IMG/VR virus record: IMGVR_UViG_3300044733_000912
Location: 1 to 37,099 of that record
Strand: one strand, 5' to 3'
Source: a virus
DNA length: 37,099 bases
The notes below the pieces were generated by a model. It did not search any database and was not told where the DNA came from. It saw only the letters and a program-made list of their open reading frames with translations. Shown in pieces: positions 1 through 37,099 of this stretch; the first letter of the stretch is position 1, and each line of letters opens with the position of its first letter. Made by a program: the position numbers and the translations under genes.

Positions 1-114
1 AAAAAAGAAGTTAAGCCTTCAATCGTTGGCACTTAGTTTGAAGAAGTTGCGCCCGGCACTGTTGTAGAAACACCGGCAGAAATTAAGACTGGAGCACCGG
101 CAGAAGTCGCCGCT
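1..114 (+). other. Upstream in-frame extension of the giant virion-type gene, interrupted by TAG at 34-36
   Basis: This stretch is in the same frame as the 1659-residue protein that begins at 115. Translated, it reads KKEVKPSIVGT, then a TAG stop at 34-36, then FEEVAPGTVVETPAEIK and on into the ATG at 115. The 26 residues between the stop and that ATG are Pro/Glu/Ala/Thr-rich, like the linker sequence that follows. No Shine-Dalgarno sequence precedes 115, and there is no ATG, GTG or TTG in frame between the stop and 115. I infer that the gene began upstream of the window and is broken or read through here. The alternatives are an assembly or sequencing error, or a separate upstream gene that ends at 36. 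Confidence 0.6.
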
Positions 115-3100
115 ATGCAGGCCGATTACGATAAACGTGATGCTGAGATCAAAGAACTAGAGTCTCGCGGCACTACACTTAATGCGGGTGAAAAATCCAA
201 ACTCACTAGAAAACGTAAAGAAAACGCGGAACTTAAAGCAAAGATTGACGATGCGTTATCTAAGATCAGCCCGAAGGGAGCGGAAGATGTTACAGGAACT
301 GTCAGTGAAGCAGCTGGAACGAGCACTACGCTACCTCCACAATCAACCGTCATCGTTCCCCCCGCCCCGGGATCTGGAGAAGCTAAACGAGATGGAGTGG
401 TTTCTACTGGACCGGATGTTACAGGTGCTGCTGAAGGAAAAGGAACAGAGTCCGTTGCAGTAAAGACCGGTCCTTCCGAAGAAGTTAAAAAAGAAATGGA
501 CGAGAAAGTCAAACAGGTTGCTGACTTGTATGACGAAGAGCGCGAGTATGCCAAACTAGATGACGACGGCGCAAACCTTTATGACGCGCTTCAAACTGGA
601 AAACTTCCGGCTGGTATGGAGTTGGGCACTGCTCGTCTTGATGCCGTGCTTGAGCGCAATGAGTTAGAACTGCCTGACCTGCCAGACAACTTTGAAACAC
701 TGCCACCACAAGCTAAGGTTGAAGCAGTAAACGAAGCGCTTAACGATCTGAAACAGCAGATTGACGATAAGCGTGCCGTGCTTGTGCCATGGGAGAAACT
801 TACAGATGACCAGCGTCAGGTCTATTTGGATAACGTCCGCAACAACACTGCTCAAGAACACGCTAGTGCGCGTCGCGCTTTGGTTAGATACCGCAAGCAA
901 CTGCGTGAGACGCAAGGTAAGCCCAAAGATCTTAAAGCTGATCCGTCTGCCGGCATCTATGAGCGCAACCGCCAAGCATACAAATCTCGTGACAGGCTAG
1001 AGTACCCCACATGGGAGCAGCTCAATGATGAGCAACGTGCGCTGTACAACAAAACTTTGTCTGACAAACAAAAAGACATAAAGAACGCCACCGCTGAAGA
1101 TCACGATACGGCTTTTAAAGCAGTTGCAGATAAGCTTGTACAAGAAGGTTACATTCCCGCTCCCGGTAAGACCTATCTTGATGTACGTGAAGCGCAACTT
1201 AAAAAGTCTGAAGCTGAGTCTCAAGAGCGTGCGCAACGTGAAATTAAAGAAAAGCGCGAAGGCAAGAAAGCTAAACCTACGGGCGAAAAGAAAGTCCCCA
1301 ATGCTTTGATTGATAAGATCAAAGAAGGTGATCTTGGAGCAGTGCTAAATTGGTTGTCTACTTCAATTCCTAATCCTAATAAAACAATCGCTATAAAGCT
1401 TCAGCGACTCGTTGCTTCACGTATTAAAAGTTTAGGACTAAAGACAAAGATCAAGTACGTTGACTCACTGCCTGATGGTGACATTGCGCAGTACAACCCA
1501 GAGTCTGACACTATCTTAGTGACACCAGAAGGCGCAACAGCCACTACACTACTGCATGAGCTTGTTCATGCCGCAACAATAAAAATTCTTGATAGAGTAT
1601 CTAATAACGATATTGCTAACCTGACGCCTGAGCAGATTGATGCGGCTAACCAGCTTGATGACATCATGGCACTTACGGCAAGTGATCTTGCCGAGTTGTT
1701 CCCCAATGCGTACAAAAACATTTTTGAGTTTGTTAGTGAAGCGATTTCTAACCCAGAGTTTCAGGATGCGCTGAAAAAATATCCAGCCACAGGACTTGAG
1801 TACACACTTACCCCAGACCGCAGTGCGCTCTCTAGGTTTATAGAGAATGTTATTGAGATTCTTAATTTAAAGAATCTGTTTACAAAATCTGGCGCGTTTG
1901 GTAAAGCAAACTTACTGTCCGAAGCCTTCACCGCATTTGAAAGTATTATTGAAGTGCCAGAGGGCGGGATTGAACGCGCACCGCTTCCCGCTCCTAAAGC
2001 CGCTCCAACTACACAAAAAGCTGAAGGTAAAGTTGATGTAACAACTGAAGAAGCAATTAAGCGTAATGAACTGCCTGAGACAAGCGGTATCAATGCGGTG
2101 CGCAGATTGTTTACAACGCGCCAAGGCGGTATGAACTTGGTGACTAAATTCCAAAATGCTCGTTATGCAATTAAGAGCTGGGAAGATGGTTTGACCCGTG
2201 CCGGTAAAATTATTTATAGCGGTAGCAAACTAAACAACATCTATACACAGATTGCCTTAGCTGCTTCACGCGCCAAAGACTTGTACTTAACCAGAGTAAA
2301 TACTCCAGCAAGTGATATGCAGAGTGCTATTGGTGCGTATGCTAAAGCTTCAGGTTTGACTACCAAAGAAGCGACCGAGCGTTTACATGTATACCTGATG
2401 GGTCTGCACGAAGGTGAACGTCGTGACGTGAAGTACATGCTCAATGTACCGCTTAAGGATGACAAGATTCTTAAGATTGGTAATGAAATCTTAAGCCCCG
2501 CCGGGTTCCGTGAGCGCATCATGGATGAAGTGTTGTCTGGCACATTGAACAAGACACAGATTGAGACCGCTCGCAATGCGCTTAATAATGTTGTGGCTAA
2601 GTATAAAGATCCAACTGGCTCAAGCCCCAACGGTTCTAAGTCTATTGAACGTGACAATGAGGAGTACAACGTCATTGGTGGCTACACACCAAACTCTATC
2701 AAGAACTTCATTAAGTCTTATGAGGGTGATCCTAACAGGAAAGAAGTGGACAAAGTCATTGCCGCCATGCGCAAACTGCAAGACGCCACAAAAGAGCTGA
2801 ACAAAGAAGCTAACTACTGGTCAGCGCCCGTGCAAAGTATTGTGGACTTTTACGGCTGGAAGAACTACGTACCTTTTGCTGGTAAAGAAAAGTACACCAA
2901 TGAAGCTGATGCGATGCTTGACTTCAATAGCAACCGTCTAGGCCGTGAAATGCAAGAGGGTCAAAACTCTTTTGAAGGTCGTGAGACTGACTCCGATAAC
3001 TCTATCGTCCAATCGTTGACTGATGCAACGCGTGCCGCTATGCGTGCTGGCCGTAGAGACGTAACACTTGCTATCAAGAACGCCGTAGCCAAAGACAAAG

Positions 3101-5094
3101 ACGGTAATCAACTACTTAAAGGTAGGATCGCTAAAACAATTCCATTTGCAGATCGCTACAAAGACTTAAACATTGGCGAAGAGAAAAAAGAAAACGTCAT
3201 CTTCCATTACAACAAAGATGGCAGTATTGATGTAATCGAGATCTATGACAAGGCGCAACGCAACGCTATCCGCCGCACTTACGAGCAGTCTCAACCAATC
3301 ATTGACATGCTGAACCACGTTACTAGCACTGTTGGTCAGATGCATACTCGTTACAACATAGCGTTCGCGCCAGTTAACTTCTTCCGCGATGCTCTGACCA
3401 ACGCATACTCAATTGGTGTTGAGATGGGTCCAAAAGCTTCCGCGCAATACATCGGCGCTATCGCTACAAATGTAGCAAATGGTGGTTTGTTCCGCGCCGC
3501 TAAAGTTGCCGCGCTGTATGAAGCTGGTAAGTTTGACCAAATTAGAGCAATGGCAAAGAAGAGTGACTATGTACGTGACATGCTTGAGTTCATCGAGCAG
3601 GGCGGCAAAGTATCGTATCTTGCTGGTCTTTCTTCTAAGGGTCAGTTTAAAGAGTTACAGAAGTCGCTTGACCGCACAGGCATCCTAAAGACCAAGGATC
3701 AGATCGACAAGTTTGTTGACATTTACACCGACATGTTTGAATTGGCAAGCCGCACTGCGGCGTATCGTATTGCCAAATCTCAAGCACTGGCAGAAAATCT
3801 TTCCCCCGCCGATGCGCAAGTCAAAGCTGCTGGTTATGCTAAAGGTCTTGCTAACTTTGAACAAGTTGGTGAGTGGGGCCGTGCCGCTGGTGCGGCGTTC
3901 ATGTTCTTCCGTCCAGCCGCTACTGGTGCTGTTAGGGCTATTGAAACATTAGGCCCAATGCTACGCGACCCAAAAGATGCGTTGAAAGAACTGCCTGAGT
4001 ACATTCAGAAAGATAAAGTAGCTAGCGCTGAATTCTTGAAGAAGTACAACGACCAGAAGAAGGCCGCTACCGCAATGACCTTGGGCTTGCTTGGTATGGG
4101 TAGTGCAATCTATTTGATGTCTATGGCATTGTCTGACGATGATGATTTAGGCCGCAACCGCACTGCTACTGATGACGCAAACCGCTGGTCACGTTACGCT
4201 CGCTTCCATATTCCCGGCATGGATACACCCATCCAGATCCCTTGGGGCTTTGGACTTGGCGCATTTGCATCTGCTGGTGGACAAATCGCGGCGTTGGCTA
4301 CAGGCAACTCATCTGTTAAGACTGCGCTTAGCAACATTGTTGTGACAGGTTTGGATTCGTTCTTGCCGCTGCCGGTTTCGCGCATTAGTCCAATAGACAA
4401 CTTCCCAGCATGGGCGATGGACTCTGCTACACCTTCCGTTGCGCGTCCGTTCCTTGAGTGGGTGATGAACATTGACGGTCTAGGTCGTGAGATTTATAAC
4501 AACCGTCAGTCACGCTACGGAGATGCCTACACAGGTGGCGACAACATCCCTGAGTTGTATAAGTCTGCCGCACGTACTCTGGCTGAAATCACGGACGGTA
4601 AAGTGGACTGGAGTCCTAACACGATGTACTTCTTTGCCAATAACTATGGCGATGGACTGATGCGTTTGGCGCAGACTGGATACAACTACGGTTTGCTTGC
4701 GGCTGGTGAGAAGGCATTTAATCCTAAGACTGACACCGTGTTCTTTGATAGCTTTTTTGGCGCACCGTCAAACTTTGACGCACGGCAGTTCTCAGAGGTT
4801 GAGAAACAAATCTTGACTAAGCAACAAAAGCTCAACATGTTCAAGGATTCAAACCCAGAAGCGTACGCTCGATACGTTGAGAAGAATCCCATGGACGAGT
4901 ACATAGTTGAGCATTACAACAAAGTAATCAACCAAGACTTGAAGAAGTTGCGGGAAGAGGCAAACATCTACCGCCGTATGCCGGGCCTGACTCCCAAGGA
5001 ACGGACGGAAGCTGTTAAGAATGTTGTTAAGTTCCAAAACTTAGTTAAGCGTGGAATCATTGAAGACTTTGAGATGATGGGTGTTGAACCCTAA
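115..5094 (+). CDS. Giant polyvalent / internal-virion-type protein with metallopeptidase motif (5' end uncertain)
   Basis: A 1659-residue multidomain protein of the type phages carry in the virion and eject with DNA; the role is inferred from size and architecture. Residues 1-380 are charged coiled-coil and Pro/Thr-rich linker sequence. A zinc-peptidase-like segment carries HELVH at 481-485, just after the strand-like TILVTPEGA. The long C-terminal half contains RYNIAFAPVNFFRDALTN (from about 1079), which reminds me of the large polyvalent protein-associated domain LPD38. A hydrophobic stretch at about 1320-1342 (MTLGLLGMGSAIYLMSMAL) is followed by an acidic SDDDD. The first ATG has no ribosome site and the frame is open upstream to a TAG at 34, so the true N-terminus is doubtful. 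It ends in TAA, overlapping the TAG of the convergent gene. It runs in the same direction as the head genes at the right end, consistent with late expression. Confidence 0.85.
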   Translation: MQADYDKRDAEIKELESRGTTLNAGEKSKLTRKRKENAELKAKIDDALSKISPKGAEDVTGTVSEAAGTSTTLPPQSTVIVPPAPGSGEAKRDGVVSTGPDVTGAAEGKGTESVAVKTGPSEEVKKEMDEKVKQVADLYDEEREYAKLDDDGANLYDALQTGKLPAGMELGTARLDAVLERNELELPDLPDNFETLPPQAKVEAVNEALNDLKQQIDDKRAVLVPWEKLTDDQRQVYLDNVRNNTAQEHASARRALVRYRKQLRETQGKPKDLKADPSAGIYERNRQAYKSRDRLEYPTWEQLNDEQRALYNKTLSDKQKDIKNATAEDHDTAFKAVADKLVQEGYIPAPGKTYLDVREAQLKKSEAESQERAQREIKEKREGKKAKPTGEKKVPNALIDKIKEGDLGAVLNWLSTSIPNPNKTIAIKLQRLVASRIKSLGLKTKIKYVDSLPDGDIAQYNPESDTILVTPEGATATTLLHELVHAATIKILDRVSNNDIANLTPEQIDAANQLDDIMALTASDLAELFPNAYKNIFEFVSEAISNPEFQDALKKYPATGLEYTLTPDRSALSRFIENVIEILNLKNLFTKSGAFGKANLLSEAFTAFESIIEVPEGGIERAPLPAPKAAPTTQKAEGKVDVTTEEAIKRNELPETSGINAVRRLFTTRQGGMNLVTKFQNARYAIKSWEDGLTRAGKIIYSGSKLNNIYTQIALAASRAKDLYLTRVNTPASDMQSAIGAYAKASGLTTKEATERLHVYLMGLHEGERRDVKYMLNVPLKDDKILKIGNEILSPAGFRERIMDEVLSGTLNKTQIETARNALNNVVAKYKDPTGSSPNGSKSIERDNEEYNVIGGYTPNSIKNFIKSYEGDPNRKEVDKVIAAMRKLQDATKELNKEANYWSAPVQSIVDFYGWKNYVPFAGKEKYTNEADAMLDFNSNRLGREMQEGQNSFEGRETDSDNSIVQSLTDATRAAMRAGRRDVTLAIKNAVAKDKDGNQLLKGRIAKTIPFADRYKDLNIGEEKKENVIFHYNKDGSIDVIEIYDKAQRNAIRRTYEQSQPIIDMLNHVTSTVGQMHTRYNIAFAPVNFFRDALTNAYSIGVEMGPKASAQYIGAIATNVANGGLFRAAKVAALYEAGKFDQIRAMAKKSDYVRDMLEFIEQGGKVSYLAGLSSKGQFKELQKSLDRTGILKTKDQIDKFVDIYTDMFELASRTAAYRIAKSQALAENLSPADAQVKAAGYAKGLANFEQVGEWGRAAGAAFMFFRPAATGAVRAIETLGPMLRDPKDALKELPEYIQKDKVASAEFLKKYNDQKKAATAMTLGLLGMGSAIYLMSMALSDDDDLGRNRTATDDANRWSRYARFHIPGMDTPIQIPWGFGLGAFASAGGQIAALATGNSSVKTALSNIVVTGLDSFLPLPVSRISPIDNFPAWAMDSATPSVARPFLEWVMNIDGLGREIYNNRQSRYGDAYTGGDNIPELYKSAARTLAEITDGKVDWSPNTMYFFANNYGDGLMRLAQTGYNYGLLAAGEKAFNPKTDTVFFDSFFGAPSNFDARQFSEVEKQILTKQQKLNMFKDSNPEAYARYVEKNPMDEYIVEHYNKVINQDLKKLREEANIYRRMPGLTPKERTEAVKNVVKFQNLVKRGIIEDFEMMGVEP

Positions 5095-5315
5095 CCCATG
5101 CGCCAAGAACGAACACCGAGGACGCCGTTCTCGGTGCAAGTGAAAGTCTTCATCTTTATTCCAACTTTTTTAGACGTTGTGTCTATGATGTAGCCCATAT
5201 ATGCGGGGCGCATAGTTGGGATAAAGAAACTCTCCCCCACAAGCATGTACTCGTAGGGGAAAAGCCACTCGGGTTCGTCGAGTGGGGCCGCTTCACTCGG
5301 TGGTTTCTTGCTCAT
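5091..5315 (-). CDS. Small conserved phage protein, 74 residues
   Basis: Function not recognised. The protein has a Pro/Glu-rich start, then FPYEYMLVGESFFIP, and ends ENGVLGVRSWRMG. The VGxSFF and GVRxWR pattern is one I recall from small phage proteins near replication genes, but I cannot give it a role. It starts 23 bp inside the 3' end of the primase-helicase gene and is probably translated by coupling. It uses TAG as stop, one of only two such stops among the genes here, and that stop overlaps the TAA of the convergent giant gene by two bases. A 7-bp inverted repeat (CACCGAG at 5114-5120, CTCGGTG at 5130-5136) inside the gene may help end one of the converging transcripts. Confidence 0.7.
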   Translation of the reverse strand: MSKKPPSEAAPLDEPEWLFPYEYMLVGESFFIPTMRPAYMGYIIDTTSKKVGIKMKTFTCTENGVLGVRSWRMG

Positions 5316-8157
5316 CTTTAATCAAGTGAGTCAGATCAGTTTCAAAAGCATAGGCTTGTACGTTTGTACTGCCAACTGCGTCAGACCATCCAGCCGCCAT
5401 CTGTTTGCGCAACTTGCCTTTCAGTACACCGGCATCTGTTAGCTTAGTCTCAAACTCCTTGATACCCAGTTTGATCTCATGCAGATACGCTTTGAGCGCA
5501 GAAGTAGATACAAAGATTGTGCTTTCTTCAACTTCAGCCCTGATGTACAGAGGGCCACGAGGTGCTGTGGATACCTTGCCGTTGTTCACGACCAGCATGT
5601 TCTGAATGTTCTTATTGATGAAGTCACCTAAAACATCTTCGCGGGTATTGGAGTCAGCTTTGCGCTTACCATTGATGATGTCGTTGAACGCTCCGCCAAC
5701 TACGTTCATGATACGAACCATGTCAAACTCAAACCAGCCCAGTTCACGCAGGATGCGCTCAGCGGTGTAGACGTTGGCAATCAAACTGGCAATGTAGCGA
5801 TACTCACCACTCTTTGAATACTTGTCCGCTACATTCATGTACTCAATGTGGATCCTACGAGTCAACTCTTTCTTGCCAACTTTCAACAGTTCTTGCACAT
5901 AGGGTATACCGGCATGGCCGTAGTGGTAGTGATAGGCATCAAACATGTCTTTGCCGCGCTCAAGTGTCAGTTCATACCCCTGAACATTTGGCCTAGTCAT
6001 GTATGGCTCAAGTACACGCATTTCTTCGGCGCTGGTGTTTGCCTTGTAGGTTGAAATAATATCGATCAGTGAGTTGTTTGTTGTAATAATCGCAATCAAT
6101 CGGGTGATGAACTCTGACTCACGTTCTTGGTTGGATGACGCCTGAAGTCTAATCTTTGGGCGACCAGCGGAAGTTTTGTAGACCACATCAGATGCTACTT
6201 TGCCGTCCAAGTTAGTCTGCTCATCAAGACCAAACGTAATATTCTTAGAGGTAATCATGCGCTGTGTTAGCGCATTGGGTGTTGCATCGTTAACAGTCAA
6301 GCTTTCAGGTGATCCCCAGATACTCATTGCAGAATACAAAGCGCCTGTCTTACCAACGCCAGACTCACCATGCAAGGAAAGCACAATACCGTTGACGTTG
6401 GAGAACTCCATCAAGGGTGTAGCAAATCCGCACAGTAGCGTGAACGCATGAAACTCATAGCCCGGGTCGTTGAGCATACGAGCCGCCGTAAGCCAGCCTT
6501 CAAACGTACCGCTTTTCTTGACATAGCGCACAATGTTCTTAGACATGGGAGACGGAGGGCAGTGCCTGATCTCGTCTTTAAATACTTCGCTTGTACCGAT
6601 AACAAATGATTCGTGATCTTCTGTCCAGCCTTGTTGGATTCGCATGATGTCTGCCTTTTGTGTATTGATTAAATAACTTGTCCACTTCATTAGATAGCTC
6701 GCAAACTTGGGAGCGAGCGCGGGTTCAAATGCAACGCCGTTAGATAGCAGGGTTGCCTTGAGTTTGTCTAATGCGCCGATGTCTTTCAGCGGTAACATAA
6801 ATTCACGAGACGCATCTCGTGGTAAGTGCAAGCGAATGACTAAGCACTCGCCATCGTGGGGGCTGAACAGTCGCTGAATGGGATACACATCATTTGGTGT
6901 CAGCATCTCGGGTGGGTCTTGGACTTTCTTGCCATCCTTGTTTATTCGTGGCGCTGGTTGAAAGTACACACCGCCGTTGATTGGGCGAAAGAATGGCTTA
7001 AGAAACTCAGGAAAGACTAAGAGGTTCTTGGGATCCTTTTTGGCCCCAGTTGGCTCCGCTTCATCTTCGGCTTCGCCTCCTTCATCGTCAGGAGTTCCGT
7101 CAGAGGACTCGGTATATTCAACTGCGAGTTTGATAGATCGGGCAAGTGCAATAGGCCCTGACTTTCCGAGTTTTCCTTTGTGTGGGCATCCAACGCATCC
7201 AGCCCTGTTCTCACGTTCAAAGGCGTCGCAACTGTGTGCCCAAGCCGCTTCACTTCTTGACTGCTCTGCTTTTCGTTCAGTTTCGTCCCGCGAATAGTCG
7301 GGGTGGTCTTCTGACATGAGATGTATGGCAGTGTCGCCATCAACACACCTTGAGGCGACAGATAGTCCAGCGTACCACAACGGCTCTGGACAACTAGCCG
7401 CGTTTTCGAGAATGTATTTAATTTGTCCACAGCCTACTCCTTCTAAGCTATCCTCCGCGAGCTTTTGGAAGACGTATTCATAATTGCCGTTCATCTTGTC
7501 GAACAGCGCTTGAGTCTCATCATCAAGACCCTTTTCAACTTGGCTCAAGTCAAATGCTTTTTCAACTTTACCAAGCAGGCTTTCCCAGTCTTGAAAGTCT
7601 GTAGGCTCACCGTCCTGTATGACTTCAACCGGTAACGGAGCGCGTTTTAGATTGCGACTGCCGGGGACTCTAAGAATCCTTGCGGCATCTGCCGTAACTA
7701 CCTCATCAATCATGAGGCCGTTGTCTAAACAATACTGTTTAAACTTTTCAGCGTACGGTTTCCAAATGTCCGTAGGTACATCAGCAGTAAAAGGCCAGTA
7801 AGCATGGATGCCGTTACCGGAGTTTACGATGATTGGTTGCGGCAGTTCAGTATCGGACAGAAACTTGTGCAATGCTATCAGTCCGTCTTCCCACGCCGCA
7901 TACGGCTTATCAGGGCCGCAGTCTAGGTCAACAAAGAACGAGCGCATAAAAATACACGCACTAGCCCTACGTTGATACCCCTCAAATGTCCCAAGCGCAA
8001 AAAATGTGTTGAAGTCACCAGCATCAAAGTCCTTCATGAAGTCAATCGCTTCACTAAGGTACTCAGAGAATTTGGGGCGCACTGAGTCACCCTTGATTCC
8101 GACTACACAAATGTTGCCCTGCGTTGGCAATACCTTATCAAAAAATTGTTCGTTCAT
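5293..8157 (-). CDS. Primase-helicase: PrimPol domain fused to DUF927-type helicase
   Basis: A 954-residue replication protein. The N-terminal third is an archaeo-eukaryotic-type primase-polymerase: FFVDLDCG with D77 and D79 as metal ligands, SGNGIHAYW with H118, and ADAARILRVPGSRNLKR following. A middle segment has a Cys-rich patch (CDAFERENRAGCVGCPHKG) of the sort found between primase and helicase in phage DUF927 proteins. The C-terminal part is a helicase-type ATPase with Walker A GESGVGKT at 597-604 and Walker B FGLDE (D645, E646), followed by RPKIRLQASSNQERES. It probably primes and unwinds DNA for the polymerase at 13291-15159. A hairpin at 8175-8195 separates it from the gene upstream, and no clear Shine-Dalgarno precedes the ATG, so translation may be restrained. 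The family calls are from motifs and I consider them strong. Confidence 0.93.
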   Translation of the reverse strand: MNEQFFDKVLPTQGNICVVGIKGDSVRPKFSEYLSEAIDFMKDFDAGDFNTFFALGTFEGYQRRASACIFMRSFFVDLDCGPDKPYAAWEDGLIALHKFLSDTELPQPIIVNSGNGIHAYWPFTADVPTDIWKPYAEKFKQYCLDNGLMIDEVVTADAARILRVPGSRNLKRAPLPVEVIQDGEPTDFQDWESLLGKVEKAFDLSQVEKGLDDETQALFDKMNGNYEYVFQKLAEDSLEGVGCGQIKYILENAASCPEPLWYAGLSVASRCVDGDTAIHLMSEDHPDYSRDETERKAEQSRSEAAWAHSCDAFERENRAGCVGCPHKGKLGKSGPIALARSIKLAVEYTESSDGTPDDEGGEAEDEAEPTGAKKDPKNLLVFPEFLKPFFRPINGGVYFQPAPRINKDGKKVQDPPEMLTPNDVYPIQRLFSPHDGECLVIRLHLPRDASREFMLPLKDIGALDKLKATLLSNGVAFEPALAPKFASYLMKWTSYLINTQKADIMRIQQGWTEDHESFVIGTSEVFKDEIRHCPPSPMSKNIVRYVKKSGTFEGWLTAARMLNDPGYEFHAFTLLCGFATPLMEFSNVNGIVLSLHGESGVGKTGALYSAMSIWGSPESLTVNDATPNALTQRMITSKNITFGLDEQTNLDGKVASDVVYKTSAGRPKIRLQASSNQERESEFITRLIAIITTNNSLIDIISTYKANTSAEEMRVLEPYMTRPNVQGYELTLERGKDMFDAYHYHYGHAGIPYVQELLKVGKKELTRRIHIEYMNVADKYSKSGEYRYIASLIANVYTAERILRELGWFEFDMVRIMNVVGGAFNDIINGKRKADSNTREDVLGDFINKNIQNMLVVNNGKVSTAPRGPLYIRAEVEESTIFVSTSALKAYLHEIKLGIKEFETKLTDAGVLKGKLRKQMAAGWSDAVGSTNVQAYAFETDLTHLIKDEQETTE

Positions 8158-8174
8158 AATCGCAGAGACAATAA

Positions 8175-8195
8175 AGGCGAGGACCGGCCTCGCCT
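8175..8195 (-). terminator. Hairpin between HTH gene and primase-helicase, possible attenuating terminator
   Basis: A perfect 8-bp inverted repeat, AGGCGAGG and CCTCGCCT, flanks a 5-base loop. Read leftward, the stem is followed by TTATTG rather than a full U run. It lies 18 bases before the start of the primase-helicase gene, so it could be a weak terminator or a translation-limiting leader structure. Confidence 0.45.
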
Positions 8196-8212
8196 GTAAA
8201 CAATATGGGCTG

Positions 8213-8548
8213 TTAACCCGACTTTTTAGAAACTTCCGTAACTGCGCGACCGAGGATGTTCTCAGTGTATGTACGGGCTTCTTTGAGATTCTTGGCTGGC
8301 AAGAGTCCCGCTTCGGTATCCTCCTTTAGAAGTTGCAGAAACAACCTGATTTTTTCACGACGACCACTACGTACATACCCGCCCCGAAACCACGCATGGA
8401 TACCCATACGTGATACACCGAGAATTGCTGATGCGTATGCGGCAGGCAAGTTGGCTTCAATACACGCCTTCGCCAGCGTGATGCCTACATTGTCCCCTTC
8501 AGTTGTATCAACAATGCTTAGTAGTTCGGGGCTGTATGTGCGGGCCAT
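8213..8548 (-). CDS. Putative helix-turn-helix DNA-binding protein, 111 residues
   Basis: Residues 25-60 contain AAYASAILGVSRMGIHAWFRGG, which reads as a helix-turn-helix (SAILGVSRMGIHAWF as turn and recognition helix). The rest is a charged helical C-terminal part. No enzyme motif is visible, so a role as transcription or replication regulator is inferred. Its ATG overlaps the stop of the preceding gene in a TAATG arrangement, which implies coupled translation. It is one of two HTH-bearing candidates in this window (the other is the N-terminal part of the DUF3310 protein) for a protein that binds the TTTCA-N8-TGAAA palindromes at 24.6-28.7 kb, but nothing in the sequence ties it to them. Confidence 0.75.
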   Translation of the reverse strand: MARTYSPELLSIVDTTEGDNVGITLAKACIEANLPAAYASAILGVSRMGIHAWFRGGYVRSGRREKIRLFLQLLKEDTEAGLLPAKNLKEARTYTENILGRAVTEVSKKSG

Positions 8549-9411
8549 TATTTCTTAGACCACTTTTTAACGATGTCGCTAACATCTTCTGGAGCTTCAG
8601 TAGATGCTTTAGGAGCAGACGCGCGTTTCACTGGCTCAGGAACAGGCTCAGCAAAAGCGGCTGGTTGAGCAGGGGCTTCAACTTCATCAACACCATCAGT
8701 TTTAAACACAGACAACTTGACTGCGTTCTCTGCGGCTGGAGTCTTGCCTTGCTGAACGATTACATCGCGTATTTCATTAGGTACAGCAGACGTTGGAGAA
8801 AACAACAAGCGTGGCACTGGGAAGTTAATGTCAAACTGCATCTTAGTTACGACACGACCAGCAGACACATTGTTGTTAGCAAGCATCTGAATGTACGGAC
8901 GGAAGGGCCACTTGCCGCCTTCTTCTTTGCCGAACGCTGAAGTAGCTGGCAACACCAACTGATACACATCTCCCTCGGGATCGTTAGGCAATACAACAGC
9001 GGCTCTCCATGAGAGTCGGCAAGCAGTGCCTTGACCGCCTTGACCTGAACCCTTGACTGAGTTGGGGCACTCAGCGCAAGTCGGCGCACAAGGAGATTTA
9101 ACCTCGGGGTCAGGGGTCTTCGAGTCATTTGACCAGCAAGCAGGGGCTAACTTCACACCCTTTTTGTAGGTAGAGTTATAGAAGGTACGCGATGCGTCAT
9201 GGGCCATCTTAACGATGATGACATTCATAGAGTTGTCTGTATTGACGCTCTGCTCTTTACCACCAACGATCTTGCGGAATACGCGACCCTCGATAGAAAT
9301 GCGCTTGTTGCCTTTTGTGGCATTACCGGCTACGGCAAGTGTGTCCTCATCGAGGCCCAATTCCATTAAACCACCGGCGTTTTGAAAAATGTTTGCGAGT
9401 TCGTTACTCAT
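8548..9411 (-). CDS. Candidate ssDNA-binding replication protein with Cys cluster, 287 residues
   Basis: The middle of the protein carries a Cys-rich cluster, CAPTCAECPN followed later by ACRLSW, that could hold a zinc ion. Around it are beta-rich stretches such as RVVTKMQFDINFPVPRLLF. The C-terminal 50 residues are an Ala/Pro/Glu-rich linker ending DVSDIVKKWSKK, a flexible tail plus conserved tip, as many single-strand-binding proteins have. With its place between helicase, polymerase and primase genes this makes a phage SSB the best guess, but I see no decisive motif; a recombination mediator is the main alternative. The start is supported by TTAGGAAACATC before ATG. Confidence 0.8.
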   Translation of the reverse strand: MSNELANIFQNAGGLMELGLDEDTLAVAGNATKGNKRISIEGRVFRKIVGGKEQSVNTDNSMNVIIVKMAHDASRTFYNSTYKKGVKLAPACWSNDSKTPDPEVKSPCAPTCAECPNSVKGSGQGGQGTACRLSWRAAVVLPNDPEGDVYQLVLPATSAFGKEEGGKWPFRPYIQMLANNNVSAGRVVTKMQFDINFPVPRLLFSPTSAVPNEIRDVIVQQGKTPAAENAVKLSVFKTDGVDEVEAPAQPAAFAEPVPEPVKRASAPKASTEAPEDVSDIVKKWSKK

Positions 9412-9428
9412 GATGTTTCCTAATTAAA

Positions 9429-9848
9429 TTAAACTAAAGTTTCACTGGTTGAAGAAGCCTTGCGTACAACAATGTCATACTCACGTAAGGCATTTACTCC
9501 GGGCGGCAATCCATCTCCTACCCGCTCGGACATAAATTCTTTGAAGTTGCGCTGATGGATACGGCGTTCAAGCAAATCAATCGAGCCTTCGTTCTCGACA
9601 AACTTCCTGAAGTTGTCCCAGTCAGTGCAAAAATATCTTTCCTTAACTTGTCTCGTGACAGTACCGCTGTCTGTCTTGAAACCGTTTTGGTTGTTCTCGT
9701 TGCAAATAGCCAAAAGCGCTTCTTTAATCGCATCCATAGCGTCTTTCAGTTCTTCGTCTTGAGACTCATAGTTGGCCTTTAATGATTCGCGCATCCTGCG
9801 AATCTCAAGGTAGTCAGACACCAACTCTTCTGTATTATTTATTGTCAT
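9429..9848 (-). CDS. Coiled-coil phage protein of unknown function, 139 residues
   Basis: Not recognised. The first 50 residues are strongly helical and charged (LEIRRMRESLKANYESQDEELKDAMDAIKEALLAI), likely a coiled coil. Then comes a compact region with GTVTRQVKERYFCTDWDNFRKFV and a Gly/Pro turn (GDGLPPGVN). It is coupled to the SNF2 helicase gene: its ATG overlaps that gene's TGA, and GGAG lies 7 bases before the ATG. The location suggests a helper of recombination or replication, as inference only. Confidence 0.8.
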   Translation of the reverse strand: MTINNTEELVSDYLEIRRMRESLKANYESQDEELKDAMDAIKEALLAICNENNQNGFKTDSGTVTRQVKERYFCTDWDNFRKFVENEGSIDLLERRIHQRNFKEFMSERVGDGLPPGVNALREYDIVVRKASSTSETLV

Positions 9849-11410
9849 ACAGACTCTCCTATTTCCTCTTTGTACAGGTCTACCAACTGAGTGTGCATGT
9901 CTACTTTGCCTTGTAGCATTGTGTACATACGCTTCTCCACCTCAGACCCTTGAAGGTGAATCACAGTCATTTTGTTTTTCTGTCCAACACGGTCGATACG
10001 CGCAACGCATTGCAGATAAGTTTCTACGGACATCACAGGCGACCAAAACACAATCGTGTCTGCCGCAGTCAGCGTTACGCCATGCGATGCCGCTTGTGGT
10101 TGAATCAACAACACCCGTGGTGTGTCGGTTGTTTGGAACTTGTTGAATATGGCGGCGCGGTTAGACGCAGTCACATCACCTGAAATAATCTCAGTCGTTA
10201 TATTGTTCTTTGTCAGGTAGTCCTGAACCACTTTGATCGTGTGCTTGTATGGAATGAACACGATGACTTTGTGCGATGCTTCATCAATCACTTCGCCAAG
10301 CACGTTCAAGCGTGGTGAAACATCAAACTCAATGACGTTGTGGTCATCGGTGTACACAGCGCCGCCTGACAACTGCAAGAGCTTCGTGAGAGCCGCCGCC
10401 GCATTAACTGTACTGATTGTTTCGCCAGCCGCTTCGATCTGCATTTCCTTGCGCAACTCTTTGTAGTAGCTAGTGGCTTGAGCACTGAGTGGCACTTCGC
10501 GTGTCTGATACATCAGGTCAGGCAGATCAAGGCACTGGGCTTTCTCGTACCGGATCGCGGGTTGTAAGGCGTTGAATACAAGACCCTTGGCGTGGGGCTT
10601 GGGTATCCACTTAAAGCGAGTAATCTGTTGCATGACCGCATCTTTCCATGCAGTCTTGTACTTAGGAATGTTATTGGGGTTGACCAACTTGGCTAGACCA
10701 AACGCATCCTCGGGTGACTGAGAAGCGGGAGTGCCGGTCATCATCCACAAATACGTGTCGGGACGAATTATCTTGGCAAGATTTTTCCAACGGACGGTGC
10801 TTGGGTTCTTGTAGGCATTAGCTTCGTCAACAATGATGAGATCAAAACCACCATCCATGATTGTTTCGCGCTCTGCGTTAACACCATCGTAATTGATGAT
10901 TACAAACTCGTAACCACCGTTGATAACTTTCTTGCGCTTTGATCCGTGCGCTACGCCACATGTGCGGTGCATCACAGTTTTAAACAAATCAGCTTGCCAT
11001 GCGCTCTGCATGATGGACAAGGGGCAGACAACCAACACACGTTTCACCAGCCCGTGATTCATTAGATAATCAGCCGCCCAAATTGCGGCAGAAGTCTTGC
11101 CTGTACCAGCTTCGTTAAAACAGAAAGCGCGGCGATGTAGTGTCAAGAACCGTGCGGTATCGCGTTGGTGATCGAATGGCGTAAACATTCCGGGCCATTG
11201 ATAGTCACGCTCAATGGGAGATGGAATCTTATTAGAGTCAGGCAGTAAGCGAACGAGCTTTTGCACCTCGTTGATGCCCCAGTACATCAGCACCTCTGAG
11301 TGTCCACCTTCGGCTCCAATTAATTCACTCTTGTCGATGTACGTGGTAATTTGCTTAGCCACATCATGAGAGCAATGGAACCGCAGTGCGGTGTCGTCAA
11401 CTATATTCAT
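9845..11410 (-). CDS. SNF2-family DEAD-like helicase/translocase
   Basis: A 521-residue superfamily 2 ATPase that probably remodels or translocates on DNA during replication or repair. Counting from the ATG at 11410, motif I is EAGTGKT (GTGKT at 102-106) and motif II is DEAN at 195-198. Motif III is WMMTGTPAS, and the C-terminal lobe has VIVFIPYKHT, then SHGVTLTAADTIVFWSP, and motif VI QCVARIDRVGQ at 467-477. These are typical of phage SNF2-like proteins. I chose ATG 11410 because AAAGG lies 4 bases upstream; an in-frame TTG at 11422 would bury that site. It is preceded by a long structured leader and a good sigma70-like promoter at 11610-11637. Confidence 0.94.
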   Translation of the reverse strand: MNIVDDTALRFHCSHDVAKQITTYIDKSELIGAEGGHSEVLMYWGINEVQKLVRLLPDSNKIPSPIERDYQWPGMFTPFDHQRDTARFLTLHRRAFCFNEAGTGKTSAAIWAADYLMNHGLVKRVLVVCPLSIMQSAWQADLFKTVMHRTCGVAHGSKRKKVINGGYEFVIINYDGVNAERETIMDGGFDLIIVDEANAYKNPSTVRWKNLAKIIRPDTYLWMMTGTPASQSPEDAFGLAKLVNPNNIPKYKTAWKDAVMQQITRFKWIPKPHAKGLVFNALQPAIRYEKAQCLDLPDLMYQTREVPLSAQATSYYKELRKEMQIEAAGETISTVNAAAALTKLLQLSGGAVYTDDHNVIEFDVSPRLNVLGEVIDEASHKVIVFIPYKHTIKVVQDYLTKNNITTEIISGDVTASNRAAIFNKFQTTDTPRVLLIQPQAASHGVTLTAADTIVFWSPVMSVETYLQCVARIDRVGQKNKMTVIHLQGSEVEKRMYTMLQGKVDMHTQLVDLYKEEIGESV

Positions 11411-11603
11411 ACTGCCTTTCAAACTAAATTGGTGTTACGAACGGGGGGCACGGCCCCCCATCCGGTTAGTCCTGTCGTGGGCGAAAGTATGTCCAAAGGA
11501 GAGTTCCCACCGACTAACTGACGCGGTTTATGAGGGTAAAACAAGCGAGCAACTGCAACAAAACCCTCATCAGTCCACTCACGCCTAACGACTGAACCTG
11601 ATT
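11411..11603 (-). ncRNA. Structured 5' leader (candidate cis-regulatory RNA) of the SNF2 helicase gene
   Basis: No gene is seen in 11411-11667. Within it are nested inverted repeats: GGGGGGC 11443-11449 with GCCCCCC 11453-11459 (7 GC pairs, 3-base loop); GTTAGTC 11465-11471 plus GTGGG 11477-11481 with CCCAC 11506-11510 plus GACTAAC 11512-11518; and TGAGGGT 11531-11537 with ACCCTCA 11563-11569. A leftward promoter at 11610-11637 would start a transcript near 11603 that contains all three. It matches no riboswitch I know; the strand is inferred from the promoter. Confidence 0.5.
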
Positions 11604-11609
11604 GACTTA

Positions 11610-11637
11610 ATTATGAGGCCAAAACTCTATAAGTCAA
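11610..11637 (-). promoter_or_regulatory. Sigma70-like leftward promoter before SNF2 helicase leader
   Basis: Read leftward, TTGACT (-35) and CATAAT (-10) are separated by 16 bp. Each hexamer differs from consensus at one base. It sits between the HNH-like gene and the structured leader, so it would give the helicase operon its own start. Confidence 0.6.
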
Positions 11638-11667
11638 GTAATTTTTTTGTTGGAATCGTAGGTATTT

Positions 11668-11979
11668 TCACCTAGAGCGTTCTTTTTTGCTGGTCTCTGA
11701 GACCAAATTACCCTTTGAATCGCGCCGGAACGAGCGATTTTTAGCAACGCTTTGGATGCGTAGGCCATCCTTATTTGAGCCGCCTTTATCTAGGGCGCGA
11801 ACGTGCGCTACATCCTTACCCTCTCGGCGGTCTGCCTTGCCATTCCCATTGGCATCAGTGCCGGTTTTGTCGATTGAACGGCGTCCACGCTGGCGTTCCA
11901 TACGGCGTTCGTGCTCACCTCGAGCCTTCTGTTGTTCGTACTCTTTTTTGTACGGTCTAGGTTTGTTTACATAAGGCAT
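11668..11979 (-). CDS. Small basic HNH-endonuclease-like protein, 103 residues
   Basis: A very basic protein. The core DVAHVRALDKGGSN, followed by LRIQSVAKNRSFRRD, resembles the His ... GG.N ... N pattern of HNH nucleases, but the usual Asp before the His is Ala, so activity is uncertain. Upstream, TDANGNGKADRREG resembles a small acidic loop. I set the start at ATG 11979 because AAGGGG lies 5 bases before it and it follows the stop of the Cas4-like gene by 2 bases; the longer frame to 12027 would overlap that gene. It could act in packaging or recombination as phage HNH proteins do, or be a non-catalytic DNA-binding relative. Confidence 0.7.
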   Translation of the reverse strand: MPYVNKPRPYKKEYEQQKARGEHERRMERQRGRRSIDKTGTDANGNGKADRREGKDVAHVRALDKGGSNKDGLRIQSVAKNRSFRRDSKGNLVSETSKKERSR

Positions 11980-11981
11980 GA

Positions 11982-12644
11982 TTACCCCTTGTGGAATTGA
12001 CAAGTCTTTACTGGACACCATCCGCACAAGGGCGTAGGGTTAGCCTGCCAAGAATTATTCTCATGGGACAAGCGCAAGCGCTCAAGATTCCAGTAAAAAT
12101 CCTCCCACAGCGAGTCCATATTGTCTCTCGAATACTCGGAAGTTACAAAGTGATTGTGTGCAACAAATAACAGGCCAGCGTTAATCTGTTGCAGCTGCGG
12201 GAAGTGCGCAAATGCCATAAGAGCCATTAACTGCAACTGCTTGGGGTCAGGGTAGCGGTTACTGCCGGTCTTGTAATCAACAATAAAACCAACATCATCC
12301 CGCACGACCAGCAAGTCAGCGATGCCCCGCACCCAGTAGTCAGGTGCATCGAACGCGCAAGGCTTCTTATCGTAAGTCAGAGCCATTTCATGTTCAGGAT
12401 ACTTAACCCCTTCCATCTCCCGTAGGGGATCGAGTTGGGATTTGAACCGCTCATAGTTTTTGGCTAGGGGTGTACCGTCTTTGACGTAGTTCTCCAGCGC
12501 AGAGTGAACCTCTGTGCCGTATAACATTTGCTTTGTAGCTTCTTTCTTAAAATTTTTTAAGACCTTAACTTCATGGTACTGCTTCGGACAATTTGCAAAG
12601 TCCTTGAGGCCGGAGTACGACCACTTAATTTCACTGGCTTTCAT
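11982..12644 (-). CDS. Cas4/RecB-like PD-(D/E)XK exonuclease with Fe-S-type cysteines
   Basis: A 220-residue protein with the layout of Cas4/RecB-like nucleases. SYSGLKDFANCPKQYH puts Cys19 near the N-terminus. The catalytic segment VGFIVDYKTG gives D123 and K125, followed by QLQLMALMAF with the motif IV Gln. The C-terminal LCGWCPVKTCQFHKG gives C207, C210 and C215. One N-terminal and three C-terminal cysteines are the known signature of a 4Fe-4S cluster in this family. It likely processes DNA ends in replication or recombination. It overlaps the next upstream nuclease gene by an ATGA. This is not a CRISPR component here: no cas genes or arrays are present. Confidence 0.9.
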   Translation of the reverse strand: MKASEIKWSYSGLKDFANCPKQYHEVKVLKNFKKEATKQMLYGTEVHSALENYVKDGTPLAKNYERFKSQLDPLREMEGVKYPEHEMALTYDKKPCAFDAPDYWVRGIADLLVVRDDVGFIVDYKTGSNRYPDPKQLQLMALMAFAHFPQLQQINAGLLFVAHNHFVTSEYSRDNMDSLWEDFYWNLERLRLSHENNSWQANPTPLCGWCPVKTCQFHKG

Positions 12645-13291
12645 ATATCTGTGCGCTCCTTTTTAGAACCAGTAGAAGTTACCATATTTAAGCGCTTAGG
12701 GTTGAACCCGTTCTCGTAAAAGGATGCGCCACGCAAGATCATGAAGAACTTGTCGCCATGCCAAGTGTTGCCAACAACAAACGTGCCTACATTCATACGA
12801 CCACCAAAGATATTTAAAGCGCATACTGAGTCAACAGTCTTACCGCCCGTGTACATGCTACTTGGCGACTTGCTTGTTTGGACTGGCCCTATGAATACAG
12901 GCATGTTGAGATCACGCGCATAAGCCGCCGCTTGCTCCAAATGATCTGCAAGGGTTGTTGCGGCGAGACCGTTGGGGTAATGGGGTGACATCTGCCGTTT
13001 AACTTCTATACCAAACTTGATCTCACGGTCCTCGTGGTACGCAGTCACAACAAAGTCGATTGCCTTACCGCTTGTTGTTTTAACTTCTTTCTCATAGCTC
13101 CACCCCTTCTCGTCGAGCAGTTCGCTCACTAACTTGGAAGCCGCCTTCTCGGTAGCGTAGTCAGCCGCAAACAGCTGTTGCTTGCGCTTCTGTTCAGCTT
13201 GGTATTGTGCGGGAGTTTGTTGTATGGGAAGTCGGAGTGATTGGATGTTGATACCGTTTGCCCGCGCCCAAAGTTCGTGTTTATTAAGCAT
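12641..13291 (-). CDS. PD-(D/E)XK nuclease-like protein, 216 residues
   Basis: Residues about 50-100 form a restriction-endonuclease-like core: GKAIDFVVTAYHE with D79, then KFGIEVKRQ with E96 and K98, which is the D...ExK arrangement. An N-terminal helical part (YQAEQKRKQQLFAADYATEKAASKLVSELLDEKGW) precedes it. The C-terminal part has hydrophobic strands around VFIGPVQ and GTFVVGN. It is coupled to the polymerase gene by a TAATG overlap, with GGAG 7 bases before the ATG, and to the Cas4-like gene by ATGA. A role in DNA end or junction processing is inferred. Two unlike PD-(D/E)XK nucleases side by side suggest they work on different substrates. Confidence 0.82.
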   Translation of the reverse strand: MLNKHELWARANGINIQSLRLPIQQTPAQYQAEQKRKQQLFAADYATEKAASKLVSELLDEKGWSYEKEVKTTSGKAIDFVVTAYHEDREIKFGIEVKRQMSPHYPNGLAATTLADHLEQAAAYARDLNMPVFIGPVQTSKSPSSMYTGGKTVDSVCALNIFGGRMNVGTFVVGNTWHGDKFFMILRGASFYENGFNPKRLNMVTSTGSKKERTDI

Positions 13292-15159
13292 TAGCAGTCT
13301 CCGTAGGTTTCACCAACGCCGGCCTCACACGCGACAGGAAGTCCGGTTGCCCACTCGGGGGCTTTAGACATGATGCCAGTTATGAAGGCCACGGCCTCGT
13401 CAGCCTCATCCGCTGGAACAACATTAACAGCGGCGTCATGCACGGTTAGCGCAACGCGATACTTCTCGTTGATCTCAGCCATCTGAGTGCCCACGACGAT
13501 CCTTGCTAGAGCTTGAACCACGTTCTCAACCACCGCACCGCCCCAAATAGAAACCTTACCCTTGCGTGAATCGTACATTACTTTGGACTTGCCGTCCTCG
13601 TACTCGCGGCGCAAGTTGGGGTATCGGATACGAAAACCGTTAGGCAGTATCAGCCCTTCGTTGTCGTAGAACACGCAGTTGTGTTTACCGAATGTTCGTG
13701 GCTCGGTGATCTTTGAGTTCATCATCTCATCAAGCATCTGATCACCCTCAGCCCACAGATCAATGATCTTGTCGTTGAGTTGACGGTACTTGGTCACGAG
13801 TCCTTTGCACTCGTCCTCGGTTAGCTTTACACCGGGAGGCGTGGTAGCTAGTGTGTGTTGTAACTTTAAAGCCCCAGTGCCATAGCCAAGGCCCAGAATA
13901 CAGGTCTTACCCACAAACCGTTCCACAGGATTCTTCTTGGTGATGGGTCGCTCGTACACAGCAGACGCAAAGACGGAGTAAACATCTTCTCCATCAGCAA
14001 ACAGTTTAACGATGTCATCTTGACCCGCAAGCCAAGGTAGCACCCGCGCTTCAATCTGCGATGAGTCACAGTTGATTACGACATAGCCTTCGGGCGGCAC
14101 AATGGCTTTCTTCAAAGCCTTTTTCTTTGGGTCACGGCTCGGTAAGTTCTGAAAGTTAATCTTGTCAGTACCCGACCATCTACCGGTGTGTGCCCCATAG
14201 TATTTCAGGGGGATGGGAATCATTCCCTTATTGCGTTCGCCAATCTTCATGAAACGCTCGATGCGTTTCTCTTCAAGCGTTGACTTCGTTCCAAGGCGCA
14301 CAGCGCACAAGTGTTGTATAAAAGTATCTTCACTCTCAGACAGGGCAATGAACCCTTCGTCTTTCTTAGCGAGTGCTGGCATCTGCTTGCCGGTAGTTGG
14401 GCTGACCTTCATCGGCACTTCAATGCCTAAGTCTTGCAGTATCTTTGCAAACTTGCTGTTGCTAGATAAATTCTTGCGAACGTCTTCCTCAGTCTCACAC
14501 TCGAGCTTTACCATCAGTGAAGAAAGTAATTCTGATTTCTCTTTCTGTAATCCGTCGAGACGTTCCTTCAATGTATCCTGATTGATACACAGCATCGGAT
14601 GGATATACATACGCAAGGTCATGTCGATGAGCTTTAACTCCTCCATCGGAAAGCCTTGCGCCATGCGTACAAACAACTCGTAGGTCAGCTTGACATCATT
14701 CTCACAATAACGACCATATTGCGCCAAGTCCTCGGGTGTGAAGTCGACACGGCGTTTGTTAACTGCGTCGTTAACTTCCGTACCTTTCTCTCCTATTTGG
14801 TAGCGCAACGCTAGTTTGGCCAGTGAACCACCGACTTCAACACCATGAATGGCTCTCGCCATGGACAGAGTATCGAGATACCCCATCGGTGTGATACCAA
14901 AGTGCCACTTCAGAATCGCGCCGTCAAACAGCATGTTGTGAGCAATGACCATGCTATTCTTCCAGTCAAATTGCCCAAGCCACTTGCGTAGCGTTTCACG
15001 GTCGCCTGAATACCAAACTGGATCGCCAGCATCTATCTGAACAGCAACACCTATGACCTCAAACTTCGGGTCGCGGATGTACTCTTCTGTTGTTTGCTTG
15101 GAGAAACCCAGTCCAGTGTTGGTGTAGTAGGTCTCAAAGTCGATGGTTATAAGGCTCAT
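13291..15159 (-). CDS. polA: Family A DNA polymerase with 3'-5' exonuclease domain
   Basis: The 622-residue replicative polymerase. Exonuclease motifs: IDFETYY with D7 and E9; AHNMLFD with N75 and D79; YCENDVKLTY with D155. Polymerase motifs: A is CDSSQIEAR with D365; B (O-helix) is RFVGKTCILGLGYG; C is TVHDAAV with H574, D575 and A576. Two details stand out. The position equivalent to E. coli Phe762 is Leu422. Motif C is HDA where HDE is usual. There is no 5'-3' exonuclease domain, as expected for phage enzymes of this length. The start overlaps the upstream TAA (TAATG) with AGGA 8 bases before. It is flanked by nuclease and accessory genes in one coupled run. Confidence 0.96.
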   Translation of the reverse strand: MSLITIDFETYYTNTGLGFSKQTTEEYIRDPKFEVIGVAVQIDAGDPVWYSGDRETLRKWLGQFDWKNSMVIAHNMLFDGAILKWHFGITPMGYLDTLSMARAIHGVEVGGSLAKLALRYQIGEKGTEVNDAVNKRRVDFTPEDLAQYGRYCENDVKLTYELFVRMAQGFPMEELKLIDMTLRMYIHPMLCINQDTLKERLDGLQKEKSELLSSLMVKLECETEEDVRKNLSSNSKFAKILQDLGIEVPMKVSPTTGKQMPALAKKDEGFIALSESEDTFIQHLCAVRLGTKSTLEEKRIERFMKIGERNKGMIPIPLKYYGAHTGRWSGTDKINFQNLPSRDPKKKALKKAIVPPEGYVVINCDSSQIEARVLPWLAGQDDIVKLFADGEDVYSVFASAVYERPITKKNPVERFVGKTCILGLGYGTGALKLQHTLATTPPGVKLTEDECKGLVTKYRQLNDKIIDLWAEGDQMLDEMMNSKITEPRTFGKHNCVFYDNEGLILPNGFRIRYPNLRREYEDGKSKVMYDSRKGKVSIWGGAVVENVVQALARIVVGTQMAEINEKYRVALTVHDAAVNVVPADEADEAVAFITGIMSKAPEWATGLPVACEAGVGETYGDC

Positions 15160-15641
15160 TAAATAAATCCTGTTAAATTGTTATTAGCGATACCTCTGCC
15201 ACCACGTAGCATTTCATCTTGCTTCATACGTTGTTGTATTTGCTCCATAGCAAGTTGTCGTTCTCTTTCCATTTGGCGTTTTTCTTTCTCTTTCTCCATG
15301 CGCCACTTGCGTTCTTCTTCCTCGCGCTCTATCTCAGCTTTCATTTGCTCACGAGTTCTTGGCAGAATTAAGTCTTGGTCTGCGATGATGCCCACCACCC
15401 AAGAGTTAAACACTCTGCGCCTGCACTCAGTAATGGAGTCTTTGATGTGTTTAATTTCCTCATCAGTAAAGATTCCATCACGGTTCTCACAAACAAGCTG
15501 AATAAGCTGATCTACTTGGTGAGAAAGAGGAATTTCAGGATCAGTCATTTTGACTTCCGTCACTCTGTTCTCATTCGGGTCGTACAGTTCAGGCATGTTG
15601 ACTATACGTTCCCCTAGTATCTTGATTCCTTCAAGCATCAT
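15159..15641 (-). CDS. Coiled-coil accessory protein, 160 residues
   Basis: Not recognised. The N-terminal half is mixed (SHQVDQLIQLVCENRDGIFTDE ... ITECRRRVFNSWVVGIIADQ), while residues about 105-150 are almost wholly charged helix (EREEEERKWRMEKEKEKRQ), a predicted coiled coil or single alpha-helix. Its stop overlaps the polymerase ATG, so the two are translated together and it may be a polymerase partner; that is inference. Two ATGs in tandem mark the start; the ribosome site is weak (GTGAG). Confidence 0.78.
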   Translation of the reverse strand: MMLEGIKILGERIVNMPELYDPNENRVTEVKMTDPEIPLSHQVDQLIQLVCENRDGIFTDEEIKHIKDSITECRRRVFNSWVVGIIADQDLILPRTREQMKAEIEREEEERKWRMEKEKEKRQMERERQLAMEQIQQRMKQDEMLRGGRGIANNNLTGFI

Positions 15642-15645
15642 CGAC

Positions 15646-16128
15646 TCACTTGAGTGAATTGATTTCGCGTGTCAGATACCACAATGCCTTCTCAAGGTCT
15701 TGCTTGCGGTTGCCCTTGTGGTCAGCTCTTGTAAGATACTTCACCACATTACCGATGTTGTAGTTCAGCTTCTTGGCTTCAATAAAGTCAATGGTCTCAA
15801 TACCGCCTACCTTGTAGTGCTCAGGGTGATTGACGGGGTCACTCGCTGGCTCAAACATTTCTATTTGAGTTGACGGCATCGGCGGTAAATCTTGCTTAAT
15901 AAACTCTTGTACACGAGCGGTTGCTTCTTTGATTTGTTTTAATGTCATCACTTCGCGTGGGAGACTTGGCTTCTTGACCTTGGCTTTCTTCTTAGCAGTC
16001 CACAAGACTGCGTACACATACTGAATTCCAGTACCGATTGCTTTGGCAACGTCTTTAGGTTTAGCGTTGGGGTTAGCCGCAACATAAGAACGAATCTCTT
16101 GGGCTTTGCTTTTTGCATGAAATGTCAT
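15646..16128 (-). CDS. DUF3310 protein with N-terminal helix-turn-helix
   Basis: A 160-residue protein. The C-terminal 60 residues carry DPVNHPEHY, ETIDFIEAK, NYNIGNVVKYLTRADHKG and DLEKALWYL, which is the DUF3310 signature found in many phages near nucleotide-metabolism and replication genes; its biochemical role is not established to my knowledge. Residues about 12-45 (RSYVAANPNAKPKDVAKAIG) look like a helix-turn-helix. I chose ATG 16128 rather than the longer frame to 16212 because AAGGAAAT lies a few bases before it and it overlaps the preceding gene's TGA by ATGA. A DNA-binding regulatory role for the fusion is possible. Confidence 0.9.
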   Translation of the reverse strand: MTFHAKSKAQEIRSYVAANPNAKPKDVAKAIGTGIQYVYAVLWTAKKKAKVKKPSLPREVMTLKQIKEATARVQEFIKQDLPPMPSTQIEMFEPASDPVNHPEHYKVGGIETIDFIEAKKLNYNIGNVVKYLTRADHKGNRKQDLEKALWYLTREINSLK

Positions 16129-16307
16129 TTTATTTCCTTGGTTGGTTGTAAAAAATTGTCGTAGTATTGTTTGGGCATTGGTGCTTTTTTGTCTAAGGTT
16201 TCTCTTAGCCATTCAGCGCCACCTAGTTGTTTAAATATCAGCCACTCTCTATCGGACAAACGTACGTATCGTGCCTTTAGGGGGGCGGGGGGTTTTGGTC
16301 TTGGCAT
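16125..16307 (-). CDS. Small phage protein, 60 residues
   Basis: Function unknown. The Pro-rich, basic N-terminus is followed by RYVRLSDREWLIFKQLGGAEWLRETL, where the RxVRLSDxEW pattern is reminiscent of a ribbon-helix-helix start (a strand, then a helix), so DNA binding is possible. It ends in an ATGA overlap with the DUF3310 gene, which supports it. It overlaps the upstream 83-residue gene by 59 bp in another frame. AAGGA lies about 10 bases before the ATG. Confidence 0.7.
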   Translation of the reverse strand: MPRPKPPAPLKARYVRLSDREWLIFKQLGGAEWLRETLDKKAPMPKQYYDNFLQPTKEIK

Positions 16308-16500
16308 GTTCTAGTGTTCCTTCATGCTTGTTTGGTTGTCTCTCCTTTGCTCGTGTAAATGTGCCGAATTGTTTGTATCCTAGATCCTCCTTGCTTTTGA
16401 TTTGATTGCTTGGGTTACGCGCACGAAAGTACGGGTCTGTCAAGAAAATACTTGGGCGGTCAACTTGCGCTAACTCTTCCCATGGGTTAAGTACTGTCAT
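16249..16500 (-). CDS. Small phage protein, 83 residues
   Basis: Function unknown. The N-terminus NPWEELAQVDRPSIFLTDPYFRARNPSNQ looks like a folded segment, and the second half is basic and low in hydrophobic residues (RAKERQPNKHEGTLEHAKTKTPRPPKG), likely disordered and nucleic-acid-binding. It starts within an ATGA overlap of the preceding gene. Its stop is TAG, rare in this window, and its last 59 bp overlap the next gene. Confidence 0.65.
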   Translation of the reverse strand: MTVLNPWEELAQVDRPSIFLTDPYFRARNPSNQIKSKEDLGYKQFGTFTRAKERQPNKHEGTLEHAKTKTPRPPKGTIRTFVR

Positions 16501-16706
16501 TTCTTCATACCCCTTACAAATGCCGCAAAGCTTGCGGCGGTATCACCAAATGGTTTCATTGCGTCAAACTCCTTAGCCACTTCTTCTAAGACTGTATTGC
16601 GCTGTGATGGCGACACAAAAACGTCGTAGTGGTAGGGTTGCCCCTTCTTCATCTCAGCTTCATGTGCAATGCGCTCGAACTCATCGTCTTCGTCTGTGTG
16701 AATCAT
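16497..16706 (-). CDS. Small phage protein, 69 residues
   Basis: Function unknown. An acidic start (MIHTDEDDEFERIAHEAEMKKG) is followed by YHYDVFVSPSQRNTVLEEVAKEFDAM and a helical end (AASFAAFVRGMKK). I chose ATG 16706, where AGGAG lies 7 bases upstream and ATGA overlaps the previous gene, over the longer frame to 16736. Confidence 0.72.
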   Translation of the reverse strand: MIHTDEDDEFERIAHEAEMKKGQPYHYDVFVSPSQRNTVLEEVAKEFDAMKPFGDTAASFAAFVRGMKK

Positions 16707-16930
16707 TTTCTTTCTCCTAAAACTTTGTTGCTCCATTCAACCTTGTAGATGCCACCATCCAAGCCAAAGTCGATTCGTAAGTTGCACTCGACAAGGTACG
16801 GGTGCAAACCCACGCCCAACCCATCCCTGTTCTGACTAACTCTGTAGTACTTGCTGACCACTGTCTTGCCTCGATCTTCTTCAGGAATAATCTGCCTGTA
16901 CAGTGGTTCAGGTGTTTTGGATTTGCTCAA
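16703..16930 (-). CDS. Small phage protein with TTG start, 75 residues
   Basis: Function unknown. The sequence is mostly beta-like (TVVSKYYRVSQNRDGLG, YLVECNLRIDFGLDGGIYKVEWSNK). The start is TTG at 16930, overlapping the previous TGA (TTGA), with GGAG 8 bases before. That ribosome site is formed by the 3' codons of the gene upstream. Confidence 0.7.
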   Translation of the reverse strand: MSKSKTPEPLYRQIIPEEDRGKTVVSKYYRVSQNRDGLGVGLHPYLVECNLRIDFGLDGGIYKVEWSNKVLGERK

Positions 16931-17142
16931 GTGTTCTTCTCCTTGAGTTTGGCTTCAATGGCTCGAGTTTGTTCTTGATAGTTAGGAACATACGAATTTT
17001 CAATTTCTTCTTGTGTCAGACCTACCCACTCTTGCTTTGGATACAAACCCCATACCTGACCCAATGGTGTAAACAAAGGGCTGTCTTTGTCTGTACTTAC
17101 CATGCCGTTGCTTGGGTCGTACCATGCTATTGGTTTATCCAT
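16927..17142 (-). CDS. Small phage protein ending AIEAKLKEKNT, 71 residues
   Basis: Function unknown. It has WYDPSNGMVSTDKDSPLFTPLG, then WVGLTQEEIENSYVPNY and a helical tail AIEAKLKEKNT. Both the WVGLT block and the AIEAKLKEKN tail recur in the adjacent upstream gene (17135-17335), so the pair share modules by duplication. The codons for LKEKN contain GGAG and thus form the ribosome site for the next gene, which keeps this tail under a double constraint. Confidence 0.75.
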   Translation of the reverse strand: MDKPIAWYDPSNGMVSTDKDSPLFTPLGQVWGLYPKQEWVGLTQEEIENSYVPNYQEQTRAIEAKLKEKNT

Positions 17143-17335
17143 GGTTCTTCTCCTTCAGCTTGGCTTCAATCGCTTCGGCATAAACTTTAAATGTTGGAGG
17201 CATCTCATACTGGCTCATTAACAAGCTGACCGCAGTAACAACATCAACAGATCGCAAAGCTTCAAGCCTTTCCGCATCCGTCAGACCCACCCAAGGGCGA
17301 ACGTAGTCTTGAATGTCATCGTCATCTTGTGTCAT
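17135..17335 (-). CDS. Small phage protein ending AIEAKLKEKNHG, 66 residues
   Basis: Function unknown. An acidic start (MTQDDDDIQDYVRP) leads into WVGLTDAERLEALRSVDVVTAVSLLMSQYEMPPTFK and the tail AIEAKLKEKNHG. The WVGLT block and tail match the next gene downstream. Its 3' codons supply the AAGGAGAAGAACC ribosome site in front of that gene's ATG, with an 8-bp coding overlap. The start overlaps the preceding TGA. Confidence 0.75.
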   Translation of the reverse strand: MTQDDDDIQDYVRPWVGLTDAERLEALRSVDVVTAVSLLMSQYEMPPTFKVYAEAIEAKLKEKNHG

Positions 17336-17604
17336 GCTTGTCCCCTTGCTCGGATGATGTTGGCGCAGTCAGATGGTGTCGGCCATTTTTCGTCGGGTAC
17401 AAGAAGTTTTTCGCACTGCTCCTCAAGCGAATCACACACCCATGCACACGCCTCACGCTCATGCTGTGCTACTAGCTTGGCAAAGCGTTCAAGGAACTCA
17501 GGAGTTCCTGTGCCAATCCAAGCAGTAAAGTTTCCTGCCCGTGTGTTTGTGATGTCTATGCCACCCGCCTGTCTAGCCATCTCAATGATTTCATCTTGTG
17601 TCAT
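17332..17604 (-). CDS. Conserved small phage protein (FAKLVAQHEREACAWVC type), 90 residues
   Basis: The sequence runs DEIIEMARQAGG ... FLERFAKLVAQHEREACAWVC ... DCANIIRARGQ. This short helical type with a conserved EREACAxVC segment is very common in phage genomes, and its function is unknown. Cysteines occur in AWVCDSLEEQCEKL and in SDCAN. I chose ATG 17604 (GAGG about 10 bases upstream, ATGA overlap with the microprotein gene) over the longer frame to 17694, whose extra residues are Pro/Gln/Arg filler. Confidence 0.75.
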   Translation of the reverse strand: MTQDEIIEMARQAGGIDITNTRAGNFTAWIGTGTPEFLERFAKLVAQHEREACAWVCDSLEEQCEKLLVPDEKWPTPSDCANIIRARGQA

Positions 17605-17699
17605 CTCGGTGCGTCCTCGTAGTTGTCGGGGTTGAACTTCGGCTCTCGCTTGTCGTTCTTGTTCTTGGGGTTTGGGAATGGGGGGAAGGGCCATGTCAT
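17601..17699 (-). CDS. Proline-rich microprotein, 32 residues
   Basis: A very short frame, MTWPFPPFPNPKNKNDK continuing REPKFNPDNYEDAPR. It has GGAGG 4 bases before its ATG, and ATGA overlaps with both the gene before and the gene after. Those coupled junctions are the reason to accept it; a longer in-frame start at 17792 would overlap the upstream gene almost fully. The WPFPPFP start and charged rest suggest a peptide-like or membrane-surface protein, but no function can be assigned. Confidence 0.6.
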   Translation of the reverse strand: MTWPFPPFPNPKNKNDKREPKFNPDNYEDAPR

Positions 17700-17878
17700 G
17701 TACCCTCCAACACTTCTAGTATTACTGTTCTGATCTTTGTGTAGGCTTCCGCCTTCGTGTAAGGCATCGCTAGTATGTTGTCTATGTCGCATAATGCCTC
17801 GTAGTACTCGTTAGCCTTCAACGCATGCTGTAATTTCAGTCCATCTTCAGGGTACGCAAATTCAAGTAAGGCTTTCAT
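17696..17878 (-). CDS. Conserved small phage protein (FAYPEDGLKLQHALKANEYY type), 60 residues
   Basis: The sequence FAYPEDGLKLQHALKANEYYEALCDIDNIL is a pattern I recognise from many small phage proteins, in which a PEDxxxxxxA stretch precedes a helix with YxxxLxDxD. The function is unknown. The start has AAGGAAAC just upstream. It is coupled downstream to the Pro-rich microprotein and overlaps the end of the 54-residue gene upstream by 17 bp. Confidence 0.75.
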   Translation of the reverse strand: MKALLEFAYPEDGLKLQHALKANEYYEALCDIDNILAMPYTKAEAYTKIRTVILEVLEGT

Positions 17879-18026
17879 AGGGGTTTCCTTTTGCTAATCG
17901 CATGAGTAATCTCGCTTTGCGCCATGTACGGCGCACATCGGTTTGTGAGGCGTTCTTAAATTTAAACTTCGGGTCTGTACACATGCGTGTGGGTAATGCT
18001 CTTGAGAGATATTTAAGTTCTTTCAT
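17862..18026 (-). CDS. Small basic phage protein, 54 residues
   Basis: A short frame: MKELKYLSRALPTRMCTDPK, then FKFKNASQTDVRRTWRKARL, ending LAKGNPYESLT. It is strongly basic. The TDVRRTWRKARL helix resembles the TDVRxTFxRxR pattern of small phage proteins next to replication genes. Its ATG overlaps the TGA of the VRR-NUC gene (ATGA) and its end overlaps the next gene's start, matching the packing of this region. Function unknown; nucleic-acid binding is plausible from charge. Confidence 0.7.
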   Translation of the reverse strand: MKELKYLSRALPTRMCTDPKFKFKNASQTDVRRTWRKARLLMRLAKGNPYESLT

Positions 18027-18319
18027 TTTGCGTTGTCCAATATGAGTTGTTTGATAATCCCGACATTGTGTTCATCAACGATGAACGACAAGCCGCCCCG
18101 CATCTCAATCTCATCTAAGTGAGACTGCTGTAATTTCGTTGGCTTACCGCCGTTCGCTTTGCACTCTATGCCAATGAACCATCCGTTGTAGCAACATAGA
18201 ATGTCAGGCACTCCTGAATTACCAAATCCACTCGTTACGGGCATGGTGTAGTAAGCCCCGATAGAAGCCAGTTCCATGAGGACTTTCTTCTTTACTTTGC
18301 GTTCAGGTGTATCTGCCAT
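18023..18319 (-). CDS. VRR-NUC domain nuclease
   Basis: A 98-residue single-domain protein of the VRR-NUC type, a PD-(D/E)XK-like family that includes phage nucleases and the FAN1 C-terminal domain. It shows ERKVKKKVLMELASIGAYY, then GNSGVPDILCCYNGWFIGIECKA with D39, E52 and K54 as catalytic residues, then QQSHLDEIEMRGG. It probably cuts branched or nicked DNA in replication or packaging. GGAG lies about 8 bases before the ATG and the start overlaps the upstream gene by 28 bp. Confidence 0.92.
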   Translation of the reverse strand: MADTPERKVKKKVLMELASIGAYYTMPVTSGFGNSGVPDILCCYNGWFIGIECKANGGKPTKLQQSHLDEIEMRGGLSFIVDEHNVGIIKQLILDNAK

Positions 18320-18708
18320 GTAGACTTCTCCTTGTTGTAGCCAATCTCACCAAGCTGCGAATAGTGCATGACTACGATGTACAAATCTTTGCACACCATC
18401 CACCCCACATCGTCGAGCTTTGGGTTGTGGTAATTGATAAACGAATCCGTGACCGAGACTTGATATAGTTCTTTCTTAGGCGGCGGAAATGCGTGAATCA
18501 TTGCAAGTGAAGCCTTCATGAAGTCAGGTAATGTTTCTTCGGTGAAGTACCGCACTCTGTCAGGTTGCACAACAACTGCATAACCGTCGTCTTCTCTGTA
18601 TACAGGAACGCGCCACATATCAGGGGTCTTGTATGGCATGGAAGGCCACTTCTTAGCGTCGTGTAGTGAGCGCATATATTGCGTAACGTATTCAAGTTCG
18701 CTGTACAT
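18292..18708 (-). CDS. Phage protein of unknown function, 138 residues
   Basis: Not recognised. It has an N-terminal helical segment (MYSELEYVTQYMRSLHDAKKWPSMPYKTPD), a beta-rich middle (RVPVYREDDGYAVVVQPDRVRYFTEE), and a C-terminal half with DVGWMVCKDLYIVVMHYSQLGEIGYN. I chose ATG 18708 because it overlaps the TAA of the gene before it (TAATG) and the extension to 18738 would run back into that gene. It lies between the MoxR/VWA cassette and the nuclease, and may be the cassette's last member. Confidence 0.75.
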   Translation of the reverse strand: MYSELEYVTQYMRSLHDAKKWPSMPYKTPDMWRVPVYREDDGYAVVVQPDRVRYFTEETLPDFMKASLAMIHAFPPPKKELYQVSVTDSFINYHNPKLDDVGWMVCKDLYIVVMHYSQLGEIGYNKEKSTWQIHLNAK

Positions 18709-19658
18709 TACTTGGGCTCTTTGGGAATGACCACCCACACGATGTTGTTGCGATAGCCCGCGCTGATGTCGAGTTCAGGTAAGAATCTGTCAATCTTACC
18801 TATGAACAACTCGTTTCTGTTGGAGTAGATTCTTTCGGTAGACTTACCTTGCATGTAGGTAGCGATCATCATCGCATCAACTGCGACTTCGGGTATATCT
18901 TTAAGAGTTGAATAGCGTTTCAGGCTACCCTGAATGAGTACCTTCTCGCGGTTGTTAGTGTTATCAACCACGCCCTCACCGACAAGATACTTGACTGGGA
19001 GAGTACCATCGTTTTCATAGTAGTTCTCGTAGTCAATGCCTATGAGTTTGAAGCCCTTGCAGAATCTTTTATGGTCGTCTGCTGACTCATTGTATGTTTT
19101 CATTTTGACTAAATATTTACTGTACGAATCTTTGAGATCGCTAGCGTACTGCTGTATTGAAATAGTGTCAACACCTAATTGGCTTTCTACCAACATTTTT
19201 ACAATATCAACATTCACTTCTATTTTAGGTGCGCCATATCTAGCCGAATCTTTGACTGGATGAATCGCAGTAATGACTTCTTCTGCGTAAGCCTTAGTCA
19301 TACTCTCATCGCTAGGAAACTCGTTGTTCTTCTTCAGCGTTCTAATGAGTGTTGCAATCTTATTAGAGTCACGCTCACTTCTGCTGGAGTTTGAACTCGA
19401 CTTCTCTTTTTTAACAAGATACTGATTCTCGTAGATGTAGACTGTCTCACTTCTGTCGCGTGAGTTAGTATTTGTAGACAACTCACCGCCATCCAATCCA
19501 TTGGGCGTTACTACGCGCAACGCTCCGCTGTTCTTAACTCTGTCGACCTTCACATTGAACGCCGTGCAGAACTCATACACAAACTTCTTGAGGTTCGGCT
19601 TGTTGGTAAACAGTTCAGTCAGTTTGTCTTGGTCGACTTTGTCTGTTGCTATGTTCAT
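18708..19658 (-). CDS. Unknown protein at end of MoxR/VWA cassette, 316 residues
   Basis: Not recognised. The N-terminal part is lysine-rich and helical (KVDQDKLTELFTNKPNLKKFVYEFCTAFNV). A central Ser/Arg/Asn-rich stretch (KKEKSSSNSSRSERDSNK) is probably a flexible linker. The second half is folded-looking (KFKL-type strands near FKLIGIDYENYYENDG and LPVKYLVGEGVVDN). ATG 19658 has AAGGAGAG a few bases upstream and leaves 10 bases after the previous stop; the frame to 19775 would overlap that gene by 107 bp. Position suggests a partner of the AAA+/VWA proteins, as inference. Confidence 0.78.
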   Translation of the reverse strand: MNIATDKVDQDKLTELFTNKPNLKKFVYEFCTAFNVKVDRVKNSGALRVVTPNGLDGGELSTNTNSRDRSETVYIYENQYLVKKEKSSSNSSRSERDSNKIATLIRTLKKNNEFPSDESMTKAYAEEVITAIHPVKDSARYGAPKIEVNVDIVKMLVESQLGVDTISIQQYASDLKDSYSKYLVKMKTYNESADDHKRFCKGFKLIGIDYENYYENDGTLPVKYLVGEGVVDNTNNREKVLIQGSLKRYSTLKDIPEVAVDAMMIATYMQGKSTERIYSNRNELFIGKIDRFLPELDISAGYRNNIVWVVIPKEPK

Positions 19659-19668
19659 AACTCTCTCC

Positions 19669-20610
19669 TTACAGTTGTTTAAATTCTTCACCAGTAGGTG
19701 AAACGATTTTGTGATCCCATGAAGATGCACATAACTTACCCTTGGGTAACTCCACCCAATCAAACGCTTCGTCAATCTCTCCTAAAATAGTCTTACGGAA
19801 ATGTCTAACGATGACACTCTCAACACTTTCTTGCCATTCGCGCGGCATCCTTGGTTCGCCTGAGCCGCCATCACCTAGTTGGTATCTAAAGTTGCTACGA
19901 ATCCAATGGTTATGCAATAGATACTGTATGAACGCCGCATCTACATAATGTTTCTTATCAACTGTCTCTTTCAATGTCTTGGCGTTGAAATTTGCACCAT
20001 TGAACTTGTCAGTCTGATCGTGTAAATCTTTGATGACTTCGATTGCCGCCTTGTCGTTCATTGCCTTGATGTACATCGGATAAACATCTAAAAACTCTTT
20101 GTACTGCTTCATGATTGCGTTTGATCTTTTGCGATTCAGGGTAGGCTGAACAACTGTGAACTGCGTCAGGGGCTTCTTAGTTCCAATATCAAACCGCAAT
20201 CCTGTGAAGATCGGATAGTCTTCAAAACCTCCAACGCTCATGATCGCGCCGCCCTTAGCCTTCACCTGATGTATGTACACACCAAGCAATTCAGACATGA
20301 GAGTGTTCTCACCTTGATGCAGTCCATTGATTGTGGTGAACTCAAACGAATTGTCAGGGCGCACAATGCCTAATGGTTTCTTGCCTACATACCATCCCTC
20401 TTTCAAATCGCCTTTCTCAAGTTTGTCAATCATTTCTCGGTGCGAATACCAAATGCTGAATGAACCATCCTCCAACGCTCTGAAATGCCGCGATGAATAT
20501 GTCCTGTCACCTAAGTGGTACGCATTGCCTGAGCCACGATAAGGCTTGCTGTTCTTGACTGTGTTAGCCAAGGACTCATAACTAATTCTGTTGATGTCAT
20601 AAAAACCCAT
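19669..20610 (-). CDS. Unknown protein in MoxR/VWA cassette, 313 residues
   Basis: Not recognised. It begins YDINRISYESLANTVKNSKPYRGSGNAYHLGDRTYSSRHF cut by polar turns, has repeated aromatic-rich segments (SFSIWYSHREM, EGWYVGKKPLG), and a helical middle (MKQYKEFLDVYPMYIKAMNDKAA). The C-terminal part has SNFRYQLGDGGSGEPRMPREWQ. AAGGAG precedes the ATG and 2 bases separate it from the VWA gene's stop, so it is tightly operonic with it. A substrate, adaptor or DNA-binding partner of the ATPase pair is possible. Confidence 0.8.
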   Translation of the reverse strand: MGFYDINRISYESLANTVKNSKPYRGSGNAYHLGDRTYSSRHFRALEDGSFSIWYSHREMIDKLEKGDLKEGWYVGKKPLGIVRPDNSFEFTTINGLHQGENTLMSELLGVYIHQVKAKGGAIMSVGGFEDYPIFTGLRFDIGTKKPLTQFTVVQPTLNRKRSNAIMKQYKEFLDVYPMYIKAMNDKAAIEVIKDLHDQTDKFNGANFNAKTLKETVDKKHYVDAAFIQYLLHNHWIRSNFRYQLGDGGSGEPRMPREWQESVESVIVRHFRKTILGEIDEAFDWVELPKGKLCASSWDHKIVSPTGEEFKQL

Positions 20611-20612
20611 GA

Positions 20613-21809
20613 TTACTCCTTCACCATAACTTTCTTACCTGTTGGCGGTTGCCAACTCTCGTTCTCTGTCACCATCCACAATGTCGGTGCTGAAATCTGC
20701 CACGCAACATCGTTCTCAACATAACCGTCGGTGAACACCAATACACATTCAGCGTTGACACGCTTCTTGTTGATGTATTCAGCCACGCATGAAACCTTAG
20801 TTCCTCCGCCGCCCAAGGGCTTGAGCATTGCTCCGATGTTCTGATAATCATCTTTGAACAGTTGCTCGCCATGAACCTTAGTGTCCCACCACAGAACGCG
20901 CACAGCTTCGGGCGATACGACCTCACAGATAGAGACCAGTTCCGAGGCGAACTCATTGAGTTCCTTCTCGCCAATCGAACCCGATGTATCGATAGCAACG
21001 ACAATCTCTCCGATAGTCTCGTTCTCCACAGTTGGGATGTACAAATCATTGGGCAACACTCTGCGGTTGAACTTGCGCCATGTGTACTCGTCCTTGCCCT
21101 TCGTCGCTGAAGAAACAAAATCTCGTAACACCTCACGCCAGTCCACCTTCGGGTTGAGAATGTCTGTGATTGCTCGTGGCAGATCAATACCTAAGCGACC
21201 CGCTAACAACGCGCCTTCACGCAACGCTCTGTCGATACGCGCCTCGACTTCCTTGGCTTTCTCAGGAGTCATCGGATTACCATCGCCCTCGGTGTCGTGC
21301 TCATCGAACGAATACTCACCACCTCCACCTTGCGATTCACCATCCCCTGAATCACCACTTCCTCCGCCACCACACTCCTCTTCCTCCAATAACTTGTACA
21401 CCTCACGCATGTTCATGTTGTGGTACTTGGGGTCATAGCATCCGCCTTCGGGTAGCTTCACAAGGTTCTTGTCCTTGATGTTCATGATGATGTCGTTGAC
21501 AACATAGTCTGCCGCTTTGTTGGCTCGCTGACGATCTTCTCTGAACATGTCAATGCCGTGGAGCATGTGACGCAATACGATGTGCAGATTCTCATGAAGC
21601 ACTAAGCCTGCTACTTCTTGGTCTGTCTTGCACACGGCTTTGAGGAACGCTCTGCCGTAACGCTTGTTGATACCATCGGTGTATGCAGTTATCGCATCAT
21701 CGATCACGGCTGTCGTACCCATCATCATCACACCTGAATACAAAGCTGTCTCAGGATGTTTCATCATGGCAATGTGCGCCTTCTTGACGCGTTCTTCTTC
21801 AGTCAACAT
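20613..21809 (-). CDS. DUF2201-like metallopeptidase-type protein with C-terminal VWA domain
   Basis: 398 residues in two parts. The N-terminal part has LVLHENLHIVLRHML, an HExxH-like zinc motif with H72, E73 and H76, typical of DUF2201. A Gly/Ser/Asp-rich linker follows (GGGGSGDSGDGESQGGGG). The C-terminal VWA-like domain has IDTSGSIG, a MIDAS motif with D274, S276 and S278, and VLVFTDGYVEND as the second metal-side strand. VWA proteins of this kind act with MoxR-type AAA+ ATPases, and one is encoded directly upstream. GGAG lies 6 bases before the ATG, inside the coding region of a 29-residue gene whose TAA overlaps this ATG. Cellular target unknown. Confidence 0.9.
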   Translation of the reverse strand: MLTEEERVKKAHIAMMKHPETALYSGVMMMGTTAVIDDAITAYTDGINKRYGRAFLKAVCKTDQEVAGLVLHENLHIVLRHMLHGIDMFREDRQRANKAADYVVNDIIMNIKDKNLVKLPEGGCYDPKYHNMNMREVYKLLEEEECGGGGSGDSGDGESQGGGGEYSFDEHDTEGDGNPMTPEKAKEVEARIDRALREGALLAGRLGIDLPRAITDILNPKVDWREVLRDFVSSATKGKDEYTWRKFNRRVLPNDLYIPTVENETIGEIVVAIDTSGSIGEKELNEFASELVSICEVVSPEAVRVLWWDTKVHGEQLFKDDYQNIGAMLKPLGGGGTKVSCVAEYINKKRVNAECVLVFTDGYVENDVAWQISAPTLWMVTENESWQPPTGKKVMVKE

Positions 21810-21898
21810 TATGGTCTCCAGTAAAAAAGGTCTAACAATAAAACAATGAGTGACATCAGCAACGCCACTCGCTCAAACTTTTCCCATTGGGTCAGCAT
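21809..21898 (-). CDS. Single-pass membrane microprotein between MoxR and VWA genes, 29 residues
   Basis: A tiny frame, MLTQWEKFERVALLMSLIVL then LLDLFYWRP. Residues 11-26 are an uninterrupted hydrophobic helix flanked by charged and aromatic ends, so it should be a single-span membrane peptide. GAGG lies 6 bases before the ATG, and its stop overlaps the ATG of the VWA gene (TAATG). It also carries that gene's ribosome site. It could tether the complex to the membrane, act as a small lysis-type or regulatory peptide, or merely be a coupling leader. Confidence 0.6.
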   Translation of the reverse strand: MLTQWEKFERVALLMSLIVLLLDLFYWRP

Positions 21899-21906
21899 TG
21901 ATTACC

Positions 21907-22977
21907 TCACATCAACTTGTGGTTGTTTGATGCCCAAGTGTTGATCGCTTGGTTGTATCGCGCAATGCGAGGCTTACCGCGCATAATCATCGTGAAGAAC
22001 ACAGACTGAACTTCAGAGGACGGAATACGCTCAACGAACTGCATGTACTTGTTCAGCTCATCCTGAGTCTCTACTACGTCGACCGCCTCGAACATCATCA
22101 TGACTTGCGCTGACACATCGTCAGGAACTTTAATGGTTGATGGTGCTTTCAACACATCAGCGAATGAGATCAACTTACCTTCGAGTGCAATGAACGCTGA
22201 CATACTCTTAGCCGCCGCTTCACCGATAGTGCCTGCCAACGCCGCCATCATTGCGTGTTCACCGATGATGTCCTTAGCTTCCACAATGGGAGATGCTTTC
22301 GCCAATGAACGAGGCGACACGAATGAACGTGCGGGAGATGATGGTTTAAATATATATGGGTTGTCGCTCTCATCACCGTCCAGATAGCTACGCATGGCCT
22401 TGGGAGTCATCGCCACCCATGCACGAATCGGTCTAGCAACCTTGTGCTTAGTCGCCCACACATTCCACAACTCTGCATTGGGCTTGCTCATGTGCAAGAT
22501 ACACACACGATTACCAACGTGAGCCAACATGCTGTCGCCTACACCATCGCTTGCATTGTTACTTGTACCGAACACGATGCTACCCTCGGGCAGGGGTTCA
22601 TCGCCAACACTACGCTCGAGCATGAGTCGGGTGAAGATAATCTGCAATAGCTTGGGAGACTTCATGAACTCGTCAAGCATGATGACTTTCTTCTTGCCGT
22701 TGCCTAGCTTGAAGAGAGACGACACATAATACTCAAGAGTCTTGCTTGCATGGTTGGGGATCGATGCCGCAACGTCCATCATGTCTTTAACAGGACAGTC
22801 GACATAGATGAAGTCATACTCATCAGTACCGAGATCAGCCTCAAGCATCTTCAGGATTGATGACTTGCCACAACCAGGCTCAGAGACAATGATGGGAGTA
22901 ATTGAATTACCGATTGTCTTGATGACGTTTGCGCAGTCATCGATGGTAATGTTCAGGTTGAAATTGATTTTAGACAT
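21907..22977 (-). CDS. MoxR-like AAA+ ATPase
   Basis: A 356-residue AAA+ protein. Walker A is EPGCGKSS at 33-40 and Walker B is VIMLDEF with D102 and E103. A sensor-1-like segment follows (GSIVFGTSNNASDGVGDSML), where the Asn-rich GTSNN is typical of MoxR-type ATPases, then NRVCILHMSKPN. The C-terminal part is a helical lid region. Such ATPases work with VWA proteins to remodel partners or insert metal cofactors; the VWA/DUF2201 gene is next in the operon. AAGGAAACACC before the ATG supports the start. Alternative: a phage-specific chaperone for virion assembly. Confidence 0.9.
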   Translation of the reverse strand: MSKINFNLNITIDDCANVIKTIGNSITPIIVSEPGCGKSSILKMLEADLGTDEYDFIYVDCPVKDMMDVAASIPNHASKTLEYYVSSLFKLGNGKKKVIMLDEFMKSPKLLQIIFTRLMLERSVGDEPLPEGSIVFGTSNNASDGVGDSMLAHVGNRVCILHMSKPNAELWNVWATKHKVARPIRAWVAMTPKAMRSYLDGDESDNPYIFKPSSPARSFVSPRSLAKASPIVEAKDIIGEHAMMAALAGTIGEAAAKSMSAFIALEGKLISFADVLKAPSTIKVPDDVSAQVMMMFEAVDVVETQDELNKYMQFVERIPSSEVQSVFFTMIMRGKPRIARYNQAINTWASNNHKLM

Positions 22978-23017
22978 GGTGTTTCCTTCGGTTAATGTTT
23001 CAGGGTTGGGTGAATGA

Positions 23018-23203
23018 TTACTTGTTAATTTTCAGTTGCTTGATGGTGTATGTTTTCTCTACTTCATCTACTTCAACATACGCCTCCTTCATGCCTATCG
23101 CAACCAATGTGCATGACAAGAACACAACACGACGTTGCGCCTTGAAGTACATGAATGTCATGACTGCAAACGCAATCAACAATACGATCTCTAGGTCGGT
23201 CAT
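23018..23203 (-). CDS. Small membrane protein, 61 residues
   Basis: Residues 4-21 (LEIVLLIAFAVMTFMYFK) form a membrane span, followed by QRR and a second moderately hydrophobic part (VVFLSCTLVAIGM), then an acidic tail (VEVDEVEKTYTIKQLKINK). AAGGAG lies 7 bases before ATG, and the ATG overlaps the TGA of the upstream gene. It lies between the DUF3150-like and MoxR genes, so it may bring that complex to the membrane. Family not recognised. Confidence 0.75.
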   Translation of the reverse strand: MTDLEIVLLIAFAVMTFMYFKAQRRVVFLSCTLVAIGMKEAYVEVDEVEKTYTIKQLKINK

Positions 23204-24108
23204 ACAAAACTCCTTATCGGTTTAAATTTAGACAGCATGTCATCGACATTCTCTTTGACTACGCTTCGTGTATAAGAACTCTCACGCAAATCCTCTGTGC
23301 TGATACCGTCAAGCGCAAAGCTAAGGTCTACTACTGCTTGTGATAATGCCTTGTTGTTTGTCAGGTTGAAGTTCTCGATGGTCTTGCAAATCTCCTTGGC
23401 TTGGCTCACAGTACTGTCGTATATCTTCTTGCGCCTTACCTTGCCATCCTCGTCGGGCGTTGCCTCGGTACATGCGTTGGCTAACCGTGAAGCAATCTCT
23501 ACAAGACGCTCGGATGCATCGTCCATCACAGCGTTGATGATCTCCTGTGTTTGACGCTCGTAGTGGTTCTTCAAATCTTCTGCCAATGCTTCGCTCACAG
23601 ACGAACGAAAGTCAGCCTGCGGTACTTTCTGTACATGCAGACGCATGCGGAACTTGGTGCGAACTTCTTCAGGTTCAGGGTACTCTGAACGATTAAACAT
23701 ATCGCCTTGTTTGAACGCCGCATCGCTGACAATCTGCGGGTATGCAGTAATAAACTTCTCGAGCAGAGCTTTGAAGTCGGCCTCATGTTGGGCGTACTCT
23801 TTCTTGAACTTCTCAAGGTTGATCGTTGGAAGCAGACGCATTGAGCCCGCCCAGTCGTATGTCGACCTCTGAAGCCAGTTATACACGGTCTGCCGATAGT
23901 TCAGTAGCGCCTTGTGATCGGGTGAATCGGAGAGTAAGTTCTTGGTGAACTTGCCTGCATCAGCAGAGGCTTTCTTAGATGTTGTCACCTCGTTAGAGAT
24001 GGCGCGATCCTGTTTCGTTGCAGTCCACACGTTGACATCCACGCAGACAACGAGTGCTGACGTTGCAAGTGAGATGATGTGGTTGGGTTGTTGAAGTTCG
24101 AAGTTCAT
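23200..24108 (-). CDS. DUF3150-like protein of the MoxR/VWA cassette, 302 residues
   Basis: Near the N-terminus is LVVCVDVNVWTATKQDR, then VTTSKKASADAGKFTK, and a long helical region (FKKEYAQHEADFKALLEKFI ... YPQIV) followed by VRTKFRMRLHVQKVP. This VDVxxWxxxK start, helical core and RxFxFxxxV-type strand resemble DUF3150, which is known from neighbourhoods with MoxR and VWA genes. The match is from memory of the pattern and the neighbourhood, so moderate. GGAGG lies 8 bases before the ATG. It is the first gene of the cassette in transcription order. Confidence 0.75.
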   Translation of the reverse strand: MNFELQQPNHIISLATSALVVCVDVNVWTATKQDRAISNEVTTSKKASADAGKFTKNLLSDSPDHKALLNYRQTVYNWLQRSTYDWAGSMRLLPTINLEKFKKEYAQHEADFKALLEKFITAYPQIVSDAAFKQGDMFNRSEYPEPEEVRTKFRMRLHVQKVPQADFRSSVSEALAEDLKNHYERQTQEIINAVMDDASERLVEIASRLANACTEATPDEDGKVRRKKIYDSTVSQAKEICKTIENFNLTNNKALSQAVVDLSFALDGISTEDLRESSYTRSVVKENVDDMLSKFKPIRSFV

Positions 24109-24109
24109 G

Positions 24110-24313
24110 TTAACGGCCTCCCTTGTGGCTTGAGTTGAGATTAAGTAATAGAGAACGATCAGTCACAACGATGTAGTTGGACTTGGGCATCGGCACGATA
24201 GTGTGTTTGGTACTACGCGCGTGTTTCTCGCCACATGGCATACACAATGTATATCCCATGCGATGGCGTTGTGCAGAGTAAAGTTCACCACAGGCTGAAC
24301 AGCTAGGTATCAT
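24110..24313 (-). CDS. Small zinc-ribbon protein, 67 residues
   Basis: It contains CSACGELYSAQRHRMGYTLCMPCG, two CxxC pairs about 14 residues apart, which is a zinc ribbon of the TraR/DksA-like kind seen in small phage proteins. The C-terminal part is SNYIVVTDRSLLLNLNSSHKGGR. It may act on RNA polymerase or bind nucleic acid; the exact role is unknown. I place the start at ATG 24313, overlapping the preceding TGA (ATGA); the longer frame to 24355 adds only a His/Ser-rich N-terminus inside the previous gene. Confidence 0.78.
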   Translation of the reverse strand: MIPSCSACGELYSAQRHRMGYTLCMPCGEKHARSTKHTIVPMPKSNYIVVTDRSLLLNLNSSHKGGR

Positions 24314-24591
24314 GGAAGGGTTGTGGTTGTGAGCTGACGGACAATGACTTTCCACTCATGGTCAAGACCCTCTGCCTCGTCTGCCTTGATGCATGTATGC
24401 AGGTCGTACATCGCCATGTCTTTGTCGGTGAATACGTCGGTCACATTGCCGTCGCAAAGAAGCAAATACACTTTGTCGACAGGTGCTTGCTTTACGGATG
24501 TGTTGCGCATCGCATCGCGGATGGATGGATGTACGTTGGTGTCGTCTGCGATTTGACGCAGGATTGTGTCGATGTTTTTGAACTGTCCCAT
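24310..24591 (-). CDS. Phage protein of unknown function, 93 residues
   Basis: Not recognised. A helical N-terminus (FKNIDTILRQIADDTNVHPSIRDAM) is followed by VYLLLCDGNVTDVFTDKDMAMYDLHTCIKADE, which looks like an alpha/beta unit. It is the first gene after promoter A and palindrome A, with AGGAG 6 bases before the ATG. It therefore heads the long leftward run that includes the MoxR/VWA cassette. Confidence 0.78.
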   Translation of the reverse strand: MGQFKNIDTILRQIADDTNVHPSIRDAMRNTSVKQAPVDKVYLLLCDGNVTDVFTDKDMAMYDLHTCIKADEAEGLDHEWKVIVRQLTTTTLP

Positions 24592-24623
24592 ACTATCTCC
24601 TGACTAAATAAAACTGAATTGAA

Positions 24624-24641
24624 TTTCACCGTACCGTGAAA
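24624..24641. promoter_or_regulatory. Palindrome A: operator-like TTTCAC-N6-GTGAAA
   Basis: TTTCACCGTACCGTGAAA is a perfect 6+6 inverted repeat with a 6-base spacer. It is one of five copies of a TTTCA-N8-TGAAA family between 24.6 and 28.75 kb. This copy lies between promoter A and the ATG at 24591, so in RNA it would form a hairpin in the leader. A dimeric DNA-binding protein site is the simplest reading. Confidence 0.7.
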
Positions 24642-24654
24642 CGGTAAGTGATGG

Positions 24655-24680
24655 CTGTGTCGAGTTACTCCCCGACACAG
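24655..24680 (-). other. Leader hairpin CTGTGTCG / CGACACAG
   Basis: A perfect 8-bp inverted repeat around a 10-base loop, just inside the start of the transcript from promoter A. No U run follows on either strand, so it is not an ordinary terminator. It could protect the 5' end or regulate translation. Confidence 0.5.
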
Positions 24681-24685
24681 ATTCC

Positions 24686-24717
24686 ATTGTACCATAACTT
24701 TACATATAAACATAGGG
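24686..24717 (-). promoter_or_regulatory. Promoter A: extended -10 type, leftward
   Basis: Read leftward it contains TATGGTACAAT, an extended -10 (TG-N-TACAAT). The 32 bases here match promoter B at 26424-26455 in 30 positions, and a further shared block (ACTTTGTTGAG on the + strand) lies at the same distance (42 bases) in both, at 24728-24738. It would drive the gene at 24310-24591 and the run beyond it. Confidence 0.65.
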
Positions 24718-24752
24718 ATTTACCCCAACTTTGTTGAGCTATATGTATAGCG

Positions 24753-24962
24753 TTAAAGGTCTAGCGTTAAAGGCTCTTGCGGTATGACATGTATCTCATA
24801 GCCGAGCTTCTGAATACATCTGAGAGTTACTTCAGTCAGAGTCTTTGTGCCCGCGATACTGGCAAACACTTTGGCATGGTCGCACACGGGGTAAACAACT
24901 CTCTTCCCATACACATCCATTACGCGAACGTGTATTGTGGGTAAGTTCTGTTGGTCAGTCAT
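24753..24962 (-). CDS. Phage protein of unknown function, 69 residues
   Basis: Not recognised. It shows IHVRVMDVYGKRVVYPVCDHAKVFASIAGT and LRCIQKLGYEIHVIP, an alternating strand-helix pattern. ATG 24962 overlaps the previous TGA (ATGA) with AGGGAAG nearby, preferred to the frame from 24986. It is the last gene of the unit driven by promoter B; no clear terminator follows before promoter A. Confidence 0.75.
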   Translation of the reverse strand: MTDQQNLPTIHVRVMDVYGKRVVYPVCDHAKVFASIAGTKTLTEVTLRCIQKLGYEIHVIPQEPLTLDL

Positions 24963-25150
24963 TTCACTTCCCTTTCTTGTATCCAATAGCGACCACCAAT
25001 CGGGTCATCTTCCTCCCTGCATATACGCATGAACGCCTCGGCATCAATCTTGTGAGCAAACAACTCAACAATGTGAACGCCTTGCTTGTCATCGTGCTTT
25101 ACCTTACTGCTGAACATATCGTTGCTCCACAGTATCCATACCATTTTCAT
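24959..25150 (-). CDS. Phage protein of unknown function, 63 residues
   Basis: Not recognised. It contains WILWSNDMFSSKV, then HIVELFAHKIDAEAFMRICREEDD and YWIQEREVK. A strand-helix-strand fold is likely. GGGAG lies 7 bases before the ATG, within the 3' codons of the 57-residue gene upstream, whose TGA overlaps this ATG. Confidence 0.75.
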   Translation of the reverse strand: MKMVWILWSNDMFSSKVKHDDKQGVHIVELFAHKIDAEAFMRICREEDDPIGGRYWIQEREVK

Positions 25151-25320
25151 TTTGTTTCTCCCAATTCAATTAAGTCATGCACTTCCATCTCACCACTTAT
25201 GCTGTCACCCATTGGGTTTGCGCGGTCGTACATGAGTAACTCGGCTTCCTCTTTCGTGTCAGCCAGTACTGTGATTTCTTCCTGATATGTGGTTATCACC
25301 ACACCTTTCCATGCTTTCAT
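25147..25320 (-). CDS. Small acidic phage protein, 57 residues
   Basis: A short frame starting MKAWKGVVITTYQEEITVLA, then DTKEEAELLMYDRANP and an acidic C-terminal part ending LIELGETK. It has GGAG 7 bases before the ATG and ATGA-type overlaps at both ends with the flanking genes, which explains an otherwise empty 166-base gap. The VVITTYQEEITVLADTKEEAELL pattern (strand, strand, helix) resembles the neighbour at 24959-25150, so the two may be distant relatives. Function unknown. Confidence 0.72.
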   Translation of the reverse strand: MKAWKGVVITTYQEEITVLADTKEEAELLMYDRANPMGDSISGEMEVHDLIELGETK

Positions 25321-25520
25321 TTCATTACTCCTTCATCCATCAATTCGTGCCATGTGGGGAAACGCTTGTGCGTGTCGTAGAAGTGCCATGGGTCACAGAT
25401 AAAGCATCCCTCCTCGTAGGTACGGCAACGCTTAGTCTGACTCAGGCGTAAGAAGCTGAACGAACCATTGGATTGGTACTTGCTCTTTGCCCTGCGCTTG
25501 CGTATGTCTCTTACTTTCAT
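25317..25520 (-). CDS. Small basic phage protein with possible metal site, 67 residues
   Basis: Not recognised. It starts MKVRDIRKRRAKSKYQSNGS, then has CRTYEEGCFICDPWHFYDTHKRF with Cys-x6-Cys-x2-Cys and two His nearby, a possible zinc site. The end is TWHELMDEGVMK. ATGA overlaps connect it to both neighbours and GGAG lies 8 bases upstream. DNA or RNA binding is plausible from charge. Confidence 0.75.
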   Translation of the reverse strand: MKVRDIRKRRAKSKYQSNGSFSFLRLSQTKRCRTYEEGCFICDPWHFYDTHKRFPTWHELMDEGVMK

Positions 25521-25780
25521 CGCACTATCTCCACAATTAAAGTTAGTTTGTTGAACATGTCGGCATCAATCTCTTGCCAACGCCCTGCGCTTGCGTTCTT
25601 ATCACCGAAGTCGTAGATGCTGACAGTCTCGTCACCAATCTGCTCACCCTCGTTACCCCAAAAGTCTGAAGCAACTTTATCTAGGTATTCATCGGGGTGT
25701 GAATCAGTCTTGAACTTAATCATAGTACTGACCTCACTTTCACCGAAATAAGTCTCGACTTCACCAATGTAATGTTTCAT
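25517..25780 (-). CDS. Phage protein of unknown function, 87 residues
   Basis: Not recognised. It is an acidic protein: FKTDSHPDEYLDKVASDFWGNEGEQIGDETVSIYDFGDKNASAG, broken by turns, then DADMFNKLTLIVEIVR. GGAGG sits before the ATG, inside the 3' codons of the 50-residue gene upstream. It is part of the unit from promoter B. Confidence 0.75.
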   Translation of the reverse strand: MKHYIGEVETYFGESEVSTMIKFKTDSHPDEYLDKVASDFWGNEGEQIGDETVSIYDFGDKNASAGRWQEIDADMFNKLTLIVEIVR

Positions 25781-25929
25781 GTTGTTTCCTCCTCTAGCGC
25801 AACATGGGCACGGACTTTGTTAAGTTCCTCATCGGACAAGTCAAGCTCATGCCCGATGCGGTTGAAAGTAGCCTCGTCTTCCAAGGCTATACGTGCTATC
25901 TCCATCAGCACAATGTTTATATCAGTCAT
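25777..25929 (-). CDS. Small acidic phage protein, 50 residues
   Basis: A short frame: MTDINIVLMEIARIALEDEA, then TFNRIGHELDLSDEELNKVR and AHVALEEETT. AAAGGAAACAAC precedes the ATG, and its TGA overlaps the ATG of the next gene. The LSDEELNKVRAHV helix resembles a motif of small phage proteins. Its final codons (GAG GAG GAA ACA ACA) form the next gene's ribosome site. Function unknown. Confidence 0.72.
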   Translation of the reverse strand: MTDINIVLMEIARIALEDEATFNRIGHELDLSDEELNKVRAHVALEEETT

Positions 25930-25950
25930 GTTGTTTCCTTTGTAATTTGT

Positions 25951-26286
25951 TCAGAGGATGTTGTAGCCCTTGAGCCAACGTCTTGTGTCTTTGCCCATAC
26001 TGACAACTGTCAGACCCTCGTACTCGTTGTCGATGTCGCGGAATTCATCGAAGTCAAACGCAGGGTCAACTGTGTTTGTGCAGTAGTAGTGCGACTCGTT
26101 CATGGGGTCGTGAATCGCTAGCCAGTCCGACACGATTTGGTCTGTGTCGATGGGTGTTTTGGCAATGGGTTGTGCCTTGGGGGTTGTAATGCGCAATGTC
26201 TTGCGGATAGAACGGGGGAGATGGTCGAGCATCTCGCGTTGCATTTTGGCAACGAGGGAGGGAGAGACGACAAACTTAGCTTTCAT
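25951..26286 (-). CDS. Phage protein of unknown function, 111 residues
   Basis: Not recognised. A basic N-terminal part (KAKFVVSPSLVAKMQREMLDHLP ... IRKTLRITTPKAQPIAKTP) is followed by an acidic part (DPAFDFDEFRDIDNEYEGLTVVSMG). AGGAG lies 5 bases before the ATG. It is the first gene after promoter B and palindrome B and heads a seven-gene unit (25951 back to 24753). Confidence 0.78.
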   Translation of the reverse strand: MKAKFVVSPSLVAKMQREMLDHLPRSIRKTLRITTPKAQPIAKTPIDTDQIVSDWLAIHDPMNESHYYCTNTVDPAFDFDEFRDIDNEYEGLTVVSMGKDTRRWLKGYNIL

Positions 26287-26327
26287 GATGACTCCTAACT
26301 AAATTGAACTGAATTGAACTAACTTGA

Positions 26328-26345
26328 TTTCACCCACCCGTGAAA
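26328..26345. promoter_or_regulatory. Palindrome B: operator-like TTTCAC-N6-GTGAAA
   Basis: TTTCACCCACCCGTGAAA has the same perfect 6+6 arms as palindrome A, with a different spacer, and the same placement between an extended -10 promoter and the first gene of a leftward unit. The arms are kept while the spacer changes, which is what binding by a symmetric protein or an RNA hairpin would preserve. Confidence 0.7.
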
Positions 26346-26423
26346 CGATTGTTGGTCGTCTTGGGGTTGGCAAAGGCTTGAGTTGGAGAGGTTTGCAGGC
26401 GCTTATTCCCCGACTCAGACTCA

Positions 26424-26455
26424 ATTGTAACATAACTTTACTTATAAACATAGGG
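26424..26455 (-). promoter_or_regulatory. Promoter B: extended -10 type, leftward
   Basis: Read leftward it contains TATGTTACAAT, an extended -10. It matches promoter A in 30 of 32 bases, and ACTTTGTTGAG at 26466-26476 is at the same offset as in A. It would start a leader of about 130 bases before the gene at 25951-26286. Imperfect inverted repeats (TTGAGT and ACTCAA) lie in that leader. Confidence 0.65.
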
Positions 26456-26506
26456 GTGTGGGGTGACTTTGTTGAGGTGCAGGGCTTGGGGCGTAGTGTA
26501 CAGGGA

Positions 26507-27024
26507 TTGGAATTGGATATGTACAGTTAGACTTTTTGGGGGGTTATTGGAACGGGTTTTTGGAACAAATTGGGGTGAATTGGAATCTGGAAAAGTACTA
26601 CTAAGGTTATGAAATGAATATAAAGAGTAGAGTAGTAGTAGTAGTAAAAAAAAAAAAAAATTATATTTATTCCAAAATTCCAAGATTCCAGCGATTTGCA
26701 GGGACGTCGGGCAAAATGAGAAAAACACCATAATTTGCTGTTTTGTGGGACATCGCACTTGCTGACACAGTCTTGCTCTTCCAAATTATTGCTCCAACCA
26801 GCTTTGTCCTTTTGAAAAACTGGAATTTTGGAATTTTTAGGTCAAAAGTGGTGTTTTCTTGTTTAAAATCAAGCACTTACAAGATTCCAATTTTGTGTTC
26901 CAAATTGGAACAACTTTACATAAGAGGCAAATACTGGAATTCCAAGTTGGAATTTTGTTTTTACTCAGATTCCAAGATTCCAATTAGCGATTCCAAAGTT
27001 CCAGTCCAGTTGGAATCTTGGAAC
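26507..27024. repeat. Iteron array: 18 exact TTGGAA/TTCCAA cores in 518 bp
   Basis: Exact 6-base cores lie in 7-mers starting at 26507, 26547, 26560, 26580, 26669, 26677, 26778, 26828, 26884, 26897, 26905, 26939, 26947, 26969, 26977, 26990, 27010 and 27018, in both orientations, plus one-mismatch copies at 26685, 26820 and 26934. Many neighbours are exactly 8 bp apart (26669/26677/26685, 26820/26828, 26897/26905, 26939/26947, 26969/26977, 27010/27018). Chance would give less than one. No gene is seen in 26287-27207; the short frames there are repeat-driven. Confidence 0.85.
26646..26671. other. Poly-A / AT-only tract, candidate unwinding element
   Basis: Fifteen A followed by TTATATTTATT give 26 consecutive bases without G or C, preceded by a run of AGT triplets. 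It sits inside the iteron array and is the least stable part of the non-coding region. Confidence 0.6.
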
Positions 27025-27032
27025 AAATAAAG

Positions 27033-27041
27033 TTATCCACA
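27033..27041 (+). promoter_or_regulatory. Consensus DnaA box TTATCCACA
   Basis: TTATCCACA is the exact high-affinity DnaA box of E. coli and many other bacteria. It lies 9 bases after the last iteron and 46 bases before palindrome C, in a gene-free region. Confidence 0.7.
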
Positions 27042-27086
27042 GGACATGTCTCTTGAGATAATCAATGGCTGTTACTTGCTTACCCA

Positions 27087-27170
27087 TTTCACGCACCCCT
27101 GAAACGGTAGTTGATCGGCTTGGCTCACACGCACGCACTTAGCGCACGCGAGGACTCATAACTGGTATCA
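27087..27170. repeat. Module-boundary repeat C with palindrome TTTCA-N8-TGAAA at 27087-27104
   Basis: An 84-bp repeat that begins with a 5+5 palindrome (spacer CGCACCCC), continues with a CGGCTTG block and GC-rich CACGCACGC and GCGCACGCG segments, and ends ATAACTGGTATCA. Repeats D and E (80 bp each) share the order and ends. Unlike D and E, no TTTACT/TATAAC promoter follows on its left; the origin region does. Confidence 0.75.
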
Positions 27171-27172
27171 AA

Positions 27173-27200
27173 TGCACCGCCAGCGTTAACTGGCGGTGCA
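27173..27200 (-). terminator. Strong hairpin after the 197-residue gene, probable terminator
   Basis: A perfect 11-bp inverted repeat (TGCACCGCCAG and CTGGCGGTGCA) around CGTTAA lies 7 bases after the leftward stop at 27208. Read leftward, only TTTGAT follows, so it is a weaker intrinsic terminator than the two at 27979 and 28819, or a transcript-stabilising hairpin. Confidence 0.6.
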
Positions 27201-27207
27201 CAGATGC

Positions 27208-27801
27208 TTACTTCAAAGCATTGTTAAACAGATCGATTGCTTGGCGCAATTTAACCTCATTGGGTGCAGTTGTGTCGCCTCGTGCATTGGCAGTTTTGGC
27301 ACGGGCTTTGACTGTGGTAAACAACTCTTTGATGAAATCATCAAATTGTTTTGTGGGGGCTTTGACCTTGGGCTTGCCCTCATTCTCAACTCTACGCACG
27401 GCAACCTTGAGATCGGCAAGACGATTGGAACAATACTTGTTAAAGTTATCACGCACGGCCTTGATGACACCATGCTTGATTGGATCGGCCTCTTTGAGTT
27501 GCCCAAATGCTTGTTGAGAGTATGACAAGCAGTAATCCAGACTATTGGTAAAACCTCCCTTGGGGTTTGGTTTCCAGTCATTGTCGAATACTGTGGCAGG
27601 GTTTAACTCTTGCCATCTCAAAGCCCATCCGAGGCGCAGTTGAGTCTTGACCTCATCTGGTTGTGATTCGCAGAATGTAGGACACTGCTCGTATACAAAA
27701 CGGGCAATGACTGCCATTGTTTCACTAGACCTTGCCGATTGGTATGCGGCATCTTTGAACGACGAGACGATTGTCTCTTGGGGTTTTGTTGCTTTGCTCA
27801 T
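27208..27801 (-). CDS. Early-type phage protein, copy 1 of a duplicated pair, 197 residues
   Basis: A paralog of the next gene (28024-28632). Shared blocks include KDAxYQSA, DEVKTQLRxGWALRWQELN, SYSQQAFGQLKEADP, VENEGKPKVKAPTK and VKARAKTAxARGD, so the whole length is homologous. The C-terminal half is Lys/Arg-rich and helical, consistent with nucleic-acid binding. No catalytic motif or known family is apparent. It has its own promoter (27855-27884), boundary repeat and hairpin, so gene and control region were duplicated together. It lies beside the candidate origin, so a role in replication initiation or early host take-over is possible. Confidence 0.85.
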   Translation of the reverse strand: MSKATKPQETIVSSFKDAAYQSARSSETMAVIARFVYEQCPTFCESQPDEVKTQLRLGWALRWQELNPATVFDNDWKPNPKGGFTNSLDYCLSYSQQAFGQLKEADPIKHGVIKAVRDNFNKYCSNRLADLKVAVRRVENEGKPKVKAPTKQFDDFIKELFTTVKARAKTANARGDTTAPNEVKLRQAIDLFNNALK

Positions 27802-27854
27802 GGTATCTCCAAGTAAGCGTTAATCCAGACAACACCGTGTCATCTGGTGATTAA

Positions 27855-27884
27855 GTTATACCCGATACAAGACACATAAGTACA
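27855..27884 (-). promoter_or_regulatory. Promoter D: TGTACT-18-TATAAC, leftward
   Basis: Read leftward, TGTACT and TATAAC are 18 bp apart. The same layout (TTTACT-18-TATAAC) recurs at promoters E and F. Palindrome D ends one base upstream of the -35, the usual place for an activator or a -35-blocking repressor. It drives the gene at 27208-27801. Confidence 0.65.
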
Positions 27885-27885
27885 G

Positions 27886-27965
27886 TTTCAGCGAGGCGTG
27901 AAACGGTAAACCATGCGCTTGGCAAACACGCACGAAGCACGCGCGTCGACAAATAACTGGTATCA
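27886..27965. repeat. Module-boundary repeat D with palindrome TTTCA-N8-TGAAA at 27886-27903
   Basis: An 80-bp repeat, the same length as repeat E and similar along its whole length, ending ACAAATAACTGGTATCA. The palindrome arms are TTTCA and TGAAA with spacer GCGAGGCG. It lies between the terminator of the upstream unit and promoter D. Confidence 0.75.
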
Positions 27966-27978
27966 AAAGGTACAGGCG

Positions 27979-28012
27979 AAAAAAAACCTAGCCAACCTTT
28001 CGGCTGACTAGG
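27979..28012 (-). terminator. Rho-independent terminator after the 202-residue gene
   Basis: Read leftward: an 11-bp stem (CCTAGTCAGCC with GGTTGGCTAGG, two G-U pairs), a GAAA tetraloop, then eight T. It lies 11 bases after the stop of the gene at 28024-28632. This is a textbook intrinsic terminator. Confidence 0.9.
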
Positions 28013-28023
28013 TCGGTGCAATG

Positions 28024-28632
28024 TTACTTGCTTAGAGTATTGTGGAAGGCATCGATGGCCATGCGCAATTTAACTTCATCAGGTGCTGAATCGTCACCCC
28101 TTGCTTTTGCTGTCTTGGCTCTGGCCTTGACTGACTTGAATGTCTCGTCAATGTATTGCGTGAAACCCTTAGTAGGCGCTTTCACTTTAGGCTTGCCCTC
28201 ATTCTCTACTTTGCGTACCGCTGACTTTAGGTCAGCCATGCGATTAAAACAGTATTTGTTGAAGGCATCGCGTACACCCTTGATAATGCCATGCTTGACT
28301 GGGTCAGCCTCTTTCAACTGACCAAAGGCCTGCTGACTGTAACTGAAGCAAACATCAACAGTCATTACATAAGAGCCATTCTCTACGGGAATCCAACTGT
28401 CGTTATAACTTTTCGCTGGGTTCAACTCTTGCCAACGTAATGCCCAACCTGCGCGAAGTTGGGTTTTAACTTCATCGCTGACTTCATTGGTGAAGTTGGG
28501 ACATTGCGCATATACATAGCGCGCTACGCTGTCTTTACGTTCATCGCTGATCGCTGACTGATAACCTGCGTCCTTCATAGAAGTGACGTTGACAGAACCC
28601 AATGAAGGGGCCACTTGTTTTGCTTTAGACAT
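28024..28632 (-). CDS. Early-type phage protein, copy 2 of a duplicated pair, 202 residues
   Basis: A paralog of the 197-residue protein at 27208-27801, with the same order of conserved blocks and a similar basic C-terminal half. The N-terminal 20 residues and the region after WQELNPA differ most, so the copies have diverged in those parts and may have distinct partners. AGGAGATATT precedes the ATG. It has its own promoter E, boundary repeat E and terminator. Function unknown; not a match to any phage family I can name. Confidence 0.85.
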   Translation of the reverse strand: MSKAKQVAPSLGSVNVTSMKDAGYQSAISDERKDSVARYVYAQCPNFTNEVSDEVKTQLRAGWALRWQELNPAKSYNDSWIPVENGSYVMTVDVCFSYSQQAFGQLKEADPVKHGIIKGVRDAFNKYCFNRMADLKSAVRKVENEGKPKVKAPTKGFTQYIDETFKSVKARAKTAKARGDDSAPDEVKLRMAIDAFHNTLSK

Positions 28633-28694
28633 AATATCTCCTAATAAAGCATTTTGAAATATCAGACAGACCGAATTGTCTATCTGATGTAATA

Positions 28695-28724
28695 GTTATA
28701 GCTGACCCTAGGGTCTAAAGTAAA
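28695..28724 (-). promoter_or_regulatory. Promoter E: TTTACT-18-TATAAC, leftward
   Basis: Read leftward, TTTACT and TATAAC are 18 bp apart, as in promoters D and F, and CAGC precedes the -10 as in F. Palindrome E ends one base upstream of the -35. It drives the gene at 28024-28632. Confidence 0.68.
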
Positions 28725-28725
28725 G

Positions 28726-28805
28726 TTTCAGCGGGGTGTGAAACGCTAAGTGATCCGCTTGACTCGCGCACGCTTAACGCCCGCGACGACAAATAACTGG
28801 TATCA
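28726..28805. repeat. Module-boundary repeat E with palindrome TTTCA-N8-TGAAA at 28726-28743
   Basis: An 80-bp copy of the boundary repeat. The palindrome spacer is GCGGGGTG. After it come a CCGCTTG block and TCGCG / CGCGA, able to form a short stem, and the conserved ACAAATAACTGGTATCA end. It lies between the terminator at 28819-28846 and promoter E. Confidence 0.75.
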
Positions 28806-28818
28806 ATTCTCGGGGCAC

Positions 28819-28846
28819 AAAAAAAGAGGAGGCCGAAGCCTCCTCT
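28819..28846 (-). terminator. Rho-independent terminator after the three small early genes
   Basis: Read leftward: AGAGGAGGC and GCCTCCTCT form a 9-bp stem around a TTCG tetraloop and are followed by a T run (seven T if the closing A-T pair is left out). It lies 2 bases after the stop at 28849, ending the unit from promoter F. Confidence 0.9.
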
Positions 28847-28848
28847 GG

Positions 28849-29043
28849 TCAGCGGTTCTTGAGCCTGCTGTACTCATCACCATCTAGCTTTGCGCAAAAC
28901 GTTGCGCGAGCCACTTGTTCCCTAGCCTTCTTAAAGAACTCATACCGACTAGGTAGGACACTAAGAGGTCGGCGCTGATGTAGCGCCTCCCGCATAGCAA
29001 CCATCACATGCTTACGCCATATGTTGGTCTGTCCGACTGTCAT
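28849..29043 (-). CDS. Small basic early-type protein, 64 residues
   Basis: Not recognised. It is mostly helical and basic: TNIWRKHVMVAMREALHQRRPLSVLPSRYEFFKKAREQ, broken by PLSVLP. It is coupled to the preceding gene by ATGA with no separate strong ribosome site. It is the last gene of the unit from promoter F. Small basic early phage proteins often bind host factors, but nothing here shows which. Confidence 0.72.
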   Translation of the reverse strand: MTVGQTNIWRKHVMVAMREALHQRRPLSVLPSRYEFFKKAREQVARATFCAKLDGDEYSRLKNR

Positions 29044-29225
29044 TTGTACCGAAGCCCAGTGTTTGGGTCTATCAGTTCGGACATATTGTTTCTGTGCTCC
29101 GAGAAACCTAAGTGGATTCCATGAAGCGCTTCACAAAGTTCGTTGTCAGTAGTTAATCCACTGGCCCACATTTGAACTGCATCAACTATGACCTGATGCA
29201 CGGCGTCTAAGTTTGACTGTTGCAT
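29040..29225 (-). CDS. Small acidic early-type protein, 61 residues
   Basis: Not recognised. A helical N-terminal half (NLDAVHQVIVDAVQMWASGLTTDNELCEALHGIHLG) is followed by a short acidic end. TAGGAGAGAGTA precedes the ATG. It lies between two other small genes in one unit. The helix with ELCEALHG resembles small DNA-mimic or adaptor proteins only in a general way. Confidence 0.75.
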   Translation of the reverse strand: MQQSNLDAVHQVIVDAVQMWASGLTTDNELCEALHGIHLGFSEHRNNMSELIDPNTGLRYK

Positions 29226-29240
29226 TACTCTCTCCTAAGT

Positions 29241-29266
29241 TAAAGAAGAGGGGCCGAAGCCCCTCG
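29241..29266 (-). terminator. Hairpin with TTCG loop after the first early gene, possible terminator or attenuator
   Basis: Read leftward: GAGGGGC and GCCCCTC, a 7-bp stem around TTCG, followed by TTCTTTAA. It lies between the 62- and 61-residue genes, so partial termination would lower expression of the latter two. Confidence 0.6.
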
Positions 29267-29268
29267 TG

Positions 29269-29457
29269 TTACCAAGCGCCGCGTGCCGCGACTAGCTTGC
29301 CCCTGATGCCGATCAGCACTGTCGTGTTGTCGGTACGATACTGAGCTGACCAACTCAGCGCTTCGTTCATTGTGTATGCATAGTGAACACACAACTTGTC
29401 TTCCCACTGCACTACAACCTTGTAGTGCGTCAACCAAACCCATAATGCTTTAAACAT
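29269..29457 (-). CDS. Small early-type protein, 62 residues
   Basis: Not recognised. The start is aromatic-rich, MFKALWVWLTHYKVVVQWED, then LCVHYAYTMNEALSWSAQYR and VLIGIRGKLVAARGAW. AGGAGAGATAA lies before the ATG. It is the first gene after promoter F, next to the divergent control region, so it should be among the earliest expressed. Confidence 0.75.
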   Translation of the reverse strand: MFKALWVWLTHYKVVVQWEDKLCVHYAYTMNEALSWSAQYRTDNTTVLIGIRGKLVAARGAW

Positions 29458-29502
29458 TTATCTCTCCTGTTACAGCACAGCACTATTGCTCTGCATGGTT
29501 CT

Positions 29503-29532
29503 GTTATAGCTGATCCCATGGTTAAAAGTAAA
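29503..29532 (-). promoter_or_regulatory. Promoter F: TTTACT-18-TATAAC, leftward
   Basis: Read leftward, TTTACT and TATAAC are 18 bp apart, like promoters D and E. At the place of the palindrome (29534-29551) the central GCGGGGT is kept as in copy E but the TTTCA/TGAAA arms are lost, so this copy should escape the protein that reads the arms. Confidence 0.65.
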
Positions 29533-29846
29533 GTTCTGGCGGGGTCGACCCACCCATACCCGACCCCCACAAGAGACTTTGGGACTCCCGTGTTCCCCTA
29601 TACTCTAAGACTTACACAAACCACCACGTATTCCCCCAACCATTCCCAGCATCCCAAGTAAAAATAAAAGCGTCTAGGGTTTACCCCACCCCCTCAATAT
29701 AGGAACACCCCCCGGGTAGGATTCCTACCACCCTTTACAAATATGTGGTATATTTATTTCTCAGGGAAAGCTGTGCAAAGACTTTTTCCGAAAGCTAGCG
29801 ATTGAGCGGCTAGTACCTGACTTTTATAGGAGTGCGATTCCCTCTT
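29533..29846. other. Divergent control region between early and late genes, no gene seen
   Basis: Between promoter F and the small terminase gene I find no gene. The middle is rich in C runs on the + strand (CCCCCAACC, ACCCCACCCCC, ACACCCCCCGGG). A perfect inverted repeat GGTAGGATTCCTACC lies at 29715-29729, an operator-like site. AT-rich TTTACAAATATGTGGTATATTTATTTC follows. This could hold the late promoter and perhaps the packaging site next to the terminase genes, but neither can be pinned down by eye. Confidence 0.5.
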
Positions 29847-30401
29847 ATGCAGATGATGCCTAATGTTGAAGCGGATATTCCGCTACCAGCCTCAGCCACC
29901 GAGGCTATGCCCCCTCTTTCCCCAAAGGAAGAGATTGAGATGCGTGCCCGCACGGTCAAAATGATCTCTGATTTGAATGGGACTCCCATAGAACCTACCC
30001 CTGAGAACCGAGGCCAAGCCCTTGAGTTGATGGAAAAGGTTGTTGCTAATAAAACAACACCCGATTTAGCCAAGTACCCTAACGAAACCATTGCATATCT
30101 TGCCGGTATGGTGGCTGAGTACGACCACATGATCGTGCGGGAGCTGGCAGACTTCAAGTTGTACGTTGTCAACAAGCTCGTTGCCGAAACAGAGAACCCA
30201 AACAGTACCGTCAGACTCGGTGCAATCAAGGCATTAGGTGATGTAGACGGTGTTGATGCATTTAAAAAGCGCACTGAAGTCACTCACAAGCAGCAATCCC
30301 TTGAAGAAGTGGAAAAAGAACTGCTTGAGACGCTTGCTAAGCTGGAAAAACGCACAATTGATGTACAGGCCAAGGTAATCCGCAGTGAAGATAACGCCTG
30401 A
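29847..30401 (+). CDS. terS: Terminase small subunit
   Basis: A 184-residue protein directly before the large terminase. The middle has LVAETENPNSTVRLGAIKALGDVDGVDAFKKRTEVTH and the C-terminal helix EEVEKELLETLAKLEKR, which is the layout of small terminases of podoviruses as I know them. It recognises viral DNA and hands it to the large subunit. The start is uncertain: AGGAG ends at 29832, 14 bases before the ATG at 29847, while a GTG at 29832 would overlap that site. ATGs at 29853 and 29856 are further options. It overlaps the large subunit gene by 17 bp. Confidence 0.82.
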   Translation: MQMMPNVEADIPLPASATEAMPPLSPKEEIEMRARTVKMISDLNGTPIEPTPENRGQALELMEKVVANKTTPDLAKYPNETIAYLAGMVAEYDHMIVRELADFKLYVVNKLVAETENPNSTVRLGAIKALGDVDGVDAFKKRTEVTHKQQSLEEVEKELLETLAKLEKRTIDVQAKVIRSEDNA

Positions 30402-31890
30402 ACAGCTAAAAGCCATCAAAGACGCGCTTCCAACGATGCCGTTGGAGCAAAAAATCCATACTTTGGAGCTTTTGAAGACGTACGACAGTGAATCCGTGCA
30501 AGAAGTGGGTAAAGATGACTTCTTAACCTTCATTGACCACGTATATCCGGGCTATAAAGTGGGTCCACACCACAAAAGACTAGCCAAAATCTTCGAAGAC
30601 ATTGCAAATGGTAAGAAAAGACGGGTTATTGTGAACATTGCCCCCCGTCACGGTAAGTCAGAGATGATTTCTTACCTTGCACCGGCGTGGTTTCTAGGTA
30701 AATACCCGCATAAAAAGATCATTATGGCCTCTCACACGGCTGATTTAGCCGTGAATTTTGGCCGTAGAGTGCGTAATTTGGTGGGTTCTGAGTCGTATCG
30801 GGACGTGTTTCCGCAGATCGAATTGCAAGCTGACAGTAAGTCTGCGTCACGTTGGGGCACAAATTTCAACGGAGAATACTTTGCTATTGGTGTCGGAGGC
30901 GCTCTTGCTGGTCGTGGCGCTGATCTATTTATTATTGACGACCCTCATTCGGAACAAGAAGCTAAGACTGGGCGACCGGACGTATTTCTTCCTGCTTGGG
31001 AGTGGTTTCAGTCTGGCCCTCTCCAGCGTCTTATGCCGGGTGGCTCTATCATTATAGTAATGACAAGGTGGTCAAAACTTGACTTAACCGGAATGATCGT
31101 GAACCAGATGGCCAAAGAGGAAGATGTTGACCAGTGGGAGATTGTAGAGTTCCCTGCCATTTTGAATGAAAAGCCGCTGTGGGGTGACTTTTGGTCGCTT
31201 GAAGAATTACTGGGTAAAAAGGCAGGTATGGACCCCCGGTATTGGCAGGCCCAGTACATGCAGAACCCTGTCTCTGAAGAAGGCGCACTACTCAAACGGG
31301 AGTGGTGGCAGATTTGGGAAAAGGACGACCCGCCTCAGTGCGAGTTTACGATTATGAGTCTTGACGCGGCGCAGGAATCTAACAACAGGGCTGACTACAA
31401 CGCTCTGACTGTGTGGGGTGTGTTCTTTAACGAAGAGACAAACAACTACGCGATTATTTTGCTCAACTCAATTAAGAAGCGACTGGAGTACCCAGACCTT
31501 AAAGCCTTGGTGCTTGAGGAGTACAAAGAGTGGGAGCCTGATGTGTTTATTGTTGAGAAGAAGTCCAACGGCTCGGCGCTTTACCAAGAGTTTAGACGGA
31601 TGGGCGTGCCTGTCGGAGAGTTTACTCCGGGTAAAGGACAAGATAAGATCGCACGGGTGAACGCGGTTTCTGCACTGTTCCAAGGTGGAGTGGTGTTTGC
31701 ACCGGATCGCAGATGGGCAAGAGAAGTTATTGAAGAATGCAACGACTTTCCGTCGGGCACAAATGATGACTTGGTTGACTCAACAACACTAGCGCTCATG
31801 CGGTTTAGACAAGGCGGGTTTATTCGCTTGCCAAGCGACGAGCCTGAAGAAGAAAGATATTTTCGCAGCAAGAAAGCTGCGTACTACTAA
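30385..31890 (+). CDS. terL: Terminase large subunit (packaging ATPase-nuclease)
   Basis: 501 residues. The ATPase domain has APRHGKSEM (Walker A, K91) and LFIIDDPHS (Walker B, D185 and D186). The nuclease domain has SLDAAQESN with D327, VFIVEKKSNG, and GTNDDLVDS with D461, D462 and D465. It drives DNA into the prohead at the portal and cuts it. The start codon is GTG with AAGG 9 bases before. It overlaps the small subunit gene, and the portal gene follows after 8 bases. One of the surest calls here. Confidence 0.97.
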   Translation: MKITPEQLKAIKDALPTMPLEQKIHTLELLKTYDSESVQEVGKDDFLTFIDHVYPGYKVGPHHKRLAKIFEDIANGKKRRVIVNIAPRHGKSEMISYLAPAWFLGKYPHKKIIMASHTADLAVNFGRRVRNLVGSESYRDVFPQIELQADSKSASRWGTNFNGEYFAIGVGGALAGRGADLFIIDDPHSEQEAKTGRPDVFLPAWEWFQSGPLQRLMPGGSIIIVMTRWSKLDLTGMIVNQMAKEEDVDQWEIVEFPAILNEKPLWGDFWSLEELLGKKAGMDPRYWQAQYMQNPVSEEGALLKREWWQIWEKDDPPQCEFTIMSLDAAQESNNRADYNALTVWGVFFNEETNNYAIILLNSIKKRLEYPDLKALVLEEYKEWEPDVFIVEKKSNGSALYQEFRRMGVPVGEFTPGKGQDKIARVNAVSALFQGGVVFAPDRRWAREVIEECNDFPSGTNDDLVDSTTLALMRFRQGGFIRLPSDEPEEERYFRSKKAAYY

Positions 31891-31898
31891 GGATAGAT

Positions 31899-34496
31899 AT
31901 GGCTACGAATATGGTTCCCTCACTGTCGCAAGCCCCGCTGGGTTTAAGTGCATTGGAAGATATGGGTGATGAGCCCGTGATTGAGATAGAGATTGAGGAT
32001 CCCGAGGGTGTTCGCATCGGACTAGACGGCATGGAGATTGACTTGATGCCCGAGGAAAAGGCCGAGGACTTTGATGCTAACTTAGCAGAAGACATGGATA
32101 AGAGCGAGCTGGCGAAAGTAGCAAGCGACATTATTGAGATGGTAGATGCTGACATTAACTCCCGCAAAGAGTGGGTTGATATGTATGTCAAAGGTCTTGA
32201 TGTTTTGGGGATGAAGTATGAAGAGCGTACTGAACCGTGGCTCGGTGCTTGCGGTGTTTTCTCAACGGTACTCACAGAAGCTGCTGTACGGTTCCAAAGC
32301 GAGACTATCATTGAAACGTTCCCTGCTCAGGGTCCGGTCAAAACCGAGATCGTCGGCGCAATTGATAAACTTAAAGAGCAGGCGGCTGAGCGTGTAAGAG
32401 ATGACATGAACTATCAGCTCACCGAGGTGATGACTGAGTATCGCCCAGAACATGAGCGCATGTTATACAACCTAGGTCTCGCGGGCGCGGCATTCAAGAA
32501 AGTTTATTTTGACCCATCGCTTGATCGTCAGATTGCGATGTTCATCCCCGCTGAAGACATCATCATACCTTACGGTGCATCGAGCGCGGCCACTGCTGAA
32601 CGACTCACGCATGTGATGCGTAAGACCAAAAATGAGATGAAGAAGTTGCAGGTTGCAGGCTTCTACGTTGATGAAGATTTGGGTGAGCCTGTCTCGATCC
32701 ACACAGATGTGGAGAAGAAGAAAGCCGAGGATCAGGGTTACTCACTGACGGACGATGACCGCTACCAAGTCTTGGAAGTGCACATCGACTACGACCTGCC
32801 CGGTTATGAAGATGAAGATGGTATCGCTCTGCCGTATATCATCACAATCGAGCGTGGCACAAACACAGTTCTGGCTATTCGCCGCAACTGGGAAGAAGAT
32901 GACAAGCGCAAGTTAAAGCGCCAGCACTTTGTGCAGTACACATACGTCCCCGGTTTTGGTGCTTATGGTCTAGGTTTGATTCACTTGATCGGTGGCTACG
33001 CCCGTGCTGGTACGTCCCTGATTCGACAACTTGTTGATGCGGGCACACTGAGTAACTTGCCCGGCGGCCTTAAAGCACGCGGCTTGCGTATCAAGGGAGA
33101 TGACACGCCGATCAACCCCGGTGAGTTCCGTGATGTAGATGTGCCGTCAGGTTCAGTGCGTGACAACATCATGCCCCTGCCGTACAAAGAGCCAAGTCAA
33201 GTTTTGGCGGGGTTGCTTGACCGCATAACAGAAGAAGGCCGTCGTCTGGGTTCTATTGCTGATATGAACATCAGCGATATGTCTGCTAACGCACCTGTCG
33301 GTACAACGCTAGCTCTCTTGGAGCGTCAGCTCAAGACAATGTCTGCAGTTCAGGCTCGTGTTCACTACAGCATGAAGCAAGAGTTTCAGCTCCTGCGTGA
33401 CATCATTCGTGATCACACTCCGCCAGAGTACAGCTTCGATCCAGTTGAGGGTGATAGAAAAGCGAAGCAAGCTGACTACGACATGGTGTCAGTGATTCCT
33501 GTGTCAGATCCCAACAGTGCAACGATGGCTCAGCGCATCATGCAGTATCAGGCTGTGATTCAGTTGGCTCAAGGTGCTCCACAGATCTATGACTTGCCGC
33601 AACTTCACAGACAGATGATCGAGGTGCTTGGCATCAAGAACGCAGATAAGTTAGTGCCCATTGATGATGACCAGACCCCACGCGACCCCGTGTCGGAGAA
33701 CATGTCGTTCCTGACTGGTAAACCTACAAAAGCGTTCATCCACCAAGACCACGATGCACACATTGCTGTTCATACCAGCATGATGCAGGACCCCATGATC
33801 ATGGGCCAGATTGGTCAGAGCCCTATGGCTCAGCAGATGCAGGGCGCGATCATGGCCCACGTTGCGGAGCACTTGGCGTTCTCGTACCGTCAGAAAGTTC
33901 AAGAGCAGTTGGGTGCAACATTGCCAGCACCAGATGCACAGCTTGATAACAACGTTGAAGTGCAGGTGTCTAAACTTGTGGCGCAGGCCGCGACGCAGCT
34001 CTTGCAGATGGATAAAGCCAAGGCAGCTCAGCAGCAAGCGATGGCGCAGGCTCAAGATCCGATCATTCAGATGCAGCAAGCTGAACTGCAGATCAAGAAA
34101 CAAGAAGCTGATATCAAAGCGCTTAAGGTCAAGGGTGACTTGCAGCTCAAGGCTGAAGAGTTGTCACTCAAGGCACAAGAGAGCGCAGCTAGAGTTGGCG
34201 AGGATCCAGCGTTGGCTGCGATGCGACTACAGCAAGAGATTGCTCAAGCGCAAGAGTTGCATGCTCTAGAGATGGCGGCTAAACAGATGGAGTTGCAGCA
34301 AGCGCAAGCTCAGCAACAACAACAGATGATGATGCAACAAGCTCAGGCGCAGCAGAAGATGGCTCACGGCGGGCAAGTGCATCAGCAGAAGCTGGCTCAC
34401 GGCGGGCAAGTTCATGCCCAGAAACTAAGTCACGCTGAAGAAGCCGCGAGAAGAGCTGCGATGCAGCAGAACAAACCTACGAAAAAGGATGAATGA
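31899..34496 (+). CDS. Portal protein (P22-like type)
   Basis: 865 residues. The N-terminal part is acidic, then VDMYVKGLDVLG, PWLGACGVFSTVLTEAAVRFQSE, and IPAEDIIIPYGAS, TAERLTHVMRKTKNEMKK and later YVPGFGAYGLGLIHLIGGYARA. These are patterns I associate with P22-like portals. Residues from about 680 are long helices rich in Gln/Ala/Lys, as expected of a long C-terminal barrel, ending with two 11-residue repeats (KxAHGGQVHxQ). It forms the dodecameric DNA gate of the head. AAGGAT precedes the ATG. Confidence 0.93.
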   Translation: MATNMVPSLSQAPLGLSALEDMGDEPVIEIEIEDPEGVRIGLDGMEIDLMPEEKAEDFDANLAEDMDKSELAKVASDIIEMVDADINSRKEWVDMYVKGLDVLGMKYEERTEPWLGACGVFSTVLTEAAVRFQSETIIETFPAQGPVKTEIVGAIDKLKEQAAERVRDDMNYQLTEVMTEYRPEHERMLYNLGLAGAAFKKVYFDPSLDRQIAMFIPAEDIIIPYGASSAATAERLTHVMRKTKNEMKKLQVAGFYVDEDLGEPVSIHTDVEKKKAEDQGYSLTDDDRYQVLEVHIDYDLPGYEDEDGIALPYIITIERGTNTVLAIRRNWEEDDKRKLKRQHFVQYTYVPGFGAYGLGLIHLIGGYARAGTSLIRQLVDAGTLSNLPGGLKARGLRIKGDDTPINPGEFRDVDVPSGSVRDNIMPLPYKEPSQVLAGLLDRITEEGRRLGSIADMNISDMSANAPVGTTLALLERQLKTMSAVQARVHYSMKQEFQLLRDIIRDHTPPEYSFDPVEGDRKAKQADYDMVSVIPVSDPNSATMAQRIMQYQAVIQLAQGAPQIYDLPQLHRQMIEVLGIKNADKLVPIDDDQTPRDPVSENMSFLTGKPTKAFIHQDHDAHIAVHTSMMQDPMIMGQIGQSPMAQQMQGAIMAHVAEHLAFSYRQKVQEQLGATLPAPDAQLDNNVEVQVSKLVAQAATQLLQMDKAKAAQQQAMAQAQDPIIQMQQAELQIKKQEADIKALKVKGDLQLKAEELSLKAQESAARVGEDPALAAMRLQQEIAQAQELHALEMAAKQMELQQAQAQQQQQMMMQQAQAQQKMAHGGQVHQQKLAHGGQVHAQKLSHAEEAARRAAMQQNKPTKKDE
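34356..34421 (+). repeat. Two tandem 33-bp repeats in the portal C-terminus
   Basis: 34356-34388 and 34389-34421 encode KMAHGGQVHQQ and KLAHGGQVHAQ; a third partial copy (KLSHAEE) follows. The DNA is nearly identical between copies, which suggests recent slippage or duplication. His- and Gly-rich repeats here could vary in number between related phages. Confidence 0.85.
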
Positions 34497-34690
34497 TGGC
34501 TAATTTGCTTGAAGTGTTGAACGGGAAGCTTGAGGAACACGTCAAGCAGTTGGTCGATGTTGTAAGTGCTGGTGGAGCTAAATCCCACGATCACTACAAA
34601 GAACTGTGCGGGACTATCCGAGGTCTGCAAACCGCGCAGTATGAACTTGCTGACCTCGTGCGTAAAACTAAGGAATATGAAGATGACTGA
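34493..34690 (+). CDS. Small head-region protein, 65 residues
   Basis: Function unknown. It is mostly helical: LLEVLNGKLEEHVKQLVDVVSAGGAKSHDHYKELCGTIRGLQ, ending LADLVRKTKEYEDD. Small genes of this type often lie just after the portal in podovirus-like phages. AAGGAT precedes tandem ATGs (34493 and 34496), and the portal's TGA overlaps the start. The next gene begins inside its last codons. Confidence 0.8.
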   Translation: MMANLLEVLNGKLEEHVKQLVDVVSAGGAKSHDHYKELCGTIRGLQTAQYELADLVRKTKEYEDD

Positions 34691-35087
34691 ATTTGATGTT
34701 AGTGCGGTTGATCTAAGCGGTGTGCTCAACACCTCCGCCGAAGAGAAAGCCAAACAAGTGCCGGATCCAGCGACGTACCACATCCTGTGTATGTTGCCCA
34801 AGGCAGAAGAAGAGTTTAGCGAGACTGGTATTTTAAAGTCCGCTACAGCTATGTACCACGAGGAGCTTCTATCCCCCGTGTTGTTTGTTGCGAAGATTGG
34901 CCCTGATGCGTTCAAAGACGAGAAACGTTTTCCATCTGGCCCAAGCTGTAAAGTTGGTGACTTTGTGTTAGTACGTCCTAACACCGGAACCCGCATGAAG
35001 ATTCATGGTACAGAGTGGAGACTCATCAATGATGACTCCATTCAGGCTGTTGTGCAAGACCCCCGTGGTATCCAACGCCCTAACTAA
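34683..35087 (+). CDS. GroES-like co-chaperonin-type protein
   Basis: 134 residues. The C-terminal two-thirds reads VLFVAKIGPDAFKDEKRFPSG, GPSCKVGDFVLVRPNTGTRM, then WRLINDDSIQAVVQDPRG. The KxGDxVLV, GTRM and INDDSIQAVV succession parallels the beta-barrel of GroES (GDIVI..., ESDILAIV), so I read it as a GroES-like fold. A co-chaperonin could help the host GroEL fold the capsid protein, as T4 gp31 does; this is inference. ATG 34683 has AAGGA 8 bases upstream; the long frame from 34566 would overlap the previous gene. Confidence 0.75.
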   Translation: MTEFDVSAVDLSGVLNTSAEEKAKQVPDPATYHILCMLPKAEEEFSETGILKSATAMYHEELLSPVLFVAKIGPDAFKDEKRFPSGPSCKVGDFVLVRPNTGTRMKIHGTEWRLINDDSIQAVVQDPRGIQRPN

Positions 35088-35097
35088 GGAGTAAATC

Positions 35098-36054
35098 ATG
35101 GCCGAAAGAGAAGAATTTAAATTCCCTGACGAAGTTAACAAGGAAGAAGCGAAAGCTGACGACAAAGTTGAGTTTGAAGTCGAGGGGGAAAACAAACCGG
35201 TTATAGAAGTCGTAGACGACACGCCCCCCGAAGATCGTGGTCGCAAACCTATGACTGAACCTCCTAAAGAGGTGACAGATGAGGAGTTGGCCAAGTACGA
35301 CGAGAGTGTACAAAAGCGCATCAAGCACTTTACCAAGGGTTATCACGAAGAACGTCGCGCAAAAGAGACAGCGGAACGTGAAAAAGACGAAGCTATTCGT
35401 TTAGCGCAATCCGTGCTTGAGGAGAACAAAAAACTCAAGGGGTCTGTTAATCAGAACCAGACTGCACTATTAGAGCAAGCCAAGAAAGTAGTGTCTAGCG
35501 AAGTAGAAAACGCTAAGCGCATGTACAAAGAAGCTTACGAATCTGGTGATTCTGATAAGTTAGTTGAGGCGCAGGAAGCCCTCACTACTGCAAAAATTCG
35601 CGCAGATAAGGTAAATAATTTTAAACCAACCCCTTTACAGGAAGAAGAAACTCCTGTACAAATCACTCAACAGCCCACCAGAGCTGCGCCAGTTGATGAA
35701 AAACTACTTGCATGGCAAGACCAAAATCAGTGGTTTGGAAGCAACAAGCGAATGACAGCCTATGCCCTAGGCTTACATGAAGATTTGGTAGGTGAAGGAA
35801 TACCAAGTGGCAGTGATGAATACTATAGACGTATCAATACTGACATTAGGGAAAGATTCTCGGATCAGTTTGGAGCCGAAGAGTCCGTTGATGCGAAACC
35901 TCAACGCACTAAGTCCAACGTTGTTGCACCTGCAACCCGTAGCACAGCGCCTAAAAAGATCGTGCTTACGCAGACACAGGTGAATATCGCCAAGCGGTTG
36001 GGAGTTCCGTTGGAACTATACGCCCGTAAGGTTGCTGAAGAAATGAGGAAATAA
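35098..36054 (+). CDS. Capsid assembly scaffolding protein
   Basis: 318 residues. The N-terminal 60 are acidic and disordered (EEFKFPDEVNKEEAKADDK), then a long coiled coil (KGYHEERRAKETAEREKDEAIRLAQSVLEENKKLKG) and helices to about 190. A Gln/Pro linker and a C-terminal basic helical tail (IAKRLGVPLELYARKVAEE) follow. This layout and place between portal and capsid genes fit a scaffold that shapes the prohead and then leaves it. AAGGAG precedes the ATG. Confidence 0.85.
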   Translation: MAEREEFKFPDEVNKEEAKADDKVEFEVEGENKPVIEVVDDTPPEDRGRKPMTEPPKEVTDEELAKYDESVQKRIKHFTKGYHEERRAKETAEREKDEAIRLAQSVLEENKKLKGSVNQNQTALLEQAKKVVSSEVENAKRMYKEAYESGDSDKLVEAQEALTTAKIRADKVNNFKPTPLQEEETPVQITQQPTRAAPVDEKLLAWQDQNQWFGSNKRMTAYALGLHEDLVGEGIPSGSDEYYRRINTDIRERFSDQFGAEESVDAKPQRTKSNVVAPATRSTAPKKIVLTQTQVNIAKRLGVPLELYARKVAEEMRK

Positions 36055-36056
36055 TT

Positions 36057-36512
36057 ATGGAAAAATCTAACCGTATGACACGCGAACTTGATACACGCGA
36101 AAAGATGGAGCGCCCAAAACAATGGATGCCCCCTCAACTTCTGCCTGATCCTACTCCGGAAGCAGGCTATGCGTATCGCTGGATCAGGATTGCCTCGTTA
36201 GGGAAAGACGACGCCACCAATATTTCCGGTAAGTTACGCGAAGGCTGGGAACCCGTTAGGGCTTCTGACCACCCTGAGATTCGTATGTTTGGTTCTGACG
36301 GCAATGCCAAGTTTCCTGACAGCGTTCAAGTGGGCGGTTTGTTGCTTTGCAAAACACCTGTGGAGCTTACTGAACAACGCAATGCGTACTACCGCAATCA
36401 AGCGGAAGCACAAATGCAGTCAGTAGACAACACTTACATGCGCGAGAATGATCCGAGGATGCCTATGTTCAAAGAACGTAAGTCCACGGTCACTTTCGGA
36501 AAAGGTACTTAA
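36057..36512 (+). CDS. Conserved head-region protein, 151 residues
   Basis: Function unknown, but the sequence looks like a protein often found between scaffold and capsid genes of podovirus-like phages: RWIRIASLGKDDATNISGKL, REGWEPVRASDHPEIRMFG, VGGLLLCKTPVEL, NAYYRNQAEAQMQSVDN, and the end RKSTVTFGKG. It follows the scaffold gene after 2 bases. It may be a head or scaffold-linked protein. The ribosome site is not strong (AGGAAATA). Confidence 0.82.
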   Translation: MEKSNRMTRELDTREKMERPKQWMPPQLLPDPTPEAGYAYRWIRIASLGKDDATNISGKLREGWEPVRASDHPEIRMFGSDGNAKFPDSVQVGGLLLCKTPVELTEQRNAYYRNQAEAQMQSVDNTYMRENDPRMPMFKERKSTVTFGKGT

Positions 36513-36529
36513 TTTTTTTGGAGACTTAA

Positions 36530-37099
36530 ATGTCAATGACCAATACCCCCTATGGCCTAAAAGCCATTAACCGTAACGACGGCATGCCCTATGCTGGCGC
36601 TACGAGTCAGTTCTTAATCGACCCCGCTGGTGAAGCAACTAACCTGTTTTATGGTCAAGTTGTTATCATCGGTGCTGACGGTTATATCGCTCTGTCCACC
36701 GCTACCGGCGCAGACTTAACTACCAATAACCTTGGTGGTGACAGTATGGGTGCTTGGGGCGTGTTTGTTGGTTGTTCTTACATCAACTCACAAGGCCAGC
36801 AGATCTACGGTCAGTACTATCCTTCTGGCACTGCTAACGGCGGCCCTATTACAGCCTACGTTATCACTGACCCTAACGTGACTTTCCAAGCTCAATTGGA
36901 TGGCCAAGTTACTCAAGCCGCCCTTGGCGCAAACACTTTCTTTGCTGCTGCACAGTCTACTTCTACAGGTAACACCCGTACAGGTAACTCTACCAGCGCT
37001 TTGGAAAGCACAGTAGTTACTACTGCCGCTGCGTTTAAGATTATTGGTTTCGCTTCCCCATTGACCGATACTTACACTGAAGTGTTTGTTAAGTTCAAT
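36530..37099 (+). CDS. Capsid-associated structural protein (partial, runs off the window)
   Basis: The first 190 residues of a gene with no stop before the window end; it is too short for a track that needs a complete frame. It starts MSMTNTPYGLKAINRNDG, then SQFLIDPAGEATNLFYG, QVVIIGADGYIALS and many Gly/Thr/Ser/Asn turns, a beta-rich protein. GGAG lies 6 bases before ATG 36530. I favour a decoration or other head structural protein; the major capsid protein itself is an alternative, given its place after the scaffold. Confidence 0.82.
   Translation, partial: MSMTNTPYGLKAINRNDGMPYAGATSQFLIDPAGEATNLFYGQVVIIGADGYIALSTATGADLTTNNLGGDSMGAWGVFVGCSYINSQGQQIYGQYYPSGTANGGPITAYVITDPNVTFQAQLDGQVTQAALGANTFFAAAQSTSTGNTRTGNSTSALESTVVTTAAAFKIIGFASPLTDTYTEVFVKFN

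Follow-up and report, generated by a model that had tools for sequence, protein, structure and literature searches.

A phage gene block around a MoxR-like ATPase and a metallopeptidase-VWA protein, and its counterparts on plasmids

Phage genes for MoxR and VWA pairs are often called 'CobST' vitamin genes, and even 'HNH endonuclease'. In a stretch of viral DNA of 37,099 nucleotides (IMG/VR record IMGVR_UViG_3300044733_000912, here called the window), a fixed set of several proteins is built around one such pair and includes two partners without a convincing known fold and two conserved membrane microproteins. This raises the question of whether these genes form a unit and what such a unit might do.

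Layout and components of the block

An ORF check bore out the gene calls of the original prediction, according to which seven co-directional genes (A to G) make up the block. All seven ORFs, each on the minus strand, are open, and the span is exact, from 24108, the start of A, to 18708, the final base of G (Table 1). The genes are tightly packed, with successive gaps of -4, 40, 8, -1, 2, and 10 bases, and their starts are preceded by purine-rich, ribosome-binding-like stretches; the stop codon of D overlaps the start of E (TAATG). The block extends beyond its 18708 end, as H and I keep their linkage with A to G. The ATG of H overlaps the stop codon of G, and an alternative GTG start at 18738 would give a protein of 148 aa.

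Table 1 Features of the block and its upstream region in the window
Feature	Coordinates	Strand	Description	Basis
A	23200..24108	-	DUF3150-like protein, 302 aa	PF11348 below cut-off, plasmid homologues, linkage
B	23018..23203	-	61-aa membrane microprotein, one hydrophobic segment, 4-base overlap with A	
C	21907..22977	-	MoxR-like AAA+ ATPase, 356 aa	phrog_1297, conserved residues
D	21809..21898	-	Membrane microprotein of 29 aa with a single hydrophobic segment; LLDLFYWRP at the C-terminus	
E	20613..21809	-	DUF2201_N metallopeptidase and DUF2201 VWA, 398 aa	Pfam above cut-offs
F	19669..20610	-	313-aa rapidly evolving partner	AlphaFold2 model, no convincing PDB match
G	18708..19658	-	316-aa rapidly evolving partner	AlphaFold2 model, no convincing PDB match
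H	18292..18708	-	Rapidly evolving linked gene, ~138 aa from ATG	
I	18023..18319	-	VRR-NUC/Holliday-junction-resolvase-like nuclease, 98 aa, conserved block end	
Small ORFs	24110..24591	-	Two small ORFs, 93 and 81 aa (24591-24310, 24355-24110), between operator-like site and A	
Palindrome	24624..24641	.	Operator-like site TTTCA-N8-TGAAA	Shuffle test and relatives

C matched phrog_1297 'ATPase' at 6.8e-50, and its family profile matched midasin at 8e-10. No Pfam AAA model scored above its cut-off for C, and AAA_5, which we take to be the usual MoxR domain model in Pfam, was not among the matches at E values up to 1. In 22 aligned sequences, the Walker A (G35, G37, and K38) and Walker B (D102 and E103) residues were invariant, as were N140, R157, and R223, to which we assign putative sensor or arginine-finger roles ourselves. 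E exceeded the Pfam cut-offs for both of its domains, PF13203 and PF09967 (85.6 and 70.9 bits versus 23.2 and 26.4, respectively). Its metallopeptidase motif HExxH (H72, E73, and H76) and its MIDAS residues (D274, S276, S278, T337, and D361) were invariant in an alignment of 23 sequences that takes in Roseobacter phage CRP-7 and N4-like LIT1. By tblastn, 288 phage records were matched by C and 670 by E.

MoxR and VWA pairs, including those with a fused metallopeptidase domain, are already known in phages (N4-like, jumbo, 'CobST'). In N4-like LIT1 (Schitoviridae), the profiles of C and E matched gp33 (4e-18) and gp35 (1.1e-33), respectively, and the HExxH and MIDAS of E are retained; unlike in the window, nothing in the 19 kb of LIT1 that were read scored significantly as A, F, G, H, or I. 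In N4 itself, gp25 is presumably the VWA protein. The AAA+ ATPase gp24 belongs to the N4-like core set and gp25 does so by one of three methods, according to the available part of the source (PMC7650795).

Other viral MoxR/VWA pairs have been annotated as cobS and cobT, and the accessible text of two studies proposes a role with host CobN (PMC8651126, PMC11288001). C and E might accordingly be auxiliary metabolic genes whose products join the host's CobN in cobalamin synthesis. We consider this very improbable, as the Pfam matches of the two proteins at E values up to 1 include no family of CobS or CobT, E has the DUF2201 metallopeptidase-VWA layout, no cobalamin link was found for A, F, G, H, or I, and no chelatase-like gene or CobN was recognised among the scanned proteins of the window, which may be a fragment.

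A scored under the Pfam cut-off for PF11348 DUF3150 (18.4 versus 24.9 bits), and 13 of the 19 members of its family matched this model weakly (E up to 1, best 1.1e-4). In profile comparisons with six classical DUF3150 members, the phage A family reached an E value of 3.5e-4 (probability 37%) and the close plasmid A family 1.2e-4 (probability 55%); the comparison of A with one single classical DUF3150 sequence failed. The neighbours of phage A and of classical DUF3150 are of the same kinds, namely AAA and VWA. A may thus be a DUF3150 protein, an identity that we grade as weak. In Tunturiibacter phage Tunturi_3, an A-like gene is present but neither C nor E was detected, which speaks against the machine proposed below.

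Searches in Pfam, PHROG, and defence libraries gave no credible match for F and G. Their AlphaFold2 models (pLDDT 91.7 and 89.7, respectively) had no convincing match in the PDB, and models similar to that of F were found among uncharacterised phage proteins only. I matched the phrog_93 endonuclease (E 2.6e-16), with Pfam Hjc under its cut-off, and is presumably a VRR-NUC-like protein. At codon positions 1, 2, and 3, B in its 61-aa form showed 44, 33, and 150 differences and D showed 347, 147, and 470, which indicates that both vary like coding sequence. Of 34 viral loci, 18 contained B and 20 contained D. The two membrane microproteins are hence real, as had been predicted, and conserved, yet they are optional rather than obligatory parts of the block.

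Linkage and divergence in viral relatives

Viral relatives were collected in two independent ways, with A and with F as the query, and only loci with enough flank were counted. C and E were present in all 50 loci fetched by A, and the 34 of these with more room contained C in 34, E in 34, F in 30, G in 32, H in 33, and I in 34 cases. Among the loci fetched by F, we found E in 63/63, C in 47/47, A in 37/37, G and I in 58/58 each, and H in 51/58, with A, C, and E together in 37/37. Because the gene order of the block recurs across dozens of viral contigs, the block is more than a chance arrangement. In this neighbourhood survey, which had been named beforehand as the refuting test, the genes stayed together in relatives and the unassigned partners F and G co-occurred with the MoxR/VWA pair, so that the predicted linkage stands.

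Since 27 of the 32 records tested have the same terminase lineage, co-inheritance accounts for part of this linkage, which within a single phage family is partly shared ancestry. It is improbable, however, that the genes serve separate early functions and are together only through one operon and a common ancestor, given that their order persists where identity has fallen to ~43-55% for A and to 23-35% for F and G, with varying small genes in the intervals, and that A, C, and E recur in a different order on plasmids.

The median pairwise identity was 57% for A, 62% for C, and 61% for E versus 65% for the DNA polymerase (230 pairs), and 32% for F, 30% for G, and 36% for H (183, 205, and 152 pairs, respectively). 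A, C, and E thus change at near the rate of the DNA polymerase, whereas F, G, and H change much faster. Such divergence would be expected if the block served counter-defence, with a motor-peptidase that dismantles a host defence complex and with targets read by the fast-evolving F, G, and H; in line with this, related cores occur both on phages and on conjugative plasmids, two kinds of element that meet the same defences. We regard counter-defence as a serious contender but unlikely: conflict is not shown by fast divergence alone, the high occupancy of F and G in the 34 loci suggests core parts rather than swappable anti-defence cargo, and C alone among the window proteins gave matches to defence libraries, all of them weak (the best, to QatA, reached 9.6e-5 in PADLOC, covering residues 179-353, and 0.0016 in NCBIfam). 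The MoxR-vWA ternary conflict systems, with VMAP, iSTAND, FtsH, or a beta-propeller as third component in the available text of the source (PMC7159879), resemble the block in combining MoxR and VWA with a defining third component. In the block, by contrast, this component is DUF3150-like and the carriers are phages and plasmids; A, F, and G had no match to the four ternary-system components in Pfam or in PADLOC, libraries that may both lack a VMAP model.

Plasmid forms and the proposed role

Plasmid records with homologues of A number 40 (38 from Burkholderiales), compared to 93 records with E-like VWA proteins. C and E accompanied A on all 12 A-plasmids sampled, and the gene order on these close plasmids is C-A-E, unlike that of the phage block. 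As judged from sequence similarity, an A-C-E core is common to the phage family and plasmids, which is new and goes beyond the original prediction. The 12 close plasmid stretches contained T4SS genes in six cases and an exonuclease in one.

Classical DUF3150 matched 1134 plasmid records, 982 of which are typed as conjugative, and a single record of the phage collection, labelled Salmonella. ORF100-103 of pCAR1 exemplify the AAA-DUF3150-VWA set of conjugative plasmids and SXT/R391-type elements (PMC2642839); RecT and a lambda-type exonuclease lie ~11-16 kb from it. In all six plasmids sampled from the 1134, RecT/Bet and/or lambda/YqaJ exonuclease genes accompanied the classical form within the stretch read, an association that is likewise new. 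In the accessible part of the source, the s089 operon of SXT is described as being under SetCD and as a recombination system that does not depend on RecA (PMC4344509). As in the block, the three protein kinds lie close together in these six plasmids, and five of the six VWA proteins have HExxH at residues 57-65 and a MIDAS motif. In contrast to the block, most DUF3150 and VWA proteins of the classical form have a greater length, their sequence similarity is only weak, DUF3150 stands before VWA, genes of the ssb-bet-exo type are nearby, and none of F, G, and H was seen. The C family aligned weakly with the classical ATPase family (6.7e-5, probability 64%), and the profile comparison of E with the classical VWA proteins was not significant (E 0.078, probability 0.7%), so that their shared HExxH-VWA layout could be convergent. 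Because an exonuclease was present in only one of the 12 close stretches, it is the classical form that provides the link to recombination.

These findings bear on 'building the virion', one of the roles originally considered, in which the MoxR-VWA pair and its peptidase would fold, assemble, or process structural proteins. Group 2.2 jumbo phages encode MoxR and a vWA protein fused to an N-terminal metallopeptidase domain, for which the available text proposes virion assembly and cites as precedent the Acidianus two-tailed virus, an archaeal virus with such a role reported for its tail (PMC7824862). The block shares the ATPase and the metallopeptidase-VWA fusion with this pair but, unlike the pair as described there, has the DUF3150-like A and the partners F and G. 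The block lies among replication genes (a PD-(D/E)XK exonuclease, a SNF2-type helicase, a DNA polymerase, and a primase-helicase in the same region and on the same strand), whereas the terminase and portal genes of the window are distant and on the other strand. Moreover, of the four closest named phages, three (023Pt_psg01, DSL-LC04, and HTVC023P) have a homologous terminase (identity 49-53%) and portal (39-41%) but no E in their records, a further new finding, while the same search found 30 of 32 records of the window lineage; E is therefore not required for this terminase-portal type. Together with the RecT/exonuclease setting and the sharing of the core with plasmids, which make no virions, this argues against virion assembly, now quite improbable, and for a role in replication and recombination or in takeover.

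We tentatively favour, at a little under an even chance, the reading that the block is the phage version of a mobile-element machine with an A-C-E core that acts during genome replication, recombination, or host takeover and not in virion building. For this machine we infer complex formation, peptidase activity, membrane tethering, targets, and a role in DNA metabolism as follows. C would form a MoxR-type AAA+ ring powering E, the metallopeptidase-VWA adaptor, with A as a DUF3150-like third core subunit. The MIDAS site of E would hold substrates, which C may pull or twist and the HExxH site possibly cuts. The fast-evolving F, G, and H could be parts specific to the lineage that most likely serve as adaptors for substrates or host targets, and B and D, where present, might anchor the machine at the inner membrane or modulate it there. 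The cellular MoxR-VWA machines NorQ/NorD, CbbQ/CbbO, RavA/ViaA, and midasin share the expected mechanics of an AAA+ ring and a MIDAS adaptor that remodel a client; unlike these, E has a metallopeptidase domain.

A broader version of this reading, more speculative and in our view unlikely, is that a DUF3150-defined MoxR-VWA class of membrane-attached, ATP-driven peptidases serves mobile genomes generally, with A-C-E stripping, remodelling, or cutting host proteins on phage or plasmid DNA or at the membrane of entry or replication, and with swappable adaptors such as F and G choosing the target. If true, it would give conserved core genes in IncC, IncH, and SXT-type elements a function that they share with a large uncultivated phage family. 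Provided that functions are shared, work on pCAR1 in Pseudomonas putida or on phage N4 in laboratory E. coli would explain a module that is core to phages and plasmids, and perhaps also the genes of 'unknown function' in the SXT core set, as named in the available text (PMC2791158).

An operator-like palindrome upstream of A

The operator-like site precedes the operon to which A belongs, ~32 bases before its first ORF. The motif TTTCA-N8-TGAAA recurs at 26328, 27087, 27886, and 28726, and one copy is intragenic at 1759, which amounts to 6 matches in the window versus 0.12 expected from 100 dinucleotide shuffles. In relatives, the regions upstream of A (234 kb) contained 53 sites compared to 13 in the downstream regions (599 kb), and the palindrome was found at most 3 kb upstream of A in 23 of 78 loci. 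Judging from their spacing, the 93-aa and 81-aa small ORFs probably belong to the transcription unit of A.

Gene order and linkage in viral relatives

The window, a virus record of 37,099 bases, is part of a tailed phage genome (see the table), and the cassette is located upstream in its minus-strand replication/recombination block. As originally predicted, it comprises seven co-directional genes, A (DUF3150-like), C (MoxR-like AAA+ ATPase), E (metallopeptidase-VWA protein), the membrane microproteins B (61 aa) and D (29 aa), and the partners F (313 aa) and G (316 aa). All seven ORFs are open and closely spaced: A and B overlap by 4 bases, the stop of D and the start of E overlap in TAATG, and the ATG of a further linked gene, H, begins where G ends. 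The 1659-aa LPD38 protein encoded elsewhere in the window is perhaps an injected or virion protein.

Features of the phage window and their positions
Feature	Position	Strand	Remark
1659-aa protein with LPD38 polyvalent-protein domain	115-5094, left end	plus	no PHROGs match
Cassette genes A to G	18708-24108	minus	
Long replication/recombination block		minus	primase-helicase, SNF2-type helicase, PD-(D/E)XK exonuclease, DNA polymerase, DUF3310 protein
TTTCA-N8-TGAAA palindromes	24624, 26328, 27087, 27886, 28726		outside recognised genes
197-aa paralogue	27208-27801	minus	unknown family
202-aa paralogue	28024-28632	minus	unknown family
Terminase, portal, GroES-like genes	right end	plus	

E served as the first bait and fetched 48 viral loci, on which the profiles were trained. 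There, the order A-(B)-C-(D)-E-F-G-H-I, where I is a VRR-NUC-like nuclease, was kept wherever the genes were detected, with the exception of L037, in which B follows C, and of L039-L042 and L048, in which F was undetected between E and G. Because baiting with E biases the sample, separate scans were then run from A and from F. The A scan covered the best 80 of at least 500 confirmed relatives and the F scan likewise the best 80 (74 distinct in each); distant families are under-sampled because the pattern scans give the best 80 only, and the tallies omit loci with too little flank or with an identical anchor gene. Within the best 80 of at least 500 relatives, C and E were present in 50 of 50 distinct A-loci whose downstream flank was 4 kb or more, and the 34 loci with at least 8.5 kb contained C, E and I in every case, H in 33, G in 32, F in 30, D in 20 and B in 18. 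Distinct F-loci with enough flank among the best 80 contained E (63/63), G and I (58/58 each), C (47/47), A (37/37) and H (51/58). The genes are thus neither scattered in relatives nor are F and G found apart from MoxR/VWA, and these tallies indicate that the cassette is a fixed unit of the phage lineage that extends beyond the seven genes first reported. The A scan of genome contigs also identified A-C-D-E of the phage family on one 7.6-kb MAG contig (L057) from the bin of an uncultured actinobacterium, which may point, if weakly, to the host or reflect a binning error and is too little to name a host.

D proteins of relatives (28-37 aa) combine a hydrophobic stretch with a D-x-x-x-W motif at the C terminus. 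B proteins share a short N-terminal signature ahead of the hydrophobic stretch, and B-like proteins occur in the A-C, C-E or E-F interval. When split by codon position (1/2/3), the differences number 44/33/150 in 61-aa B, 7/0/10 in 59-aa B and 347/147/470 in D, a pattern that fits coding sequence; both genes are real. The prediction of two membrane microproteins therefore holds as far as their existence is concerned, but they are accessory: at least one small membrane ORF was present in 49 of 77 loci and none, at the threshold used, in 28, counts that hinge on the hydropathy cut-off and include near-identical contigs. The membrane location of both is predicted from hydropathy alone.

The window contains six copies of the 18-base palindrome TTTCA-N8-TGAAA, compared to 0.12 expected. 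One copy precedes the first ORF of the cassette operon by ~32 bases, four lie farther upstream, and the sixth is within the 1659-aa gene. In relatives, we counted 53 copies in 234 kb upstream of A versus 13 in 599 kb downstream (~10x denser), with a copy within 3 kb in only 23 of 78 loci. The palindrome resembles an operator, of a phage regulon that would include the cassette operon. Each of the two adjacent paralogues of 197 and 202 aa is preceded by a copy, and the intergenic DNA is repeated there with a spacing of ~800-840 bases.

Conserved core and fast-changing partners

A is DUF3150-like, albeit under the Pfam cut-off. C falls in phrog_1297 and E in phrog_1314, and both profiles match the pair of the N4-like phage LIT1. 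E combines a DUF2201_N metallopeptidase domain with a VWA-like domain, each above the Pfam cut-off. Its HExxH residues (H72, E73, H76) and MIDAS residues (D274, S276, S278, T337, D361) are invariant across an alignment of 23 sequences, those of Roseobacter phage CRP-7 and LIT1 among them, as are the Walker A and Walker B residues, N140, R157 and R223 of C in 22 sequences. Judged by these residues, C and E both look active. A CobST role was rejected, as a Pfam search detected no Cob domains. With regard to known defence systems, only C among the window proteins was matched, and weakly (best QatA, 9.6e-5 in PADLOC and 0.0016 in NCBIfam), and we rejected such an assignment.

PHROGs and many phage records, e.g. 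NC_013692 gp35, give the metallopeptidase-VWA family the label 'HNH endonuclease', which is also attached to a DUF3150-like protein of Tunturi_3 (L054 gp96). No HNH domain was among the Pfam matches of E, and the label on this family is probably a propagated mislabel.

Median pairwise identities were 57% for A, 62% for C, 61% for E, 58% for I and 65% for the DNA polymerase (230 pairs each), compared to 32% for F (183 pairs), 30% for G (205 pairs) and 36% for H (152 pairs), among 26 hand-picked loci, of which two are pieces of the same contig and one is near-identical to the window. A, C and E thus behave as a core with three rapidly diverging partners, F, G and H. AlphaFold2 models of F (pLDDT 91.7) and G (pLDDT 89.7) were confident, and Foldseek revealed no match to either in the PDB at E up to 0.001. 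In a second structural look, the best hits were a Mediator Med17C chain for G (Z 6.2, 87 residues, rmsd 3.5) and vaccinia A49 for F (Z 3.7, 95 residues, rmsd 4.5). These Z scores are in the range the tool calls common, so neither protein has a convincing PDB match, which does not in itself demonstrate a new fold. F resembles three uncharacterised phage proteins in BFVD (E up to 0.001), and CRP-7 gp16, which adjoins the VWA gene of that phage, showed no likeness to F.

Plasmid forms of the core

A tblastn search placed A homologues on plasmids of Burkholderiales (38 records) and Rhodovastum (2 records), 40 in all. All 12 stretches read of these 40 records contained C and E in the order C-A-E, with C ~3.6 kb upstream in one stretch, and the E proteins retained HExxH (10/12) and MIDAS (12/12). 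Profile comparison (1.5e-35 for A, 1.6e-25 for C, 8.5e-46 for E) links the phage and these close plasmid families strongly. In 8 of the 12 stretches (L061-L063, L212-L214, L216, L218), the MoxR gene is preceded at a short distance by a gene of 444-521 aa. This gene had no Pfam match in the one copy scanned and no likeness by profile to F, G or A, and might be a plasmid-specific fourth partner.

A more distant, classical form is known from plasmids and SXT-type elements. According to the pCAR1 study (PMC2642839), the MoxR-like ORF101 and the VWA protein ORF103 lie within ORF100-103, which is conserved in R478, Rts1, SXT and R391; in the annotated pCAR1 record, the gene between them encodes a full DUF3150 protein. 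There are 1134 plasmid records that match classical DUF3150 (982 of them typed conjugative), and a single one in the phage collection, labelled Salmonella. In the six of the 1134 contexts inspected (pCAR1 from the paper, five from a spread list of 40), AAA, DUF3150 and VWA genes were always present, together with RecT/Bet and/or lambda/YqaJ exonuclease genes, ~11-16 kb away in pCAR1; the VWA proteins contained HExxH in 5/6 and MIDAS in 6/6. The profile links to the phage proteins are weak for A (E 3.5e-4, probability 37%) and C (6.7e-5, probability 64%) and not significant for E; a shared ancestor of the phage and classical sets is therefore plausible rather than proved. In IncC, the genes run AAA - hypothetical - ssb - bet - exo - DUF3150 - VWA, an arrangement which suggests that SXT s067 and s068 may be DUF3150 and VWA; two SXT papers do not mention the gene numbers sought.

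Possible role of the cassette

The original prediction had listed building the virion among the possible roles. In 32 long records hand-picked from the viral loci, we detected the terminase and portal of the window lineage in 27 (77-100% and 57-100% identity, respectively); the remaining five, which may be fragments, had no match to either. E was found in 30 records; the other two contigs end inside A (L111) or C (L112). By terminase, the four closest named phages are HTVC027P and the three compared here, 023Pt_psg01, DSL-LC04 and Pelagibacter phage HTVC023P. These three have homologous terminases (49-53%) and portals (39-41%), yet their records contain no E, and ~50 kb scanned of each gave no significant match to A or C. 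E is thus not needed by phages of this terminase-portal type, which weakens a role in virion assembly.

Together with the replication/nuclease setting and the recombination genes beside the classical form, this absence favours DNA metabolism or takeover. We tentatively propose, with a little less than even confidence in the statement as a whole, a machine acting there rather than in virion building, in which a MoxR ring, a metallopeptidase-MIDAS adaptor and a DUF3150-like third subunit would form the core, F, G and H would probably be adaptors, and B and D probably membrane parts. Several observations count against such a machine: Tunturi_3 carries an A-like gene but neither C nor E could be detected in it, E-like genes occur on 93 plasmid records compared to 40 for A-like genes, and 11 of the 12 close plasmid stretches contain no exonuclease. 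The main rival, in which the cassette would instead serve in counter-defence, appears rather unlikely to us.

MoxR/VWA pairs, also with a metallopeptidase domain, are already known in phages. In the open literature searched, we found no description of the phage A-C-E-F-G block, the microproteins or the phage-plasmid DUF3150 link, no mention of the name 'DUF3150', and no CRISPRi-ART work on N4. As to a DUF3150-like partner in N4-like phages, LIT1 gp31 was considered and dismissed, as it is an AAA protein with no likeness to A. Near its VWA gene, LIT1 (L056) encodes two ATPases, as the gene at 7825-8655, two upstream of the N4-type ATPase gene, also specifies an AAA-domain protein (Pfam AAA, 4.6e-9).
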